From contig JAGYJZ010000003.1 of assembly GCA_018401875.1 (NCBI GenBank), positions 1 through 64,000 of the forward strand: DNA of 64,000 nucleotides, read 5' to 3'. Of this stretch, positions 1 to 64,000 are shown piece after piece. Below the pieces are notes generated by a model. That model was given only the letters and a program-made list of their open reading frames with translations. It searched no databases and had not been told where the DNA came from. Positions within the stretch are counted from its first letter, which is position 1. Each line of letters begins with the position of its first letter. The stretch comes from Salibacteraceae bacterium (GTDB taxonomy: Bacteria; Bacteroidota; Bacteroidia; Flavobacteriales_G; Salibacteraceae). A program made the position numbers and the translations under genes.

Positions 1-591
1 TACTTTCCCATCAGCGGGAGTCTTAACGTGATCGAGTACGCGGTGGTATGATTTTTTCCAGGGTTCTAGGGTAAACACATGAACGCCATGCCCAGTGCTC
101 AACACCAATTGAGTGCTTACGCTATAAAGCACGTAACCTGCGGCAATCATTGCGGTTCCTTTTTGCAAGAAATCTTTAAGAACCACAGGGCTGCCTCGTT
201 TGGAAATGCGTTTGTACACACCAAAAATCGTTCCGATTGAAACATTGACATCAATGTTTGACGAGCCGTCTAATGGGTCAATTACGATCACGTAATCCGC
301 GTCTTTATTTTCATCAAATGTTACAACCTCTTCGCTCTCTTCGCTCGCCCAACCTGCAATAACGCCTGAGTTGCGCAGCGCACGCTCAAAAACGTTATCC
401 GCATATACATCCAGCTTTTGCTGAGCGTCTCCGGTAGAATTTTCGCCACCATCAGCGCCTAAAATATCGTCACCCAACCCTTGATAACCTACTTCTTTGC
501 TGAGGATAAACGAGGCCTTTTCAATTGCTCCAAAAATTTTAGCGATTTCAACCGTGGTCTCTACAGAAAGAAAGTTGTTTAACTCAGTCAT
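1..591 (-). CDS. fbp: Fructose-1,6-bisphosphatase class I (partial, C-terminus off window)
   Basis: The first 197 codons are present; the rest lies left of base 1. The product would hydrolyse fructose-1,6-bisphosphate to fructose-6-phosphate in the cytoplasm, the committed gluconeogenic step. The translation carries the class I signature VIDPLDGSSNID near residues 103-114, whose acidic residues bind catalytic metal, preceded by a WASEE segment. This start (ATG at 591) fits the family N-terminus. The start overlaps the stop of the upstream secreted-protein gene in an 8-base ATGACTGA, so the two are probably translationally coupled. pfkA at 9967 encodes the opposing enzyme but is not in the same operon. 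Identification is secure; only the extent is truncated. Confidence 0.93.
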   Translation of the reverse strand, partial: MTELNNFLSVETTVEIAKIFGAIEKASFILSKEVGYQGLGDDILGADGGENSTGDAQQKLDVYADNVFERALRNSGVIAGWASEESEEVVTFDENKDADYVIVIDPLDGSSNIDVNVSIGTIFGVYKRISKRGSPVVLKDFLQKGTAMIAAGYVLYSVSTQLVLSTGHGVHVFTLEPWKKSYHRVLDHVKTPADGKV

Positions 592-1528
592 GCGACTTCA
601 ATTTTTGCAAAGGTGATAAATCAAGAATGTTTTTACCGCGCGTTTTTTTCTCCTCCTCTTCGATAATTGGTTTGAGGCCCGCTTGCAGAAACCGATAGCT
701 GTCTAAGGAATAGATTATTTCGTGACCCAGCGGCAAGTAATGATTTCGAATGATGTTCTCTAAGTCGTTTTCCAACGATGAAAAAGGCTCTTTCTTGATC
801 AGAGAGAATAATTCGTTCCCTTTCGCGTCAAAAACAGTGATGTGTGCCTTGATAATACGTCCGTAATTATCACTTTCAAGCTCGCGATAATCGGTTGAGG
901 TGATGAGCATGTCTAACTCGTTGACAAACAAATAATAATCTGCATTGTACTTTGCAGAAAGTGAATCGGTAAATTTATGATTCAGCACGCTAACTTTCGT
1001 AATCAGTTCGCGGTGCTCTGCCACGCTTACGATTTGGCCTTGTTCGATTCTCGCTCCTGGTTCGGGTTGATTTGCCACTTCGCCTTGCAGCTTCAGCCAA
1101 TAATCGGCTAAACGTCTTTTAAAGCCTTGGTCTTCCTTGATCACTGGAGGTTCATATGGAACTACAAACGGCTGGGTTAGGTGATACACAAAATCCAAAT
1201 CCATATTCTTTTCCGGGTCGTCTGCGTGAAGGTTTACACAATCGTTGTAGGCTTTGCTTGCGATCAAGATCGCATTGTCGAGTCCCTTTCTAAAAAACCC
1301 ACGTGTGTGCTGATAGGTATACGGTGTGCCTTTGGCAATGTCTCGATCTACTTCGCTCATGTACTTATCGGGATGAAACGGCACCAACACGATGGTTGGT
1401 TTTGCTAAGGTGGCGATGCTATCACGCTTAAACCCTAAATAAAGCGAGTCGTTGGTTGGGCCGTAGTTCGATTGAGCCATGCTCGATGATGCAGCCAAGA
1501 TGAGAAATAATAGGATCTTCATTTTCAT
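584..1528 (-). CDS. Secreted protein of unknown function upstream of fbp
   Basis: A 314-residue protein with a clear signal peptide (Lys-rich start, hydrophobic run, cleavage after SSSMAQ), so probably periplasmic or surface-located. No catalytic motif is recognised. The mature part begins with a segment mentioning VLVPFHP and DRDIAKG, is rich in charged residues, and ends with an EEEEKK stretch. The start may be codon 1 or Met3. Its last codons overlap the fbp start by 8 bases, so it is the first gene of a two-gene operon. Coupling of a secreted protein to a glycolytic enzyme is more likely an accident of operon history than a functional link. Similar short secreted proteins of unknown role are common in Bacteroidota. 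Confidence 0.75.
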   Translation of the reverse strand: MKMKILLFLILAASSSMAQSNYGPTNDSLYLGFKRDSIATLAKPTIVLVPFHPDKYMSEVDRDIAKGTPYTYQHTRGFFRKGLDNAILIASKAYNDCVNLHADDPEKNMDLDFVYHLTQPFVVPYEPPVIKEDQGFKRRLADYWLKLQGEVANQPEPGARIEQGQIVSVAEHRELITKVSVLNHKFTDSLSAKYNADYYLFVNELDMLITSTDYRELESDNYGRIIKAHITVFDAKGNELFSLIKKEPFSSLENDLENIIRNHYLPLGHEIIYSLDSYRFLQAGLKPIIEEEEKKTRGKNILDLSPLQKLKSHD

Positions 1529-1657
1529 GCACCTAAACTAAGAACCCAACAATCATTCTTTTTGCATGAATGCCAAAGATTAAGAACATATTTGTGTGAA
1601 CTGACGATGGTCAATTTTTGAAGTGAGGAAACGCCTTATTCAAAAGTTGCGACTTTA

Positions 1658-1665
1658 TACCTTTG
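1658..1665 (+). promoter_or_regulatory. -7 promoter element of the tyrosine-degradation operon
   Basis: TACCTTTG, an exact match to the Bacteroidota -7 consensus TAnnTTTG, ends 24 bases before the ATG at 1689. It supports that start over an upstream in-frame one at 1623, which would lie upstream of the transcription start. No convincing -33 TTG is seen. Confidence 0.6.
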
Positions 1666-1688
1666 CAATTAGACGAAAACAAACGATT

Positions 1689-2849
1689 ATGCCATTCTAT
1701 CACAAGCTTGGAAAGATTCCCCCGAAACGACACACCCAATTCAAACAAGCCGATGGTGCGCTTTACCAAGAGCAGCTTTTTGGAACAGTTGGATTTGATG
1801 GAATGTCGAGCAACCTTTATCACATTCACGCGCCAACGCGCGTAAAAAGCATCGGTGAGCCAATCAGCATGAAGGCAGAAATTGCAGTAGAAAACAACAT
1901 GACTTCGCGCATGCTCAGAGGATGGGAAGTGGAGGCAAAAAACGACTACCTCGAAAGTCGTGTGCCTGTTTTGGTGAATAAGGATGTTCAAATAATTTTA
2001 GCTGCCCCAAAAAAATCACTGCGTGCCTACTTTTATAAAAACACCGATAGCGATGAGCTTATTTTCATTCATAAAGGAAGCGGGAAACTGCGAACCTTTG
2101 TAGGAAATATTGATTTTAAATACGGAGATTATCTACTTATTCCTCGCGGGATGATCTATCAAATCGATTTTGACAATGAAGACAATAGGCTCTTCATCAC
2201 AGAGTCGCGCCAACCCATCTACACTCCAAAAAAATACCGCAATTGGTTTGGGCAATTATTAGAGCATTCGCCATATTGTGAGCGCGACCTTAGAGCGCCT
2301 CATGAACTGGAAACCTTCGATGAAAAAGGTGAATTTATCATGAAGGTAAAAAAGGGCGATGCGCTGCACACACTGACTTACGACCGCCATCCTTTTGACG
2401 TGGTTGGTTGGGATGGATTCAATTTTCCATACGCATTTAGCATCCACGACTTCGAGCCTATAACGGGTCGAATACATCAGCCACCACCCGTTCATCAAAC
2501 ATTTGAAACATCAACTTTTGTAGTGTGTTCTTTTGTTCCTAGGCTGTATGATTATCATCCACAAAGTATTCCAGCACCCTATAACCATAGCAATATTGAT
2601 TCAGACGAAGTGCTCTATTACGTAGATGGAGATTTTATGAGCAGAAATCACGTAGAAAAAGGGTATATTTCGCTTCACCCAGCTGGAATTCCTCACGGAC
2701 CTCATCCGGGTGCAATGGAAAGAAGCATTGGCCAAAAAGAAACCCAAGAACTGGCCGTAATGGTCGACACTTTTGCACCTTTGCAAATCACAAAGCAGGC
2801 GTTAGGGATTAATGACGACACCTATTGGAGCAGTTGGATTAACGATTAA
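1689..2849 (+). CDS. hmgA: Homogentisate 1,2-dioxygenase
   Basis: Iron-dependent ring-cleaving enzyme that opens homogentisate to maleylacetoacetate in tyrosine catabolism. The 386-residue protein shows the cupin-type metal site of the family: His300 in YNHSN, Glu307 seven residues later, and His336 in PHGP. These correspond to human His335, Glu341 and His371 with nearly the same spacing. The length is that of the shorter bacterial branch. The start at 1689 follows a -7 element; an in-frame ATG at 1623 would add 22 basic residues that are not family-like. The gene is followed 8 bases later by HPPD, which makes its substrate, so the pair forms a two-step pathway operon. The next enzymes (isomerase, fumarylacetoacetase) are not in the window. 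Confidence 0.93.
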   Translation: MPFYHKLGKIPPKRHTQFKQADGALYQEQLFGTVGFDGMSSNLYHIHAPTRVKSIGEPISMKAEIAVENNMTSRMLRGWEVEAKNDYLESRVPVLVNKDVQIILAAPKKSLRAYFYKNTDSDELIFIHKGSGKLRTFVGNIDFKYGDYLLIPRGMIYQIDFDNEDNRLFITESRQPIYTPKKYRNWFGQLLEHSPYCERDLRAPHELETFDEKGEFIMKVKKGDALHTLTYDRHPFDVVGWDGFNFPYAFSIHDFEPITGRIHQPPPVHQTFETSTFVVCSFVPRLYDYHPQSIPAPYNHSNIDSDEVLYYVDGDFMSRNHVEKGYISLHPAGIPHGPHPGAMERSIGQKETQELAVMVDTFAPLQITKQALGINDDTYWSSWIND

Positions 2850-2857
2850 GAAGAATT

Positions 2858-4006
2858 ATGGAAACATCGAAACGAGCAAACGTAAATTACGGAACCGATA
2901 AAATATTTGAAGCGGCAGAAGACTTTTTACCCCTTCTTGGAACTGATTATGTAGAATTGATTGTGGGCAATGCGAAGCAATCAGCGCTTTACTATAAAAC
3001 TGCATTGGGTTTTCAATCGTTGGCCTATGCTGGCCTTGAAACAGGCGTTAAAGACCGCACATCGTATGTGTTGCAGCAAGATAAAATTCGCTTGGTTTTA
3101 ACCACACCAATGGTAGAAGACAGCTGGATGAATCAGCACCTAGCAAAACACGGTGATGGTGTAAAAGTGATCGCGCTGTGGGTAGAAGATGCCACCAAAG
3201 CATGGGAAGAAACTACACAACGAGGTGCGAAATCATTCATGAAACCGACCCGTGAAGAAGATCCAAATGGATATGTAGTTCGCTCAGGAATTCACACGTA
3301 TGGCGAAACAGTGCACATATTTGTGGAGCGCAGTAACTACAATGGCGTTTTTCTGCCTGGTTTTAAGAAGTGGGAAACGTACTACAATCCTGAACCGGTC
3401 GGTCTCAAGTTTATCGACCACATGGTGGGCAATGTGAATTGGGGCGAAATGAACACTTGGGTTGATTTTTACGCTAAGGTGATGGGGTTTGCGCAAATCG
3501 TAACGTTTGACGACAAAGACATTTCAACGGAATATACCGCGCTCATGAGCAAGGTAATGTCGAATGGAAATGGTCGAATCAAATTCCCGATCAACGAGCC
3601 GGCAGAAGGAAGGAAGAAATCACAAATCGAAGAATACATTGAATTTTACAAAGGAGCAGGCGTGCAGCATATTGCCGTTGCCACTGATGATATTGTAGAT
3701 ACAGTAACTCAAATGCGCGACAGAGGCTTAGAGTTTTTATACGTGCCTGAAACTTATTACGACAACCTAAAAGAGCGCGTGGGCGAAATCGATGAAGACA
3801 TTGACGTACTCAAGCAGCACGGCATTTTAGTTGACCGTGACGATGAAGGCTACCTCCTTCAGCTTTTCACCAAACCAGTTGTAGACAGGCCAACCATGTT
3901 CTTTGAGATTATTCAGCGGAAAGGAGCATGGAGTTTTGGAAAAGGAAATTTTCAAGCTTTGTTTGAGGCGATTGAGCGCGAACAAGAAGTAAGAGGAACG
4001 CTATAA
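2858..4006 (+). CDS. hppD: 4-Hydroxyphenylpyruvate dioxygenase
   Basis: Non-haem Fe(II) enzyme converting 4-hydroxyphenylpyruvate to homogentisate. The 382-residue protein has two vicinal-oxygen-chelate (VOC) halves. The C-terminal half supplies the iron ligands: His188 (DHMVGN), His271 (QHIAVA) and Glu350 (FFEII). They are one residue offset from the ligands I recall for the Streptomyces enzyme (187/270/349). The C-terminal tail FGKGNFQALFEAIE that closes the active site is present. It lies 8 bases after hmgA and is surely co-transcribed. An intact metal triad and full length make an active enzyme very likely. Confidence 0.96.
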   Translation: METSKRANVNYGTDKIFEAAEDFLPLLGTDYVELIVGNAKQSALYYKTALGFQSLAYAGLETGVKDRTSYVLQQDKIRLVLTTPMVEDSWMNQHLAKHGDGVKVIALWVEDATKAWEETTQRGAKSFMKPTREEDPNGYVVRSGIHTYGETVHIFVERSNYNGVFLPGFKKWETYYNPEPVGLKFIDHMVGNVNWGEMNTWVDFYAKVMGFAQIVTFDDKDISTEYTALMSKVMSNGNGRIKFPINEPAEGRKKSQIEEYIEFYKGAGVQHIAVATDDIVDTVTQMRDRGLEFLYVPETYYDNLKERVGEIDEDIDVLKQHGILVDRDDEGYLLQLFTKPVVDRPTMFFEIIQRKGAWSFGKGNFQALFEAIEREQEVRGTL

Positions 4007-4022
4007 CTTTAATTATTTTCAA

Positions 4023-4415
4023 ATGAAACTATACTATTTTGTGCTGTTGATTTTTTTGGTTACAATTTCATGTTCCAAATCCAGTAAAACGCAACAAATT
4101 AATCAGATTACGGAGAGTCAAATTGATTCGGAACCGCAAGTCCAATACAAAAACGACCAAGACTCAATTCTGAGAGCAGAAAAAGAAAAGATTCGGAAAT
4201 ATGGAACAGAAGAAGAATACCAAGACTTCTTAAACACGCAGCAAGATTTTTTGCTTCGATACGAGGACAGATTCAAATCAATGATGATCGATGGCGAATT
4301 ACCGGTGAGCTTTCCCAGGCATAATGAGGGAGAATCGGAGGACTCATACATGGGAAATGTGAAAACATGGCTAGACTCAAATCCTCAATTTGTGAAACCA
4401 CAACACAGAAAATAA
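4023..4415 (+). CDS. Small predicted lipoprotein, function unknown
   Basis: A 130-residue protein with a lipoprotein signal peptide: a hydrophobic run ends in TISC, giving an acylated Cys17. The mature part is hydrophilic and Gln/Glu/Ser-rich, with a predicted helical centre and no recognised domain. It starts 16 bases after the hppD stop, so it may be read from the same transcript, although TAACTTTA at the hppD stop could act as its own weak -7 element. No functional link to tyrosine degradation is visible. Confidence 0.65.
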   Translation: MKLYYFVLLIFLVTISCSKSSKTQQINQITESQIDSEPQVQYKNDQDSILRAEKEKIRKYGTEEEYQDFLNTQQDFLLRYEDRFKSMMIDGELPVSFPRHNEGESEDSYMGNVKTWLDSNPQFVKPQHRK

Positions 4416-4463
4416 TCTTCATTAAAATTTTTTCTAGGTCAAGTTAATATTAAAGATTTGATG

Positions 4464-4471
4464 TATATTTG
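4464..4471 (+). promoter_or_regulatory. -7 promoter element of the first SprB-repeat surface protein
   Basis: TATATTTG matches TAnnTTTG exactly and ends 21 bases before the ATG at 4492 (45 before the alternative ATG at 4516). Confidence 0.55.
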
Positions 4472-4491
4472 TTAATTATAGACTAATAAAA

Positions 4492-7107
4492 ATGGACATT
4501 TTAACTAAATTAACTATGAGAAAACTATTACTTTTTGGCTTATTTGGCCTTTTTCTTATTGGATCATCTAGTGCTTTGCGAGCCCAAGCTATAGTGACAG
4601 TTGGCACTGGAACTGCTTGCACCGGAACCCACCCTTTAAATAATTTTTGGGAAGACAATAGAACGGGCTATTTATTTACCCCAGCAGAAATATTTGCTGC
4701 AGGTGGTTCTCCTGGTTTTATTAATTCAGTTGCTCTCAATGTTTGCAACGTGCAAGGCTCATTCCCAAATTTTAATGTGAAGATGGGAACAACAGTTGCA
4801 CCTTCGTTGACAAATTTTGTGACTGCTGGAATTACTAATGTTTATTCTTCAGCGTTCCAGACGGTAACCACTGGTTGGAACACTTTCACTTTTACTGCAC
4901 CTTATTTGTGGAATGGCGTTGATAACCTATATGTTGAAATTTGCTGGGACAACAATGCATGGGGTAATGCTTCAACTGTCCAATATTCAACGGTTGGAGC
5001 AAACATGACTTATTCTCGTTATACTGATGGCGCTATCGGGTGCAGTATGACAGGCGGTAGTGTTTACAACGGCAATCAGCGTGCTAACGTACAATTTAGC
5101 ATTACACCACCTGCATTGACTGCTATTCTTCCTGATACGGTTGATGTGCTTTGCTATGGTGATACTTCTGCTACTTTAGCTCCTAATGTTGTTGGAGGAT
5201 CTACACCATACTCATTTCTTTGGTCTACTGGAAGTACTGATAGCGCTCTATTCAACATGGGTGCAGGCGCATATTCAGTAACTGTAACTGACGGTGTAGG
5301 AGATTTAGACACTGGTTATGTGTTCGTTTATCAACCAGATTCAGTTTCTGTAACTGCCAGTGTACTTACGCAATTGGTTTGTGACTATGACCTTTCTGAA
5401 GCATTTGCTGTAGGCTCTGGTGGAGTGCCAGGTGGTTCTTACGTGTGGGATACTAACTCTGCAAATTACAGCTGGGACAGCACAGGAACTGCTACACCAG
5501 TTCTTCTCGGAAACAACACTTTGAGCCCGTTTTTTGATCTTGGGTTTGACTTTGTCTATTTCGGAGATACTGTAGACGAATTCAGAATCGCTGCGAATGG
5601 TTTCATCACGTTTGAGAACACGAATCAAACCGGTTGCTGCGATGGTGATCCAATTCCTAATAATTCTCCATTCGAGCCAAACAATGCCATCTATGCTATT
5701 TGGGAATACCATACAGCAACATCTTCTGATTACTCTTATAAAGTTGTAGGTACTGCTCCTTTTAGAAGCCTCGTTGTAAGCTTCGAACGCCTTCCTATCT
5801 GCTGTGGAACCTTCCCAGAAAGAGGATTTGCTCAGATCGTTTTGCACGAAACATCAAACTGTATTGAGATAAATACTGAATTCTACAACGGTCAAACTTT
5901 TGGTAATAGAACTCAAGGAATTGAAAATGCTAATGGAACAGAAGCATTTACTTATCCTGGAAGAAACGGTACGCTTTGGAATAGTGTTTCAAATACGCAC
6001 ATTTCTTTCTGTCCTACAGATGCAAATGGTTTAGCATACAATTGGTCTACAGGTGATGTTGGTCAAGCGGCATTTGGTTTACAGCCTGGAACTCACACAG
6101 TGACTGTTACTGATGGTAATGGCTGCACCAACACAGATGATGTTACAATTAGCGCGCCTATAAGTGCTTTAACAACAGCATTGAATGCATCTGATGTATC
6201 GTGTTTTGGTTTTAATGACGCTAGCATTAATCCTACAATTACAGGTGGGGTTAATCCTGTAACGTATGCATGGTCAAATGGAGCCACAACGTCTTCACTA
6301 TCTAATCTAGCGCCTGGCACTTACTCAGTTAGTGCTGAAGATGCGGTAGGGTGTACCATTGAAGTAAATAGCATCACCATCATGGAGCCAGCAATTTTAT
6401 TAGGTTCCGTTTACGAAGTACAAAATGCGGTGTGTGAAAATGATGAAAACGGATTAGCTTCAATTGTAATCTCTGGTGGTGTGCCTCCATACACTCCACT
6501 TTGGTCTAACGGTGAAGTAGCCTATACAGCTACACAACTTCCAGCAGGTGGAAACTTCGTTCAAATTACAGATGCCAATGGTTGTCAAGCCTTTTTGAAC
6601 GTTAATATCCAATTTGACTTCAACAGCCCTACTCCTGATATTGGAAACAATTTCATCAATCAATCGGGTGCTGGTGTTACGCTTAACACAAATCCTAGCA
6701 CATATAGCAGCTACTTGTGGAGCAACGGAGCAACATCTCCAAGTATTCTTGCTTCTGCAACTGGATTCTACTGGGTAGAAGTTACAAACGCTGCCGGTTG
6801 TGTTGGCTCTGATACTGCTTATGTTGAAGTTTGGCCTACTGGAGTAACTGAATTGTCAGAATTGGTTGGTGTTACAATGTATCCTAACCCAGCGAGAGAC
6901 ATGATCAACTTTGAAATCAGCACTGATATCAATGCATTGAATGTTTCTATCGTTGATGTGAAAGGATCAACTGTAGCTCGAACTACATTCAACAACTCAG
7001 GCGTTCAAAGCTTAAGCTTAGATAACATCGCTGCAGGTGTTTATTCTGTTCAATTATCAACTGAGGAAGGTCAAGTATCTACTCAACGATTGATTGTAAC
7101 GAAATAA
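4492..7107 (+). CDS. T9SS-exported surface protein with SprB-type repeats and a nidogen-like domain
   Basis: An 871-residue secreted protein. The signal peptide is best if translation starts at Met9 (4516), although ATG 4492 also follows the promoter well. Domains in order: an unnamed beta-sandwich (about 35-205); an SprB-type repeat (about 213-280); a nidogen/NIDO-like domain (about 282-510, with LGFDFVYFGD, NGFITF, AIWEY and FRSLVVSF); three further SprB-type repeats (about 511-706, each with WSxG and a TVTDxxGC-like strand); an Ig-like unit; and a T9SS type A sorting domain (about 790-871, with YPNPARD and a terminal LIVTK). It should cross the outer membrane by T9SS and be anchored or released at the surface. 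SprB repeats are named after a gliding adhesin, so adhesion is a reasonable inference but not shown. From codon 282 on it is almost identical to the next gene. Confidence 0.85.
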   Translation: MDILTKLTMRKLLLFGLFGLFLIGSSSALRAQAIVTVGTGTACTGTHPLNNFWEDNRTGYLFTPAEIFAAGGSPGFINSVALNVCNVQGSFPNFNVKMGTTVAPSLTNFVTAGITNVYSSAFQTVTTGWNTFTFTAPYLWNGVDNLYVEICWDNNAWGNASTVQYSTVGANMTYSRYTDGAIGCSMTGGSVYNGNQRANVQFSITPPALTAILPDTVDVLCYGDTSATLAPNVVGGSTPYSFLWSTGSTDSALFNMGAGAYSVTVTDGVGDLDTGYVFVYQPDSVSVTASVLTQLVCDYDLSEAFAVGSGGVPGGSYVWDTNSANYSWDSTGTATPVLLGNNTLSPFFDLGFDFVYFGDTVDEFRIAANGFITFENTNQTGCCDGDPIPNNSPFEPNNAIYAIWEYHTATSSDYSYKVVGTAPFRSLVVSFERLPICCGTFPERGFAQIVLHETSNCIEINTEFYNGQTFGNRTQGIENANGTEAFTYPGRNGTLWNSVSNTHISFCPTDANGLAYNWSTGDVGQAAFGLQPGTHTVTVTDGNGCTNTDDVTISAPISALTTALNASDVSCFGFNDASINPTITGGVNPVTYAWSNGATTSSLSNLAPGTYSVSAEDAVGCTIEVNSITIMEPAILLGSVYEVQNAVCENDENGLASIVISGGVPPYTPLWSNGEVAYTATQLPAGGNFVQITDANGCQAFLNVNIQFDFNSPTPDIGNNFINQSGAGVTLNTNPSTYSSYLWSNGATSPSILASATGFYWVEVTNAAGCVGSDTAYVEVWPTGVTELSELVGVTMYPNPARDMINFEISTDINALNVSIVDVKGSTVARTTFNNSGVQSLSLDNIAAGVYSVQLSTEEGQVSTQRLIVTK

Positions 7108-7161
7108 ACCGAAGTTCTAAAAATCAAAAAAGGCGGCTCATATGAGCCGCCTTTTTTATTT
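5335..7161 (+). repeat. Long direct repeat, copy 1
   Basis: 1,827 bp matching 8129-9955 at a constant offset of 2,794 with no indels seen. It covers the nidogen-like domain, later SprB repeats, sorting domain, stop codon and terminator. Identity is patchy: almost perfect at about 5335-5925 and from 6597 (fully identical by eye from 6916 to 7161), but clearly lower around 6385-6595. Confidence 0.95.
7125..7160 (+). terminator. Rho-independent terminator after first surface-protein gene
   Basis: A perfect 20-base palindrome (7132-7151, GGCGGCTCAT and its complement) flanked by A6 on the left and T6 on the right, 25 bases after the stop codon. The symmetric flanks would let it act in both directions. 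Confidence 0.9.
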
Positions 7162-7366
7162 CAAGGAGTCAGAATAAAGACGTTATTCAACGAAAATATC
7201 AGCGACCAAACAAACCATTGTTTTTCGATTAAACGTTACATTAATTCCATGAATACAATAATAACGGGAATTAGACATTAACATTTTATTAAGCGTTATT
7301 CTTAATTCAGTATTATTGTCTGTTTTATTTTAAAGCAATACAGTTAAATCTTTAATCAATTATCTA

Positions 7367-9901
7367 ATGAAAAAACTCTTACTCACGTTTTTAGGAGCCG
7401 CGCTCCTCAATGCGTTTGGCTATGCGCAGTATTGTGCATCAAATGCCACCTCAACCTTTGACACTAAAATTAATCAGGTAACATTGGTTGGAAACGCTAC
7501 AACGATTCAAAGCCCACTATCACCAAACGGTGCACCTGGTGAAACGTACACCGATTTTACAGCGCTTCCTCCCGCTGAATTGTCTTTGGGTCTTACATAC
7601 AATTTGGATGTCCTAACAGGAACTACTGGTGGAACACAATTCGCAAAATATACTGAGGCGTATATTGACTGGAATAATGATTTTGTTCTTAGTGACCCGG
7701 CAGAATTGATTGGCTTTACTGCTACTCCTTTTGGGGTAGTACCGGGAGTTCAAACGATCACATTTACGGTTCCTGCTACAGCAATTCCTGGAACAACTAG
7801 ACTTAGGCTTGTTTGTAGAGAATCGGGCTCTGCTTTTAGCACGCAGCCTTGTGGAACGTACGCATATGGTGAAACGGAGGATTATACAGTTATGATTTTA
7901 CCTCCAGAGCTAACAGCGGTGGTGCCTGACACCATTGAACTTGCTTGTTATGGAGATACAACTGCAGCAATAAATCCTTTTGTAGTTGGAGGTACTGCTC
8001 CATACACCTTCGCTTGGTCTAATGGTAGCACCGCTGCCTCGATTTCAAGTCTTGGTGCGGGTTTCTACGAGCTAACGGTTACTGATGCTGTTGGTGATAT
8101 GGATACTGCATACATAGCTGTTATTCAGCCAGATTCAGTTTCTGTAACTGCCAGTGTACTTACGCAATTGGTTTGTGACTATGACCTTTCTGAAGCATTT
8201 GCTGTAGGCTCTGGTGGAGTGCCAGGTGGTTCTTACGTGTGGGATACTAACTCTGCTAATTACAGCTGGGACAGCACAGGAACTGCTACACCAGTTCTTC
8301 TCGGAAACAACACGTTAAGCCCGTTTTTTGATCTTGGGTTTGACTTTGTCTATTTCGGAGATACTGTAGACGAATTCAGAATCGCTGCGAATGGTTTCAT
8401 CACGTTTGAGAACACGAATCAAACCGGTTGCTGCGATGGTGATCCAATTCCTAATAATTCTCCATTCGAGCCAAACAATGCCATCTATGCTATTTGGGAA
8501 TACCATACAGCAACATCTTCTGATTACTCTTATAAAGTTGTAGGTACTGCTCCTTTTAGAAGCCTCGTTGTAAGCTTCGAACGCCTTCCTATCTGCTGTG
8601 GAACCTTCCCAGAAAGAGGATTTGCTCAGATCGTTTTGCACGAAACATCAAACTGTATTGAGATAAATACTGAATTCTACAACGGTCAAACTTTTGGTAA
8701 TAGAACTCAAGGAATTGAGAACGCAGATGGAACAGAAGCATTCACGTATCCTGGAAGAAACGGAACACTTTGGAATAGTGTTTCAAATACGCACATTTCT
8801 TTCTGTCCTACTGATACAAATGGTTTAGCATACAATTGGTCTACAGGTGATGTTGGTCAAGCGGCATTTGGTTTACAGCCTGGAACACACACAGTGACTG
8901 TTACTGATGGTAATGGCTGCACCAACACAGATGATGTTACAATTAGCGCGCCTATAAGTGCTTTAACAACAGCGTTGAATGCATCTGATGTATCGTGTTT
9001 TGGTTTTAATGACGCTAGCATTAATCCTACAATTACAGGTGGAGTTAATCCTGTGATGTACACTTGGTCAAACGGAGCAACTACATCTTCACTTTCTAAC
9101 TTAGCGCCTGGCACTTACTCAGTTAGTGCTGAAGATGCAGTAGGGTGTACCATTGAAGTGAATAGCATCACCATCATGGAACCAGCAATTATTGTTGGCT
9201 CTCTTTATGATGTTCAGAATGCAACGTGTGAAAATGATGCTGATGGCTCTGCATCAATTGTAGTTTCTGGTGGTGTGCCTCCGTATAGTCCTGTGTGGTC
9301 AAATGGTGAAGTAGCCTACACGGCCACTCAGTTGCCAGCAGGTGGAAACTATGTGCAAATCACGGATGCAAATGGCTGTACAGCTTACTTAACAGCAAAT
9401 ATCCAATTTGACTTCAACAGCCCTACTCCTGATATTGGAAACAATTTCATCAATCAATCGGGTGCTGGTGTTACGCTTAACACAAATCCTAGCACATATA
9501 GCAGCTACTTGTGGAGCAACGGAGCAACATCTCCAAGTATTCTTGCTTCTGCAACTGGATTCTACTGGGTAGAAGTTACAAACGCTGCCGGTTGTGTTGG
9601 TTCTGATACTGCTTATGTTGAAGTATGGCCAACAGGTGTTTCTGAATTGTCAGAATTGGTGGGTGTTACAATGTATCCTAACCCAGCGAGAGACATGATC
9701 AACTTTGATATCAGCACTGATATCAATGCATTGAATGTTTCTATCGTTGATGTGAAAGGATCAACTGTAGCTCGAACTACATTCAACAACTCAGGCGTTC
9801 AAAGCTTAAGCTTAGATAACATCGCTGCAGGTGTTTATTCTGTTCAATTATCAACTGAGGAAGGTCAAGTATCTACTCAACGATTGATTGTAACGAAATA
9901 A
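7367..9901 (+). CDS. T9SS-exported surface protein with GEVED domain, paralogue of preceding gene
   Basis: An 844-residue secreted protein (signal peptide ends near GYAQ). The N-terminus differs from its neighbour: about residues 20-185 form a GEVED-type domain, with YIDWNNDF, a TRLRLVCR strand and the closing GETEDYTV. Then come an SprB-type repeat (about 185-254), the nidogen-like domain (about 255-480), three SprB-type repeats, an Ig-like unit and a T9SS type A sorting domain. From about codon 255 the sequence is nearly that of the upstream gene, so the pair arose by duplication with N-terminal domain exchange, or has been homogenised since. The 205-base gap before it holds no gene, and I found no convincing -7 element. 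Surface display is well supported; the ligand is unknown. Confidence 0.85.
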   Translation: MKKLLLTFLGAALLNAFGYAQYCASNATSTFDTKINQVTLVGNATTIQSPLSPNGAPGETYTDFTALPPAELSLGLTYNLDVLTGTTGGTQFAKYTEAYIDWNNDFVLSDPAELIGFTATPFGVVPGVQTITFTVPATAIPGTTRLRLVCRESGSAFSTQPCGTYAYGETEDYTVMILPPELTAVVPDTIELACYGDTTAAINPFVVGGTAPYTFAWSNGSTAASISSLGAGFYELTVTDAVGDMDTAYIAVIQPDSVSVTASVLTQLVCDYDLSEAFAVGSGGVPGGSYVWDTNSANYSWDSTGTATPVLLGNNTLSPFFDLGFDFVYFGDTVDEFRIAANGFITFENTNQTGCCDGDPIPNNSPFEPNNAIYAIWEYHTATSSDYSYKVVGTAPFRSLVVSFERLPICCGTFPERGFAQIVLHETSNCIEINTEFYNGQTFGNRTQGIENADGTEAFTYPGRNGTLWNSVSNTHISFCPTDTNGLAYNWSTGDVGQAAFGLQPGTHTVTVTDGNGCTNTDDVTISAPISALTTALNASDVSCFGFNDASINPTITGGVNPVMYTWSNGATTSSLSNLAPGTYSVSAEDAVGCTIEVNSITIMEPAIIVGSLYDVQNATCENDADGSASIVVSGGVPPYSPVWSNGEVAYTATQLPAGGNYVQITDANGCTAYLTANIQFDFNSPTPDIGNNFINQSGAGVTLNTNPSTYSSYLWSNGATSPSILASATGFYWVEVTNAAGCVGSDTAYVEVWPTGVSELSELVGVTMYPNPARDMINFDISTDINALNVSIVDVKGSTVARTTFNNSGVQSLSLDNIAAGVYSVQLSTEEGQVSTQRLIVTK

Positions 9902-9955
9902 ACCGAAGTTCTAAAAATCAAAAAAGGCGGCTCATATGAGCCGCCTTTTTTATTT
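8129..9955 (+). repeat. Long direct repeat, copy 2
   Basis: Second copy of the 1,827-bp repeat at 5335-7161, in the same orientation and reading frame. Because the repeats are direct, recombination between them would delete 2,794 bp and leave one chimeric surface-protein gene. Confidence 0.95.
9919..9954 (+). terminator. Rho-independent terminator, duplicate of that at 7125
   Basis: The same hairpin (9926-9945) and flanking A and T runs as after the first surface-protein gene. It lies between this gene and the convergent pfkA (stop at 9967), so it probably terminates both. Confidence 0.9.
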
Positions 9956-9966
9956 ATCCTCATTTC

Positions 9967-10947
9967 TTACACCGATAAATAATCTGAGATTCGAAGAAGT
10001 TCCTCATTTAAACCATTGCGCTGATTAATGGCTTCTTCAATAGGTGTGCGCACCATCTTTCGATCAATAACGCCTACCATTACTCCACGCGCGCCTTCAA
10101 GCAATGACTCTACTGCAAAGGTGCCGAGTTCTGCAGCCAACACACGATCAGCAGCGGAAGGCGAGCCACCACGTTGAATGTGACCAATCACAGAAACACG
10201 CGTCTCATAAGAGGGTTGCAAAGCTTCCAATTTCTGAGCCACCTCAAACGCATTGCCCGTTGGGTTTCCTTCAGCCACGATAATGATGTTGGATGATTTA
10301 TTCTTTGATTTTAAATACGCTAAATGCTCGTGTAACTCATTGATAGACATCGGCCCTTCTGGAACAAGAACAGCCACTGCTCCGGAAGCTAATGCGGTGC
10401 GTAAAGCAATATGTCCGGTATCTCTTCCCATCACTTCCACCAAAAAAAGTCGGTCGTGTGAACTGGCCGTATCCCTAATTTTATCAATGCATTCCATGGC
10501 AACATTCACTGCAGTATCAAACCCGATGGTGAAGTCTGTTCCAAAAATGTCATTGTCAATGGTTCCAGGAATGCCAATTACGGGCACGTCAAACTCTTCT
10601 TGAAAGATCTTCGCGCCCGTCATGGAGCCATCACCGCCAATAACAATCAAAGCATCTAAGCCATGTTTGATTATAACCTCATGCGCACGTGCGCGTCCTT
10701 CCTTCGTTCTAAACTCATCGCTACGCGAACTTTTCAGCATGGTGCCGCCACGTGAGATAATATAGCTCACATCACGCATGGTTAATGGCTTGACTTCATC
10801 CTTTACCAATCCGTTGTAGCCATGATAAATGCCTGATGTTTTCACTCCTTTGGCTATGGCTGTTCGAACCACGGCTCTGATTGCCGCGTTCATTCCTGGC
10901 GCGTCACCGCCCGATGTGAGTACACCAATATGCTTGATAAGCTTCAT
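9967..10947 (-). CDS. pfkA: ATP-dependent 6-phosphofructokinase
   Basis: Phosphorylates fructose-6-phosphate to fructose-1,6-bisphosphate. The 326 residues match the short bacterial PfkA type. GGDGS at 104-108 has Gly, not Asp, after the central Asp, which indicates ATP rather than pyrophosphate as donor. GTIDND at 128-133 holds the catalytic Asp131. MGRDTGHIA and HIQRGGSPS, further family motifs, are intact. The first residues KHIGVLTSGGDAPGMN are those expected at the N-terminus. It is 1 base downstream of the ClC gene and 1.9 kb downstream of aspS on the same strand, so aspS-clc-pfkA may be one transcript. Confidence 0.97.
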   Translation of the reverse strand: MKLIKHIGVLTSGGDAPGMNAAIRAVVRTAIAKGVKTSGIYHGYNGLVKDEVKPLTMRDVSYIISRGGTMLKSSRSDEFRTKEGRARAHEVIIKHGLDALIVIGGDGSMTGAKIFQEEFDVPVIGIPGTIDNDIFGTDFTIGFDTAVNVAMECIDKIRDTASSHDRLFLVEVMGRDTGHIALRTALASGAVAVLVPEGPMSINELHEHLAYLKSKNKSSNIIIVAEGNPTGNAFEVAQKLEALQPSYETRVSVIGHIQRGGSPSAADRVLAAELGTFAVESLLEGARGVMVGVIDRKMVRTPIEEAINQRNGLNEELLRISDYLSV

Positions 10948-10948
10948 A

Positions 10949-12796
10949 TTATTCTGAATAAAACTCTTTCAACATGCCCCGATAGGCACTAAAAATCTTC
11001 GATTTAGAAACAAATCCCAAGTAGTGTCCTTCGTCATTTAATACGGGAAGGTTCCACGCCATGCTTGTTTCAAATTTATCCATAACCACATCCATCGTAT
11101 CTTCTTTGCGCACGTATTCAGGTGCGTCATTCATCAAATCATGGACAAAAGTGGTTTCGTAAAGTTCTTGATTGAAAATGATATGACGCACTTCATTGAG
11201 ATTCACCACGCCTATAAAGTTGTTATTGGAATCAACCACTGGAAAGAGGTTTCTCTTTGATTTTGCAATCACTTTGACCAAGTGGCCCAATTTATCGTAC
11301 GGATCAACGCAAATAAAGTCTGTTTCAATTTCGCGGTGTAGCTTCATTAATGTGAGCACTGCTTGGTCTTTATCATGGGTTATCAGCTCCCCTCTTCTGG
11401 CCAACTGTGCGGTGTAGATGCTGTGCGGCACAAACTGTTTCACGGTAACAAATGAAATCGAGGCCGTCAACATAAGAGGTACAAAAAGGTCGTAACCACC
11501 CGTTATTTCCGCGATAAGGAATATCGCCATCAATGGCGCATGAAGGTTTCCAGCCATCAATCCTGCCATCGCTACGAGCGTAAAATTACTTTCCGGCAAT
11601 TCGCCAAGGCCAAAATAATTCACCGATTTGGCGTAGAAAAACCCAAACATCGCACCCATGAACAAGGTTGGGGCAAAGGTTCCTCCTATTCCACCTGCAC
11701 GAAATGTTAAGGTAGTGGCAATCACTTTAAAGAGGCCTAAAGCAAGTACAAAAGCCAATAGCACGAGCATATTCCCCATGTAAGGTTCAAACAAGGAGTT
11801 CTTTAAAATATCAAACGGATGCCCATCGATGATGGAATTGATGGCTTGATAACCTTCACCATAAAGCGGAGGTAAAATAAAAAGTAAAAGACCGAGCAGC
11901 GCTCCACCGATCATCGTTTTTGAGCGCTGAGTTTTCATCCGGTCAAACACCTTGCTTACTGACGTGTATGCTCTATAAAAGAAAACCGAAGCTAATCCAG
12001 TAAACACCCCTAAACCGACATAATACGGCAAGTGACCAAGCTTAAAATCATCGGTGATATTGAAATGGAAAAGAATGTCGTCTCCGAGAAAAAAGTAGGA
12101 TGTTATAGTTGCCGAAGCACTGGCAAGCAACAGTGGAATAAGCGAAGCCGTGGTTAAATCGAGCATGATTACTTCAATCGAAAAAACGATTGCAGCAATG
12201 GGTGCATTAAACAATGACGCCATCGCAGCTGACGCCCCACAGCCGATCAGAAGAGTCCTTGTTTTGTAAGGTAATTTAAAGAGCGTTCCAATATTTGCAC
12301 CCCAAGCAGTTGTGGTACCTACGGTTGGGCCTTCCAACCCTGCGCTACCACCGAAACCAACGGTGATTGCTGCTGACACCATGGAAGAATATAGGTTGTG
12401 TTTGCGAACCAGTCCATTCTTCTTTGATATTGCATGTAAAGTATTGGGAATACCGTGATTCACCTTTTGCTTAACAACCTTTAGAATAAACCATTGGGCC
12501 AAATAAATTCCAATGATCGGATATACGATGTAGAGCACATAATTGTACTGTTGAAAGAAACCCTTTGTTAAAACATACTCAATTAGGTGTACCGAATTCT
12601 TAATGGCCAGCGCAATGATCCCTGAAAGAATCCCGACAACTACTGCAAGAATATATGTAAAATGCCTTTCAGAAAGGTGTTGCCTGCGCCAATCATTCAC
12701 CCACAAAACCCACTTATAAAACTGGCTATTCGCCCCTCTTAAAAATGGATCAACATGCGATTTGGTTTTGTCGATTAGTTCACCTGCCTTAGACAC
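10949..12796 (-). CDS. ClC-family chloride channel/antiporter with C-terminal CBS pair
   Basis: A 615-residue membrane protein of the ClC family: about ten hydrophobic helices (45-470) followed by two CBS domains (about 485-605) that usually bind adenine nucleotides. The filter motif is GSAGLEGPTVG with Glu155 at the place of the gating/proton glutamate of E. coli ClC; a second motif, GGIGGTFAPTLFMG, is present. The first anion-binding motif, usually GSGIP, reads NHGIP at 113-117, so the Ser ligand is replaced by His. This could change anion preference. Whether it is a channel or an H+ antiporter cannot be told. It sits between aspS (3-base gap) and pfkA (1-base gap), probably one operon. Confidence 0.9.
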   Translation of the reverse strand: MSKAGELIDKTKSHVDPFLRGANSQFYKWVLWVNDWRRQHLSERHFTYILAVVVGILSGIIALAIKNSVHLIEYVLTKGFFQQYNYVLYIVYPIIGIYLAQWFILKVVKQKVNHGIPNTLHAISKKNGLVRKHNLYSSMVSAAITVGFGGSAGLEGPTVGTTTAWGANIGTLFKLPYKTRTLLIGCGASAAMASLFNAPIAAIVFSIEVIMLDLTTASLIPLLLASASATITSYFFLGDDILFHFNITDDFKLGHLPYYVGLGVFTGLASVFFYRAYTSVSKVFDRMKTQRSKTMIGGALLGLLLFILPPLYGEGYQAINSIIDGHPFDILKNSLFEPYMGNMLVLLAFVLALGLFKVIATTLTFRAGGIGGTFAPTLFMGAMFGFFYAKSVNYFGLGELPESNFTLVAMAGLMAGNLHAPLMAIFLIAEITGGYDLFVPLMLTASISFVTVKQFVPHSIYTAQLARRGELITHDKDQAVLTLMKLHREIETDFICVDPYDKLGHLVKVIAKSKRNLFPVVDSNNNFIGVVNLNEVRHIIFNQELYETTFVHDLMNDAPEYVRKEDTMDVVMDKFETSMAWNLPVLNDEGHYLGFVSKSKIFSAYRGMLKEFYSE

Positions 12797-12799
12797 AAA

Positions 12800-14548
12800 T
12801 TATTCTATTATTACCTTCAAATTTAGTTCGTCAAGTTGTTCATTGCTAATCTTTGAAGGTGAGTCAATCATCAAATCGCGGCCAGCATTATTCTTTGGAA
12901 ATGCAATGTAGTCTCTAATGCTATCAGTGCCTCCAAACATGGCCGCCAATCGGTCAAACCCAAAGGCAATTCCTCCGTGTGGTGGAGCACCATATTTAAA
13001 CGCGCCCATCAAGAATCCGAACTGGTCTTCAGCTTCTTCATCGCTAAACCCGAGTATTTCAAACATTTTAGCCTGTAAATCGCGGTCATGGATTCGAATC
13101 GAACCCCCACCAAGCTCTACTCCATTGATTACTAAATCGTAGGCATTTGCATTTACGCTTTTCGGATCGGATGATAACAGGTCGATGTGTTCGGGTTTTG
13201 GAGCTGTAAACGGATGATGCATGGCATAGAAGCGTTGCGTTTCTTCGTCCCATTCCAGCAAAGGAAAGTCGACTACCCACATCGGCCTGTAATCCGATGA
13301 TGTTCTCAATCCAAGTTGAGAGCCCATTTCCAAGCGAAGTTCGTTCATCTGTTTCCTCACTTTATTGGCCTTTCCGGCTAATACTAAAATCAAATCGCCT
13401 GGCTTTGCATTGGTCGCATTCGCCCAATGTGCCAATTGATCTTGACTAAAAAACTTATCTACAGACGACTTAAACGTGCCATCTTCATTGACCTTGCAAT
13501 AGATTAATCCTTGTGCCCCGATTTGAGGCCGCTTGACAAAATCAGTCAAAGCATCCAACTGCTTTCGTGAGTATTCGCCTGCACCTTGTGCACAAATCCC
13601 CAAAACCAATTCGGCATCATCAAACACTTGGAAGCCTTGGTTTTGAGCGATCGCATTCAGCTCATTAAACGCCATCCCAAACCTCAAATCTGGCTTGTCT
13701 GACCCGTATTTTGACATTGCCTCAGCATACGTCATCCTAACAAACTCAGGCAGTTCAATTCCCTTCACGGATTTGAATAAATGGCGCACCAAGCCCTCGA
13801 AAGTTTGCAGAATATCTTCTTGCTCAACAAAGGCCATTTCGCAATCAATTTGTGTAAATTCTGGTTGTCTATCAGCACGCAAATCTTCGTCTCTGAAGCA
13901 TCTTACAATCTGGAAATAGCGATCATAGCCGCTGATCATAAGCAGCTGTTTGAATGTTTGTGGCGACTGTGGTAAGGCATAAAACTGCCCTTCATTCATG
14001 CGCGATGGAACCACAAAGTCCCGCGCACCTTCAGGAGTAGACTTGATTAAATAAGGCGTTTCAATCTCCATGAAGTGCAGGGCATCCATATACTTCCGAG
14101 TTTCAATAGCCAATTTATGCCTCAACTCAAGGTTCTTTCTCAGCGGGTTGCGCCTCAGGTCAATGTATCGGTATTTCATGCGAATCTCTTCACCGCCATC
14201 TGTTTCGTCATCCACTGTGAAAGGTGGCACTGCACTGGCATTGAGCACTTCCAAGGTTGAAACTTTCAATTCAATTTCGCCCGTGTCCATCTGACTGTTC
14301 TTGCTTTCGCGCTCGATCACTTCACCAGCAATTTGGATGACGAATTCTCTACCGAGCTTCCGGGCTTTTTCGCAGATTTGGGCATCGACTTCCATATTGA
14401 ATCCCAGTTGGGTAATTCCGTATCGATCTCTGAGGTCGATAAACGTCATTCCCCCCATGTTTCTAACCCGCTGAACCCATCCTGCAAGGGTTACTTTTTC
14501 TCCAACATTTTGAATGCGCAATTCTCCGCAAGTGTGAGTTCTATACAT
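12800..14548 (-). CDS. aspS: Aspartyl-tRNA synthetase
   Basis: Class II synthetase that charges tRNA-Asp. The 582 residues contain an N-terminal OB-fold anticodon domain (1-105), motif 2 ([16 protein letters not shown], 218-233), the bacterial GAD insertion domain in the middle, and motif 3 ([15 protein letters not shown], about 526-540). Length and insertion are those of the bacterial type. I cannot tell from sequence alone whether it also charges tRNA-Asn. The start at 14548 lies 20 bases after a -7 element (TAACTTCG). It heads the aspS-clc-pfkA cluster. Confidence 0.97.
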
Positions 14549-14567
14549 AGCACGTATTTTGAGTGCG

Positions 14568-14575
14568 CGAAGTTA
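14568..14575 (-). promoter_or_regulatory. -7 promoter element of aspS
   Basis: On the minus strand TAACTTCG, one base from TAnnTTTG, ends 20 bases before the aspS ATG. The C variant at the seventh position recurs before kdsB, dprA, hemJ, hemB, the MarR gene and the DAHP synthase gene. Confidence 0.45.
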
Positions 14576-14704
14576 ATCATCGCTTAATCCATACAACCCT
14601 GATTGAGGAGATTATTCCATCTGAGGAGAATCAATATACACCTTGAGGTTGGTCATATTTTAACCCTGCTATTTTAGCCCCCTTTGTTCTATAAATCAAT
14701 CACT

Positions 14705-15103
14705 ATGAACAGTAAAAAAACATCGCCAAACCTGCATCTGAATGATCTTCATACCGAACACACTGAATGGCTCAAAGAGTTGATGTTTTTGAAGGATGAG
14801 TTAAAGTTCTTTGTTGCTCGACTGGAAGAAGTAGCAGCGCGCTACACTTCGATGGAGGTTTTAAAAGAACTAGAGCAATTTCAGAATAGAATTCACATCG
14901 AATCAAATATTCTTGATGAGTTAATCCACGACATCAACGCACACGAGCATGAGCTTGCGGCATTCGCCATCAAAAATCCAGTAGCCATTGACCATGTGGC
15001 CTTTGATGATCACGCTCCGTTGCGCTCAAAAATTGACCGAAACCGCGAATTACAAGCTGAATTCAAAAAAGAATACTTGCGGTTTTTAGCTAAATGGCTT
15101 TAA
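14705..15103 (+). CDS. Helical, histidine-rich small protein, function unknown
   Basis: A 132-residue soluble protein with no signal peptide. Nearly all of it is predicted helix with heptad-like Leu spacing (WLKELMFLKDELKFF, ARLEEVAARY), so a coiled coil is likely. It has an unusual number of His residues, including HEHE and DHVAFDDH, but they do not form the hemerythrin pattern. The ATG at 14705 is preferred over one at 14684 because the upstream seven residues look like leader sequence. The next gene starts 12 bases downstream, so the two form an operon. No function is assigned. Confidence 0.7.
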   Translation: MNSKKTSPNLHLNDLHTEHTEWLKELMFLKDELKFFVARLEEVAARYTSMEVLKELEQFQNRIHIESNILDELIHDINAHEHELAAFAIKNPVAIDHVAFDDHAPLRSKIDRNRELQAEFKKEYLRFLAKWL

Positions 15104-15115
15104 AACCAACCCATC

Positions 15116-15484
15116 ATGACTGAAATAAAAATTTTAGATCACAAGACCATTGGAGAAGTCCAAACCGAGTTTCAGAAGCATTTTCCTTTTCTGAAAATCG
15201 AGTTCTACAAGGGTGAGCACAGCGAAGGACAAGGCACACTTGATTCGCTGAAAATTAATGTTAACAAAACCATTGGCGAAGCGCGAAGCAAGCGTTTGAC
15301 TGGTGAAGTTAGCATACACGGCAATCAGAAAGTTGCAACGTTAGAGGCAAACTTCCGAGATGTTTTCGGACTGAATGTTCAAGTGTTTCGGAAAAGCGCC
15401 AACGTTTGGCTTCAAACTACAGTAACTGATGAATGGACACTCAGCCAGCAAAATGAAACTGCGAAAGAATTTTCAGAACGCTGA
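15116..15484 (+). CDS. Conserved small protein of unknown function
   Basis: A 122-residue cytoplasmic protein without signal peptide or membrane segment. Alternating beta strands are predicted (LKIEFYKG, VATLEANFRDVFGLNVQVFRKS, VWLQTTVTDEWTL). The central phrase INVNKTIGEARSKR and the closing TLSQQN look conserved in tone, but I recognise no named family. It is co-transcribed with the helical protein 12 bases upstream and ends at a bidirectional hairpin shared with lgt. Confidence 0.7.
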   Translation: MTEIKILDHKTIGEVQTEFQKHFPFLKIEFYKGEHSEGQGTLDSLKINVNKTIGEARSKRLTGEVSIHGNQKVATLEANFRDVFGLNVQVFRKSANVWLQTTVTDEWTLSQQNETAKEFSER

Positions 15485-15513
15485 TGAATAAATCTTGGTT
15501 TTTTGTTTGGCTT

Positions 15514-15549
15514 GAAGCCGACTGTTGATCCCTTATCAAAGTCGGCTTC
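15514..15549. terminator. Bidirectional terminator hairpin between convergent genes
   Basis: A 10-bp perfect stem (GAAGCCGACT at 15514-15523 with its complement at 15540-15549) encloses a 16-base loop. It follows the stop at 15484 and overlaps the lgt stop codon (15548-15550). T-rich sequence lies just left of the hairpin, but no clean U tract follows either side. Confidence 0.6.
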
Positions 15550-16345
15550 ATTTCTTTAGTATTGCTCTTATGAAGAAAAATGCACCAACTGCCACCATTG
15601 GTATGCTGAGAATTTGCCCCATATTAAGCGTCATATCGGCCTCAAACTCTACTTGAACTTCCTTAAAAAACTCGATGATAAATCGCGCTGAAAAGAGGCC
15701 AATCAGAAATAGGCCGAAAAGCATTCCGCGTTTCTCCGATGCTTTTGAAAAATAATACAAGCTTATAAGTCCTGCAAACAAGATTGCATATGCCAATGCT
15801 TCATAAATCTGTGCTGGATGGCGAGGTACGAGCTCAATATATCCGGCCTTGGTGAATAAAAAGGCCCAAGGGCCGTCCCACGGTGCACCTACAATTTCGT
15901 GGTTCATCAAATTTCCTGTTCTGATAAAAACTGCAGCGAGAGCAACGGTTATTACAATCCGATCAAGCACCCACAACAAGGGTAGTTTTGAAACTTTTCT
16001 ACTCCAAAACCAAAGCGAAGCAATAATACCGATGGCGGCTCCATGACTAGCCAGCCCACCTTTCCAAATTTGAATTATCTCAAAAAGATTGTCTTGATAA
16101 TAGTCCCATTGATAGAAAAACACATGTCCTAACCGTGCGCCAGCAATAGTGCCGATCATCATATACATGAGCAAGCTATCCATCCACTCAGTCGGAAGTT
16201 TCTCTTTTTTCAGAAAATTCTGCATGATGTAATACCCGATCAAAAAAGCCAGTGCAAAAAACAGCCCGTACCAACGCACTGCCAATGGACCCAATTCAAA
16301 TAAAACGGGATCAACTTCCCAAGTGATGTACAATAAATTATTCAT
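15548..16345 (-). CDS. lgt: Prolipoprotein diacylglyceryl transferase
   Basis: Inner-membrane enzyme that transfers diacylglycerol from phosphatidylglycerol to the lipobox Cys of prelipoproteins, the first step in making the many lipoproteins seen in this window (GldB, imelysin, DUF4856 and others). The 265 residues form about seven hydrophobic helices. Family features are His101 in LASHGAAIG, Arg142 with Asn145 and Glu150 in the signature FIRTGNLMNHEIVG, and RHPAQIYEA at about 175-183. The minus-strand -7 element at 16372-16379 ends 27 bases before the ATG. hemB diverges from the same intergenic space. Confidence 0.95.
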   Translation of the reverse strand: MNNLLYITWEVDPVLFELGPLAVRWYGLFFALAFLIGYYIMQNFLKKEKLPTEWMDSLLMYMMIGTIAGARLGHVFFYQWDYYQDNLFEIIQIWKGGLASHGAAIGIIASLWFWSRKVSKLPLLWVLDRIVITVALAAVFIRTGNLMNHEIVGAPWDGPWAFLFTKAGYIELVPRHPAQIYEALAYAILFAGLISLYYFSKASEKRGMLFGLFLIGLFSARFIIEFFKEVQVEFEADMTLNMGQILSIPMVAVGAFFFIRAILKK

Positions 16346-16359
16346 GCAATGTCAAGTCT

Positions 16360-16367
16360 TAACTTCG
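16360..16367 (+). promoter_or_regulatory. Probable -7 promoter element of hemB
   Basis: TAACTTCG, a variant of TAnnTTTG, ends 24 bases before the ATG at 16391. It faces the lgt -7 element on the opposite strand with only 4 bases between them. Confidence 0.4.
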
Positions 16368-16371
16368 TGGA

Positions 16372-16379
16372 CAAATATA
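16372..16379 (-). promoter_or_regulatory. -7 promoter element of lgt
   Basis: Minus-strand TATATTTG matches TAnnTTTG exactly and ends 27 bases before the lgt ATG. It overlaps the untranslated start region of hemB. Confidence 0.55.
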
Positions 16380-16390
16380 GAACTAGCATT

Positions 16391-17362
16391 ATGCTTCGCA
16401 GACCGAGAAGAAACAGAAAAAATGAAGTTATACGCAGTCAAACGCGAGAAACGAATATCAGTGTTGACAATTTGATCTTCCCACTGTTTGTGGTAAACGG
16501 TCAAAATAAAAAATCAGAGGTGAAATCCTTGCCCGGTCAATTTCGTTTATCGCTCGATCACTTGCTGCGCGAAGTGGAAGAATGCATGGCCCTTGGTGTA
16601 AAGAGTTTTGACCTTTTCCCAGCTGTGGATGATTCTTTGAAAGATGCGATTGGCTCATACGGTTATTCATCCGATAACTTTTACTTGAAATACATCAAGG
16701 AAGTGAAAGCGCGGTTTCCCGAAGCACAGATCATGACGGACGTGGCAATGGATCCTTATAGCAGTGATGGTCATGATGGAATTGTGAAAGATGGGAAAAT
16801 TTTGAATGACGAAACCCTTGAAGTACTTGGAAGAATGAGTGTGGCTCAAGCGGAGGCGGGCGCTGACATTATCGGTCCATCAGACATGATGGATGGTCGG
16901 GTGGAGTATATTAGGGAAGAATTGGACATGGCTGGCTTTAAAGATGTAAGCATCATGTCATACACCGCAAAGTATGCCAGCGCATACTACGGCCCATTTC
17001 GTGACGCATTGGATTCAGCACCAAAGTTTGGCGATAAAAAATCCTATCAAATGGATCCTGCCAATAAACGCGAAGCATTGGTTGAAGCCGAATTAGATTA
17101 CATCGAAGGTGCTGATTACCTCATGGTGAAACCGGCATTATGCTACTTAGATGTGATCCACATGCTCAAAGAAGAGTTTCCTATTCCTATTGCAGCGTAT
17201 AATGTGAGTGGCGAATACGCCATGTTGAAAGCCGCGGCCCAGAATGGTTGGATCGAGCACGACCGCGCCATGGTTGAAATGCTTTTGAGTATTAAACGGG
17301 CTGGCGCAGATGTTATCTTAACGTATTTCGCAAAGGAATTTGCGCAGTTACAAAAAGCTTGA
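16391..17362 (+). CDS. hemB: Delta-aminolevulinic acid dehydratase (porphobilinogen synthase)
   Basis: Condenses two 5-aminolevulinate molecules to porphobilinogen in haem synthesis. With the start at 16391 the protein has 323 residues, and the two Schiff-base lysines fall at Lys194 (SYTAKYAS) and Lys247 (YLMVKPAL), within one residue of the positions I recall for the E. coli enzyme. An in-frame ATG at 16349 would add 14 residues and leave only 3 bases to the divergent lgt, so it is disfavoured. Other haem genes in the window are hemJ (21955) and hemN (52515). The gene converges with dprA, stops being 2 bases apart. Confidence 0.95.
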   Translation: MLRRPRRNRKNEVIRSQTRETNISVDNLIFPLFVVNGQNKKSEVKSLPGQFRLSLDHLLREVEECMALGVKSFDLFPAVDDSLKDAIGSYGYSSDNFYLKYIKEVKARFPEAQIMTDVAMDPYSSDGHDGIVKDGKILNDETLEVLGRMSVAQAEAGADIIGPSDMMDGRVEYIREELDMAGFKDVSIMSYTAKYASAYYGPFRDALDSAPKFGDKKSYQMDPANKREALVEAELDYIEGADYLMVKPALCYLDVIHMLKEEFPIPIAAYNVSGEYAMLKAAAQNGWIEHDRAMVEMLLSIKRAGADVILTYFAKEFAQLQKA

Positions 17363-17364
17363 AG

Positions 17365-18462
17365 CTAGGTAAGCGCGTACATTTTTCCTGGCAAGGATTT
17401 GATTAGTCCTTTGAACTCTAACTCTAATAGTAGACTCGAAGTTTTGCTCACCGCCCAATCGCATTTCAAGCTCAATCCATCAAGCGATTGTTTTTGATTG
17501 TCTTTGAAGGCGGCCATCATTACCATCTCATCTGGATTCAAATCGACAAACAATTGTTTTTGCGCGGCCATCTTTTTCTCTTCGAGTTGCCAACCCATTA
17601 AGTAAATGAGATCATCACAACTTTCTATCAATGCTGCCTGATTTGTCTTTATAAGGTAATTGCACCCTGCTGAAAAAGGCGCATCGATTGGGCCAGGAAA
17701 TGCTGCTACATCGCGATTATAACTTGCGGCTTGCCGCGCGGTGATCATCGAGCCACCTTTCACCCCTGATTCTATCACGATGGTCACATCGGCCATTCCG
17801 GCTACGATTCTATTGCGTTGCGGAAAATTAGTTCGATCGGGTTTTGTTCCGCTTTCAAACTCTGATAAAATTCCACCATGTTCGATCATCTTTCTGGCTA
17901 AGCTTTCATTGGTGTCGGGGTAAATCCGATCGAGTGAATTACCGAGAACTCCGACCGTTTGAAGACCGCATTGCACAGCTGATCTATGGGCAATGGTGTC
18001 GATGCCATACGCCAAGCCACTCACAATTAATGGATCATACGGCTTGAGTGCTTCAACGAGTCTTTCAGTGATTTTTAGGCCATAATCGGTAAAATCTCGT
18101 GTCCCAACTATACTAACCACATGCGGTTTATTCAATTGCATCGCACCCAAGGCGTAAAGCAAAATTGGTCCATCATCGCAATATTTCAATCGGTTTGGGT
18201 AGGCATCATCGAGGTAGAAAATGGTTTTCAGCTGCCGTTTCTCGATAAATTTTAGCTCTTGTTCTGCTTGACGCAGAGCTTCTGAGCGCTCAAGCCTATT
18301 GATGAGGCTTTTTGTTATACCCGGAATCAAGGCGAGTTTTTTATCCGACAATTCAAACAGTTCTTTGACACCTCCGGCAAACGAAACCAGTTTCTTTGCT
18401 CTATTCACACCAACTCCCCCGAGTTTCTTCAGTGCTATTTGGTATTGTAAATTCTCATCCAT
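17365..18462 (-). CDS. dprA: DNA processing protein DprA
   Basis: Loads RecA onto incoming single-stranded DNA during natural transformation. The start at 18462 (MDENLQYQIALKK) gives 365 residues and follows a -7 element; longer versions from 18495 or 18540 would run into kdsB's promoter. Order: helix-hairpin-helix region (about 10-75, LKKLGGVGVNRAKKL and IPGITKSLINRL), then the DprA Rossmann domain with SIVGTRDFTDYG, VSGLAYGIDTIAH and GGSMITARQAASYNRDVAAFPG, then a C-terminal winged-helix domain. All nucleic-acid-binding motifs look intact, so the host may be transformable; no other competence gene is in view. Confidence 0.94.
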   Translation of the reverse strand: MDENLQYQIALKKLGGVGVNRAKKLVSFAGGVKELFELSDKKLALIPGITKSLINRLERSEALRQAEQELKFIEKRQLKTIFYLDDAYPNRLKYCDDGPILLYALGAMQLNKPHVVSIVGTRDFTDYGLKITERLVEALKPYDPLIVSGLAYGIDTIAHRSAVQCGLQTVGVLGNSLDRIYPDTNESLARKMIEHGGILSEFESGTKPDRTNFPQRNRIVAGMADVTIVIESGVKGGSMITARQAASYNRDVAAFPGPIDAPFSAGCNYLIKTNQAALIESCDDLIYLMGWQLEEKKMAAQKQLFVDLNPDEMVMMAAFKDNQKQSLDGLSLKCDWAVSKTSSLLLELEFKGLIKSLPGKMYALT

Positions 18463-18472
18463 TGCCAACTTA

Positions 18473-18480
18473 CGAAAGTA
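18473..18480 (-). promoter_or_regulatory. Probable -7 promoter element of dprA
   Basis: Minus-strand TACTTTCG ends 11 bases before the ATG at 18462, which supports that start. Confidence 0.4.
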
Positions 18481-18503
18481 ATGCAGACTCTTCATTTGAT
18501 GAT

Positions 18504-18511
18504 TACCTTCG
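18504..18511 (+). promoter_or_regulatory. Probable -7 promoter element of kdsB
   Basis: TACCTTCG ends 10 bases before the kdsB ATG at 18521, so the mRNA leader would be only a few bases long. Confidence 0.4.
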
Positions 18512-18520
18512 CTGCCAATT

Positions 18521-19264
18521 ATGAAAATTTTAGGGATCATTCCTTCACGCTACGACTCAACGCGTTTTCCTGGCAAACCTCTGGTTGACATACAAGGAAA
18601 AACAATGATTCAGCGGGTGTATGAACGCGCCATCGAGAGCGAACAGCTTGATAAAGTGATTGTTGCCACGGATGATAGTCGCATTTTTGAACACGTCAAA
18701 GCCTTTGGTGGAGAAGCTATAATGACATCACCCACGCACCAAAGCGGTACCGATAGGTGTGTTGAAGCGTATCAAATCTTGAATGAGAAATACGATGCAG
18801 TCATCAATATTCAGGGAGACGAACCGGTGATTAAGCCCTGTCAATTGAATCTTCTTGCATTTTGTTTTAACGATGACGACTGCGAGATTGCTACGCTGGC
18901 AGTGAAGATTAAAACGACAGACATTTTATTCGATTCGAGCAAAATCAAATTGGTTTTAGACAGTTATAACAATGCCATTTACTTCAGCAGGCATCCCATT
19001 CCTTACCAACAAAAACCAGCAGAGACCTGGCTAGAAAACCACGACTATTTGAAACATGTGGGTATTTATGGTTTTCGGTCAGATATACTTTTAGAGTTGG
19101 GTAAAATTCCTGCCTCAAGCCTGGAGTTGGCAGAATCGCTCGAGCAGTTGCGCTGGATGGAAAATGGGTATAAAATCAAGGTTAAAACCACCGATTTTGA
19201 CAGCATCTCTGTAGATCTACCCACCGATTTGTATCGCGTAAACGAGATTTTGAATCAAGCCTAA
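18521..19264 (+). CDS. kdsB: 3-Deoxy-manno-octulosonate cytidylyltransferase
   Basis: Activates Kdo as CMP-Kdo for lipopolysaccharide core assembly, so the organism has an LPS-bearing outer membrane. The 247-residue protein opens with the nucleotide-binding motif IIPSRYDSTRFPGKPL and continues with VATDD, INIQGDEP, and the ISVDLPTDLYRV segment near the end, all standard for KdsB. The start is certain because the active-site motif begins within seven residues. It diverges from dprA and is followed 44 bases later by the HU-CCDC81/SPOR gene on the same strand. Confidence 0.96.
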   Translation: MKILGIIPSRYDSTRFPGKPLVDIQGKTMIQRVYERAIESEQLDKVIVATDDSRIFEHVKAFGGEAIMTSPTHQSGTDRCVEAYQILNEKYDAVINIQGDEPVIKPCQLNLLAFCFNDDDCEIATLAVKIKTTDILFDSSKIKLVLDSYNNAIYFSRHPIPYQQKPAETWLENHDYLKHVGIYGFRSDILLELGKIPASSLELAESLEQLRWMENGYKIKVKTTDFDSISVDLPTDLYRVNEILNQA

Positions 19265-19308
19265 AATTCAACTTTGAATTCTTTACTTTGCGCTAGACGT
19301 TTCACTCA

Positions 19309-20457
19309 TTGAACTTAGAACATTACATAGCTGAATTACTGGAAGATCACGATTGTGTGATCGTGCCTGCCTTTGGTGGTCTCATTGCGAATTACGCCCC
19401 TGCCAGCATTAATGCCATCAATGATCGGTTTGACCCGCCCTACAGAAAAATAAGTTTCAATAAGTTTTTGGTGCACAATGACGGCTTGTTAGCCGCTTAT
19501 GTGGCCCAAAAAGAAGAGGAAAAATACGAACAAGCGCTCGAACAGGTGAAAAATTACGCTCTCTTTTTAAAGACGGAGTTGCGCGAACACAAACGCGTCT
19601 CCATTAACAAAGTGGGCATCATCTTCCAGCAGCTTGATGGCACGTTGCGTTTCGAGCAGATTAAGAATGCTGATTTTTTCAAAATTGGGTTTGGCCTAGA
19701 ATCATTTTTCGCACATCGCGTTGAGCGTCAACCATCTCGTCAAATCAGCGTTGATCCTAAAACCGAAACGCATGCCAGTGAGGTAAAGCCTGAGCCGAAG
19801 GTCATTGCGCTTCCATTAACCAAAGCACCAAGTGAGCCGAAAAAGGCGCGACCAATAAACGCTGATGAAGACATTTCAACCAACGCAGATTCTCAAAAAG
19901 CCTCACCAGAAGCTAAACCTGAAAAAAAGAGAAATTGGGCGCTTGCTGCAGCGGTGATAAGCTTACCTATTATCGGTTTGGGAATATGGTTTGGCTTAGG
20001 GCAGCCGACCATCAAAACAAACACCTTCAACGCTTCGAATTTAAATCCATTTACCGAAAAAGCAGCACCACAGTATAAGCAACGAAGTGCTGACTATTCG
20101 CCTAAGGCATTCAGCACAATTAAAGATCTTCCGATTGAGGAGGGTGCTCAGTTTTTAGAACTCGAACTTGAAAACCAAGCCGATAAAACCTTGGTAGTGA
20201 AATTAACTGAAACGAAAAATCATGTTTCAAAAGCAGACTTGCGTTTTCACATTATTGGAGGCTGCTTCAGTGTAGAAGAGAACGCTGTTGGGCTGGCAGA
20301 AACCTACAAAATGCGCGGATCGAATGCTTCCTTGATTGATATAAAAGGAAGTTTGCATCGGGTAAGTGTTGCAAGTTTTGCCACAAAAAAAGAGGCTAAA
20401 GCTGCGCTCGCCTCTTTCAAAAACGATATTCCTGGAGCTTGGATTCTCTACAAATAG
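19309..20457 (+). CDS. HU-CCDC81 and SPOR domain protein (TTG start)
   Basis: A 382-residue protein with three parts: an N-terminal pair of HU/IHF-like folds of the HU-CCDC81 bacterial type (about 1-135, beginning LEHYIAELLEDHDCVIVPAFGGLIA), one transmembrane helix (about 207-226) after a low-complexity Lys/Pro/Glu linker, and a C-terminal SPOR domain (about 315-382, LRFHIIGGCFS to WILYK) that binds denuded peptidoglycan glycan. The HU part should be cytoplasmic and SPOR periplasmic, so it could tie the nucleoid to the septum or wall; this is inference. Translation starts at TTG, the only start that gives the family N-terminus. Its 3' end overlaps the convergent sigma factor gene by 10 bases. 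Confidence 0.85.
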   Translation: MNLEHYIAELLEDHDCVIVPAFGGLIANYAPASINAINDRFDPPYRKISFNKFLVHNDGLLAAYVAQKEEEKYEQALEQVKNYALFLKTELREHKRVSINKVGIIFQQLDGTLRFEQIKNADFFKIGFGLESFFAHRVERQPSRQISVDPKTETHASEVKPEPKVIALPLTKAPSEPKKARPINADEDISTNADSQKASPEAKPEKKRNWALAAAVISLPIIGLGIWFGLGQPTIKTNTFNASNLNPFTEKAAPQYKQRSADYSPKAFSTIKDLPIEEGAQFLELELENQADKTLVVKLTETKNHVSKADLRFHIIGGCFSVEENAVGLAETYKMRGSNASLIDIKGSLHRVSVASFATKKEAKAALASFKNDIPGAWILYK

Positions 20458-21308
20458 TTTTTTAAGAGTTGACTATTCGCCTTTTTTCTCAAGCTTCTCA
20501 ATCCTTTCTCACGAATTTGTCGAATCCTTTCTCGGGTTAAGCCCAAGTTATTTGCAATTTCTTCGAGTGTCATAGGCGGAACTCCATTCAGCCCAAACGA
20601 CAAGCGCAACACATCCGCTTCCCTCTCTTTCAAATTCACTAAAACGCGTTCGATATCGCTTCTGAGTGATTCTTGGATCAGTAAATCTGTTGGAACGCCA
20701 GAGTCACTGTTTGTCATCACATTCAACAAGCTGTTGTCTTCGCCTTCCATCAACGGAGCGTCAACCGAAACTTGTTTTTGCGCATAAACAAATAAATCAC
20801 CAACACTATCAGCATTGGCTTCGAGTAATTCGCCAATCTCATCGTTTGAAGGCGGACGTTCATGTTGCTGTTCGAGTGATGCGTATGCTTGAGCTACTTT
20901 TTGAATGGCGCTAACTTTATTGAGAGGAAGACGCACTACGCGACTGTTTTCAGCAATTGCCTGCATGATGCTTTGTCTGATCCACCAAACAGCATATGAA
21001 ATAAATTTAAATCCCTTGGTTTCATCGAACCGTTTTGCTGCGATAATCAACCCAATATTGCCTTCAGCGATTAAATCTTCGAGCGTTAATCCATGACCTT
21101 GGTACTGTTTTGAAACAGAGATCACGAACCTTAAATTGGCACTTACTAGTTTGTTGAGGGCTTGCTCATCGCCCTGTTTTATTCGCACTGCGAGTCTCAC
21201 TTCTTCCTCTGCGTTGATCATTTCTTCCTTAGAAACATCGCTGAGGTATGTGTCGATCGACCGGCTATCTCGGTTCGTTAATTGCTTGGTGATTTTAAGC
21301 TGACGCAT
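20448..21308 (-). CDS. rpoD: Primary RNA polymerase sigma factor (RpoD/SigA family)
   Basis: The 286-residue protein matches the short Bacteroidota housekeeping sigma factor that lacks region 1.1. Order: a 1.2-like segment with IDTYLSDVSK (18-27); region 2 with NLRFVISVSKQYQGHGLTLEDLIAEGNIGL and the -10 recognition helix in FKFISYAVWWIRQSI; region 3; and region 4 with READVLRLSFGLNG and the helix-turn-helix TLEEIANNLGLTRERIRQIREKGLR. This is the factor expected to read the TAnnTTTG promoters listed here. It overlaps the convergent HU-CCDC81/SPOR gene by 10 bases at the 3' ends. The 146-base gap upstream holds no other gene. Confidence 0.95.
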   Translation of the reverse strand: MRQLKITKQLTNRDSRSIDTYLSDVSKEEMINAEEEVRLAVRIKQGDEQALNKLVSANLRFVISVSKQYQGHGLTLEDLIAEGNIGLIIAAKRFDETKGFKFISYAVWWIRQSIMQAIAENSRVVRLPLNKVSAIQKVAQAYASLEQQHERPPSNDEIGELLEANADSVGDLFVYAQKQVSVDAPLMEGEDNSLLNVMTNSDSGVPTDLLIQESLRSDIERVLVNLKEREADVLRLSFGLNGVPPMTLEEIANNLGLTRERIRQIREKGLRSLRKKANSQLLKNYL

Positions 21309-21454
21309 AGGTTACATAGGTTGGTTGTTAGGCAATAAGGTTGCTGAAAGTAAAAAAATTTTACTAATTAACAATTCACTCTTAAAAACTTTCCAATTTA
21401 AGTCGCGAAACAACCGAACCAATGTTGGTCGAATATTAAGAGCAGATTAACGTT

Positions 21455-21907
21455 CTATGCCCTCCATTTATCTAAAAGTGCATTCACCGTTTTGGCCTCA
21501 TCAATGGAAATGGCGTGCAGATTTTCCTCCCATTTTGTCATTTCAACATCAATGATTTCTAGGAGCTTTAACCCCTTCTCAGTAATCTTTACATCCACTT
21601 GTCTGCGGTCGTGTTTACAGGGTTTTCGAGTAACCAAATCCTTTGCTTCTAACTTGTCAATGATGCGCGAAACATTACTCATCTTGTCGATCATTCGGTC
21701 TTTCAAAAGGTTCACCGAAGCGGCTTCAGGATATTGACCGCGAAGTATTCTCAATGAATTGTATTGCTGCGGTGTAAGCGTGTGTTCTTTAAATACAGTA
21801 TTCTGTAATGCAGTCAGCCAACTGCTTGTGTTTAGCACGTTGATCATGAGCTTACTGTATTCGCTGCTAAATTTTTTCTGCTTGATCTCTTCACCTATAC
21901 TCGCCAT
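21455..21907 (-). CDS. MarR-family transcriptional regulator
   Basis: A 150-residue winged-helix repressor type. The DNA-binding core runs from about 45 to 115: TPQQYNSLRILRGQ, the recognition helix region MIDKMSNVSRIIDKLEAKDLV, and the wing RKPCKHDRRQVDVKITEKG, in which the DxR motif of MarR proteins is visible. Terminal helices would form the dimer. A -7 element and a perfect 12-base palindrome (21929-21940) lie just upstream of its start and suggest autoregulation. The neighbouring hemJ on the same strand is a possible second target. The ligand is unknown. Confidence 0.9.
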   Translation of the reverse strand: MASIGEEIKQKKFSSEYSKLMINVLNTSSWLTALQNTVFKEHTLTPQQYNSLRILRGQYPEAASVNLLKDRMIDKMSNVSRIIDKLEAKDLVTRKPCKHDRRQVDVKITEKGLKLLEIIDVEMTKWEENLHAISIDEAKTVNALLDKWRA

Positions 21908-21921
21908 AACGAAGATTTCAG

Positions 21922-21929
21922 CGAAAGTA
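21922..21929 (-). promoter_or_regulatory. Probable -7 promoter element of the MarR gene
   Basis: Minus-strand TACTTTCG ends 15 bases before the ATG at 21907. Confidence 0.4.
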
Positions 21930-21940
21930 TGTAATTACAT
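21929..21940. promoter_or_regulatory. Palindromic candidate operator for the MarR regulator
   Basis: ATGTAATTACAT is a perfect 12-base palindrome that touches the -7 element, where a bound repressor would block the polymerase. MarR dimers often bind such AT-rich palindromes in their own promoters. It lies 14 bases from the stop of hemJ. Confidence 0.45.
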
Positions 21941-21954
21941 TAGATGTAGGTGTA

Positions 21955-22479
21955 TTAATTTCGAAGCCTTTTATAAGCTTTGATAGCAATCATCAGTGCT
22001 ATACCGACAAGAAAAAAACCTGCGGTGCCGTAAATCCAATTCAAGGTTCCCTTCAGCACCACCACAAACACAATGGCAACCAACCACAATGTGGCCACTT
22101 CATTCCAAAGCCGCAATTGGTTTGACGTCCAACGTATTTGATCCTTTTGCAGGCGGTTGTAAAGTTTGTGGGTGTAGAGGTGATAAATCCACAATAGTGA
22201 TGTTAATCCAAGTTTAACCATCATCCAAGGCTGAGACCATAAATTAAGGTCCACCACCATCCAAATTCCGAATAGTGTTGCAAGAATTGCTGCGGGCCAA
22301 GTAATGATAAACCACAGTCGATTCTCCATTATTTTAAACTGACTGCGCAGAGCGTTGCGTTCAATTTCTGGCTTTACTTCTGCCTCGGTGTGATAAATAA
22401 ACAATCGAATGATGTAAAAAAGGCCAGCGAACCAACTGACCACAAAAATGATGTGCAAGGCTTTGAGATATAAATACAT
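21955..22479 (-). CDS. hemJ: Protoporphyrinogen IX oxidase HemJ
   Basis: Membrane enzyme of the HemJ/UPF0093 family that oxidises protoporphyrinogen IX to protoporphyrin IX. The 174-residue form starting at ATG 22479 (MYLYLKALHIIFVVSWFAGLFY) has the family N-terminus, including the conserved His in ALHIIF; four or more hydrophobic helices follow, and NEVATLWLVAIVFVVVLK is the family's penultimate motif. A GTG at 22497 in frame would add six residues but overlaps the putative -7 element. hemB and hemN elsewhere in the window serve the same pathway. Confidence 0.9.
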   Translation of the reverse strand: MYLYLKALHIIFVVSWFAGLFYIIRLFIYHTEAEVKPEIERNALRSQFKIMENRLWFIITWPAAILATLFGIWMVVDLNLWSQPWMMVKLGLTSLLWIYHLYTHKLYNRLQKDQIRWTSNQLRLWNEVATLWLVAIVFVVVLKGTLNWIYGTAGFFLVGIALMIAIKAYKRLRN

Positions 22480-22484
22480 CGGCT

Positions 22485-22492
22485 CGAAGGTA
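22485..22492 (-). promoter_or_regulatory. Probable -7 promoter element of hemJ
   Basis: Minus-strand TACCTTCG ends only 6 bases before the ATG at 22479, so the mRNA would be leaderless or nearly so. Confidence 0.35.
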
Positions 22493-22510
22493 CGCACAAG
22501 CTTGAGATTC

Positions 22511-22518
22511 TACCTTTG
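22511..22518 (+). promoter_or_regulatory. -7 promoter element of the thioesterase-mrp operon
   Basis: TACCTTTG matches TAnnTTTG and ends 22 bases before the ATG at 22540. Confidence 0.55.
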
Positions 22519-22539
22519 CACGAAATAAAATGAATCGAC

Positions 22540-23061
22540 ATGAAGGTAAAATTAGCTTCCGAATCAGCAGCAACCTCAACGCACATTGTTTTACCAGACG
22601 ACACGAATACATTGGGCAATTTAATGGGCGGTCGACTCATGTACTGGATGGACGTAATAGCAGCCGTGGCGGCACATCGCCATTCACGCAGGGTTGTGGT
22701 AACTGCTTCGGTAAATAACATCTCCTTCAATCAACCGATTAAGTTAGGCGATTTCGTCACACTTGAAGCGAAAGTTTCACGCTCATTTAACTCAAGCATG
22801 GAGGTTTTTATTGAAGTTTTAATAGACGACCATAAAACAGGCGTAAAGAAAAAGTGCAACGAGGCCATTTTCACGTTTGTAGCTGTCGACCAATTGGGCA
22901 ATGCCATTGAAGTACCTGAACTAAAACCCGAATCAGATGTTGAAAAGCAGCGGTATGAAGCGGCATTGCGAAGAAAACAACTGAGCTTGATTTTAGCCGG
23001 TAGAATGAAACCAAAAGACGCGACCGAATTGAAGGCAATATTTGAAGACTTAGCAGAATAA
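22540..23061 (+). CDS. Hotdog-fold acyl-CoA thioesterase
   Basis: Hydrolyses acyl-CoA to free acid and CoA in the cytoplasm; members resemble YciA and the cytosolic acyl-CoA hydrolases. The 173-residue protein has the typical start with LPDDTNTLGNLMGGRLMYWMDVIAA, where Asn and Gly residues shape the active site, then VTASVNNISFNQPIKLGDFV and a late SSMEVFIEV strand. A charged helical tail follows (about 130-173). Chain-length preference cannot be read from sequence. It is 2 bases upstream of mrp. A second, divergent thioesterase of the same fold is at 62006. Confidence 0.92.
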   Translation: MKVKLASESAATSTHIVLPDDTNTLGNLMGGRLMYWMDVIAAVAAHRHSRRVVVTASVNNISFNQPIKLGDFVTLEAKVSRSFNSSMEVFIEVLIDDHKTGVKKKCNEAIFTFVAVDQLGNAIEVPELKPESDVEKQRYEAALRRKQLSLILAGRMKPKDATELKAIFEDLAE

Positions 23062-23063
23062 GC

Positions 23064-24134
23064 ATGGCAAACAACCCCGAAAAATTAATGGAAGCGCTCA
23101 GCTATGTAATTGAGCCAGAATTAAAAAAAGACATCGTTAGCCTGGGCTTAGTGAGCAATGTTAAGGTGGAGGGAAACACGGTTTCTTTTCACGTTAAAGC
23201 GAGCAATCCAGCAATGCACTACCGCAAACGAATTGAAGAAGCATGCATTCACCAAGTGCGCAGATTTCTCGGAGAAGATGTGGCGGTGATGATTGAAGTT
23301 TCAGCCCTTCCAAAAAGCAGTGAACGACCCATTGAACAGCGAAAATTCCTCCCAGGAGTGAAAAGATTCGTTGCTGTAGCATCGGGAAAAGGCGGTGTTG
23401 GAAAGAGCACCATTTGCGCAAACTTAGCCGCTGGACTGGCCAAAAAAGGCTACAAAGTTGGTTTGGTTGATGCCGATATTTATGGTCCTTCGATGCCTTT
23501 AATGTTTGATGTTGTTGATCAAAAGCCCGGACTTTCTGGACCTGATGCCAATAATAAAATGCTGCCCGTAGAAAATTACGGAGTAAAAATGTTGTCGATT
23601 GGTTTTTTCGCAGAAGCCAATCAAGCCATCGTTTGGCGTGGCCCGATGGCGAGTAAAGCCTTGAAGCAAATGTTTTCTGATGTAGAGTGGGGCGAGCTCG
23701 ACTTTATGCTCATTGACCTTCCGCCCGGAACGGGAGATGTGCATTTATCATTGGTGCAAGATATTCCTTTAGATGGAGTAGTGATTGTGAGCACACCTCA
23801 AAATGTAGCCTTGGCCGATGCACGAAAAGGTGTTGGCATGTTCAAACTTCCTGAAATCAATGTTCCTGTTTTAGGCATCGTTGAAAACATGAGTTGGTTT
23901 ACTCCAGCTGAACTGCCCGACCATAAGTACTTCATTTTTGGTCAAGAAGGAGCAAAACGATTGGCTGAAGAGCTTGGCGTAGCCTTATTGGGTCAAATTC
24001 CGCTGGTTCAAAGTATACGAGAATCGGGTGATGCCGGACGCCCAGCAGTGTTGCAATCAAACACACCGCAAGCACTAGCCCTAGACGAAATGGTTGATCA
24101 AGTGTTGAAATCGCTAAATATTGATTCCCAGTAG
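23064..24134 (+). CDS. mrp: Mrp/NBP35-type P-loop ATPase, iron-sulphur carrier
   Basis: ATPase of the ApbC/Mrp family that carries and transfers Fe-S clusters. The 356-residue protein has an N-terminal MIP18/DUF59 domain (1-85) and a Walker A motif ASGKGGVGKST (106-116), followed by DADIYGPSMP and LIDLPPGTGD. The CxxC motif that holds the bridging cluster in E. coli Mrp is absent: the equivalent stretch reads ENMSWFTPAELPDHKYFIFG. I believe this form is usual in Bacteroidota. It lies 2 bases after the thioesterase gene and 15 bases before a NifU-like protein that does carry CxxC, so the two may work together in cluster delivery. Confidence 0.95.
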   Translation: MANNPEKLMEALSYVIEPELKKDIVSLGLVSNVKVEGNTVSFHVKASNPAMHYRKRIEEACIHQVRRFLGEDVAVMIEVSALPKSSERPIEQRKFLPGVKRFVAVASGKGGVGKSTICANLAAGLAKKGYKVGLVDADIYGPSMPLMFDVVDQKPGLSGPDANNKMLPVENYGVKMLSIGFFAEANQAIVWRGPMASKALKQMFSDVEWGELDFMLIDLPPGTGDVHLSLVQDIPLDGVVIVSTPQNVALADARKGVGMFKLPEINVPVLGIVENMSWFTPAELPDHKYFIFGQEGAKRLAEELGVALLGQIPLVQSIRESGDAGRPAVLQSNTPQALALDEMVDQVLKSLNIDSQ

Positions 24135-24135
24135 T

Positions 24136-24143
24136 TAACTTTG
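24136..24143 (+). promoter_or_regulatory. Possible internal -7 element before the NifU-like gene
   Basis: TAACTTTG matches TAnnTTTG and ends 7 bases before the ATG at 24150, just after the mrp stop. It could give an extra, nearly leaderless transcript. Confidence 0.4.
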
Positions 24144-24149
24144 ACCCTT

Positions 24150-24410
24150 ATGAGCACCCCAGCACAAGACTTATTGATCAGAGTAGTGGAAGCCCTCGAT
24201 GAAATTCGCCCATTTTTAAATGAAGATGGCGGTGATTTGAATGTGGTCGAGATTAGTGAAGATGGTGTTTTAAAAATTGAATTTACGGGTGCGTGCAGCT
24301 CGTGTTCGATGAACAATATGACCTTTAAAAATGGTGTAGAAGACGCCATTAAGCGCTTGGTGCCTGAAATAAAGCGCGTGGAACCTGTAAATTTTTCGCT
24401 TTCACATTAA
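24150..24410 (+). CDS. NifU C-terminal-domain Fe-S scaffold protein
   Basis: An 86-residue protein equal to the C-terminal (Nfu) domain of NifU, which binds a [4Fe-4S] cluster between two subunits and passes it to target enzymes. The domain opens with VVEALDEIRPFLNEDGGDLNVV and has the cluster motif CSSC (Cys49 and Cys52) in FTGACSSCSMN, ending with IKRLVPEIKRVEPV. A TTG at 24141 is in frame but lies inside the -7 element, so the ATG is preferred. It is the last gene of the thioesterase-mrp-nfu cluster. Confidence 0.93.
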   Translation: MSTPAQDLLIRVVEALDEIRPFLNEDGGDLNVVEISEDGVLKIEFTGACSSCSMNNMTFKNGVEDAIKRLVPEIKRVEPVNFSLSH

Positions 24411-24530
24411 TTTATTTCCTCACCCAACCCTTGCGTCTTTTCTTGCGTGATGCACTTGCAGTAGGGACAAATACTCTACTTCTTGAGTAGATAATAATGA
24501 ACACTGGTTCACATCAAATTTTTGAAAAGG

Positions 24531-24555
24531 CAACGCAAGCAGCTAATGTTGCGTA
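24531..24555 (+). promoter_or_regulatory. Possible ECF-type promoter of the sigma factor gene
   Basis: CAAC (24531-24534) is followed after 17 bases by CGTA (24552-24555), ten bases before the ATG at 24565. ECF sigma factors often read AAC/CGT-type pairs at this spacing and control their own gene. The two parts also form an imperfect inverted repeat, GCAAC with GTTGC. No TAnnTTTG element is seen here. Confidence 0.3.
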
Positions 24556-24564
24556 TCTTAAATC

Positions 24565-25131
24565 ATGCAGGCAGATTCCGAATTATTGGCTCGGTGTCGT
24601 AAAAACGACCGTAAAGCTCACAACGAGCTTTATCGCCAATGCTTTGGGTACTTACTTGCCATTTGCAGAAGATACAGCAACAACAGAGAAGACGCTGAAA
24701 TCCTTTTAAATCAAGGGTTTTTAAAAATTATTATCCATCTTGACAAGTACAGAGAAGAAGTTCCGTTTGGTTCTTGGATCGGGCGCATCATGGTAAACAC
24801 AATCATTGATGAGTTTAGAAAAGACAAGAAAAGAAGAGAGAACATGAGCGGTCTCGAAATCGATGAAGTTCATTCAATGAGCAACGTTGATTTCAATGAA
24901 GCCGCAAAACATTTAGACGCAGAAGCATTGGAACTATTGATTCAAAAATTACCAGAAACAAGCAAAAAGGTTTTTAACCTCTATGCTATCGATGGCTACA
25001 CGCACAAAGAGATTGGTGAAATGCTTAATATGAGTGATGGCACGAGCAAATGGCATGTTTCGTATGCGCGAAAATCTCTGCAAGAAATGCTGAAGAAAAC
25101 CATGCAAAAAATGATGTCATTAAGTCTGTAA
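24565..25131 (+). CDS. ECF-type RNA polymerase sigma factor
   Basis: A 188-residue sigma-70 factor with only regions 2 and 4, the extracytoplasmic-function layout. Region 2 spans about 10-85 (LYRQCFGYLLAICRRYSNNREDAEILLNQGFLKI, then SWIGRIMVNTIIDEFRKDKKR). Region 4 spans about 125-180 (LPETSKKVFNLYAIDGYTHKEIGEMLNMSDGTSKWHVSYARKSL), with a clear helix-turn-helix. The partner membrane protein begins 5 bases after the stop. That arrangement is typical of a sigma factor followed by the gene that senses the envelope signal. Confidence 0.93.
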   Translation: MQADSELLARCRKNDRKAHNELYRQCFGYLLAICRRYSNNREDAEILLNQGFLKIIIHLDKYREEVPFGSWIGRIMVNTIIDEFRKDKKRRENMSGLEIDEVHSMSNVDFNEAAKHLDAEALELLIQKLPETSKKVFNLYAIDGYTHKEIGEMLNMSDGTSKWHVSYARKSLQEMLKKTMQKMMSLSL

Positions 25132-25136
25132 ATAGA

Positions 25137-26444
25137 ATGGGGCAAGAGCAAAACATAGACAACTTATTTAAAGATGCGCTTCATGGCGCAACCTCCACCG
25201 AGGCTTACTCTGAATCGGCATGGAAAGGTGCAAACGCCCTGCTCAATAAGCATTATCGCATCTTGTTATTCAAAAAATTAGCGCTCATTGCTTTACCAAT
25301 TGTTGTAGCAGCGGTAAGCATATCGTTTTACTTGTTAGAATCTGATGTTGAATCTGAAAAAGGCCAATTAATCGAACCTGCTCACACAATTTCACCCCTT
25401 AAAACTGAATCACAACAAAGCAAAATTGAAGAGGACATAAAAGCAGTAAATACTTCCGAGGCGATGGAGGAAATTGCAACCCTTTCATCACCGTCATTCA
25501 CGAAAGAGGAAATTCGAAGCAACGCAGAAAACGTGGTATCAAAAAATGAGCGCGAAGAGGCTGCATCCGCTTATACACTTAATTTCACTGAGGCGCCACA
25601 TTCTTCTGAGAACGATGTTCAACTAGCGGCCGCATCGACAGCTACCAAAAATGCCCAGGCAAATCTAACATCGCCTTCAATACTTGCTGCAGAAACAGCA
25701 GCCAAAACTGTCATTGCGCGCTCTAGTAATTCTCTGGATTGGATGCCCACGTTCAAAGTAGGACGTTTAGCCCACAGAGATTTCGCTGGCTCAGTGCCTG
25801 CGCGCAGCAAGCCATCGCACGAAAATTTAATGCAAACGTTAAGACGGATTGAATTAGGCTTTTCGGTTGGCGGATTGGTTACCAACGGATTTCAAAATGT
25901 AGCTCAGAAAACCCCAGGTCTTGCCTTAGGAATGTATGCAGGCCTTACGGTTTCGTACCATGTAAATGCCCGATTATTTGTATCCACAGGACTCATTTTC
26001 CACGAGCGCAGCAGACTTTCGAGCCGAACTTTTGTAGAAAACACCCTCGCAGGTTCGGTGTATTCAAATGCACAGCACTTAACGTATGTAGATATTCCAA
26101 TCCAAATCGGATACAATGCAGGCGCGCGCCATTCAATGGTTTTTGGCATGAGCTTTAGCCCATTGATCGGTTACCTTCCAAGCACAGAAGTGCAAAGCGA
26201 AAGTCAAAACACCTCACCGGTGATTACACGTGAAAATGGATTGCAACGCGAAGGATTTGCCAATTTTGACGTGGCTGGAGCGCTTGGCTACCGCTATCAA
26301 TTGACGAGAAGAGTGGACCTTTCGGTTGATTTGCGCTTTGGTTTATTCGATGTAACAGACAATCAGTATTTCAATACAGGATTGGTTGATGATCGAAACC
26401 ATCAGTTGAGAATTGGCGTAACTTACCGGATTATCAATCGGTAA
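25137..26444 (+). CDS. Inner-membrane-anchored protein with C-terminal outer-membrane-type beta-barrel, ECF partner
   Basis: A 435-residue protein (ATG at 25137, 5 bases after the ECF stop). Residues 1-45 are charged and could be cytoplasmic; one strong transmembrane helix follows (about 46-66, LALIALPIVVAAVSISFYLL); then a long Ser/Thr/Glu/Ala-rich linker (about 70-235); and finally a region of alternating strands (about 240-435, LGFSVGGLVTNGF, LFVSTGLIFHERS, YVDIPIQIGYNAG, LRIGVTYRIINR) resembling the PorT-like beta-barrel (Pfam 13568 type). The position and N-terminal layout are those of an anti-sigma factor, but no zinc or other anti-sigma motif is visible. It overlaps the convergent recJ by 11 bases. 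Confidence 0.75.
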   Translation: MGQEQNIDNLFKDALHGATSTEAYSESAWKGANALLNKHYRILLFKKLALIALPIVVAAVSISFYLLESDVESEKGQLIEPAHTISPLKTESQQSKIEEDIKAVNTSEAMEEIATLSSPSFTKEEIRSNAENVVSKNEREEAASAYTLNFTEAPHSSENDVQLAAASTATKNAQANLTSPSILAAETAAKTVIARSSNSLDWMPTFKVGRLAHRDFAGSVPARSKPSHENLMQTLRRIELGFSVGGLVTNGFQNVAQKTPGLALGMYAGLTVSYHVNARLFVSTGLIFHERSRLSSRTFVENTLAGSVYSNAQHLTYVDIPIQIGYNAGARHSMVFGMSFSPLIGYLPSTEVQSESQNTSPVITRENGLQREGFANFDVAGALGYRYQLTRRVDLSVDLRFGLFDVTDNQYFNTGLVDDRNHQLRIGVTYRIINR

Positions 26445-28170
26445 ACCGAAGGTCTTTGACCATGAGTTGAAGGGAAACATTTCCTCGATATTCATTTTTT
26501 TCCAACGTATAAGCAAGGCTAAATCGCCTTCCGCTCTGCACTTCTTTTTCAAGGCTTCCCAACCCGAATCCAATTCCGCTGAAGAAGGTTTGGCTTTGAT
26601 CACCTTGCATCACTTCAAGCTTTAAATGTGAGCCGTCACCTACGCATTTTGACCTACCAGAATCTTTCAAATTGTGTGTTACAAAAACGGGCGCCATATT
26701 CGATGGCCCAAAAGGCGCCATGCGTTGAATTTGCGTGAAAAAATTCATGGTGAGCTGGTCAAGGTCAACTTCTAAGTCAACCTCGATGGATGGCACCAAC
26801 TGCTCGTCAGTGATAGTTTCAGCGACTGCATTTTCGAATCGTTTGCGAAACTCATCGATCAAGTGCAACTCAAGCGTCATGCCTGCTGCTGCTGGATGCC
26901 CGCCATACGATGAAAGCAGATCAGCGCATTTTTCAATGGCCGCGTGCACGTCAAACCCGAGCACCGATCGCGCTGAACCTGACGCTTTACCATTTGATTC
27001 AGTGAGAATAATTGTAGGTCGGTAATAATGTTCTTGAATGCGCGATGCCGCGATTCCTATCACGCCTTTGTGCCAGTGAGAGGCGAAGAGCATGGTAGAT
27101 TTGGTTTCCTGCAATTTACTGTCGGACTGAATCATGACCAACGCTTCTTCCAGCGTTTGCAAATCGACTTCGCGTCTATCGGTGTTGTTTTGGTTCACAT
27201 CTGCTGCGGGCACCGAGGCCTGTTTTTGCGTTTTTGCAGTAAGAAGTTCTACGGCTAAACTGCCGTGCTTCATGCGCCCCGCGGCATTGATTCTAGGGCC
27301 AATTTTAAACACGACATCGGTTACCGTAAGTTCCTTCTTGATGAGTTCTCCGTCTTCTGCTAATCCCGCACCTTCAAGCAATTGAGCCAACCCCGGCCGG
27401 AGTGCTTTTTCCATCATTTTCATTCCAAAATACGTCAACACTCGATTTTCGCCCGTCATCGGCACGATATCAGCTGCCGAAGCAATGGCCACCAAGTCGA
27501 TGTATTTGTAGGGCTCTTCCTTGTCTAATTCCCACGTCAATGCAAGCGCTTGAACGAGTTTAAAACCAATACCACAGCCGCACAGCGACTTATACGGATA
27601 AATACATTCTGGCTGAAGAGGATTCAGGATCGCAAACGCCCTTGGCAATGTTTTCCCCGGCAGGTGATGGTCGCAAATGATAAAGTCAATTCCCTTCGAA
27701 TTTGCATAATCAACTTGTTTGAGCGCTTTTATGCCACAATCGAGCGCCACCATAAGCGAAACGCCATTGTCGTGCGCAAAGTCAATACCTTGCATACTCA
27801 CTCCGTAACCTTCAGCGTAGCGATCAGGAATGTAGTAACTAACGTTTTCATAGTGCTCAATTAGGAAGCCGTAGAGCAGTGACACCGCAGTAGTTCCGTC
27901 CACATCATAATCGCCATAAACGAGGATATTCTCCCCTTTTTCAATGGCTTCTGTAATTCTATTCACTGCCTTATCCATATCCTTCATCAAAAAGGAATTG
28001 TGGATTTGATGTAACGAGGGGTTGAAAAAGGCTTTTGCCGACTCAAAATCATGAACTCCTCGTTGAATGAGTAGTTTAGAAAGTGCCGGACTGGCATTGA
28101 TTCCTCTCATCAAATCTTGCACCGCTTGTTCTTCGGGCACAGGCTTGTAATTCCAGCGTTTTTGTAGCAT
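26434..28170 (-). CDS. recJ: Single-stranded-DNA-specific exonuclease RecJ
   Basis: 5'-3' single-strand exonuclease of recombination and mismatch repair. The start at 28170 (MLQKRWNYKPVPEEQ) gives 578 residues; the longer frame to 28275 would overlap the upstream gene and is not family-like. DHH-domain metal motifs: DYDVDGTTAVSLLY, then DCGIKAL and CDHHLPG. The DHHA1 domain ends with SYGGHPAAAGM, and a C-terminal OB-type region (about 450-578) follows. All motifs are intact. The gene begins 22 bases after the LysM-protein stop, so DAHP synthase, LysM protein and recJ could be one transcript. Confidence 0.96.
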   Translation of the reverse strand: MLQKRWNYKPVPEEQAVQDLMRGINASPALSKLLIQRGVHDFESAKAFFNPSLHQIHNSFLMKDMDKAVNRITEAIEKGENILVYGDYDVDGTTAVSLLYGFLIEHYENVSYYIPDRYAEGYGVSMQGIDFAHDNGVSLMVALDCGIKALKQVDYANSKGIDFIICDHHLPGKTLPRAFAILNPLQPECIYPYKSLCGCGIGFKLVQALALTWELDKEEPYKYIDLVAIASAADIVPMTGENRVLTYFGMKMMEKALRPGLAQLLEGAGLAEDGELIKKELTVTDVVFKIGPRINAAGRMKHGSLAVELLTAKTQKQASVPAADVNQNNTDRREVDLQTLEEALVMIQSDSKLQETKSTMLFASHWHKGVIGIAASRIQEHYYRPTIILTESNGKASGSARSVLGFDVHAAIEKCADLLSSYGGHPAAAGMTLELHLIDEFRKRFENAVAETITDEQLVPSIEVDLEVDLDQLTMNFFTQIQRMAPFGPSNMAPVFVTHNLKDSGRSKCVGDGSHLKLEVMQGDQSQTFFSGIGFGLGSLEKEVQSGRRFSLAYTLEKNEYRGNVSLQLMVKDLRFTD

Positions 28171-28192
28171 GGGTCTCAAAACTTTAAGCGCA

Positions 28193-29314
28193 TCAAAGGA
28201 TGCTAAATTCCTCCAATTCAAGAATCTTTCGGTCATCCATCGTGCTTGAAATAATTCCAAACGGATTGTATTCAAACTTATCGTGGATGCTTATAAAACT
28301 CTCTCCTTCAAGAATAACAACTTTATATTTTCCCCGCAAGGTTTCCACAGGTTTTGATGATCGAATTAATTCGATGTAGGTGTCTCTCGCATCATTAAAC
28401 TGCGCTGGAAAGCTCTTCTCGATGATGTTCACCTTCCCTTTTTTCACTTTTGCGTGAAACGAGACTCTATGCACTTCGGCATTGATGCCAATAGGAATGA
28501 TCATGCCTTTCAACTGCTCAGCACTATCAGCAATAAAGCGTCCTTTCAATTCATTTAGATCGAGAAAATGTGTGTTTTGATTGGTCTCAGAGCGCTCGTC
28601 ACGCACATTGGTCACCACGCCATCAGGGTTGACCCTCAACAGAAAATACTCCTTCAAAAACAGCGTTTGTCCTTCTTCCTTCTTAAAGAGCATCAATCGA
28701 TCGTCAATCACCCTTGACACCGGTTCGTTTTTTGGTTCAACGGCACCTTCAGCAATCCTGATTTCGTCTTTTTGAAACCCATCTTTATCCAACACCGGCT
28801 TTTCTTCGATTTCTTCATGCAATACTTCGAGGTCTTTTAACCCTTCTGCCAAAGTTTTCGAAAGCTCAGCTAAAAGCGCCTGTTGTTCGTAATCGATATC
28901 GGGTTGTTTTTTGGGCTTTTCTTCCTCGGTTTGAATAAGTTCGGCTGCTTCTTTTAGTGCGCGGTCGTCCTTGTCGGGTTTACGCTGTGTTTTTGCGTTG
29001 ATCGTTTCTTCCAACCCGAGCTGTTTGGCTACTTCCATCATTTTTGCCGCAGATTCATCGGTGTAAGGAATGCGGATATTTATGCGGGTAATTAAAGGAT
29101 TGGTGAGTGCAGGATTCTCTTTTTTGATGGCTTGGAGGTCGGCATGGTACGCTTGTGCTATTGCTTCGATGGTTTGGCCTTCGAGCACTTCGTGCATGTA
29201 AAAAGGTTCACCGACAACGATCTTAATCACAGGATTGATGTTGGTAATTTCTTGACTCTTAGAAACGGTGCTGATGGCAACTAAAACAAAAAGGATTATG
29301 AGCAGCCTTGTCAT
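28193..29314 (-). CDS. Secreted LysM-domain protein
   Basis: A 373-residue exported protein with a signal peptide (cleavage near VSKSQ). Residues about 36-83 form a LysM-like unit (YMHEVLEGQTIEAIAQAYHADLQAIKKENPAL to INIRIP), the usual peptidoglycan-binding fold. A highly charged helical stretch follows (about 105-190, many Glu and Lys), then a globular C-terminal part (about 215-373) with no family I recognise. Its first four bases overlap the end of the DAHP synthase gene (ATGA), so it is co-translated with it. No metabolic connection is evident; it may act on the cell wall. Confidence 0.8.
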   Translation of the reverse strand: MTRLLIILFVLVAISTVSKSQEITNINPVIKIVVGEPFYMHEVLEGQTIEAIAQAYHADLQAIKKENPALTNPLITRINIRIPYTDESAAKMMEVAKQLGLEETINAKTQRKPDKDDRALKEAAELIQTEEEKPKKQPDIDYEQQALLAELSKTLAEGLKDLEVLHEEIEEKPVLDKDGFQKDEIRIAEGAVEPKNEPVSRVIDDRLMLFKKEEGQTLFLKEYFLLRVNPDGVVTNVRDERSETNQNTHFLDLNELKGRFIADSAEQLKGMIIPIGINAEVHRVSFHAKVKKGKVNIIEKSFPAQFNDARDTYIELIRSSKPVETLRGKYKVVILEGESFISIHDKFEYNPFGIISSTMDDRKILELEEFSIL

Positions 29315-30432
29315 GCATCGAAAGTATCTCTTTCGCTTAAATTTTTGTTTACGATTTCAGTTTGTCGTTTTATGGAAGCGTTGTGGATGAGTGTCCACAT
29401 GTCTTTCACCAACGCAGCGTCAATGCCTTGCTCTTTCGCGTATTGGAGCCTGTCTTCGATGATCTGTATCCATCGTTCGAGCTGAAAAACGGTCACACCT
29501 GATTCGGCTTTGTAAAGGCCAATTTCATCCACGATATCGATTCTGCGTTTTAAGTTTTCGAGCAGGTTGTAATCGATTTCATCGATCAGTGACCTTAAAC
29601 GCTGAAGTTTGTCGATGCTCACGGCATCGACAAAATGCGTTTTTCTGTTTTCTAGCTCGTTCAAAAACGAAGTGAAGTCATCGAGTGCAATTTGCTGCTT
29701 AGGGTCGCTGAGTGCTGCATCAGGATTAGGGTGCACCTCGATCATCAATCCATCGAAAGCAAGGTCGAGCGCTTTTTGAGAAATTTCATGGAGCAGGTTT
29801 CGTTTTCCAGCGATATGGCTCGGGTCGACAACAATTTCAAGCTGAGGCAATTTGGTTTTCAGCTCGATGGGGATTTCCCAGTTTGGCGAATTTCTAAAAA
29901 CATGGTCTTGGTAAGTGTTAAACCCACGATGCACGCCTACCAACTTATGCAAACCCACCTTCGAAAAGCGCTCAAATGCTCCGATCCAAAGCTCTAAATC
30001 TGGGTTTAAAGGGTTTTTGATAAATACAGGGATGTCATTTCCCTCGAGCGCATTGGCGATCTCTTGCACCGAAAATGGATTGACCGTTGTTCTTGCGCCT
30101 ATCCACACGATTTCTATTCCTTCATCGAGGGCTGCTTTTACATGTTCTTCGTTGGCCACCTCAACCATCCATTTCACTCCAAACTGCTCTTGCGCTTTTC
30201 GCAACCAAGGAAGTGCCTGCACACCCATGCCCTCAAATGTATTCGGCCGTGTGCGTGGCTTCCAAATTCCGGCCCTCATCAAGTGAACACGACCTGACTT
30301 GGATAAACCTTCGGCCACATGCATGATTTGGCTTTCGCTTTCAGCGCTGCACGGACCCGCGATGATCAATGGTTTTGAGTCGGTATTTAACCACTCAGCT
30401 GTCGGGATAATATGAATGTGTTCGGTTCCCAC
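29311..30432 (-). CDS. Bifunctional DAHP synthase / chorismate mutase (AroQ)
   Basis: Fuses the first shikimate-pathway enzyme to chorismate mutase. Residues about 1-265 form a DAHP synthase of the KDO8PS-like class (IIAGPCSAESESQI, RAGIWKPRTRPNTFEGMG, PVFIKNPL, VGVHRGF, VVDPSHIAGKR, GLMIEVHPNPD). Residues about 275-365 form a helical AroQ mutase (LRSLIDEIDYNLLENLKRRIDIVDEIGLYK), with the Arg and Lys of the active site present. In related fusions the mutase domain also makes the synthase sensitive to aromatic products. The start codon is GTG at 30432, which gives the family N-terminus and lies 11 bases after a -7 element. I know this fusion as common in Bacteroidota. Confidence 0.93.
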   Translation of the reverse strand: MGTEHIHIIPTAEWLNTDSKPLIIAGPCSAESESQIMHVAEGLSKSGRVHLMRAGIWKPRTRPNTFEGMGVQALPWLRKAQEQFGVKWMVEVANEEHVKAALDEGIEIVWIGARTTVNPFSVQEIANALEGNDIPVFIKNPLNPDLELWIGAFERFSKVGLHKLVGVHRGFNTYQDHVFRNSPNWEIPIELKTKLPQLEIVVDPSHIAGKRNLLHEISQKALDLAFDGLMIEVHPNPDAALSDPKQQIALDDFTSFLNELENRKTHFVDAVSIDKLQRLRSLIDEIDYNLLENLKRRIDIVDEIGLYKAESGVTVFQLERWIQIIEDRLQYAKEQGIDAALVKDMWTLIHNASIKRQTEIVNKNLSERDTFDA

Positions 30433-30442
30433 CTTGTAAAAA

Positions 30443-30450
30443 CGAATGTA
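30443..30450 (-). promoter_or_regulatory. Probable -7 promoter element of the DAHP synthase gene
   Basis: Minus-strand TACATTCG ends 11 bases before the GTG start at 30432 and supports that start. Confidence 0.4.
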
Positions 30451-30477
30451 AAGATCGAAAGTTTGAGTTGATGGGAA

Positions 30478-32904
30478 TTAAATCTTTACTTCCAAGGTCA
30501 TAAAGAACATTCTGCGCTGAGCGGGAATAATCCCAGGTCCGGGATAACCGGTTGCTCTGCGTGTAAAATAAATTTGATCGGTGATGTTATTGACGCTTCC
30601 TTCCAGCTTAAAGCGTTTCATGGTATAGCTCAGTGAAGCATCCATTACTTGACAGGAAGGGATGGTGCCAACGGTTGCGTCTGGAAAAAACTCAGCATTG
30701 CTCGCGTCAGTATATTGATTCCCAACCCAGCTAAATTGGATTCCAGAAGCAAATCTTCCCTGCTTAAAGTTTATGCCCGTCTTATAGTTAACTAAGGGCA
30801 CATTCTCGACTCTATTTCCGTTAAATAGATCAGCTTCAGCGTTTTGGTAACGCGCTTCCACCAGTGCGATGTTGTTAAACCACGTCAATTGCCAAGGTGC
30901 CGAGGGAAATAACCATTGGGTAAAATCAATCTCCTCAACCAGTTCTACGCCCACGAAAAGTGCATCAGCGATGTTATCTCTGTAGTTTACAATCCGTTTA
31001 ATGCCTTCTTGGTTTTCGATTGTTGTGAGCGTTTCGCCAATTCTATTGCGGTATTGCATCATGAATAAACTGGCATCGAAGCTCATGACTCGCTTAAATA
31101 ATTTTCCCTTGGCGCCTAGGTCAATCGTAAAACCCTTTTCATCCTGCATTCCAGGGGCGATTACGATGTTGGGATTATTGACGTAGATGTCAGAGAAATT
31201 CATGGCTCGGTAATTTTGAGATGCATTGGCATACAACTCAACATCAGTGCGGCATCTCCATAGAAACCCAATACCCATTAAGAGGATATTTCTTTCTTGA
31301 TTCGTGGCAGCGTCAAAGCTGTTTTGACTGAGCAGTTCACCTGTAATCGGATGCCTATTTTGCTCGGTGTAATAGCCTTCAGAGTGCGTTGAAATATGCT
31401 CGAAACGCATCCCTGGAGTTAAAAACCAACAGGCACTCAGCGGCACCAATGCTTCGGCAAAGAATGCTGCATTTTGCGAAGGAAAATCAAAGTCAGAACC
31501 TTCGAGGTTTTCAGGGTTAATAAACGTATAATCAGGTCCATCAAAGCCTTTTGCCTTGCCTTGTCTGTTTCGGGTATCGCCTTGGTATAAGCGCGAGCCG
31601 ATAATGATGGCCCCGGGCACACCATTGCGATTGTAGCGTTGGATCAACCGTGTTTCATTGCCAAGGTTATTGAACTCACCCAAAATCATATCGCGCGCGC
31701 CTCCTGTGTCGATTCGAGTAATACTTCCCAAAAATCCCAACGCAGCTCGGCTGCTAGATAGGACGAAGGTTTTACTATTTATCGAGAGGTTTTTTGTGAG
31801 TTGCCCATTGATTGTAACGTTGGCTACATTCCAGTTTACACGAAACCAATTGCGGTCTCTGAAGCTCACATTGGGGTCGGTTTCAAACTGACGATCGGTG
31901 AGGCCTCCCGCTTGCTGGGTATTGTAATAATTGTGCGTAAAAGCCATGTCAACCGACCATTTATCGCCCAATTTTCGACCCACTTGCGCATAGAAGCCAT
32001 TGCTAACAAAATCGGTGTTTGGACGCCAACCGTTTCCGTTTTTATGCTGAAAATAGGCGTAATAGTTCCAATCTCCTGCACTTCCACCGATGCTGTTGAA
32101 CGAACCGAAATAATTGTAGCTGCCCACGGTTTGTCGACTCACAACCTCCAAAGCTTTTTGCTCATTTCCGCGCTTCATTTTAAAATTGAGTAAACCACCA
32201 AACTGCGTCCCATATTGCAATGAAGCCGCACCGCGCACCAATTCAATTTTTTCGACTGCTTCGATGGGTGGCGTGTAATAACTTTCTGGATAGCCGAGTG
32301 CGTCTGCACTGATGTCATAACCATCTTGGCGTGTATTAAAATTTGTTGTGCGTTTGGGGTCAAGGCCGCGCACTCCTATTCCCATTTGCAAGCCTCCTGC
32401 ATCGGTTTCTTGCACGTTCACTCCGGCTACTTTAGAGAATATTTGACGGCTGTTGTTGGTAGATCGGTTGGCAGCCATTTCATCAGGCAACACAATTTCA
32501 TTTTTCTTGGCGGCATACAACCCGTCAACTTCAATGTATTTTAGATGCGCCATGCCCAACGAAGAGCGGTCTGCATCGATCACTTCTATTTCATTCAAGT
32601 CAAACGACACTTCCATCAAGGCCATGTTAAACGATGGGTAAGGCAAGGCAGAAGCTTCCACCTGCATCGATCTCGATTGGTAGCCTTCGGCAAAAATGGT
32701 AAGCGTGTGAGTGCCTGGTTCTACATTGCGCACCTCAATGATGTTCTCGTTATTTGCTTGGAAATTGCGATCGGTATTGTCAATGAACGCTTCAATCTTT
32801 ACGGAAGATTTTTTCTCGAGTGAAACCCGCACATTGACTCCGGCATCCTGAGCGCGAAGCAATGATGCAAAACCAATCAGAAGCAAGATGGCAATCAACC
32901 TCAT
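30478..32904 (-). CDS. TonB-dependent outer-membrane receptor (FecA-like)
   Basis: An 808-residue outer-membrane transporter. After the signal peptide (to LRAQ) comes a short carboxypeptidase-regulatory-like beta domain (about 22-95), then the plug (about 135-255: SRQIFSKVAGVNVQ, GLQMGIGVRGLDP, IEKIELVRGAASLQYGTQFGG) and a 22-strand-type barrel ending in an aromatic-hydrophobic strand (FFMTLEVKI). The plug resembles ferric-siderophore/citrate receptors. It is the last gene of a four-gene operon with DUF4856, imelysin and HTTM proteins; its start overlaps the HTTM gene stop by 4 bases. Iron uptake is the best inference; the exact ligand is not readable. Confidence 0.92.
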   Translation of the reverse strand: MRLIAILLLIGFASLLRAQDAGVNVRVSLEKKSSVKIEAFIDNTDRNFQANNENIIEVRNVEPGTHTLTIFAEGYQSRSMQVEASALPYPSFNMALMEVSFDLNEIEVIDADRSSLGMAHLKYIEVDGLYAAKKNEIVLPDEMAANRSTNNSRQIFSKVAGVNVQETDAGGLQMGIGVRGLDPKRTTNFNTRQDGYDISADALGYPESYYTPPIEAVEKIELVRGAASLQYGTQFGGLLNFKMKRGNEQKALEVVSRQTVGSYNYFGSFNSIGGSAGDWNYYAYFQHKNGNGWRPNTDFVSNGFYAQVGRKLGDKWSVDMAFTHNYYNTQQAGGLTDRQFETDPNVSFRDRNWFRVNWNVANVTINGQLTKNLSINSKTFVLSSSRAALGFLGSITRIDTGGARDMILGEFNNLGNETRLIQRYNRNGVPGAIIIGSRLYQGDTRNRQGKAKGFDGPDYTFINPENLEGSDFDFPSQNAAFFAEALVPLSACWFLTPGMRFEHISTHSEGYYTEQNRHPITGELLSQNSFDAATNQERNILLMGIGFLWRCRTDVELYANASQNYRAMNFSDIYVNNPNIVIAPGMQDEKGFTIDLGAKGKLFKRVMSFDASLFMMQYRNRIGETLTTIENQEGIKRIVNYRDNIADALFVGVELVEEIDFTQWLFPSAPWQLTWFNNIALVEARYQNAEADLFNGNRVENVPLVNYKTGINFKQGRFASGIQFSWVGNQYTDASNAEFFPDATVGTIPSCQVMDASLSYTMKRFKLEGSVNNITDQIYFTRRATGYPGPGIIPAQRRMFFMTLEVKI

Positions 32905-34247
32905 ATCTGCTCAGCATTTTGAGGAAGAATCCATGTTTTATGCGACCAGCCATCCACTTGGGCTGCTAAATCGATGGTGGGATCTATGAACTGAGCACTC
33001 GACCGACCATTCAACGTGACAAAAACATCAGCTTTGATCTTTGGTTGAACAACACCTCGATTCGCGTAGTGCGTTTTCAAAAAATGTGCATACTGAATCA
33101 TGAAGTCAGGCTGCGTACTCATCATTTTTTCTTGCACAGGCGTTAAGAAATCACTGTTGTCGACCAAGATTTTTCGGCCTTCATTGTCTTCTACCTTGAA
33201 TTGTGCATAGCCTGCTTTTTCGGCTAGCATGACGCGCCACCCAAAGCGGTAGCCTTGCTCGTGCCAAAATAAGTTTCCCGGATAAATCAGATGGCGCAAC
33301 GGAAATACCAATTGAAATATGACGAATGCCACAACCACCGATTTCCAACCCCAGGCATCGTGCAGAGGCTCATTATTTTCGATCTCTTCCGTTGATGAAA
33401 GTTTAAAAAACGAATGCAATTTTTGATGGAAACTGGCCGAAAAGAAAATCAATGTAGCTCCAATCATGATAAACGGAAACATGCCAATTTGAAACAACGA
33501 CCACGTCATCAAATGAAACCCTATCACTGCGATGTATCCGAACCATCGTAAGCGTTTGGTCAACAAGATAAAAGGAATGAAAACATCGTATAACATTCCT
33601 CCCCAGCTAAAAAGGTAAGCCGTGAGTTTGTATTGGAAAAGTGACCCGATGATCGGGAAATTGTCTTGAGCAGGAAGCCAAATTGCAAGCGGCATGGCGT
33701 GCAGAAGCCAGTCTGCATTTATTTTAGCAATGCCGGCCAAAAAGTAAACCAAGCCCAATTGCACCTTGAGTAAATTAATGCTCAATGCAGGAATAGTAGT
33801 TTGTGCCTTGGCAAGTCCAAGCTTGACATCCAACGAGTGCAAGCGGTGAGCAGGAACAAAAATCAAAACAAGTGAGACAATACTCACGAAGTAGTAATGA
33901 TTGAGGTAATACGTAGCGTCAACGAGCTCGATCCCTGTAAAAAAGAGAAAAAATAAGACAGCCGAAACTCTGTAGAAAGCACCTAAGGCAATCCCGAGAG
34001 CACTTATTGCCATGATGAAAAACGAGGCGTAATAACCCCAATCGGGTAAATCCGGCATCCAATAGAATCCGAAGTATTTAAAATGAAAATCGGGAATAAT
34101 GTATTGCTCTTCAATCCATCCGTTGAGCCAAAAGCGCAGCACACTCAAAAACATAACTAACCCGAAAACCACCCGAAAGGTGGCCAAAGGCGCAATGGAT
34201 ATGCGTTTATTAAAAAAGGTATTTATGGCGTGGCTAATCCCCGTCAT
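32901..34247 (-). CDS. HTTM-domain membrane protein, vitamin K gamma-carboxylase-like
   Basis: A 448-residue protein with an N-terminal set of about eight transmembrane helices of the HTTM fold shared with vitamin K-dependent gamma-glutamyl carboxylase (VKGC), and a soluble C-terminal part (about 300-448). The VKGC-like motifs are visible: TYYLNHYYF (112-120) and YFLAGIAKINADW (168-180). In the latter, Lys175 aligns with the catalytic-base lysine of the human enzyme (AGIKKLDADW). So the catalytic core may be preserved, though the substrate is unknown. It overlaps the imelysin gene by 14 bases and the TonB receptor gene by 4 bases, so expression is tightly coupled to an iron-type uptake system. 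Confidence 0.88.
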   Translation of the reverse strand: MTGISHAINTFFNKRISIAPLATFRVVFGLVMFLSVLRFWLNGWIEEQYIIPDFHFKYFGFYWMPDLPDWGYYASFFIMAISALGIALGAFYRVSAVLFFLFFTGIELVDATYYLNHYYFVSIVSLVLIFVPAHRLHSLDVKLGLAKAQTTIPALSINLLKVQLGLVYFLAGIAKINADWLLHAMPLAIWLPAQDNFPIIGSLFQYKLTAYLFSWGGMLYDVFIPFILLTKRLRWFGYIAVIGFHLMTWSLFQIGMFPFIMIGATLIFFSASFHQKLHSFFKLSSTEEIENNEPLHDAWGWKSVVVAFVIFQLVFPLRHLIYPGNLFWHEQGYRFGWRVMLAEKAGYAQFKVEDNEGRKILVDNSDFLTPVQEKMMSTQPDFMIQYAHFLKTHYANRGVVQPKIKADVFVTLNGRSSAQFIDPTIDLAAQVDGWSHKTWILPQNAEQI

Positions 34248-35310
34248 TGTCTTGATAGGTGATCTGAACTCCGAGCTGCGAAGGCATATCTGTTTTAAAT
34301 AATACCACCAGGTTTTGCAGCTCGCTGTGAAGTGCTTCTACTTTCGCGGGATTCGTTTCAATTTCTTGCTTTAATGACGGGCCTAATTCATTTGTTTTGG
34401 CTTCGCAACTTTCAAACCGGGCGATAATGGCATCACTCAAGTTTTCACTGCCGTATTTTGCGCCAAGGTTGTTAAGGTAGTCATCAACTCCAACTTTTTC
34501 TCCTCCTGTAAAAAGCGTTTTAACCGCGCTGAGATTTTCCAAGATCAATGTTTTTGAGTGATCCGAATACACCGCTTCAACTTTTTCAGGTTGGGCTACT
34601 CCGAGTGTTTTCAAGCCTAACGGAATGGCAACTTTTGCGTTTTTGATCAATTCAAAATCAAAGTTGAGTTCGTTCACTATTTGACCGAGAGAACTGCCAA
34701 CATCCGTTCCTGAGTTTTGTGCGAACTGCTGGTCATAACCGTTCACCCATTCGTTATTCACTTCTTCTACATTTTCGATGATCAAGGTTAAATTATCCTG
34801 AAAGTATTGAAGCTTCGCGCTTTGGTTGAAGTCGTTAAAATCATCCGAATGAAACAACAAATAGTCTAGCGCAGGCAATCCTTTTGCATCTGAGTTTTGC
34901 GCAGAGAGTAGGTTGTCCCAACCAGAGGCAAGGTTTGAATTCACTTGATTGGTATCGAGCGGATAGGTGTTTACTAAAAACCTGAGACTTCGGTCGGCTG
35001 CAGGGCCAACTTCAATCGGTGAGCAAGCTTGCCAAGAGCTGTAGACATTGAGAAAATCATTACTCAACACATCAAAACTTTCTTGTGTAGCCGCGGTTTG
35101 AAAAGCATCAAAATCAGCAGAAAGTTGGTTGAGGTCGGCACTGAAGTTAGCATAAGCTGGAATAATTACATTTTCGGCCATCCCTCTGAGCATGTCTTCG
35201 CGCTCAAAAGGAGTTCCAATTGGATCTTCAGGATTCTTGTCTTTGCACCCTGAAGAACCAGCTATGATTGAGCCAGATATGAAAAATGCTATTAATAATC
35301 GGTAATTCAT
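34234..35310 (-). CDS. Imelysin-family lipoprotein
   Basis: A 358-residue lipoprotein (lipobox SSGC, Cys22). Imelysin-like proteins are helical periplasmic or outer-membrane proteins linked to iron uptake; some were first described as insulin-cleaving. The family motif GLPALDYLLF is at about residues 145-154, with Asp where many members have Glu. VYSSWQACSPIEVGPAAD and LRFLVN are further family features. The GxHxxE metal motif of classical imelysin is not seen, so it belongs to the non-peptidase branch. It starts within the stop codon of the DUF4856 gene and overlaps the HTTM gene by 14 bases. Confidence 0.9.
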   Translation of the reverse strand: MNYRLLIAFFISGSIIAGSSGCKDKNPEDPIGTPFEREDMLRGMAENVIIPAYANFSADLNQLSADFDAFQTAATQESFDVLSNDFLNVYSSWQACSPIEVGPAADRSLRFLVNTYPLDTNQVNSNLASGWDNLLSAQNSDAKGLPALDYLLFHSDDFNDFNQSAKLQYFQDNLTLIIENVEEVNNEWVNGYDQQFAQNSGTDVGSSLGQIVNELNFDFELIKNAKVAIPLGLKTLGVAQPEKVEAVYSDHSKTLILENLSAVKTLFTGGEKVGVDDYLNNLGAKYGSENLSDAIIARFESCEAKTNELGPSLKQEIETNPAKVEALHSELQNLVVLFKTDMPSQLGVQITYQDNDGD

Positions 35311-36392
35311 TACAGCGCACTTTTAACGTTATCGAGGTTATAAATGGTTGAGAGTTGATCTCTGGCAGACTGTAAATCTTGAGCATTTACTTCATAGAAA
35401 TTACTTCCAATTTTTACAAATACTTCGTTTAACTCGGTGTTTGTTATCGCCTTTTTAGGGTTGTAGAACATTGCTTCTAAAAATGCATATGCCTCAGATA
35501 GCACGTGGTTTCTAACGTGATCATTGCCCAATTTATCAATGGCTTCATTGAGGTAATGAATCACTGTGGCAGCGGCCACTAATTCCCAGTTTTTTCTTAC
35601 ATCGGCTATGGCCACATCGCGGTCTTCAAGAACTCCAGCGTTGGTGGCTGCTCTTCCTCGCCTTAAGGCTTCGCTGAGCGCCTCGTTAGAGCCCAACAAG
35701 TCATCTCGTCTGTTGCAATATGTTCCCCAGTAGCGCAATCCTTCCGTGTTTGCTGGGAATTCCTGACTTACTCCTAAATAGCCATACGCCTCATCCCAAT
35801 GGTGTTGCATATCGGTTCCTTTACCTTCAACTACCGTTTCATTGTCCACATTCATTTTTCCGTCTCCCAAATAGACTGCGGTGGCTTGGTAATAAAACAC
35901 CGCTCCCATGAGTCCTTTTTCGATTAGCTCAGAAAGTTCGACCCCATTTTCGTCATACAATCGAACGCTCCCTTCTAATTCAGAATAACCTGCAACGCCA
36001 TTTGCCGCGATGGTTTGATTTGCACTTATCGCCTCGATCTTTTCGAAATACCCTTCAAATTTTTGAACGTCAGGACCAAAGCACTTATCGGCCAGTTGTT
36101 TGGTAGAAGAAAATGAATAGTTACCTCCACCATTTCCATCCACATTTTCAAACATGTCTTTCAGTGCTTGACCGTTGATTTGACTCTTAGCTGCGATGGC
36201 TGATTCTACGATCACCATCATTTCATCGAGTTGATTGAGGCGTTCTGTTTGGCCGCTGTAATCAACATTTGGAAAAGCGTAAATGGAGGGAACTGTATAA
36301 GAAACGACTGGTTCAGGTGTTTCGTCATTGCACGAGGTAAATGCCATCATGGCGAACGATAATAAGAGCACTGTTTGGTAGGAAGATCGCAT
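35310..36392 (-). CDS. DUF4856-family lipoprotein, first gene of iron-type operon
   Basis: A 360-residue lipoprotein (lipobox FTSC, Cys20). After a short linker, YTVPSIYAFPNVDYSGQTERLNQLDEM opens the DUF4856 domain; HHWDEAYGYLG, RYWGTYCNRRDDLLG and LSEAYAFLEAMFYNPKK are the most distinctive segments. The domain is largely helical and has many conserved His, Trp and Tyr residues but no proven activity. It is almost always found next to imelysin and a TonB receptor in Bacteroidota, as here; a 1-base overlap joins it to the imelysin gene. It probably helps bind or hand over iron or haem at the surface, by association only. Confidence 0.88.
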   Translation of the reverse strand: MRSSYQTVLLLSFAMMAFTSCNDETPEPVVSYTVPSIYAFPNVDYSGQTERLNQLDEMMVIVESAIAAKSQINGQALKDMFENVDGNGGGNYSFSSTKQLADKCFGPDVQKFEGYFEKIEAISANQTIAANGVAGYSELEGSVRLYDENGVELSELIEKGLMGAVFYYQATAVYLGDGKMNVDNETVVEGKGTDMQHHWDEAYGYLGVSQEFPANTEGLRYWGTYCNRRDDLLGSNEALSEALRRGRAATNAGVLEDRDVAIADVRKNWELVAAATVIHYLNEAIDKLGNDHVRNHVLSEAYAFLEAMFYNPKKAITNTELNEVFVKIGSNFYEVNAQDLQSARDQLSTIYNLDNVKSAL

Positions 36393-36426
36393 TTTTATTT
36401 ATTTAGATTGGTTTTAAATAAGGGTG

Positions 36427-36434
36427 CAAACATA
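36427..36434 (-). promoter_or_regulatory. -7 promoter element of the DUF4856-imelysin-HTTM-TonB operon
   Basis: Minus-strand TATGTTTG matches TAnnTTTG exactly and ends 35 bases before the ATG at 36392. Confidence 0.5.
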
Positions 36435-36456
36435 TTGGCGCAAGCAAGGCAAGGCA

Positions 36457-36474
36457 ATACCTTAAATGAGGTAT
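36457..36474. promoter_or_regulatory. Inverted repeat upstream of the iron-type operon, candidate operator
   Basis: ATACCT-N6-AGGTAT, a perfect 6-bp inverted repeat whose centre lies 35 bp upstream of the -7 element centre, so it would cover the -33 region. This is a normal site for a dimeric repressor or activator. It is not a recognisable Fur box. Confidence 0.35.
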
Positions 36475-36478
36475 ATTC

Positions 36479-36513
36479 AAAAAAAGCCTCCGCCAAAACT
36501 GGCAGAAGCTTTT
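36479..36513 (-). terminator. Terminator of the gldB-gldC operon
   Basis: On the minus strand a 10-bp stem with G-U pairs (36485-36494 with 36501-36510, 6-base loop, extended by three A-U pairs) is followed by seven T residues. It lies after the 35-aa ORF, so that ORF is within the gldB-gldC transcript. Confidence 0.75.
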
Positions 36514-36544
36514 CAAAAATTCGGTGAATACTATCTACTCGACC

Positions 36545-36652
36545 TTAACGATATGAACCCGGCTTTGAGTTCTTCGAACTTATTACAATTTGATAAAAGC
36601 CGACTGTGAGCAAAGCTAAAAACCCGAAGGCCGTAATGTTTAAACCAATCAT
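36545..36652 (-). CDS. Small hydrophobic 35-residue peptide after gldC
   Basis: ATG at 36652 to TAA at 36545 encodes 35 residues: a single hydrophobic helix (MIGLNITAFGFLALLTVGFYQI) followed by a polar Lys/Ser/Arg tail, the layout of a single-pass membrane peptide with a positively charged end. It lies 54 bases after gldC and before the operon's terminator. It may be a real small gene or chance; the clean helix and position favour it. Confidence 0.4.
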   Translation of the reverse strand: MIGLNITAFGFLALLTVGFYQIVISSKNSKPGSYR

Positions 36653-36706
36653 AATGTGGGTCTTCGATTAAATAAAGCGACTAATAAATAAACAGCTCTT
36701 TTTTAG

Positions 36707-37048
36707 CTATTCCTCATTTGGCTTGATAATTCCCATTTTATGTCCCATTTGCAAAGCAAATTCCTTCATTTCAGCTGAAATTTTTGAATCTCCTGTGGCT
36801 CGCGCATAGGTATCACTCATGCTAAGCATCATTTGATGGAAGAAAATCTGCATATCGTCTACCATCATGTCTTTGGTCCAGAGGTCGATGCGCAAAGTGT
36901 TCTTCTCTTTTTTATCCCAAATGGTTAAAAATACCGCGTCACAAAGTCCTTTTTCCTCAGAATCGCTCGCCACCCATTGAATGTGCTCTGGGATTTGGTT
37001 CTCGTCCATTTTAATTTTAAAGGTGATCTCTGATGTTTGTTCTAACAT
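36707..37048 (-). CDS. gldC: Gliding motility protein GldC
   Basis: A 113-residue cytoplasmic protein of the GldC family, first defined by gliding mutants of Flavobacterium johnsoniae. The family pattern is clear: TSEITFKIKMDENQIPEHIQW, then IWDKKEKNTLRIDLWTKDM, FFHQMMLSMSDTYARATGD and a C-terminal helix. The biochemical role is not known; it assists gliding. It follows gldB after 2 bases, as in other gliding Bacteroidota, and both end at the terminator at 36479. Confidence 0.92.
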   Translation of the reverse strand: MLEQTSEITFKIKMDENQIPEHIQWVASDSEEKGLCDAVFLTIWDKKEKNTLRIDLWTKDMMVDDMQIFFHQMMLSMSDTYARATGDSKISAEMKEFALQMGHKMGIIKPNEE

Positions 37049-37050
37049 GT

Positions 37051-38082
37051 CTATGGCTTGTATTTACTGTTGTTTAAAATATATTGGGCGTCCTTTTGAT
37101 CCAAAAGTGCGTTCAAATCGATGTTTTCTTGTCTTTCCATGTATGCTCGCACAATCTGCCAACCGATGAAATACCCCATGCGCGAAGGTGATTCTTTGGC
37201 CAAGTCAACAGTAAACGGTCCATCATTGGTGAACTTTGCAACCTGCGAGGGATCGGATGAAAAGAGCAATTCATTGTCTACAAAATGCGCCCAAACGAAT
37301 TCTTCATGCGCGCGAGCCCATGCCATTTGTTGGGATGTGTAAGCGATTTTTAATGAATCTTCCATAAATGGAAAAATTGCATCCATGCAATACAGCACTT
37401 TCCCTTGGTCAACGATCTGCTGCAACAAGGTCGCGTCTAAATTTTCATCAAAGAACTCTGTTTCAATCCAACTTTTTAAAATGAAAGGAGCGATGTGTTC
37501 GTGGGTCATCCTGTTTCTAAGGTAAACAGGCAGCTGGAGGTAATCATAAAACTTACATTCTTGTCCGAGATACATGTCCAACGCGACCCCCACTCCGTGT
37601 TCTGTAAGAATGGCAGGGGCATTAAAACCACCGATCACAGCGATGTGTTTCGGAATGGATTCATTGGGAAAATAGCGGTGGTAGTAACCCCACGCGGTGG
37701 TCAGTTCTTCGCTTAAACCATCGAGGTTTGGGTAATTGCTCTGCACGTCATTGTATACTTCTTGAATACTCGGGTCACTTACAAACCGTTCGATTTGGGC
37801 ATCGAGCAAAGAATCTTCAACCCCACCTAGGCGCAGAACATCCTCAATATAATGCACATAAACATCGCCATAGGCTTCGATCCATTGCGTATTCTTCTGT
37901 TGCCTTGTGGCTGGGTCGAGCTCAAACCAAGCTTGATCGATACGCTCGATGGTTACTGCTTCTATCGGCTCAGCAACCACTTGTTGCAAGCGGTTTTGCT
38001 CTTGGCAAGCCGCAACGAACCAAAAAAATGTTATTAAACAAAGTATTGTTTGAAGAGTCGTTCTATTCAAGCCACTAATCAT
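37051..38082 (-). CDS. gldB: Gliding motility lipoprotein GldB
   Basis: A 343-residue lipoprotein (lipobox near VAAC, Cys26) required for gliding in F. johnsoniae. Family features include a Trp-rich region (AWFELDPATRQQKNTQWIEAYGDVYVHYIED), a metalloprotease-like fold with HIAVIGGFNAPAIL, LDMYLGQECKFY and RMTHEHIAPFI, and a terminal GYFIGWQIVRAY. Similar folds occur in predicted Zn-dependent proteins (DUF2268-like), but no clear HExxH motif is present. With gldC it forms a two-gene operon. Its promoter overlaps that of the divergent PorT-like gene. Together with the T9SS-sorted proteins this argues for a gliding, T9SS-positive organism. Confidence 0.92.
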   Translation of the reverse strand: MISGLNRTTLQTILCLITFFWFVAACQEQNRLQQVVAEPIEAVTIERIDQAWFELDPATRQQKNTQWIEAYGDVYVHYIEDVLRLGGVEDSLLDAQIERFVSDPSIQEVYNDVQSNYPNLDGLSEELTTAWGYYHRYFPNESIPKHIAVIGGFNAPAILTEHGVGVALDMYLGQECKFYDYLQLPVYLRNRMTHEHIAPFILKSWIETEFFDENLDATLLQQIVDQGKVLYCMDAIFPFMEDSLKIAYTSQQMAWARAHEEFVWAHFVDNELLFSSDPSQVAKFTNDGPFTVDLAKESPSRMGYFIGWQIVRAYMERQENIDLNALLDQKDAQYILNNSKYKP

Positions 38083-38093
38083 GCGTGAGTGCG

Positions 38094-38101
38094 TAAATTT
38101 G
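38094..38101 (+). promoter_or_regulatory. -7 promoter element of the PorT-like gene
   Basis: TAAATTTG matches TAnnTTTG and ends 21 bases before the ATG at 38122. It faces the gldB -7 element with 3 bases between them. Confidence 0.55.
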
Positions 38102-38104
38102 GGG

Positions 38105-38112
38105 CAAATGTA
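38105..38112 (-). promoter_or_regulatory. -7 promoter element of gldB
   Basis: Minus-strand TACATTTG matches TAnnTTTG and ends 23 bases before the gldB ATG at 38082. It lies inside the leader of the opposite transcript. Confidence 0.55.
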
Positions 38113-38121
38113 ATTGGGCTT

Positions 38122-38928
38122 ATGAAAACCATCTTAAGAATATCTATCGGTGCACTGCTAATGTCGCTTTTAGGGCATCACGCTTTTGCACAAGAGAGTG
38201 ACATGGACGATCGAAAAATTCGTTTCGGATTGATGGCAACACCCAATTTGGGTTGGATGAGGCCGAGCATTACAGAGTTTGACAAAGACGGAGCGCAAAC
38301 GCGGTTGGGTTTTGGCTATGGGTTGATGTTGGACTACAAATTCAGCGCTAGTGCGAACTATCTTTTTTCAACAGGTATAAACCTCACCACAAATGGTGGT
38401 GGTTTGGTAGAGGCTTATGACTCGCTCAATATTGGTCTCAACGGAGAAAGCAGCTACTTTACTGGAACACTAAACAGAACGTACCGCTTTCAATACGTGA
38501 ATATTCCTATTCTCCTAAAAATGCGAACCAACGAAATCGGCTATATGACCTATTTCGGGGCGATTGGTTTCGATCTTGGAATTCGAACTCGGGCATTTGC
38601 AAATGATGATTATACGTGGAAGCAAGTTGGGTTAACGCCTGCCGACCAAAAAGATGTTAATATTGAAAACCAAATTAATCTATTTCGATTGGGAATAAAC
38701 CTCACTGCAGGTGGCGAGTTTAATTTGAGCGGAAACACAAATGCTTACGTTGGCGTAGGTTGGCACAATGCGTTTACAAATGTTTTTAGAAAAACTGCAG
38801 ACAACAAAATCTTAGTTCCAACATCAGATGGTTATCCTTCTTTGAACAGCGATGGCTTTGCGATTGTTGGAAAAAATAAAGCTGCGGTGAGCAATTACGT
38901 TTCTCTTGATTTGGGAATTTATTTTTAG
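38122..38928 (+). CDS. PorT-family outer-membrane beta-barrel protein
   Basis: A 268-residue protein with a signal peptide (MKTILRISIGALLMSLLGHHAFAQ). The mature protein is a small beta-barrel of the PorT/OMP_b-brl type: GLMATPNLGWMRPS, YGLMLDYKFSASANYLFSTGINL, YVNIPILLKMRT, FGAIGFDLGIRT, FRLGINLTAGGEFNL, and a final VSLDLGIYF with the aromatic C-terminus expected of an outer-membrane barrel. PorT itself is a T9SS component; whether this is that orthologue or another family member cannot be decided here. A start at 38089 would precede the -7 element. It abuts nadE (stop directly followed by ATG). Confidence 0.85.
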   Translation: MKTILRISIGALLMSLLGHHAFAQESDMDDRKIRFGLMATPNLGWMRPSITEFDKDGAQTRLGFGYGLMLDYKFSASANYLFSTGINLTTNGGGLVEAYDSLNIGLNGESSYFTGTLNRTYRFQYVNIPILLKMRTNEIGYMTYFGAIGFDLGIRTRAFANDDYTWKQVGLTPADQKDVNIENQINLFRLGINLTAGGEFNLSGNTNAYVGVGWHNAFTNVFRKTADNKILVPTSDGYPSLNSDGFAIVGKNKAAVSNYVSLDLGIYF

Positions 38929-39705
38929 ATGAACGCAGCAGCAGTAGCAAACCACATTTCCGACTGGCTTTATAGTTACAACCAATCTGCCAACACCAAA
39001 GGCTTCGTGATTGGTGTATCGGGCGGAATAGATTCAGCCGTAACCTCAACTCTTGCGGCAAAAACCGGCCTGCCTGTGCTGTGCCTTGAAATGCCCATCC
39101 ATCAATCAATCGATCAGGTAAGCCGGGCGATGGATCACATAGAATGGCTGAAACTCAACCACGACAATGTGCACATGGAAAGCATAGACTTGACGCAGAA
39201 TTTTGATGCCTTTATCAAGGCGATGCCCCCCACAAGCTTAGCTACTCGAGACATGGCATTGGTGAATGCCCGTGCTCGATTGCGCATGACGACACTCTAT
39301 TATTTTGCAGCACTCAACAACATGTTGGTTGCGGGAACAGGAAATAAAATTGAAGATTTTGGCATCGGATTTTTCACCAAATACGGTGATGGCGGGGTTG
39401 ATTTAAGCCCGATTGCAGATCTGAAGAAAACTGAAGTATACTCCTTGGGTAAAGAGTTAGGCATAATTGAGTCAATCATGAAAGCTCCGCCAACTGACGG
39501 ACTTTGGGGTGACGACCGCACCGATGAAGATCAGATTGGAGCGAGCTATGCCGAGCTCGAATGGGCCATGGAATTTGACGGCAGCAACGATGCTATCAGT
39601 GAACGGCAAAAGGAAGTGCTGGCGATTTACAACAAGTTACACAACGCCAATAAGCATAAAATGGTGGCTATTCCTGTATGTAAAATTCCAAAAGAGTTAA
39701 AGTAA
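38929..39705 (+). CDS. nadE: NAD+ synthetase, ammonia-dependent
   Basis: Amidates nicotinic acid adenine dinucleotide to NAD+. The 258-residue protein lacks an N-terminal glutaminase domain, so it should use ammonia. The PP-loop SGGIDS is at 31-36; LVNARARLRMTTLYYFA and GTGNKIEDFGIGFFTKYGDGGVDLSPIADLKKTEVY are the substrate-binding segments, and the family's LWGDDRTDEDQIGASY is intact. The start codon follows the stop of the PorT-like gene without a gap. I recall nadE near gldBC in other flavobacteria, which fits the neighbourhood. It converges with korB over a 118-base gap. Confidence 0.96.
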   Translation: MNAAAVANHISDWLYSYNQSANTKGFVIGVSGGIDSAVTSTLAAKTGLPVLCLEMPIHQSIDQVSRAMDHIEWLKLNHDNVHMESIDLTQNFDAFIKAMPPTSLATRDMALVNARARLRMTTLYYFAALNNMLVAGTGNKIEDFGIGFFTKYGDGGVDLSPIADLKKTEVYSLGKELGIIESIMKAPPTDGLWGDDRTDEDQIGASYAELEWAMEFDGSNDAISERQKEVLAIYNKLHNANKHKMVAIPVCKIPKELK

Positions 39706-39823
39706 CTCGATCCGTTGATTTCAGCGAATGGTTGATTTGCCATTGTGTTTCAACCACAACGATATCATCAATTTAAAACCCTCGCTGTTACCTTTTAACG
39801 TAAATGAACAGTGTTGACATGTT

Positions 39824-40861
39824 CTAAACTACTGTCCAAGCAGAAGAGCCCCGAATCAACTTATCAAGATCTCCGCTTCCTTTCAGCGAAACCGCTCTTT
39901 CAATTTGCTCATTCATGGCATCTTCATATCGGAATCGGTCTTCTTGAAAGAAAACACCAAACGGCCGCGGCATTGGGTTCTCTGCACCCGGCTGATGAAA
40001 CATTTTTGATAGGAAATAGGCTTTTGTTTGATCTTTTGAATCGTGTATCCAAAGGTCGTCTTTGCTGTAATCGTTCAATGAAACGACTTCTGGTTTCATT
40101 CCTTCAAAACGAATTCCTTTGTCAGACTCATCCCCAAACACGAGCGGTTGGCCTTCTTCCAGTAAAACGACATTTTCAGCCTTCGAGCCTTTATCGGTAA
40201 ACACCTCAAAGGCGCCATCGTTGAAGACGTTGCAATTCTGATAAATCTCAACAAACGAAGTGCCTCGGTGATCATCAGCGGCTTTCAACACTTCGCGCAT
40301 GTGTTTCGGATCGCGGTCCATTGATCGGGCTACAAACGTTGCGCTCGCACCCAAGGCCAAAGCCATCGGATTAAAAGGGTGATCTAACGAACCCATCGGG
40401 CTCGATTTTGTGGTTTGACCTTTGGGCGAAGTAGGCGAATACTGTCCTTTGGTCAGGCCATAAATCTCGTTGTTGAACATGAGAATGTTGACGTCAAAAT
40501 TTCGTCTCAGAAGGTGAATCAGATGATTACCCCCGATTGAAAGTGAGTCGCCATCGCCTGTGATAATCCACACGCTCAAGTCGGGACGTGAGGCTTTAAG
40601 TCCGCTGGCCAATGCCGTTGCACGACCGTGTATCGAGTGAATACCATACGTATCCATGTAGTAAGGGAAGCGTGATGAACATCCAATTCCGCTTACGAAT
40701 ACCGTATTTTCCTTCTCAATGTTTGCTTCAGCCAAGGTTGATTGAAGCTGCTTTAATATGGAGTAATCGCCACAGCCAGGGCACCACCTTACATCTTGAT
40801 CAGTGGCTAAATCCTTTGCTGTGAGATTCACTTGTATTTCGTTTGTCTTAGTCATAATCAT
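39824..40861 (-). CDS. korB: 2-Oxoacid:ferredoxin oxidoreductase, beta subunit
   Basis: Thiamine diphosphate-binding beta subunit of a ferredoxin-dependent 2-oxoacid (probably 2-oxoglutarate) oxidoreductase. The 345 residues contain WCPGCGDYS (Cys27 and Cys30, cluster ligands), GIGCSSRFPYY, and the ThDP motif GDGDSLSIGGNH with NNEIYGLTKGQ. Met3 is an equally good start. It follows korA after 3 bases. The complex makes acyl-CoA, CO2 and reduced ferredoxin. Such KorAB pairs replace or accompany 2-oxoglutarate dehydrogenase in Bacteroidota; whether 2-oxoglutarate is the only substrate is inference. Confidence 0.93.
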   Translation of the reverse strand: MIMTKTNEIQVNLTAKDLATDQDVRWCPGCGDYSILKQLQSTLAEANIEKENTVFVSGIGCSSRFPYYMDTYGIHSIHGRATALASGLKASRPDLSVWIITGDGDSLSIGGNHLIHLLRRNFDVNILMFNNEIYGLTKGQYSPTSPKGQTTKSSPMGSLDHPFNPMALALGASATFVARSMDRDPKHMREVLKAADDHRGTSFVEIYQNCNVFNDGAFEVFTDKGSKAENVVLLEEGQPLVFGDESDKGIRFEGMKPEVVSLNDYSKDDLWIHDSKDQTKAYFLSKMFHQPGAENPMPRPFGVFFQEDRFRYEDAMNEQIERAVSLKGSGDLDKLIRGSSAWTVV

Positions 40862-40864
40862 TGT

Positions 40865-42715
40865 TTAGTGCAAAAGCTCCAGCACTTTCTCTTTTATCTC
40901 GCGAGACGTAAACGGCATCCCTTTAATTTTATTCAATGGCAGAGCACGCACATCATACTTCGCGTTGATCAAATGAACCAATTGTCCGTTGTTGATTTCA
41001 GGAATGAGCACTTTATCAAAATTCTTGATTACCTCATTTAAATTGCTCGGAAATGGATTCAAGTATTTTATGTGCGATTGACTCACTTCAAATCCTTCGT
41101 TGATTAATTCTCTTACCGCAGTTCTTGACGCACCATAGGTTGATCCCCAACCAAGCACCAACACTTTTCCGTGATCGGCACCCTGCTCAATTTTTTGTGG
41201 AGGCACCAATTCCGCTATTCTGTCAACTTTAGCCTGACGCACTTTCACCATGCGCTCATGGTTTGCAGGGTCGTAACTGACATTGCCCGTTTTAAAATCT
41301 TTTTCAAGCCCACCGACCCGATGCTGTAAGTTTTTCATCCCAGGTATGGCCCATTCTCGCACCAAATTTTCGTCTCTGCTGTATGGATAAAAAACGCCTT
41401 CATCCAACGACTTCTCTTCATCAGCAAAATTCGGTTGAATGGCTTTGATTTGATCGGCAGACGGAAACTTCCATGGCTCTGAGCCATTGGCAATGAAACC
41501 ATCGCTCAGGTACATCACCGGCACCATGTGCTCCACAGAAATTCGCGTTGCTTCAATGATTGTATTGAAACAATCAGACGGAGAGTGCGGTGCTATGACA
41601 ACCAGCGGAGCCTCACCATTTCTTCCGTTGATGGCTTGCATCAAATCTGACTGCTCTGTTTTCGTTGGCAATCCTGTAGAAGGACCACCGCGCTGCACAT
41701 TGATAACTACCAATGGGATTTCAAGCATAATGGCAAGACCAATGGCCTCACCTTTCAATGCGATGCCCGGCCCACTTGAAGCCGTTACGCCCAACGCACC
41801 GCCATAACTGGCGCCTATTGCTGCGCACACCGCGGCAATTTCATCTTCTGCTTGAAAGGTTTTTACTCCGTAGTTTTTGTGCCTCGCCAACTCGTGCAAA
41901 ATATCAGATGCCGGAGTAATCGGATATGAACCATAAAACAAATCGATCCCCGCTTTTTTTGCTGCCACGATGAGTCCAATTGCTGTTGCTTGGTTGCCCA
42001 TGATACTGCGGTATTCACCTTTTGGAAGGTGGGCTGATTCTACTTCGAAGCGCGTGGTGAAGGTTTCGTTGGTATCGCCAAAAAAGTATCCTGATTTCAG
42101 CACTTTAATGTTGGCGTCTCTGATTTCGGGTTTCTTGGCAAACTTTTCTTTGATGAAGTTTTCGGTGTTTTCGAGTGTTCGATTATACATCCAATACAGG
42201 AAGCCAAGCACATACATGTTCTTGCACCTGTCAATTTCTTTTGTTCCTAATCCGCTATCAACCAGAGCTTCGCGGGTCATTTTCGAAACATCCATTTCGA
42301 TCACACGAAACTTGTCGAGCGACTTGTCGAGCAACGGGTTTCGCTCGTCATCGTATTTAGCCAAGCGCAAATTTTTCTTGTCGAACCCTGCAGTATTGGC
42401 AATGATGGTCCCTCCTGTTTTCAATTGATAGAGGTTGGCTTTTAGCGCAGCGGCATTCATGGCCACCAACACTTCCACCTCATCGCCCGGTGTGAATATA
42501 TCTACACTGGCAAAATGAAGTTTAAACCCTGAAACTCCAGCCACCGTGCCTTGCGGGGCCCTAATTTCTGCTGGAAAATCTGGAAATGTGCTGATGTCAT
42601 TTCCATAAAGTGCTGATGTATTGGTGAAAAGACTTCCTGTCAACTGCATTCCATCGCCCGAATCGCCCGCAAAAAGGATGATTACGTCTTCTTTCTTCTC
42701 TGTAACTTTAGTCAT
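40865..42715 (-). CDS. korA: 2-Oxoacid:ferredoxin oxidoreductase, fused gamma-alpha subunit
   Basis: A 616-residue subunit with the gamma domain (about 1-195: IILFAGDSGDGMQLTGSLF, FPDFPAEIRAPQGTVAGVSGFKLHF) fused in front of the alpha domain (about 225-615: GNQATAIGLIVAAKKAGIDLFYGSYPITPASDILHELA, QAEDEIAAVCAAIGASYGGALGVTASSGPGIALKGEAIGLA, INVQRGGPSTGLPTKTEQSDL). No ferredoxin-like cluster domain is present, so this is the two-subunit type. It precedes korB by 3 bases. The 145-base region upstream contains no clear TAnnTTTG element. Confidence 0.93.
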   Translation of the reverse strand: MTKVTEKKEDVIILFAGDSGDGMQLTGSLFTNTSALYGNDISTFPDFPAEIRAPQGTVAGVSGFKLHFASVDIFTPGDEVEVLVAMNAAALKANLYQLKTGGTIIANTAGFDKKNLRLAKYDDERNPLLDKSLDKFRVIEMDVSKMTREALVDSGLGTKEIDRCKNMYVLGFLYWMYNRTLENTENFIKEKFAKKPEIRDANIKVLKSGYFFGDTNETFTTRFEVESAHLPKGEYRSIMGNQATAIGLIVAAKKAGIDLFYGSYPITPASDILHELARHKNYGVKTFQAEDEIAAVCAAIGASYGGALGVTASSGPGIALKGEAIGLAIMLEIPLVVINVQRGGPSTGLPTKTEQSDLMQAINGRNGEAPLVVIAPHSPSDCFNTIIEATRISVEHMVPVMYLSDGFIANGSEPWKFPSADQIKAIQPNFADEEKSLDEGVFYPYSRDENLVREWAIPGMKNLQHRVGGLEKDFKTGNVSYDPANHERMVKVRQAKVDRIAELVPPQKIEQGADHGKVLVLGWGSTYGASRTAVRELINEGFEVSQSHIKYLNPFPSNLNEVIKNFDKVLIPEINNGQLVHLINAKYDVRALPLNKIKGMPFTSREIKEKVLELLH

Positions 42716-42875
42716 TCGATAATTTTTCGATACTCACGACAAACCTTCGCGCTTGTTTATGCGTGTAACTCTTGTGAAGCTGATAAATCAAGTGACAAAA
42801 ATAGCCGTTATTTACAGCTTTATGCGTCACCGACCAGCTCTTTTTTAGAATCACAGTTGAATGATAAATAAGCGT

Positions 42876-44933
42876 ATGAACAACAGAATTAACTTCGCTT
42901 TGGTGGTGGTGATCACAATCCTTATGGCCTCTTGCCGCAGGGAATTTGAGCGCCCAATCATCGAAAACGAGCTATTAACTCCTCTTCTCACTACCAAACT
43001 AACAATCAACGAAATTGTTCCAGACTCATTGCGAAAAACTGATAATAATGGATTGGTTTCTCTCGTATATAGAAACAGTTTGTATTCTGCGGCACTGAGT
43101 TCATTTCAAGAGTTGGAAACCCGCGAATTCGACCAAACGGCCAAACTGCAAAGTCTTTCACTCGCCCCGCGCTCGGCCATTCGATCCATCTCGCTCGGTC
43201 AAGTAGCCGAAGCAGAAGGCGGAATTATCGGGCAACTCATCATCAACTCGAATGGCACCAACTCTCCGATTCCGCCTCTGTCAAACCTCACTTACGGCCC
43301 TTTGGCTGTAGATGGATCAGCGTTTTTTGAAACGGTGACCTTGGACTCGGGATACATGGATGTAACCATCGAAAATCAGTTTCCATCCGATCTATCAAAC
43401 ATCAATTTTGAAATCAGAAATGAGAACGATAATTCACTCGTGGGAACCGAAGTTTTTGCGCTCGTTACAGTGAGTGACATTCAAACCAAAACCATTGATC
43501 TGGCTGGAAAAACGGTGGATGGCAACCTGCTTGGCAATATTCTGAATTTCAACGTTGATGGCACAGGAGGAAATGCCGTGCCGATCGATACAAGTGATCA
43601 AATTGTGGTGACCATAACCGTGCGCGACATGAAAGTAAATTCTGCTACGGCTATTTTCCCAGCGCAAGACGTCATATCGCTTCAAGACACCAATGCCATG
43701 CAAAATGTGGGTGACTTAAAGCTGACAAAAGCCACTGCAAAAACTGGATTTGTAACCGTGCGTGTGGTGAGCACTGTTGAGGACACCATGTTTTTCAATT
43801 ACATCATTCCTGAGGGTAAGAAAAACGGTATTCCTTTGGAAATAAACGAACGCATCAATCCTGCGCCTGTAAACGGAAGCATTACCAAAGAGTTTAATTT
43901 CCCCGTTGATGGTTACACCTTCGACCTTACGGGCTTCCCAATTATAAATCACTACAATGCTTTCTACAGTGAGTTGACAGGAAGAATTGACTCGACAGGA
44001 CGTCTGATAAATTTAAGTTTAAACGACAGCCTTTTGGTGTACGTCAAGTTGAGTCAATTTGTACCCGAATACGTGGAAGGCTATTTAGGAAACAATAGCA
44101 TTTCCATCGGACCAGAAGCGGTGGGAGTTGACTTATTCAAAAATTTTAAAGCCGGGTCGATCGACTTTGAAGAAGTGAAAATCGCTATCGGTGTCAGCAA
44201 TGGCAATGGCGTTCCGTTTGACGTGGATATTCAAAGTCTGGCTGCACTAAACACCAACACCAATGAGCAGGTTGAAATTAATTTGACGGGTATTGACAAT
44301 CCGCTGAATATTATTGAAGCCGACAACCTCTTCACACCTTGGGAAAACACATGGCAGCTTGACGAAACGAGCGGAAACTTGAATGATGCATTGAATATTT
44401 TCCCCAATCGCCTTTCCGTAGAAATGACAGTGACGAGCAATCCTGCGAATGACTCGTTCAACCTCAATCAGTTTGCTGTTGATACAAATAAGCTGGAAGC
44501 GTTTGCAGACATTGAATTTCCGCTTTCGTTCATCGCAGATGCACTGATCTTGGCGGATACATCTTCGTTTGACACCCGGTCTATCAAAAACCCTTCAGGA
44601 ATCTTGGATGGTATATTTTACATCACGGCTGAAAACACTTTCCCGCTAAGCGCTCATATAGAAATGATCTTCATCGATAACAACGATCAAATCTTGGAAA
44701 CTGCAACGCTTAACGAACCAATTGCTCAAGGAACGCGAGATCGAGCAACAACCAGCACACTCGAATGGGCATTTAGCAACGCGCAACTCAATCGTATTTT
44801 AGCTGCCACGTCCATTGTTTTCAGGGTAGAAGCCAACACGACTTCATTGACAGAATACTCCAAAATTTATTCTGATCAAGGAATCGAAATTACATTATCA
44901 ACCCGCTTTAATTACCTCTTTGACAATGACTAA
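42876..44933 (+). CDS. Large lipoprotein of unknown function, paired with DUF5723 protein
   Basis: A 685-residue lipoprotein starting at ATG 42876 (MNNRINFALVVVITILMASC, acylated Cys20). The mature part is beta-rich, Asn/Ile/Asp-rich and acidic; repeated phrases such as SAALSSFQELETREF, LDSGYMDVTIENQFPSDLSNI and FPLSAHIEMIFIDN suggest several immunoglobulin-like sandwich domains. No catalytic motif is seen. The next gene starts inside its end (ATGACTAA, 8 bases shared), so the two products are translated together and are probably a surface pair. In Bacteroidota such lipoprotein/DUF5723 pairs recur, but I know no assigned role. Confidence 0.72.
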   Translation: MNNRINFALVVVITILMASCRREFERPIIENELLTPLLTTKLTINEIVPDSLRKTDNNGLVSLVYRNSLYSAALSSFQELETREFDQTAKLQSLSLAPRSAIRSISLGQVAEAEGGIIGQLIINSNGTNSPIPPLSNLTYGPLAVDGSAFFETVTLDSGYMDVTIENQFPSDLSNINFEIRNENDNSLVGTEVFALVTVSDIQTKTIDLAGKTVDGNLLGNILNFNVDGTGGNAVPIDTSDQIVVTITVRDMKVNSATAIFPAQDVISLQDTNAMQNVGDLKLTKATAKTGFVTVRVVSTVEDTMFFNYIIPEGKKNGIPLEINERINPAPVNGSITKEFNFPVDGYTFDLTGFPIINHYNAFYSELTGRIDSTGRLINLSLNDSLLVYVKLSQFVPEYVEGYLGNNSISIGPEAVGVDLFKNFKAGSIDFEEVKIAIGVSNGNGVPFDVDIQSLAALNTNTNEQVEINLTGIDNPLNIIEADNLFTPWENTWQLDETSGNLNDALNIFPNRLSVEMTVTSNPANDSFNLNQFAVDTNKLEAFADIEFPLSFIADALILADTSSFDTRSIKNPSGILDGIFYITAENTFPLSAHIEMIFIDNNDQILETATLNEPIAQGTRDRATTSTLEWAFSNAQLNRILAATSIVFRVEANTTSLTEYSKIYSDQGIEITLSTRFNYLFDND

Positions 44934-46179
44934 GGCATTAAAATACATCGTTTTCGCAATTATTATTTTCCAAGGAAGTGATGCCTTTTCACAAGGAGAT
45001 AAATGGTGGTCAGAGTACCACTACTTCGGGAGCAAGTCTTTGGATAAATCAAGTGTTTGGGGGTCGTTTGATTATCAATTAAAGTCAAACCGACTGTCGA
45101 ATCAAATCCTCAATGAAGCCATTTTCGATGGCCGGATTACAAAGGCCACTGCTGATCAATTTAATTCAGAGAATTCAAGCTCAACTACGTATTTATCAGG
45201 CGGAGTGATTGGCGATTTATGGTACAGAATGAAGCGCGAAGGCTCATGGAATTTCTTGGCTGGATTCTCTGCCAATGACATGGTGTATGTCGATTTACAA
45301 ACCGGCCTCGCCCAATTATACCTCAATGGAAACGGGCCGTATGAAGACAAAACACTGCCTTTAGGTCCATCCAAATTAAAATACCTGAGTACCCAATCAA
45401 TTGGATTGGGCATGGAATACACCAATCAAACCCTCATTTGGGGTTTTAGCGCGCAACTTGTTAAAACCAGCAGATACCAAGAATTGATGATGAACAATTC
45501 ATCGATCTACACTGCTCCAAATGGCACGCGCATCGATGCCATGCTCGACTTTGAATATGTATCTTCTGCGAGCGCGCAACCAAAAACCACAGCGTGGTAT
45601 GGCACCGGAGCGAGCATCAACACCTATTTCGTTTATCAGAAAAAGCCCGAAGGAACAATGCTTTCCGTTCAACTTCGCGATGTTGGATTTTCTGCTTTTC
45701 AAGGAGTGCGGAGCTATTCACTCGCAAAAGACAGTTTGTTTTCTGGCGTTGAAGTAGACAATATTCTCGCGCTTGATGACGCGCTGCAAACCAACGCTGA
45801 CCTCGATAGTATTGAAGCACTTTTGGGTGTCAACACAAGGCATAATGGAAAAACCATCGCCTTGCCTGGAAGATTGAACATCGATCTCGTGCAGCCGTTG
45901 TCTGACCAATTATCGTTAGCCATAGGCTTGAGGCAGATCCTTTTTCTTGGAATGCCCGAAATGCGATTAGGGTTGAATTATCGCCCATCGAAGTACATCG
46001 CATTCGAGCCGCACTTTTCAGCTGGTGGTTACTCGCGGTTTGACTACGGCTTAACCGTTTCGTCTAATCCTGCCGATTTCTTGCAAGTGATCGTAAAGTA
46101 TGACTTGATTGAGTCGCAATTGAATGCACAAAACTCAAGCAGTCAAGCATTTTTTATTGGCGGCCAGCTCTTGTTTTAG
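44926..46179 (+). CDS. DUF5723-family outer-membrane beta-barrel protein
   Basis: A 417-residue protein with a signal peptide (to DAFSQ). Many amphipathic strands and the terminal FFIGGQLLF indicate an outer-membrane barrel. Family-type segments are GDLWYRMKREGSWNFLAGFSANDMVYVDL, YLSTQSIGLGMEYTNQTLIWGF, and LSVQLRDVGFSAFQG. A TTG at 44920 is in frame, but ATG 44926 is natural and overlaps the previous stop by 8 bases. The accompanying lipoprotein may sit on or plug this barrel; that is inference from coupling. Confidence 0.78.
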   Translation: MTKALKYIVFAIIIFQGSDAFSQGDKWWSEYHYFGSKSLDKSSVWGSFDYQLKSNRLSNQILNEAIFDGRITKATADQFNSENSSSTTYLSGGVIGDLWYRMKREGSWNFLAGFSANDMVYVDLQTGLAQLYLNGNGPYEDKTLPLGPSKLKYLSTQSIGLGMEYTNQTLIWGFSAQLVKTSRYQELMMNNSSIYTAPNGTRIDAMLDFEYVSSASAQPKTTAWYGTGASINTYFVYQKKPEGTMLSVQLRDVGFSAFQGVRSYSLAKDSLFSGVEVDNILALDDALQTNADLDSIEALLGVNTRHNGKTIALPGRLNIDLVQPLSDQLSLAIGLRQILFLGMPEMRLGLNYRPSKYIAFEPHFSAGGYSRFDYGLTVSSNPADFLQVIVKYDLIESQLNAQNSSSQAFFIGGQLLF

Positions 46180-46264
46180 CACACTAATTTTTCTACTAAG
46201 CTTCGGTATCTATAGATGAACAATTGAACTGAATAGATAAAAACTGCTATGATAATGGTTTAGT

Positions 46265-46272
46265 TACATTTG
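46265..46272 (+). promoter_or_regulatory. -7 promoter element of the T9SS protein at 46294
   Basis: TACATTTG matches TAnnTTTG and ends 22 bases before the ATG at 46294, ruling against a TTG start at 46270 that overlaps it. Confidence 0.55.
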
Positions 46273-46293
46273 AGTAACCTAAACTTTACAATT

Positions 46294-47559
46294 ATGAAAA
46301 AAATTACGATTGTGGTAGCTGCGTTATGCGCAACTACTGTTTCATTTGGTCAATCTTGGTCAGATGATTTTGAATCCTACAATGTAGGGGATTACCTTGC
46401 CGCAACTGGCGCTAACGTTGGCTGGAGAGTATGGTCTGGTCAGGCCGGTGGTAGTCAAGATGTTATGATCACTAATGCAGACGCCTCGAGTGGCACGAAC
46501 GCTTTGTTTTTTGATGGACAAGCCAACGGAGGGCCTCAAGATATCGTGCTAGTATTTCCGGAATTGTTTGAAGACGGGACTTTCCATTTGGATTTTAACG
46601 TTAAAGCAGACAGTGGGTTTTACATGAATCTGCAAGGAGCTTTACCCGTTGGATCAGTATGGGTTCTTGATTTGATTGCAGATGCAAACACCTTTTATCC
46701 GACTCGATTTGATGGTGTAAACAATGATTTCTACGGCCAATATGATATTACAGGAACAGGAAATGCCTGGCACAACGTCTCCATTGATGTAAACCTTGAT
46801 TTGACCGAGAACAACTGGGTTGTGAAATGGGATGGACAGGAAGTAGCCACCTTTACAAATACAAATGGAAATGCCGTAGGTGCCCTAAATATTTATCCTT
46901 TAAGCGCAGAGCAAGACTTTTTCGTTGATGATGTTGCCTGGAGTCATACTACTTCTCAGCTGATTACATTTAAAGTAGATATGACCTACTATTTGGGCGC
47001 GTTTACCACGCCCGAAGTAAATGGTGATTACAATGGCTGGTGCGGAGCATGCAATGTGCTTGAAGATGGCGATGGCGATGGCATCTGGGAAGGCACTTTC
47101 TTAGTCTTGGGTGATTCAATCGAATACAAATACGCGTATGATAATTGGACCGGTCAAGAGAACTTATTGGAAGGTGAGGTATGTACCAAAACGACAGGTG
47201 AATTCACCAATAGATTTTTACTACTAGACGGAAGTGATGTTGTTCTTGACCCTGTGTGTTGGGAGCAATGCGATGAATGCGATGTACCCACCGGGTTTGA
47301 AAGCCGTGCAGATTTTGAATCCGTTTCACTGTATCCAAATCCAACAACCGATATCGCACTGTTAGAATTTGCTCGAGAAGTGTCTGATATGACTGTAAGG
47401 GTTATTGATGCAACGGGTAGAGATGTAGTTCCAATGATCAGAGGATTTAGCGGAAATAAGCTCAGTCTTCCTATTTCAGGTTTACCTAAAGGTATCTACT
47501 TTATTGATGCTCGAAATGAGCAGATTGGCATTCAAACTGCTTTGATTGTGACAGAATAA
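46294..47559 (+). CDS. T9SS-exported protein with CBM-like domains
   Basis: A 421-residue secreted protein (signal peptide to VSFGQ). Order: a lectin-like beta-sandwich opening WSDDFESYNVGDYL (about 22-228); a second beta-domain beginning LITFKVDMTYYLGAF (about 232-340) with VNGDYNGWCGACNVLEDGDGDGIWEGTF, similar in layout to starch-binding CBM48/AMPK-type modules, which I take as a carbohydrate-binding hint only; a Cys-rich link (CWEQCDECD); and a T9SS type A sorting domain (about 345-421, YPNPTTDIALLEF to LIVTE). No catalytic residues were recognised. A strong terminator follows. It could be a surface or released polysaccharide-binding protein. Confidence 0.82.
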   Translation: MKKITIVVAALCATTVSFGQSWSDDFESYNVGDYLAATGANVGWRVWSGQAGGSQDVMITNADASSGTNALFFDGQANGGPQDIVLVFPELFEDGTFHLDFNVKADSGFYMNLQGALPVGSVWVLDLIADANTFYPTRFDGVNNDFYGQYDITGTGNAWHNVSIDVNLDLTENNWVVKWDGQEVATFTNTNGNAVGALNIYPLSAEQDFFVDDVAWSHTTSQLITFKVDMTYYLGAFTTPEVNGDYNGWCGACNVLEDGDGDGIWEGTFLVLGDSIEYKYAYDNWTGQENLLEGEVCTKTTGEFTNRFLLLDGSDVVLDPVCWEQCDECDVPTGFESRADFESVSLYPNPTTDIALLEFAREVSDMTVRVIDATGRDVVPMIRGFSGNKLSLPISGLPKGIYFIDARNEQIGIQTALIVTE

Positions 47560-47562
47560 ACG

Positions 47563-47595
47563 AAAAAAAGCGCGCGTTCAAGAACGCGCGCTTTT
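47563..47595. terminator. Bidirectional terminator
   Basis: A 13-bp perfect stem (47566-47578 with 47583-47595) with loop CAAG, built of GCGCGCG flanked by A and T runs. It lies between the convergent T9SS gene (stop at 47559) and the universal stress gene (stop at 47605), so it should serve both. Confidence 0.9.
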
Positions 47596-47604
47596 AATTA
47601 TATG

Positions 47605-48414
47605 TCAATGCAATGCCAGTACTGGTTTTTCTAGTCTTTCGGCTAAATTTTTTGATATGCTGGGATTTAATGCGCGTTTAAACCAAGGAGCCTTTCGCGG
47701 TATGGTCACTACCAAATCAAAGTCATTTTTTCGCGCATAATTCTGTAAAATAGTCGAGATTTCATCGCCCTCCACCACATCAAAGTCGTGATCGATATGC
47801 TCCAATGAGTTATGCATGTTGTATGCGTTTTCGACCTTTTCCAGCTCGATTTTATCTTCATCTTCTGTCACTGTGACGATGGTCAGTTTGCTGTTGTGTT
47901 CTTTGAGCAATGAAAGAACAAACTGCTGAATAATGTGCGTGTCATCTTGTTTTAGGTCAACGGTAAGAAGCACTTTATTGAGATCAGTAAATTGATAGCT
48001 TTCAGGCACTACAATGACGGGCGTGCGCGCTTCTTGCAAGGCGCTTATAGCTGCGCTTCCCATTATAAATCGCGTTAATGATGACGCGCCTTTGTTACCC
48101 ATTACAATCACATCAATTTCTTCTTTCACTGCAAACTGAGAAATGGCTTTGTTCGGATCGCCATAAATAGACTCCAGTGAAAGCTTCAATTCAGGATGCG
48201 ACTCAAGCAATCGTTCGCGTTCTTCGAGAAGCGAGTCGTTGGAGGCTTCGGCTAAAATATCGCGTAATGAAACCATTGAAGTTACAGAGGCTCTTGGCTC
48301 TTCGTATACATTGAGTAATACGAAGTTGTTCTGCAGCCCGAACATTGCTATGGCATATTCAGCAGCATTTCGTGAGCTGTTTGAAAAGTCTGTTGGAATT
48401 AATATGTTTCTCAT
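47605..48414 (-). CDS. Universal stress protein, tandem Usp domains
   Basis: A 269-residue cytoplasmic protein with two UspA-type folds (about 1-138 and 145-269). The first opens with NILIPTDFSNSSRNAAEYAI and has the ATP-binding pattern VIVMGNKGASSLTRFIMGSAAISALQEARTPVIVVPE (G-2x-G-9x-G type). The second is degenerate, lacking that Gly pattern. It follows its paralogue after 7 bases and shares its promoter, so both should respond to the same signal. Usp pairs commonly rise under low oxygen or stationary phase; the FNR-like box upstream agrees with this. Confidence 0.92.
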   Translation of the reverse strand: MRNILIPTDFSNSSRNAAEYAIAMFGLQNNFVLLNVYEEPRASVTSMVSLRDILAEASNDSLLEERERLLESHPELKLSLESIYGDPNKAISQFAVKEEIDVIVMGNKGASSLTRFIMGSAAISALQEARTPVIVVPESYQFTDLNKVLLTVDLKQDDTHIIQQFVLSLLKEHNSKLTIVTVTEDEDKIELEKVENAYNMHNSLEHIDHDFDVVEGDEISTILQNYARKNDFDLVVTIPRKAPWFKRALNPSISKNLAERLEKPVLALH

Positions 48415-48421
48415 ACTAAAG

Positions 48422-49288
48422 TCATATTAAATCTGAAATAGAAGATTCTTTCTTGTATTCTTTTATGCGTACAGACAGCACTGGAATATCGGAGTGATTC
48501 ACTACGCCCTCGGTCTGACTTCCATAGACAAACCTTGACAAACCAGTTCTTCCATGGGTTTCCATGGCAATCATATCAGCACCAATGCGTTCTGATGCTG
48601 CTAAAATTCCTTCATGAATGGTTCTTTCATTATAAATGTGAACGGTGTAGTTTTCCAATTTCCACTCTTCTAAAAACTCGTTGATCAATTTTTCAGAGTA
48701 AGGCGTGCTTTCAAAATGATCTGGGGTAACCACCTTCACAAGGTGCACATGTGCGCCAAATGCTTTAACAAATGAAAATAGTCTTCCAAAATTCTGCTTC
48801 GCTTCTCCTAGAAAATTGGAGGCAAAGACTACATTTTTTGGAGCGAAATTTTCCGCTTTATGCTTTACTGTCAGCACGGGACATTCAGCCAAACGAACAA
48901 CTTTTTCAGTATTTGACCCAATGAACACTTCATGTGCACCTGAATCACCATGAGAACCCATTACGATGAGGTCAATCCCATGTTCTTCAGCCTGCTTTGC
49001 AATGGTGCCATACACACCATCAAACTGAAGCACTTCTACAGCATTAACGCCTTCGAGAAATGGTTTTTTGAACAGTTCGCCAAAACGCTTTTTTACCAAT
49101 TTCATCCAAAAAATACCCTCAGCGGCATCCGAATAAGTTTGAAACGAATCATTTCTGTCGTAAACGGGGATATCCATTACGTGAAGGATATAAAGACGAG
49201 CATCCATCTTCTTAGCGAGCGATGCGGCAACTTCAACCGCGTGTTCTGCGCACTCGCTGAAATCTGTAGGGACTAAAATTTTTTTCAT
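48422..49288 (-). CDS. Universal stress protein, tandem Usp domains
   Basis: A 288-residue protein with two UspA-type folds. The first (about 1-150) opens KKILVPTDFSECAEHAVEVAA and ends with the nucleotide-binding motif IVMGSHGDSGAHEVFIGSNTEKVVRLAECPVLTVK. The second (about 155-280) ends with AMETHGRTGLSRFVYGSQTEGVVNHSDIPVLSV. Both motifs look complete, so both halves could bind ATP. It is the first gene of the usp-usp operon and carries an FNR-like box with a -7 element upstream, giving an mRNA leader of about 75 bases. Confidence 0.93.
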   Translation of the reverse strand: MKKILVPTDFSECAEHAVEVAASLAKKMDARLYILHVMDIPVYDRNDSFQTYSDAAEGIFWMKLVKKRFGELFKKPFLEGVNAVEVLQFDGVYGTIAKQAEEHGIDLIVMGSHGDSGAHEVFIGSNTEKVVRLAECPVLTVKHKAENFAPKNVVFASNFLGEAKQNFGRLFSFVKAFGAHVHLVKVVTPDHFESTPYSEKLINEFLEEWKLENYTVHIYNERTIHEGILAASERIGADMIAMETHGRTGLSRFVYGSQTEGVVNHSDIPVLSVRIKEYKKESSISDLI

Positions 49289-49368
49289 GATCTTGATGTT
49301 TCTTGCATGAAATCACACAATTGTTTTGATTGGTTTCATTAAGCGATAGGTAAGGTAACTTAATGAGC

Positions 49369-49376
49369 CAAAAATG
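49369..49376 (-). promoter_or_regulatory. Probable -7 promoter element of the usp operon
   Basis: Minus-strand CATTTTTG (CAnnTTTG). Its centre is exactly 55 bp from the centre of the FNR-like box at 49421-49434, the same distance as in the hemN and ccoS promoters. Confidence 0.45.
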
Positions 49377-49420
49377 AGAACAAATTGCGCAGCGGCATTT
49401 GACTCCCCTCAAAATAAAAA

Positions 49421-49434
49421 ATGATAATCGTCAG
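49421..49434. promoter_or_regulatory. FNR-like box upstream of the usp operon
   Basis: Minus-strand CTGACGATTATCAT, i.e. CTGAY-N4-ATCAK, close to the FNR consensus TTGAT-N4-ATCAA with the outer T replaced by C. The centre is at about -62 if the -7 element at 49369-49376 is used. Confidence 0.55.
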
Positions 49435-49446
49435 GAAAGATCTGCT

Positions 49447-50517
49447 TTATAAACCACCCGAGCTTATACGTTCGAGTTTTTGGGCATTTTCGACTACAAT
49501 CGTTTTGCCCTCGTTCGAAATCAACCCTTCATTTTTAAAATCGGAGAGCGTGCGAATCAGCGATTCAGTGGCAATGCCTGCATAACCAGCCAGCTCTTCA
49601 CGCGAGATCGTGAGCTCTATTCTGCCGGACGAATCGTTTCCATATCTTTCATACAAATTCTTAACCACCGTGGCTACACGCTCGCGCACATTGCCATATG
49701 CGAGTTTTAACAAACGCTCTTCTTGTTGCAATACATTCTTAGAGAGAATTTTAATGAAGTTATTGGATACTTCCCTGTTTGAATAGATCAATTTTCGAAA
49801 GTCTTCGATCGGAATCATGGCGATTTCTGAATCTTCAATGGCAGTGGCCTCTTCATTGAACGCAGTGTTTTCTAACAATGCTAAATAGCCCAAAAACTCA
49901 CCTCCACCGCACAATTGCGTAATAAACTCTTTGCCGTAATCGCTGCTTTTTGAGAGTTTCACCTTTCCATTCTTGATGTAATACAGCGCGTGAGGATATT
50001 CGCCTTCGCGGTATATGGTGTCTTTCTTTTTAAACGATTTGGTATTGCGTTCATTGATTAAATCGTCAATAGAAAGCTCTTCTTGAACGCCTCCCATAAA
50101 CTTCATCACATCGCTGGCATTATCGGCAGTAGCTGGCGCTTTCAGCGCCTCTGATTTTTTAAATCTTAGTTCGATTGCGTCAAGCAAGTCTGTTTCATCA
50201 AATGGTTTGGTGAGGTAGTCATCAGCACCCATATTCATGCCTTTTCTAAAATCACCACGTTCGGCCTTTGCCGTAAGAAAGATAAAGGGAATGGCAGAGG
50301 TCTTTGGGTTTTTGGTGAGTATATGCAACACACCATAGCCGTCTAGTTCGGGCATCATAATGTCGCAAATAATCAAATCATAATTTCCTTCATTGGCCTT
50401 TGTCACACCTGTTTTTCCGTTTTCGGCAGTGGCCACTTTATATCCAGCCAATTCAAGAATTTCGGCTGTATTCTCGCGCACTCCTTCGTTATCTTCAATC
50501 AGTAATATCTGCTTCAT
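49447..50517 (-). CDS. Response regulator with receiver fused to Crp/FNR-type DNA-binding protein
   Basis: A 356-residue fusion. Residues 1-125 are a receiver domain: acidic pocket IEDN (Glu8, Asp9), phospho-acceptor Asp52 in CDIMMPELDG, and LTKPFDETD. A linker is followed by a cyclic-nucleotide-binding fold (about 150-270, SFKKKDTIYREGEYPHALYYIKNGKVKL, CGGGEFLGYLALLE) and an FNR-type helix-turn-helix (about 295-345, ISREELAGYAGIATESLIRTLSDFKNEG). In the recognition helix the Glu and Arg that read TGA in FNR are kept, but Ile stands where FNR has Ser212. No N-terminal Cys cluster exists, so oxygen sensing would come from phosphorylation. The gene starts 23 bases inside the kinase gene. In effect it is FixJ's receiver joined to FixK. 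Confidence 0.93.
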   Translation of the reverse strand: MKQILLIEDNEGVRENTAEILELAGYKVATAENGKTGVTKANEGNYDLIICDIMMPELDGYGVLHILTKNPKTSAIPFIFLTAKAERGDFRKGMNMGADDYLTKPFDETDLLDAIELRFKKSEALKAPATADNASDVMKFMGGVQEELSIDDLINERNTKSFKKKDTIYREGEYPHALYYIKNGKVKLSKSSDYGKEFITQLCGGGEFLGYLALLENTAFNEEATAIEDSEIAMIPIEDFRKLIYSNREVSNNFIKILSKNVLQQEERLLKLAYGNVRERVATVVKNLYERYGNDSSGRIELTISREELAGYAGIATESLIRTLSDFKNEGLISNEGKTIVVENAQKLERISSGGL

Positions 50518-52042
50518 TTTTATGGTGGTTTGGTATAATTACGGTAAAGGTAGTGCCTTCATCAGGAACACTTTCAAAGGTAATCGTGCCTTTGAGCAAC
50601 TGAAGATACCTGCTCACAATGTTTAATCCGAGTCCTGTTCCTTCAATATTCACAGCATTTTTGGCCCTAAAGAAGCTGCTAAACATGTTTTCTTGATCTT
50701 CATAAGGAATGCCGATGCCTTGGTCTTTCACTTTAATGGTAAGCGAATCATCTTCCATACTCGATGAAAGCCGAATCGTAGAGTCATTTGATGAATATTT
50801 AATGGCATTGCTCAACAAGTTAGAGCACATAATCTGCAGCATATTTTGGTCTGTAGTCATCATTAGCTCACCTTGGTGTTCATAGTTGATGATCTGTTTA
50901 TCCTTGGCCATTTGTTTGTGTTGGTCAACGAGCTCTTCGAGCGTTGTTTTCACATCGAGCTGCTCCATGGCTAAATTGATCTTTCCAGCCTCTACTTTTT
51001 CGAGTGACAAAAAGTCGTTCAATAGATTTGTAAGGTGCCTCACCGAAGACTTGATGCGTTTATAATGTTTCGGCTTATTCTCTGCTATGCCCGCTGCGTC
51101 ATACTTTTCGAGCAAAGCTAATGAGCTCAATACTGTGCTGAGTGGCGTTCTAAACTCGTGCGAAGCCATGCTTACAAACCTTGATTTCAATTCATTCAAC
51201 AGTTTTTCTTTTGATAGCGCCTCTTTCGTAGTTTCTTCAGCAAGTTTGCGTTCGGTAATGTTTTGCTCCACTAAAAGCACGCGATCAATTTCACCTTCAT
51301 CGTTATTCAAGCCAACTGTACTGACCAAATAATACTGGTTTTGATGTCGGATTTCATGCTTTTCATTTTTTCCTTGCAGCGCATTCTCCAGTATTTCGTG
51401 CATCAATGAGCTCAATTCCTCAGGCAATCGATCGAGGTAGTATTTTCCGATTAATTTTTCGCTGGTAATCCCTCGTTTAAACAGTTCTGCACCTTCTGTG
51501 AATACATAATTAAATTCAGAATCGAAGACATTGATTGTGCCGTTTGGAAAATTTTGAGCGATTAATTTATACAGTTTTTGCGACTCATCGAGTTGTTTGG
51601 TGCGCTGTAAAACCCTTTTTTCGAGGTGCTTATTCAACAGTTTGATTTCTGCCTCTTGCTCTTTTCGTTTGGTCACATCCATGATGAGGGCCATGGCTTT
51701 CGGCTCGCCATTGTCGATAAAATGATTCAAGCTTATTTCTAATGGAAATGAAGACCCATCTTTACGCACTCCGATCAGGTCAAACCCGATTCCCATGGAT
51801 CTTTTTCGAGGACTTTCCATAAAGCTTTCGCGGTGTTGCACATGCTTAGTCTTAAGGTGCTTGGGCAATAAGTCATCAACCGTCAAGCTGAGCAATTCTT
51901 CTTTATCGTAGCCAAACAATTCAGATGCTCGGGGATTTACCAATTCAATTTGCCCGTACTTATTGGCCACGATCAAACCTTCCGTAGCCGTTTGAAACAT
52001 CAATTGGTAGAGGTTCTTATCCTGCTCCTTTGCGTCTTTCAT
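50495..52042 (-). CDS. PAS-domain sensor histidine kinase with FixL-like first PAS
   Basis: A 515-residue soluble kinase without transmembrane helices. Order: PAS1 (about 10-128), coiled coil (125-155), PAS2 (about 158-265), HisKA with phospho-acceptor His295 (SMASHEFRTPLST), and a HATPase domain with NLLSNAIKYSS, KDQGIGIPYED and GTGLGLNIVSRYL. PAS1 aligns gap-free with the FixL haem domain, with His67 (KTKH) in the place of the FixL proximal His200, the GIG and RKDGSSFP segments in register, but Phe at the Arg220 position. That His also occurs in non-haem PAS proteins, so haem binding is a hypothesis. It overlaps the REC-FNR gene by 23 bases and the TerB-like gene by 4, so the three are one operon. 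Confidence 0.92.
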   Translation of the reverse strand: MKDAKEQDKNLYQLMFQTATEGLIVANKYGQIELVNPRASELFGYDKEELLSLTVDDLLPKHLKTKHVQHRESFMESPRKRSMGIGFDLIGVRKDGSSFPLEISLNHFIDNGEPKAMALIMDVTKRKEQEAEIKLLNKHLEKRVLQRTKQLDESQKLYKLIAQNFPNGTINVFDSEFNYVFTEGAELFKRGITSEKLIGKYYLDRLPEELSSLMHEILENALQGKNEKHEIRHQNQYYLVSTVGLNNDEGEIDRVLLVEQNITERKLAEETTKEALSKEKLLNELKSRFVSMASHEFRTPLSTVLSSLALLEKYDAAGIAENKPKHYKRIKSSVRHLTNLLNDFLSLEKVEAGKINLAMEQLDVKTTLEELVDQHKQMAKDKQIINYEHQGELMMTTDQNMLQIMCSNLLSNAIKYSSNDSTIRLSSSMEDDSLTIKVKDQGIGIPYEDQENMFSSFFRAKNAVNIEGTGLGLNIVSRYLQLLKGTITFESVPDEGTTFTVIIPNHHKNEADITD

Positions 52043-52410
52043 AGTTGATGTAGGTCTGCCTTGAATCGTTTCACCAATGCTTTTTCCTCATCTGTAACAG
52101 GAGTTGCCGAATGAACGATGTCCTGAATAAGAAACAGGAATTTTTCCTTCAGCGATTCATCGAGGTAATTTGAACCGAGACGTATGTATTTCATGCCATT
52201 TTCATAGCTGATTTCTTCGTAATGTTTGTTTTTGATGATAATAGAGAAGATAATTTCTGCTATGTCAAAATTAGCTTCTACTTCACTCGACCATTTTTTG
52301 ATGAGCTTTTGGAGATCTTTTCGTTCGCTCATTTGAATTTCACCATCTGCATTGGCGGCAACAAATGCAATGATGCCAAGGCCATAAAACGCGTGTTGTT
52401 GTGCTTCCAT
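52039..52410 (-). CDS. TerB-like helical protein, first gene of the kinase operon
   Basis: A 123-residue all-helical cytoplasmic protein. FVAANADGEIQMSERKDLQKLIKKW (about 17-41) is the acidic EF-like helix pair characteristic of TerB/tellurite-resistance-like proteins, and TPVTDEEKALVKRFK near the C-terminus mirrors it. TerB folds are thought to bind divalent metal ions. It overlaps the kinase start by 4 bases (ATGA), so it is translated with the two-component system and may modulate it; that is inference from position. A weak -7 element lies just upstream (52424-52431). Confidence 0.72.
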   Translation of the reverse strand: MEAQQHAFYGLGIIAFVAANADGEIQMSERKDLQKLIKKWSSEVEANFDIAEIIFSIIIKNKHYEEISYENGMKYIRLGSNYLDESLKEKFLFLIQDIVHSATPVTDEEKALVKRFKADLHQL

Positions 52411-52423
52411 TTCGAAAATTTCC

Positions 52424-52431
52424 GAAAGTTA
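52424..52431 (-). promoter_or_regulatory. Possible -7 element of the TerB-kinase-regulator operon
   Basis: Minus-strand TAACTTTC, one base from TAnnTTTG, ends 14 bases before the ATG at 52410. No FNR-like box is seen upstream of it. Confidence 0.3.
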
Positions 52432-52514
52432 AGGGATTAGCACAAAAAATTTGGGCATAAAACTTCGCCTGACTAAAAAATTAATTTATAGAGGCCTTTT
52501 TCAGGCAAAAACAG

Positions 52515-53861
52515 CTAGACGGTCATGCTAAAAATCTGCGTTGATGGAGCCTTGATCATTAATCGCTGATCAAATGCCATGCAGATATTTCGGACGTAAG
52601 GTTTACCCGAATTGGTTACGCGAATTTCATCTTTGTTTACGGTCAGTAAATTGTCTGATTCGAGTTCCTTAAGAAGCAACAAACTATTCGTGACAGCACT
52701 GCTTTTCACCTCGTTAAGGTCTGCTTTAAAGTGGCACATGATGTCGAGAATCAATTTTCGAATCATCAGGTCTTCTTCAGACAAGATATGACCTCTGAAT
52801 ATCGGAAACTCACCTCTTAATACAACTTCCATGTACCGCTCAACCACTTTTATATTTTGCGCAAAACCTGTCCAAGAGTCGCCAATAGCAGAAACCCCCA
52901 AGCCGATCATTAATTTACTTGATTGCGTGGTGTAACCCATAAAATTACGATGCATATTACCCGCTCTGAAGGCGCGTGTGAGCTCTTCTTTAGGAAGTGC
53001 AAAATGATCCATTCCTATTTCGCTATAACCAGCAGCGATAAGCATTTCTTTGCCCAACACATACATGGCGTGTTTGCTTTTTGCCTCTGGCAAGTCTTTC
53101 TCAGTAAACGATCGTTGACCTGGTTTAACCCACGGCACATGCGCATAGCTGTAAAACGCAATCCGGTCTGGCCTCAAGAGATTTACTAAATCAATGGTAT
53201 TTTCAATGCTGCTGGTGGTTTGGTGTGGCAAGCCATACACCAAGTCGTAATTTACCGACTTATACCCTAAACCTCGAGCCCAATCTGTCACCCTTTTAAC
53301 TTGGTCGAATGATTGAACGCGATTGATGGTTTTTTGAACTACGGGATCAAAATCTTGTATGCCTAAGCTCAATCGTTTGAAGCCTAATTCGCTCAGTGTT
53401 TTGAGGTGATCAAACGTGGTAGAGTTTGGGTTCGCCTCAAAACTCAGTTCAGCATGTTGGTCGAAATGACTCAGTTCTTTAATGCCATGAATGAGCTCAC
53501 TTAAGTGCTCAGCGCTAAAAAACGTGGGCGTTCCACCGCCTAGGTGCAACTCTTTGATGATCGGTTTTTTACCAAAAAGATCTGTGTACAATTTCCATTC
53601 GGCAAGAAGCGCTTCGATGTATGGTTTTTCTACTGCATGGTTCACTGTAATGCGTGTGGTGCAGCCGCAAAACGTGCACAAACTTTCGCAATAGGGAAGA
53701 TGAATGTAAATGCTAACCCCGTCCGTATCGTTATATAAATCAAAGGATTCTTTCACCAACTTTTGCCATTGGGTGGCCGTTGGCGGACTATCCCAATAAG
53801 GCACCGTAGGGTAGCTCGTGTACCTAGGGCCTGGCACATTGTATTTTTCTATTAGCTGCAT
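52515..53861 (-). CDS. hemN: Oxygen-independent coproporphyrinogen III oxidase
   Basis: Radical SAM enzyme that decarboxylates coproporphyrinogen III without oxygen, needed for haem in low-oxygen life. The 448 residues include the cluster motif C-x3-C-x2-C at Cys58, Cys62 and Cys65 with the HemN-typical fourth Cys67 (CGC), and the N-terminal GPRYTSYPTVPYW that separates true HemN from HemW-like proteins. LHLGGGTPTFF and SYNYDLVYGLP-like segments are intact. An FNR-like box and a -7 element lie upstream with the same geometry as the usp and cco promoters, matching the usual FNR-type control of hemN. Confidence 0.95.
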   Translation of the reverse strand: MQLIEKYNVPGPRYTSYPTVPYWDSPPTATQWQKLVKESFDLYNDTDGVSIYIHLPYCESLCTFCGCTTRITVNHAVEKPYIEALLAEWKLYTDLFGKKPIIKELHLGGGTPTFFSAEHLSELIHGIKELSHFDQHAELSFEANPNSTTFDHLKTLSELGFKRLSLGIQDFDPVVQKTINRVQSFDQVKRVTDWARGLGYKSVNYDLVYGLPHQTTSSIENTIDLVNLLRPDRIAFYSYAHVPWVKPGQRSFTEKDLPEAKSKHAMYVLGKEMLIAAGYSEIGMDHFALPKEELTRAFRAGNMHRNFMGYTTQSSKLMIGLGVSAIGDSWTGFAQNIKVVERYMEVVLRGEFPIFRGHILSEEDLMIRKLILDIMCHFKADLNEVKSSAVTNSLLLLKELESDNLLTVNKDEIRVTNSGKPYVRNICMAFDQRLMIKAPSTQIFSMTV

Positions 53862-53868
53862 TGATTGG

Positions 53869-53876
53869 CAAATGTC
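53869..53876 (-). promoter_or_regulatory. Probable -7 promoter element of hemN
   Basis: Minus-strand GACATTTG (GAnnTTTG) ends 8 bases before the ATG at 53861. Its centre is exactly 55 bp from the FNR-like box centre. Confidence 0.45.
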
Positions 53877-53920
53877 GCGTGAATGCTAAACCTATTCGAA
53901 GATGTACCTCAGAGAATAAA

Positions 53921-53934
53921 ATGATTTATGTCAG
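53921..53934. promoter_or_regulatory. FNR-like box upstream of hemN
   Basis: Minus-strand CTGACATAAATCAT, the CTGAY-N4-ATCAK form, 60 bases upstream of the hemN start. The rest of the 285-base gap to 54146 shows only a small GC hairpin at 54009-54024 and the antitoxin promoter. Confidence 0.55.
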
Positions 53935-54129
53935 TTAGGAAATGGTCAAACTCAAAGCGTATGAAGGGCCAAGGATTTGTAACTAAATTGCTCTGAGAAA
54001 CAATGTATCGCCACTTTGTTGGCGTTGCACGCATAATGTGAGCTCTAACTTCATTGCCCATTGAGTTGGTTTCAAGTTTGCATGCATTGGATCTGAGTCA
54101 GCAGACAAGCTTTTTACGTATAAAATATT

Positions 54130-54137
54130 TATTTTTG
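54130..54137 (+). promoter_or_regulatory. -7 promoter element of the DUF6364/PIN module
   Basis: TATTTTTG matches TAnnTTTG and ends 10 bases before the ATG at 54147. Confidence 0.45.
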
Positions 54138-54146
54138 TCGTAAAAC

Positions 54147-54404
54147 ATGGCCATGGATGCAAAAGTTACACTGAGTTTTGACCAAGAGGTAATTGAGAAA
54201 GCCAAGAAGTTTGCAGAAAAGCACAACATCAGCTTGTCGCGATTAACCGAACTGTTATTGCGCAGAACCACAGAGACAACCTATCCCAATTTGGAAGACA
54301 TTCCAATTTCCGCGTGGGTTACCGAGTTAGCTGAAGGCAAAGCCGAATATAAGAAACGCGGCAAGAAAAAGATGAAGGACGAGTACTTTGATTCGCGCAA
54401 ATGA
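54147..54404 (+). CDS. DUF6364-type antitoxin of PIN toxin module
   Basis: An 85-residue protein with a ribbon-helix-helix-like N-terminus (AKVTLSFDQEVIEKAKKFAEKHNISLSRLTELLLRR, about 4-40), followed by a flexible C-terminal part (ISAWVTELAEGKAEYKKRGKKKMKDEYFD) that typically covers the toxin. Such proteins bind DNA as dimers and repress their own operon. Met3 is an alternative start. The toxin gene overlaps its stop by 4 bases (ATGA). The module lies between hemN and the cbb3 operon but has its own promoter. Confidence 0.82.
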   Translation: MAMDAKVTLSFDQEVIEKAKKFAEKHNISLSRLTELLLRRTTETTYPNLEDIPISAWVTELAEGKAEYKKRGKKKMKDEYFDSRK

Positions 54405-54820
54405 AACTTTTTCTCGATGCGAATCTGATCGTGGCGGTATTGAACAAAGAGTGCCCGCTCTACGAATATGCCGCGAAGGTGCTCAGCCTGGCCGACCGAC
54501 CCAACACCACATTGTTTATCTCACCAGTGAGCGTAGCCATTGCCTTCTATTTTGCTTCTAAAAAATCTGGCCAAGTGCAGGCGAAACGAAAACTCAGCAT
54601 TCTTCTCGACCACGTTACGGTGAGTACAGTCAATCACGATATGACACACGCGGCCATTCGAGAAGCTAAAGTGCAAGACGTGGAAGACGGAATTCAGTTT
54701 TTCAGTGCTGTGCACCACGACTGCGATTACATCTTAACTGAAAATGTAGAGGACTTTCATTTCAGTACCATCCCAGTGATGAAGGCAGATGCGTTTTTGA
54801 TGACGGTCGGGTTGAGTTGA
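54401..54820 (+). CDS. PIN-domain ribonuclease toxin
   Basis: A 139-residue PIN-fold protein, likely an RNA-cleaving toxin inhibited by the preceding protein. It has the first acidic residue Asp6 in LFLDANLIV, Asp96 (with Glu95) in VEDGIQFFSAV and the family's DYILTENVEDF, where Glu or Asn replaces the usual Asp. The second canonical Glu is not found in SPVSVAIAFYFASK; Bacteroidota PIN proteins paired with DUF6364 commonly lack it, so this may be normal. Convergent with the TauE/SafE gene, 16 bases away. Confidence 0.82.
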   Translation: MKLFLDANLIVAVLNKECPLYEYAAKVLSLADRPNTTLFISPVSVAIAFYFASKKSGQVQAKRKLSILLDHVTVSTVNHDMTHAAIREAKVQDVEDGIQFFSAVHHDCDYILTENVEDFHFSTIPVMKADAFLMTVGLS

Positions 54821-54836
54821 TAATTCTAAAGTGCCC

Positions 54837-55523
54837 CTACCTACACTCCACAACCTCCCTATCTTGACCAACCATTTGAGGACTCAAGTACGGAATTCCT
54901 AGATTCATTCCCCGCACAATAAGCAGGCAGCCCATTACAAACACGGTGATAGGAATGAGTTTTCGTAGCTTATTTCTTAAACACAGGCTCAGCTTACTAC
55001 CGAAGGCAGTAAGGACCAAAAGCATGGGTAAGGTGCCCGCTCCAAAAGCGAGCATAAACAGAGCGCCATCCCACGGGGTAAACGTGTTGGCCGCACCAGC
55101 AACCGCCAAATAGACAAGTCCGCACGGCAACAAACCATTGCCCACCCCCGTCAAAAAGCGCAGTTGATTTTTACCGAATCCTGCACGGTGAATCCACCCT
55201 GTAAACTTGATCGCTACGCGACTGAGCTTGCCTTCAATCGCATTAAAACGTTTGCTCAGCGGAATGATCAATACCGAAAGCACCATCAAAATACCAATTG
55301 CGATGCTAAAACTTTGCTGCCAACCCACAATGCTGAACGTATTTCCTAAAGCACCGGCCACGGCACCGAATAGCGCATAAGTCAAGAGCCTGCCGCTGTG
55401 GTGGAGCACTTCATTCAAAGGCTTTGTTCGGCCTTGATTTACGGTGATGAGAATAGGCCCACACATTCCTGCACAGTGCAAACTGCCGAGCATTCCAATC
55501 ATTATGGCCGCCCATAAATACAT
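54837..55523 (-). CDS. TauE/SafE-like membrane protein of the cbb3 operon
   Basis: A 228-residue inner-membrane protein with about six helices. The N-terminal helix carries GSLHCAGMCGPILI (about 13-26), a His-Cys-Met-Cys motif suited to copper, and a second helix has GNGLLPCGLVYLA. This is the sulfite-exporter TauE/SafE (DsbD-like) subfamily that closes many cbb3 oxidase operons and is thought to help in copper supply to the oxidase. It starts 1 base after the fixH stop codon. The copper P-type ATPase ccoI is not seen nearby. Confidence 0.88.
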   Translation of the reverse strand: MYLWAAIMIGMLGSLHCAGMCGPILITVNQGRTKPLNEVLHHSGRLLTYALFGAVAGALGNTFSIVGWQQSFSIAIGILMVLSVLIIPLSKRFNAIEGKLSRVAIKFTGWIHRAGFGKNQLRFLTGVGNGLLPCGLVYLAVAGAANTFTPWDGALFMLAFGAGTLPMLLVLTAFGSKLSLCLRNKLRKLIPITVFVMGCLLIVRGMNLGIPYLSPQMVGQDREVVECR

Positions 55524-55524
55524 A

Positions 55525-55959
55525 TTAGATCACAATATCTTTAGCCAAGTAATAGGCCTTATCCTCGGTGTTCCAGGAGAATTTTACTTGGTACCTTCCT
55601 TGCTTTAACACTTGAATCGGAACCCTCACTTTGCCTGAATCATTCAATTGCAGTGGCACTTTGATATCCATCGCCTTGTCTGAAGGACGAAAAAAATGGA
55701 TTTCACCGCTTGTGATGGAGTTGGTGACTTCTGAAGGAAACCCAAACTCGATGAAGCCCTCAGGGCGTGAAATTGTAACTTCATCCGCGAGGTGCTCTGC
55801 GTTTGCCGATTCGTCAATACGACCTTGAAACGCCACTTCTTGCGCGTAGTAATCTTCTGACACCAGGTCGATGTTTTGATTGTAGCTGCGGTAAACAAAC
55901 GAAAGAATGTACACCACAAACAATGCAAAACCTATTGTAACTCCGTGTCCCCAGTTCAT
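55525..55959 (-). CDS. fixH: FixH/CcoH-family cbb3 oxidase assembly protein
   Basis: A 144-residue protein with one N-terminal transmembrane helix (MNWGHGVTIGFALFVVYILSFVYRS) and a periplasmic domain (about 35-144) rich in beta strands. DLVSEDYYAQEVAFQGRIDESANA is the FixH pattern. The start ATG at 55959 is preferred: the longer frame to 56022 adds 21 residues encoded inside a repeat-rich intergenic region. FixH is required for stable cbb3 oxidase. It is separated from ccoG by 266 bases holding two repeats, so a processed or separate transcript is possible. Confidence 0.9.
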   Translation of the reverse strand: MNWGHGVTIGFALFVVYILSFVYRSYNQNIDLVSEDYYAQEVAFQGRIDESANAEHLADEVTISRPEGFIEFGFPSEVTNSITSGEIHFFRPSDKAMDIKVPLQLNDSGKVRVPIQVLKQGRYQVKFSWNTEDKAYYLAKDIVI

Positions 55960-55993
55960 GTTGATTTGTAATTCATTATTTATAATTCTGATA

Positions 55994-56041
55994 GCCCGTC
56001 TTGCTGAGGTTTTGCGAAGCAAAAGTCTCGAAGCATCGGGC
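55994..56041. repeat. REP-like palindromic element between ccoG and fixH
   Basis: A 48-base imperfect inverted repeat: GCCCG at one end, CGGGC at the other, and a central hairpin TTTTGC-GAA-GCAAAA. Such elements are typical non-coding dispersed repeats; no second copy was noticed in this window. Confidence 0.45.
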
Positions 56042-56183
56042 GGTTTTAGACGTATTGTCTTTATTAATTGATCCGCCAGTCTATTTCGAGATGTTCATTT
56101 CTCAACGAACCCACAGTGTGACTAGCTCTCATATGTGTTTATTTTTCATTTTCACGTTCTTTTCTCTCTAAAGTAGACAAATA

Positions 56184-56215
56184 ACCCACCCCCTAACCCC
56201 CTCCCAAGAGGGGAA
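56184..56215. repeat. C-rich intergenic element with small hairpin
   Basis: A run of C blocks (ACCCACCCCCTAACCCC...) ends in hairpin CCCTC-CCAA-GAGGG, 11 bases from the ccoG stop. It may act as a weak terminator or belong to a dispersed family; only one copy is in the window. Confidence 0.35.
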
Positions 56216-56225
56216 CAGGATCGTT

Positions 56226-57647
56226 CTACAAAGCTGGACCCATAAAGTTAGTCTTCACCGTTTCGATCAATTTATCGTCATCATACACCCCAATTTTGAT
56301 GTTGGTCTTGACTCCGGCCAGCATTTCCTTTTCTAAGATCACAAACATAGCGCCTTCGAAAACGCCTTGTGGTTCGATGCGCGTTAAGTCGCCAACCATC
56401 TGAATTTGACCATCCTTCTCCTCCAGGCTGAATCGCACATCAAATCCTTCATTGGTTTTATTGATCACTTTAAAATTGTAAAGATTGCTCACCTTATCTT
56501 CTTCGAGTTTTTGATACATCATTCCCGAAGTTCTCAAGATGGTGGCTTCCACGTCAGTTCTGCTCAACAAAAGCGTGGTGATTATTCCGACCAATATTAT
56601 CAACACTAGAAGGTATCCAATAATGCGTGTGGTCAATTTAAACGGAACACCTTTGGTGATGCCCTCTTCCGATTTATACCCTATCAATCCTTTTTTAAGG
56701 TCCACTGACTCCATCATGAAGTCACACGCATCCATGCATGCGGTGCAATTCACACATTCGAGCTGAGTGCCATTGCGGATGTCGATGCCCGTTGGACACA
56801 CGTGCACGCAATGTCCGCAATCGATGCAATCGCCCTTGCCCAATGCGCTTCGGTCTTCATTCTTCTTAAATTTTGATCGGCCTTCTTCCCGTTCACCGCG
56901 TTTGTAGTCATAGGCCACAACGAGTGAATTTCGATCGAGCAATACACCTTGAAGCCTTCCGTAAGGGCAAATAGTGGTGCACACTTGCTCCCTCAATTTC
57001 GCAAAAACGCCATAAAAAGCTCCGCTAAAAACAATCATGGCAATGAAGCCACCCATGTGATCGTTTAGTGGCTCTGTTACGATGTTATAGAGCTCTTCTG
57101 TTCCAATGATATAGGCCAAAAAGGTGTTTCCGATAAGGAAACTGATCACTACAAAAATGACATGCTTCAGGGTTTTCTTGAAAATTTTCTCTTTGTTCCA
57201 TGGCGACCGATCAAGCTTCATTTGCTGCTTGAAATCACCTTCAATAGCGTATTCGATTTTGCGAAAAACCATCTCCATAAAAATGGTTTGCGGGCATACC
57301 CAACCGCAAAAAAGACGTCCAAACACCACAGTAAATAGAATAACGAATACAATGCCAGTGATCATTGCAAACACGAAAAGATGAAAGTCTTGAGGCCAAA
57401 AAATATTTCCGAAAATGATGAATTTTCGTTCGAGGATGTTGAGCATCAACAGTGGCTCGCCACCAATTCGGATGAATGGCCCGCCAAACAACATCGCCAA
57501 CAATACGATGCTCACAATGGTGCGGTAGTTTGTGAACTTGCCGCTCGGCTTTTTAGGGTAAACCCAAATGCGTTTACCCTTTGCGTCTACCGTTGAAATA
57601 TGATCTCTAAACGACTCTTTGTTTGGCTCTTCGTGTGTCATTTTCAA
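56226..57647 (-). CDS. ccoG: CcoG/FixG polyferredoxin, cbb3 oxidase copper assembly
   Basis: A 473-residue membrane protein with five helices and a cytoplasmic double [4Fe-4S] domain. Cluster motifs are CGWVCPQTIF (about 110-119), CIDCGHCVHVCPTGI and CVNCTACMDACD (about 270-310). The C-terminal part (about 370-473) is an Ig-like periplasmic domain. CcoG reduces copper for insertion into the CcoN binuclear centre. It begins 17 bases after ccoP, in the order ccoS-NO-Q-P-G. Confidence 0.95.
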   Translation of the reverse strand: MKMTHEEPNKESFRDHISTVDAKGKRIWVYPKKPSGKFTNYRTIVSIVLLAMLFGGPFIRIGGEPLLMLNILERKFIIFGNIFWPQDFHLFVFAMITGIVFVILFTVVFGRLFCGWVCPQTIFMEMVFRKIEYAIEGDFKQQMKLDRSPWNKEKIFKKTLKHVIFVVISFLIGNTFLAYIIGTEELYNIVTEPLNDHMGGFIAMIVFSGAFYGVFAKLREQVCTTICPYGRLQGVLLDRNSLVVAYDYKRGEREEGRSKFKKNEDRSALGKGDCIDCGHCVHVCPTGIDIRNGTQLECVNCTACMDACDFMMESVDLKKGLIGYKSEEGITKGVPFKLTTRIIGYLLVLIILVGIITTLLLSRTDVEATILRTSGMMYQKLEEDKVSNLYNFKVINKTNEGFDVRFSLEEKDGQIQMVGDLTRIEPQGVFEGAMFVILEKEMLAGVKTNIKIGVYDDDKLIETVKTNFMGPAL

Positions 57648-57664
57648 TCCCGATTAAACGGGTT

Positions 57665-58828
57665 TTATTCATTCATGGTAAACTGCTCCGCGGCTGCATC
57701 AACAGAATCAGCTGCTGCAGTGTCAGCTTCAACAGGCTCTACTTTCGCTTCCTCCCAAAAATCACCCTGAGGCTCTTTTGGATTCTCAGGATTCGTGCCT
57801 GCCAATGATTTAATGAAGCTAGAGACTTGTTGAATTTGCGTTGGGTTGAGCTGTGCTTGCCAACTCACCATGCCTTTTTCTGACACCCCATACTTAATTA
57901 TTTTAAAAATATCTGTTACACTTCCACCGTGAATCCAGTAGTCATCGGTTAAATTCGGCCCAACACCACCGGGCTGACTGCCCCCATTTTCGCCATGGCA
58001 AGGTGCGCAATATAGCTTAAAGGTCTTACCTCCAGCAGCAATGTCGCTGGCAGCGGTGAGTAATTCAACATTGCTTTCATCCACAACGTTTTCTTGGGTT
58101 GTCACAAAGGCTGCTTTAGCGGCTTCGGCTTCGAGCATTTCGTTGTTGTATTCGGCAATTTGTAAATCGCCATTGCCTGTGATGTGGTAATTAAAAATGT
58201 AGATGACACCAAACACTATCGAAGCGTAGAATCCGTAAACCCACCAAGGCGGTAGGTTATTGTCTAATTCGTGAATTCCATCGTATTCGTGGTCCATCAA
58301 CACGTCTTCTTCTTCATCCACAGGAACGGCATCTGTCAACAGCACGTTGATCTTGTCCATGAAGGTTTCGGGCACTTTGCCTTCTTCATCCTTCATCAGC
58401 AGTTTAAACAAGCCATTGAGTTTTGATGCGAGGTAAAGGAACGCGAAAAAGAGAAAGAGGTTGAGTGTGATTAGCGCAATAAAGGCGGTGTCGTTCAACG
58501 TAACTAAGGCATCAAAATTTCCGTCTTGAGCAAATGCCTGCGACCCGGTAAACATCAGCAATAGCGTAATGATTCCAGCGCCTTTTCCCCATCGCATTTG
58601 CCAAACTTCTTTGTTTGAAACGATGCTCTTGATCAATCCAGCAATCACCAGAATGGCGATCAATTGAAAGATGGCAATCACGGCAAGAATTATGAAGAGT
58701 CCTTCATCACTCACGCCAGTTCCGTTGACCAAAGCTGTGGAAGCCGTGGCGTATTTCGGTGCTAAGAAGGCAAGCAAGCCAAATGCGGCCAGTGCCCATG
58801 ATTTGTTGTTGAATTTTAAACTTTTCAT
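57665..58828 (-). CDS. ccoP: cbb3-type cytochrome c oxidase subunit III (CcoP), mono-haem
   Basis: A 387-residue protein. An N-terminal signal or membrane segment and helices (about 14-35, 43-70, 85-100 and 115-140) are followed by a long linker and one periplasmic cytochrome c domain with a single haem motif CAPCH (Cys274-His278) and a later Met ligand (probably in KGMVSWQAQL). Proteobacterial CcoP has two haems; the one-haem form is usual in Bacteroidota. Extra N-terminal membrane segments suggest a fusion with CcoQ-like or unrelated membrane parts. The tail is Ala/Asp/Glu-rich. It lies 10 bases after ccoQ and 17 bases before ccoG. Confidence 0.93.
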   Translation of the reverse strand: MKSLKFNNKSWALAAFGLLAFLAPKYATASTALVNGTGVSDEGLFIILAVIAIFQLIAILVIAGLIKSIVSNKEVWQMRWGKGAGIITLLLMFTGSQAFAQDGNFDALVTLNDTAFIALITLNLFLFFAFLYLASKLNGLFKLLMKDEEGKVPETFMDKINVLLTDAVPVDEEEDVLMDHEYDGIHELDNNLPPWWVYGFYASIVFGVIYIFNYHITGNGDLQIAEYNNEMLEAEAAKAAFVTTQENVVDESNVELLTAASDIAAGGKTFKLYCAPCHGENGGSQPGGVGPNLTDDYWIHGGSVTDIFKIIKYGVSEKGMVSWQAQLNPTQIQQVSSFIKSLAGTNPENPKEPQGDFWEEAKVEPVEADTAAADSVDAAAEQFTMNE

Positions 58829-58838
58829 ACGTGTAGGC

Positions 58839-59012
58839 TTATTCGTTTTCGGTTAGTGGTAAATTCTCTAGTTCTTTCACATAGGACTTTCTCAGAAGAA
58901 AGACATACGCGAAGAGTCCAAGGAAAAACGAGAAGAAAATGATGAATGAAATCACCGGATAGATCGCGACTCCATCAATACTTTGCATGTGTTTTGCTAC
59001 AAATTTTAACAT
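58839..59012 (-). CDS. ccoQ: cbb3-type oxidase small subunit CcoQ
   Basis: A 57-residue protein with one hydrophobic helix (about 18-40, YPVISFIIFFSFFLGLFAYVF) and a charged tail (RKSYVKELENLPLTENE), the size and layout of CcoQ. It has short intergenic gaps on both sides (12 bases from ccoNO, 10 from ccoP) and in-frame start and stop, so it is a real gene in the operon. CcoQ stabilises CcoP in the complex. Confidence 0.82.
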   Translation of the reverse strand: MLKFVAKHMQSIDGVAIYPVISFIIFFSFFLGLFAYVFLLRKSYVKELENLPLTENE

Positions 59013-59024
59013 GGTTCTCGTTTT

Positions 59025-61169
59025 TTAAGGATTAGTAGTTACGGCTTTATCGTCACTTTCAATGTCTGTTCCGAGGCGTTGCAAGTAGGCTATTAAAGCA
59101 ATTATTTCGCGGTTCTGAGAAACTTCAATTCCAGACGCCATAAGGTCATCAGCAATTTCTGCCGATTGCGCTTCAAGGTCCATCATGGCTTGTTTTTCAT
59201 ATCCTTCTGGATAAGGAACCCCCAATGTTCTCATGGCGTTTATTTTAGCTTCCAAATCACTCACATCGAGCTCTTGATCAATCATCCAAGGATATGGAGG
59301 CATGATTGAACCTGGCGACATCGTGCGCGGGTCGAGCATGTGGTTGTAGTGCCAACTGTTTGGTTTGCGCAATTTAGCGCCGCCTTCACGCGCTAAGTCT
59401 GGACCGGTTCGTTTTGATCCCCAAAGGAATGGGTGATCGTACACAAATTCACCAGCTTTTGAATATTCGCCATAGCGCTCTGTTTCGCTTCTAAACGGAC
59501 GAATCATTTGTGAGTGGCAGTTGTTGCACCCTTCGCGGATGTACAAGTCGCGGCCTTCCAATTCAAGTGGCGTGTAAGGCTTAACGCTGCTGATGGTAGG
59601 AATGTTAGACTTCACCAAACCTGTAGGTATAATCTCGATCAACCCACCGATTGATACTGCCACAATGGCGAGCACCATAAGCATAAGCGGCTTACGCTCG
59701 ATGGCTCGGTGCCAGTATTCGCCTGAATGTGGTGTGAAGGTTGGAGAAAGCGCTGGTGCTTGCGCTTCTTCGTTGGCGATGAATGATCCGCTTTTGGCTG
59801 TCATCATCAAGTTGTAAACCATCACCAACACACCGATGATGTAAATCAATCCACCAAATGCGCGCATGGCATACATTGGGATAAGCTGCGTTACTGTTTC
59901 CAAGAAGTTTGGATAAGCCAAGAATCCATCTGGAGTGAATTCTTTCCACATTAAACTTTGGGTGAATCCAGCCCAATAAAGCGGAATGGCGTAGAAAATG
60001 ATTCCCAGTGTGCCGATCCAAAAGTGGAAGTTGGCCAGTTTCATTGAATAAAGTTTCGTGTCCCACATTTTTGGGATGAGGAAGTAAAGCATACCGAAGG
60101 TTAAGAAACCATTCCACCCAAGGCCGCCAATGTGCACGTGGGCAATTGTCCAGTCGGTGAAGTGGCTGATGGCGTTCACGCTTTTCAGCGACATCATCGG
60201 TCCTTCAAACGTTGTCATACCATAGCACGTGATGGCTACCACCATAAACTTCAATACTGCACTATCGCGCACTTTGTCCCAAGCACCGCGCAGCGTTAAA
60301 AGACCGTTGAGCATACCGCCCCACGATGGTGCAATAAGCATGATCGAAAATACTACTCCGAGTGATTGAGCCCAGTCTGGCAATGAAGTGTAAAGCAAGT
60401 GGTGAGGACCTGCCCAGATGTAAATAAAGATCAACGCCCAAAAGTGAATGATGGAAAGGCGGTAAGAATACACCGGACGATTGGCGGCTTTTGGCACGAA
60501 GTAGTACATCAATCCGAGGTAAGGCGTAGTCAAGAAAAACGCTACTGCGTTGTGACCATACCACCATTGCACGAGCGCGTCTTGCACACCGGCATACCAG
60601 CTGTAGCTCTTCATGAATGAAACAGGAAGTTCAAAAGAATTGAAGATGTGAAGAATGGCAACAGTGACGAATGTGGCGATGTAAAACCAAATAGCCACGT
60701 AAATGTGGCGCTCTCTTCGCTTCACCAGTGTCATGATCATGTTTAAACCAAACACTACCCAAATGAGGGCAATGGCAATGTCGATCGGCCATTCTAATTC
60801 AGCGTATTCTTTACTTGTGGTGTAGCCTAATGGAAGGGTTATTACTGCCGAGAGAATGATCAGTTGCCAGCCCCAAAAGTTGATGTTGGAGAGCATATCG
60901 CTCCACATCCTGGTTTTCAGCAAGCGTTGTAAAGAGTAATAAACCCCAGCGAAAATTCCATTGCCAACGAAAGCGAAGATCACTGCGTTGGTATGCAGTG
61001 GACGAATCCGCCCGAAGGTGATCCATTGCAATCCGGCATTGAGCTCGGGAAAAACGAGTTGAAGTGCTGCGGTTAGACCAACGAGCATTCCAATTACACC
61101 AAAGACAACCGTTGCAATTAAAAACTTGCGTACGATGCCATTGTCATAGCTAAACTTTTCCATTTCCAT
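59025..61169 (-). CDS. ccoNO: cbb3-type cytochrome c oxidase, fused CcoN-CcoO subunits
   Basis: A 714-residue fusion of the catalytic subunit I and the haem c subunit II. The CcoN part (about 1-460) has twelve helices: His59 (PLHTN) for low-spin haem, the cross-linked pair His206/Tyr203 (WWYGHNAV), His256-His257 (AGPHHLLY) for CuB, and His344/His346 (AHVHIGG). The CcoO part (about 490-714) has one haem c motif CNNCH (548-552). All ligands are present, so a working high-affinity oxidase is expected. The ccoN/ccoO fusion is typical of Bacteroidota. Start may be Met1 or Met3; it overlaps the end of ccoS by about 50 bases. Confidence 0.96.
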   Translation of the reverse strand: MEMEKFSYDNGIVRKFLIATVVFGVIGMLVGLTAALQLVFPELNAGLQWITFGRIRPLHTNAVIFAFVGNGIFAGVYYSLQRLLKTRMWSDMLSNINFWGWQLIILSAVITLPLGYTTSKEYAELEWPIDIAIALIWVVFGLNMIMTLVKRRERHIYVAIWFYIATFVTVAILHIFNSFELPVSFMKSYSWYAGVQDALVQWWYGHNAVAFFLTTPYLGLMYYFVPKAANRPVYSYRLSIIHFWALIFIYIWAGPHHLLYTSLPDWAQSLGVVFSIMLIAPSWGGMLNGLLTLRGAWDKVRDSAVLKFMVVAITCYGMTTFEGPMMSLKSVNAISHFTDWTIAHVHIGGLGWNGFLTFGMLYFLIPKMWDTKLYSMKLANFHFWIGTLGIIFYAIPLYWAGFTQSLMWKEFTPDGFLAYPNFLETVTQLIPMYAMRAFGGLIYIIGVLVMVYNLMMTAKSGSFIANEEAQAPALSPTFTPHSGEYWHRAIERKPLMLMVLAIVAVSIGGLIEIIPTGLVKSNIPTISSVKPYTPLELEGRDLYIREGCNNCHSQMIRPFRSETERYGEYSKAGEFVYDHPFLWGSKRTGPDLAREGGAKLRKPNSWHYNHMLDPRTMSPGSIMPPYPWMIDQELDVSDLEAKINAMRTLGVPYPEGYEKQAMMDLEAQSAEIADDLMASGIEVSQNREIIALIAYLQRLGTDIESDDKAVTTNP

Positions 61170-61327
61170 AGGTTACGATTTTTGGTTTCATGATCATCAA
61201 ATAGGATGCGCACTGAAGGCGAGTAATCATCATCGTATTGATTGGTCTTTATGGCCCAAATAAAAGCGCCAAGAAAACCCAAGGCAATAATTAAGCTGAC
61301 AACTATGTGCAATATCATAACACTCAT
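61118..61327 (-). CDS. ccoS: cbb3-type oxidase assembly protein CcoS
   Basis: A 69-residue membrane protein. MSVMILHIVVSLIIALGFLGAFIWAIKTNQYDDDYSPSVRILFDD is the complete CcoS family pattern, so the start is 61327 rather than the longer frame to 61453. A non-family tail of about 25 residues continues into the ccoNO reading frame, so the genes overlap by 52 bases. CcoS is needed to insert haem and copper into CcoN. It heads the operon and carries the FNR-like box. Confidence 0.92.
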   Translation of the reverse strand: MSVMILHIVVSLIIALGFLGAFIWAIKTNQYDDDYSPSVRILFDDHETKNRNLWKWKSLAMTMASYASF

Positions 61328-61351
61328 CTGATGTAGGTATTTTAATTTGGA

Positions 61352-61359
61352 CAAAGGTG
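61352..61359 (-). promoter_or_regulatory. Probable -7 promoter element of the cco operon
   Basis: Minus-strand CACCTTTG (CAnnTTTG) ends 25 bases before the ccoS ATG. Its centre is exactly 55 bp from the FNR-like box centre. Confidence 0.45.
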
Positions 61360-61403
61360 AGCGAAGACATTTCTTTGAATTATGACTTTGGTCTGACCAA
61401 AAC

Positions 61404-61417
61404 CTGATAAAAATCAG
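61404..61417. promoter_or_regulatory. FNR-like box upstream of the cco operon
   Basis: CTGAT-AAAA-ATCAG, a perfect inverted repeat extended by one more C/G pair (61403-61418). It is the most symmetric of the three boxes and differs from the FNR consensus only at the outer bases. Confidence 0.6.
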
Positions 61418-61529
61418 GCTTGCAGTTTTTGCGCTTTGCTTCGCATCATTCATCGCTCAATTATCAATTTCATCATGGTAATCCCAAATTTTAAGTACAG
61501 CAATTTTGCAATCATGACTTCCCATTTTC

Positions 61530-61537
61530 CATCTTTG
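61530..61537 (+). promoter_or_regulatory. Possible -7 element of the S4/YwbE pair
   Basis: CATCTTTG (CAnnTTTG) ends 15 bases before the ATG at 61552. Confidence 0.35.
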
Positions 61538-61551
61538 CCCTCAACACAAAC

Positions 61552-61773
61552 ATGATGAACGCACTTTCATTCTCACTTTCAGAAGGCCATGATCATATTC
61601 AATTGGATCACCTCTTAAAAATATTAGGACTGGTGTCTTCTGGGGGCGAAGCACATCAAGTAATTGAAGAGGGCTTGGTAAGTGTGAATGATGAAGTAGA
61701 ATTGCGCAAACGCAAAAAGCTGAGGTCGGGAGATGCCGTAGTTTTCGAAGCAAACTCGGTGATTATTGAATGA
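61552..61773 (+). CDS. S4-domain RNA-binding protein
   Basis: A 73-residue protein that is almost only an S4 domain: IQLDHLLKILGLVSSGGEAHQVIEEGLVSVNDEVELRKRKKLRSGDAV, as in the small YbcJ/YaaA-type proteins that bind structured RNA. ATG 61555 is an equally likely start. Its stop overlaps the next gene by 4 bases. It diverges from the cco operon. Confidence 0.88.
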   Translation: MMNALSFSLSEGHDHIQLDHLLKILGLVSSGGEAHQVIEEGLVSVNDEVELRKRKKLRSGDAVVFEANSVIIE

Positions 61774-61970
61774 TGAACGGCCAAGAACGCGGACATATTT
61801 CGATCGGCAGTGAAGTGCATATTGTGCTTAAGAAAGACCAACGCACAGGCGCCCTCACACACGGATTTGTTGAGGCTATTTTGACCAAATCTCCTTTTCA
61901 TTCGCACGGCATAAAGGTGCGCCTTGAAGATGGGCAAGTGGGGCGTGTGAAAGAAATTCTCGGAGAATAA
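61770..61970 (+). CDS. YwbE-family protein
   Basis: A 66-residue conserved protein of the YwbE (DUF2196) family: SIGSEVHIVLKKDQRTGALTHGFVEAILTKSPFHSHGIKVRLEDGQVGRVKEIL covers nearly all of it. It has an SH3-like beta fold in predicted structure; no proven function. It overlaps the S4 gene by 4 bases (or by 1 if Met2 is the start), so the two are co-translated and may both act on RNA. Confidence 0.9.
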   Translation: MMNGQERGHISIGSEVHIVLKKDQRTGALTHGFVEAILTKSPFHSHGIKVRLEDGQVGRVKEILGE

Positions 61971-61993
61971 TCGTCTCATGCACCGCTATTATT

Positions 61994-62001
61994 TACCTTT
62001 C
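61994..62001 (+). promoter_or_regulatory. Possible -7 element of the thioesterase gene at 62006
   Basis: TACCTTTC, one base from TAnnTTTG, ends 5 bases before the ATG at 62006, implying a leaderless mRNA if used. Confidence 0.3.
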
Positions 62002-62005
62002 TGCC

Positions 62006-62557
62006 ATGGCAACAACCTTCAAACACAAGCGCGATTCTGAAGTAACCATTTCAGAACTCATGAGTCCATCTCACTCTAATTTTAGCGGAAAAATACACGG
62101 AGGATACATCCTTTCTATGATGGATTCGGTAGCCTTTGCTTGTGCCTCAAAGCACTCAGGCAATTACTGTGTTACCGCATCGGTCAATACGGTTGACTTT
62201 TTAGCCCCCATTGAGGTTGGCGAATTGGTGCCAATGAAAGCCATGGTCAATTATGTGGGCAATAGCTCAATGGTGGTAGGCATTCGCGTAGAGGCCGAAA
62301 ACATCAAGACTGGCGAAGTGAAACACTGCAATTCCAGCTATTTTACGATGGTGGCCAAGGATGACGAAGGCGAGAATGCTGAAGTTCCAGGACTGATTAT
62401 GGAAACGGCCGAAGATGTGCGTAGATTTCTCAGAAGCATAGAGCGTATGCGGGTAAAGAAACAACGTTCAACCGAATTCGGACACGATGGATTCGAACTG
62501 AAAAAACACCTCGACAAGATTCGGAAACACAAAGTAAAGGTCGAGCTCACCGCCTAA
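62006..62557 (+). CDS. Hotdog-fold acyl-CoA thioesterase
   Basis: A 183-residue acyl-CoA hydrolase of the YciA/ACOT type. SELMSPSHSNFSGKIHGGYILSMMDSVAFACASKHSG contains the active-site helix, with Asn in place and Gly-Gly before the helix; VTASVNTVDFLAPIEVGELV and SSMVVGIRVEAENIKTGEV follow, then a charged helical tail (about 140-183). It is a diverged paralogue of the thioesterase at 22540 and stands alone between the YwbE gene and the cyclophilin. Confidence 0.92.
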   Translation: MATTFKHKRDSEVTISELMSPSHSNFSGKIHGGYILSMMDSVAFACASKHSGNYCVTASVNTVDFLAPIEVGELVPMKAMVNYVGNSSMVVGIRVEAENIKTGEVKHCNSSYFTMVAKDDEGENAEVPGLIMETAEDVRRFLRSIERMRVKKQRSTEFGHDGFELKKHLDKIRKHKVKVELTA

Positions 62558-62644
62558 CCTTTAGCAAAGGTGGTCTTCAATTTCTAACTTTTAACCCCCT
62601 CCAATTCCATAAAACACTAATTTGGACGTCTTAAACCCAACACC

Positions 62645-63517
62645 ATGAAACTACTTTATATTTTACTAATAGGATGTTTTCTTTCAAGCGCGGGCCTTGC
62701 CCAAACCCAAATCATCTTTTACACCACTATGGGTGAATTTACGGTTGAGATGTCTGACTCTTTGACTCCAATCACATCTGGCAATTTTATTGACCTGACA
62801 GAGCAAGGTTATTATGATGGAATCATCTTTCACCGTGTGATCGATAATTTCATGATTCAAGGTGGTGACCCAACAGGCACAGGTTCTGGCGGCCCTGGAT
62901 ATACCATCGAAGATGAGTTCGACTCGACAGGTACATTGAGCAACATTCAAAAAACCATATCTATGGCCAATACCGGTGCGCCAAACAGCGGTGGAAGTCA
63001 GTTCTTTATCAATTTGGTGAACAATACTTACCTCGATTTTGACAAAGCACCACTCACTTCAAAGCATCCTGTATTTGGAATGGTCATCGAGGGCTTTGAT
63101 ATCGTTCAAGACATTGGAGATGTTGCTGTAAACGCTCAAAACAGACCCATCACGCCTGTGGTTATGGACAGTTTGAGAATTGTTAGCACAGACACCGTTG
63201 ACACCCTTCCTCCGCCTGAACCTGAAGGTATTGCATCACACGATCAAGACGCTTTTAAAACAAAGGTTTTTCCTAATCCTGTTGGTGAAACGGCTGTGAT
63301 TTCTATTGAATCAGCCCAAAGTTGTGATGCTGTGATCAGCGTAATCGACATCAACGGCCGCGTTGTGCATCAGTTCAAGCAATCGCTTCGAAAAGGGATG
63401 AATCGCATCGATTCGGAGGCCATTTCAAACGACTTTCTGAGTGCTGGCATTTACACCCTTTCCATAAAGAGTTCAGATCATTCTTCGAGAATAAAGTTTG
63501 TATCAACCGGAATGTAA
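62645..63517 (+). CDS. Secreted cyclophilin (peptidyl-prolyl isomerase) with T9SS sorting domain
   Basis: A 290-residue protein. Signal peptide to GLAQ; cyclophilin domain about 20-180, with FHRVIDNFMIQGGDPTGTGSGGPGY (containing the catalytic Arg in FHRV), ISMANTGAPNSGGSQFFINL and HPVFGMVIEGFDIV; then a T9SS type A sorting domain (about 205-290, VFPNPVGETAVISIES to IKFVSTG). It would catalyse prolyl isomerisation outside the outer membrane, an unusual place for a folding enzyme. It may help fold exported surface proteins, including the SprB-type ones here, or have another role; only the domains are seen. Confidence 0.9.
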   Translation: MKLLYILLIGCFLSSAGLAQTQIIFYTTMGEFTVEMSDSLTPITSGNFIDLTEQGYYDGIIFHRVIDNFMIQGGDPTGTGSGGPGYTIEDEFDSTGTLSNIQKTISMANTGAPNSGGSQFFINLVNNTYLDFDKAPLTSKHPVFGMVIEGFDIVQDIGDVAVNAQNRPITPVVMDSLRIVSTDTVDTLPPPEPEGIASHDQDAFKTKVFPNPVGETAVISIESAQSCDAVISVIDINGRVVHQFKQSLRKGMNRIDSEAISNDFLSAGIYTLSIKSSDHSSRIKFVSTGM

Positions 63518-63539
63518 CAGAAACTGCGCTCAAACCATT

Positions 63540-64000
63540 GTGACAGCATACGAGCTTTTAAGCAATCATCCCAACATTCAAAAGCGATCAATTACCCTTA
63601 ATCGAGGTGCGTTTTTGATTCGACAAGGTGAGGTAGAACGCGAAATCTACTTTATTCATTCCGGAGCGATTCATGCGTTTTATGTTTCAGAACACGAAGA
63701 ACACACGATTCGTTTTGGCTACAAAGACTCGTTGATCACTTCGATTCCATCGTTTTACAATGGTGCGCCATCGCACCTTTATTTGCAAGCCATTCGAAAA
63801 ACAGAAGTGACGGCTTTTTCGCGTCAGTCGTTTTTTGATGAGCTGCATCAATCAGAAGAACTGATGACGTTTTACACCAATTCACTTGAGCAGTTGGCTG
63901 CCCAGCAGATGGAGCGGGAGCTTGACTTGCTCACGTCATCACCCCACGAGCGGATTCAGCGGGTGTTGAAACGCAGTCCACAGGTTTTTCAGGAAATTCC
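63540..64000 (+). CDS. Crp/Fnr-family transcriptional regulator (partial, C-terminus off window)
   Basis: The first 153 codons from GTG 63540, open to the window end. The cyclic-nucleotide-type beta-roll is clear (RGAFLIRQGEVEREIYFIHSGAIHAFYV, then the dimer helix region); the helix-turn-helix is not yet reached. No N-terminal Cys cluster is present. It is a second Crp/FNR-type candidate for the boxes at the usp, hemN and cco promoters. No in-frame ATG gives a family-like N-terminus, so GTG is taken. Confidence 0.75.
   Translation, partial: MTAYELLSNHPNIQKRSITLNRGAFLIRQGEVEREIYFIHSGAIHAFYVSEHEEHTIRFGYKDSLITSIPSFYNGAPSHLYLQAIRKTEVTAFSRQSFFDELHQSEELMTFYTNSLEQLAAQQMERELDLLTSSPHERIQRVLKRSPQVFQEI

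Follow-up and report, generated by a model that had tools for sequence, protein, structure and literature searches.

In the window, a stretch of 64,000 nt from a Salibacteraceae bacterium contig, we found a PAS-containing histidine kinase and a fusion of a receiver to a Crp/FNR-type regulator, encoded side by side among low-oxygen genes. We consider it probable that a haem-PAS kinase here drives a phosphorylation-gated FNR, which activates these genes. As far as sequence can show, the circuit rests on the gene architecture, the key residues, the gene linkage, the conservation of the boxes, the loss of the cysteines and a common recognition helix. From these we infer the haem, the signal, the phosphotransfer, the DNA binding and the direction of control as follows. 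The pair would form a two-component circuit that responds to low oxygen or to a reduced cytoplasm, in which the first PAS domain (PAS1) would hold haem, most likely via His67 and perhaps with Met83 as sixth ligand, and the state of the haem would govern autophosphorylation at His295. The phosphoryl group would then pass from His295 to Asp52 of the REC-FNR fusion, and the phosphorylated fusion would bind MTGAYN4RTCAK boxes and activate the cbb3, hemN and usp genes. By descent, the fusion would derive from, or be sister to, the stand-alone, Cys-bearing FNRs that recognise this box, with its receiver taking over the gating that an Fe-S cluster presumably does in the stand-alone proteins.

Architecture and spread of the kinase/REC-FNR locus

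The kinase gene (50495..52042, minus strand, as are all genes and domains located below) encodes a PAS-PAS-HisKA-HATPase protein of 515 aa with the phospho-acceptor His295 and, by the ORF coordinates, shares 23 nt with the gene of the 356-aa REC-Crp/FNR fusion regulator (49447..50517). An ORF for an all-helical protein of 123 aa (52039..52410) precedes the kinase gene with a 4-nt overlap, also by ORF coordinates, and heads the apparent operon. Its function is unassigned: Pfam and NCBIfam searches gave no match, its structure model (pLDDT 87.4) matched no PDB entry at E ≤0.001, and relatives are present at 5 of the 109 fusion loci described below. The gene architecture of the preliminary description was borne out, the ORFs lying where it had placed them and Pfam recovering the domains it had named, namely PAS (residues 11-122), PAS_4 (PAS2, residues 172-266; 51245..51529), HisKA (286-353) and HATPase_c (398-505) in the kinase, and Response_reg (4-116), cNMP_binding (160-244) and HTH_Crp_2 (279-351) in the fusion. 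The likely targets that it had seen beside the pair are indeed neighbours, since the pair sits between hemN and cbb3 genes and two Usp genes (47605..49288, Pfam). The hemN gene (52515..53861) encodes an oxygen-independent coproporphyrinogen III oxidase (TIGR00538 above cut-off), and the cbb3 oxidase region (54837..61327) comprises ccoS, a ccoNO fusion, ccoP, ccoG, a ccoH-like gene and a gene for a DsbD_2 protein. Within it, ccoS (61118-61327) was assigned by eye, and the names ccoG, ccoH and ccoS are based on sequence and position, without a family match.

The receiver of the fusion (50170..50508; Pfam PF00072 Response_reg, E 5.7e-29) has all the residues of a two-component receiver, that is the phospho-Asp, the acidic pair, the Thr/Ser and the Lys. 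Asp52 (codon 50362-50364) was found at the position previously described; in the fusion alignment D9, D52 and K104 are each present in 110/110 sequences, and position 82 is T in 108/110 and S in 2/110. Cys51, beside Asp52, is likewise invariant (110/110), and the window's fusion has only one further cysteine, Cys203. Both features of the Crp/FNR superfamily, a cNMP-binding fold and a Crp-type HTH, were found at residues 160-351 (49465..50040, Pfam), with the recognition helix ATESLIRTL. The cluster cysteines of Fe-S FNRs are absent from the fusion, which is missing the four Cys of the stand-alone FNRs. FixJ is a receiver with a LuxR/GerE-type HTH output; no such output was found in the fusion, where cNMP_binding and HTH_Crp_2 take its place.

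The system is not singular but widespread within its class. The fusion (match at 1e-40) was present in 43 of the 296 sampled genomes of the phylum, the window's included, and all 43 belong to the window's Bacteroidota class. A scan of named genomes gave at least 574 relatives, the best 80 of which were kept as loci; with 29 from the 296-genome sample they make up the 109 loci (106 different fusion sequences). At 102/109 loci a same-strand kinase gene is found no more than 1200 nt upstream of the fusion, and one further locus (L029) fails this gap test only through an overlong ORF call. Near the fusion, among the best 80 of at least 574 loci, we observed hemN at 25, cco at 33, usp at 29 and any of these at 55; the 47 of these loci longer than 20 kb gave 19, 24, 16 and 34, respectively. 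The linkage with cbb3 and hemN that the preliminary description had predicted holds in the gene neighbourhood (33 and 25 of the best 80 loci of at least 574), but not as an association of genomes within the class. FixO was found in 38/43 genomes with the fusion vs 181/253 without it in the whole 296-genome sample, and within the class in 38/43 with and 25/30 without; co-occurrence at the level of genomes was set aside as uninformative.

The PAS1 domain and its relatives

PAS1 (51677..52012) is a FixL/FG214-like domain with His67 (codon 51842-51844), His70, Met83 and Phe87. A sequence check placed His67, His295 and Phe87, the last at the Arg220 position of FixL, as earlier described. PAS1 aligned without gaps with the FixL haem domain (best E 3e-13), His67 standing at the F-helix proximal His; where FixL has the distal Arg220 within IIGIGR, the window's PAS1 reads RSMGIGF and has no such Arg. 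The E-values were 8e-13 against FG214 (10jx) and 1e-9 and weaker against DosP/EcDos, and identity to the window's PAS1 was 28% for FG214 and 26% for FixL. With an AF2 model of PAS1 (pLDDT 93.7), Foldseek placed FixL at the top, and the first 30 rows were FixL, DosP/EcDos or FG214, followed by LOV domains.

FG214 is a haem PAS domain with a haem-bound crystal structure solved in 2026. In the excerpted report (PMC13060918) the proximal ligand is His156, and the distal side is taken mainly by His175 or, alternatively, by Met172, whose contact with the iron was seen in a dithionite-soaked crystal. By spacing, His156, His175 and Met172 correspond to His67, Gly86 and Met83 of the window. Thus, as far as this excerpt describes it, the FG214-type signature of a proximal His, a second His at +3 and a Met at +16 is found in His67, His70 and Met83, and the distal His at +19 is replaced by Gly86. 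FG214 was preferred over FixL because of this residue signature and not because of the overall score. Of the FixL-like PAS1 claimed by the preliminary description, the gap-free alignment and His67 stand; the domain is not of the canonical FixL class, the residues of its ligand region being FG214-like in terms of the excerpted structure report, and the two E-values are near equal (3e-13 and 8e-13).

A PAS1-like domain was detected in 88 of 102 partner kinases; the other 14 have none above 15 bits, and two of these end at contig ends. Together with the window's, these domains make two groups by a hand-made list, type A (that of the window, 70 domains) and type B (canonical FixL, 19 domains), which a single 100* branch divides in a quick tree of few columns. 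In this tree FixL stands on the B side, and the window's PAS1 does not group with it but lies across that branch on the A side, as does FG214, a long and uncertain row. In type B (n=19) the His and Arg220 are each present in 18/19, and the domain of one locus (L112) matches FixL at 1e-34. In type A (n=70), His67 is present in 69/70, Pro78, Arg81 and Met83 each in 69/70 and Arg71 in 66/70, and position 87 is Arg in 26, Met in 21, Leu in 10 and Phe in 4. Along the fusion tree (71 labelled rows), the sensor type switches at least 6 times. Overall, these comparisons suggest that the window's kinase is likely to bind haem and sense oxygen, and that on its residues it is not a canonical FixL. A FixL-to-REC-FNR circuit nevertheless appears to exist in the family, as 19 related loci carry a predicted canonical FixL haem PAS on the partner kinase.

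FNR-like boxes and their candidate readers

A strict MTGAYNNNNRTCAK search of the window gave exactly the three boxes listed by the preliminary description, all non-coding: before usp2 (49421..49434), before hemN (53921..53934) and before ccoS (61404..61417). Their number is within chance (3 found vs a mean of 1.36, with 16/100 shuffles reaching 3), so that the evidence of the boxes lies in their placement and in their conservation in relatives. The FNR/FixK box is the palindrome TTGATN4ATCAA; a loose search for it with 2 mismatches gave 101 matches vs a mean of 68 in shuffles and was rejected as too unspecific. The window's genome (2.62 Mb) holds 37 boxes vs 6 for the reversed control, and the Poisson probability of three of the 37 falling within 13.9 kb, calculated post hoc, is 0.001. 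The other 34 are divided, with a crude choice of ORFs, into 8 non-coding and 26 inside ORFs. Of the 8 non-coding boxes, five precede genes with Pfam-assigned products at distances of 41 to 96 nt; these genes encode a heavy-metal P-type ATPase with a CcoI-like N-terminus, a Pyr_redox_2 flavoprotein, a metallo-beta-lactamase-rhodanese protein, a UPF0176 rhodanese and a Fer2 reductase.

Across the 109 loci, we observed TGAYN4RTCA upstream of hemN in 15/31 (0.8 expected), ccoNO in 10/26 (0.5), usp1 in 9/15 (0.3), usp2 in 8/16 (0.3) and the fusion gene itself in 9/109, the shuffled expectations ranging from 0.0 to 2.0 per gene group. It was found upstream of ccoG in 0/29, ccoP in 0/30, ccoH in 0/3, DsbD_2 in 1/25 and the 123-aa ORF in 0/2. 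The aligned sites give MTGAYN4RTCAK as the family box, which differs from the FNR/FixK palindrome in the first base and has the core in common with it. Upstream of cco, the box was present in 35/37 fusion-bearing genomes (2.43 expected; strict form in 26) and in 19/23 fusion-less genomes of the class (1.8 expected; strict form in 18); the control set was class genomes with FixO, covering 23 of 25 fusion-less ones (G095 and G277 left out). Since fusion-less genomes keep the box, it was rejected as proof of binding by the fusion, and the box is older or wider than the fusion.

TAnnTTTG is the Bacteroidota -7 consensus, and a box near -41.5 or -63.5 is an activator placement in the Crp/FNR superfamily. 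In 38/112 box sequences TAnnTTTG starts at a distance of exactly 30 nt from the centre of the box, with a smaller peak at 52-53 nt (10). These two offsets would put the box near -41.5 and -63.5, in activator-like positions. At 30 ± 1 nt the motif was found for 11/15 hemN, 0/9 usp1, 3/8 usp2 and 2/10 ccoNO boxes. Before cco, the same spacing occurred in 9/24 genomes with the fusion and another FNR and in 14/19 fusion-less genomes; where the fusion is the sole detected reader, TAnnTTTG stands at 30 nt in 2/11 and at 52 nt in 2. For these groups, the mean at other offsets was 0 to 0.16. The three promoters of the window have no TAnnTTTG at the family spacing, and that of hemN has TAGGTTTA at 34.

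Fusion-less genomes carry stand-alone FNRs, many of them near cco. Among 20 picked stand-alone FNRs, five of which have the fusion beside them in their genomes, 20/20 share the fusion's recognition helix E[ST]xIR and 20/20 conserve four Cys, which are present in 0, 0, 1 and 14 of 109 fusions. Since such four-Cys proteins occur in fusion-less genomes with the box, boxes alone do not name the binding protein. In a quick tree, one fully supported branch parts 91 fusions from the 20 stand-alones, which allows a single fusion event. With at most 10 candidates per genome scored, the fusion was the sole match at 1e-15 in 14/43 fusion-bearing genomes, the window's included, and all three matches of G190 were fusions. 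In the 10 sole-fusion genomes with FixO and in G190, TGAYN4RTCA was found upstream of cco in 11/11; in one of these (G249) the box lies, on inspection, within the ccoS coding sequence. Of the computational evidence, this retention in 11/11 speaks most strongly for reading of the box by the fusion itself.

Alternative explanations and comparison with known systems

Several results count against the proposed circuit: the boxes are equally common without the fusion (19/23), the -7-like spacing, most marked for hemN (11/15) and in fusion-less genomes (14/19), is weak in sole-fusion genomes and missing at usp1 (0/9) and in the window's three promoters, Arg220 is Phe, 14/102 partner kinases are without a PAS1-like domain, and within the class there is no genome-level association with cbb3. 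It is rather unlikely, yet deserves weight, that the same circuit serves a signal other than O2 or redox via haem, with PAS1 haem-free, with another cofactor or ligand, or with PAS2 as the sensor. The Phe at the Arg220 position, where only 26/70 type A relatives have Arg, would fit such a sensor, and the 14 partner kinases without a detected PAS1-like domain indicate that the signal need not be common. According to the excerpt of PMC10468136, haem binding in the FixL/DosP cluster depends primarily on the F-helix His, which 40% of the members lack, so that a domain of this fold need not be a haem sensor. This is opposed by the retention of His67, Met83, Arg81 and Pro78, each in 69/70 and together the signature of haem-bound FG214 as the excerpted structure report presents it, and by the 19 loci at which the partner kinase carries a canonical FixL PAS.

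The boxes near the pair might instead be read by a stand-alone FNR that the 82%-complete assembly lacks, with the targets of REC-FNR lying elsewhere. The box in 19/23 fusion-less genomes, all of which gave one or more stand-alone matches, and the completeness of the window's genome (82.1%) speak for this reading, which we judge unlikely: no second match at 1e-15 was found in the window's genome and 13 others of the 43 fusion-bearing ones (among at most 10 candidates scored per genome, so that some may be missed), 11/11 sole-fusion genomes keep TGAYN4RTCA before cco (in G249 inside the ccoS coding sequence), and the recognition helices of fusion and stand-alones agree. There is very little chance that the switch is something other than phosphorylation, the fusion being constitutive or answering another input, for example at Cys51 beside Asp52; the invariance of this Cys (110/110) would suit that idea, but D9, D52, K104 and T/S82 are kept and a kinase gene adjoins at 102/109 loci.

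On a wider scale, the arguments seem to us evenly balanced on whether an Fe-S-gated FNR evolved into a phosphorylation-gated FNR in one Bacteroidota class, the receiver replacing the cluster and the promoters being kept, while the kinase sensor was swapped at least twice between a canonical FixL haem PAS and a His/Met-type haem PAS, giving one low-oxygen regulon two interchangeable oxygen-sensing chemistries. If so, a global oxygen regulon could swap its sensing chemistry, from Fe-S to a kinase-linked haem PAS, with promoters unchanged, and Bacteroidota would gain a FixL-type oxygen pathway that needs one transcriptional step fewer than that of rhizobia. Relatives with the fusion, a stand-alone FNR or both readers would then permit a direct comparison.

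A literature search in PMC, with subscription journals mostly outside it, found no paper describing such a REC-FNR fusion. Of the known systems compared, the Bacteroidota stand-alone Cys-bearing FNRs share the fusion's recognition helix and the box upstream of cco, but have a CxxC and two further invariant Cys, no receiver, and presumably gating by an Fe-S cluster. FG214 (10jx), in the excerpt of PMC13060918, resembles the window's PAS1 in the signature HxxHR..Y...P..RxMG, the proximal His and the alternative distal Met, and likewise lacks Arg at the Arg220 position, having Leu where the window has Phe; it differs as a one-component HTH-PAS protein of Fimbriimonas, whose main distal His175 is Gly86 in the window. 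As excerpted, NmpRSTU of Myxococcus (PMC11841059) resembles the proposed circuit in that a haem-dependent kinase system governs cbb3 and hemN, but it has a protoglobin sensor and an NtrC-type regulator. The hFixL-FxkR-FixK system of Rhizobium etli/leguminosarum, on the excerpted account (PMC4999443), also leads from an alternative kinase/regulator pair to an FNR-type factor, but with FxkR and FixK as two distinct proteins. The rhizobial FixL-FixJ-FixK cascade shares with the proposed circuit a PAS haem-type kinase, a phosphorylated regulator, an FNR-type factor without Fe-S and cbb3 and hemN as targets; in the window, the host is a member of the Bacteroidota, PAS1 is without Arg220, and fusion of the receiver with the FNR-type factor removes the FixJ transcription step.

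Genes preceded by boxes elsewhere in the genome

Boxes of the same FNR-like form as those upstream of usp2, hemN and ccoS precede five further genes in the window's genome (sites L207, L211, L212, L213 and L215). These encode a CcoI-like P-type ATPase, a Pyr_redox_2 flavoprotein that by eye resembles sulfide:quinone reductase, an MBL-rhodanese protein, a UPF0176 rhodanese and a Fer2 reductase. Together they outline a candidate wider regulon, sulfur-handling genes included. Within the window, we also observed identical box-like matches repeated at about 6053-9897 (6053/8847, 7040/9834 and 7090/9884), and their constant 2794-nt shift suggests a direct repeat.

Surroundings and distribution of the kinase-fusion pair

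Beside the kinase gene, the minus strand (52039-52410) encodes a 123-aa all-helical protein without known family. Its relatives adjoin the pair in 5 of the 109 fusion loci compared; in three of these they lie upstream of the kinase gene, and in the other two they lie downstream of the fusion gene. The interval that separates hemN from the cbb3 region contains two small ORFs (54147-54820) which, by eye only, resemble a toxin-antitoxin pair of the ribbon-helix-helix and PIN-like kinds. The kinase-fusion pair was also present on two short MAG contigs labelled Alphaproteobacteria and Deltaproteobacteria (L015 and L065), which are likely misbinned Bacteroidota contigs.

Cysteines of the fusion and of stand-alone FNRs

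Cys51, directly N-terminal to the phospho-acceptor Asp52 (50362-50367), was invariant in the REC-FNR sequences (110/110). The 20 stand-alone Bacteroidota FNRs selected for comparison (L246-L265) carry a CxxC and two further invariant cysteines, about 46-50 and 99-102 residues past the first. This spacing is unlike that of E. coli FNR, and the stand-alone proteins possibly differ from it in Fe-S coordination.
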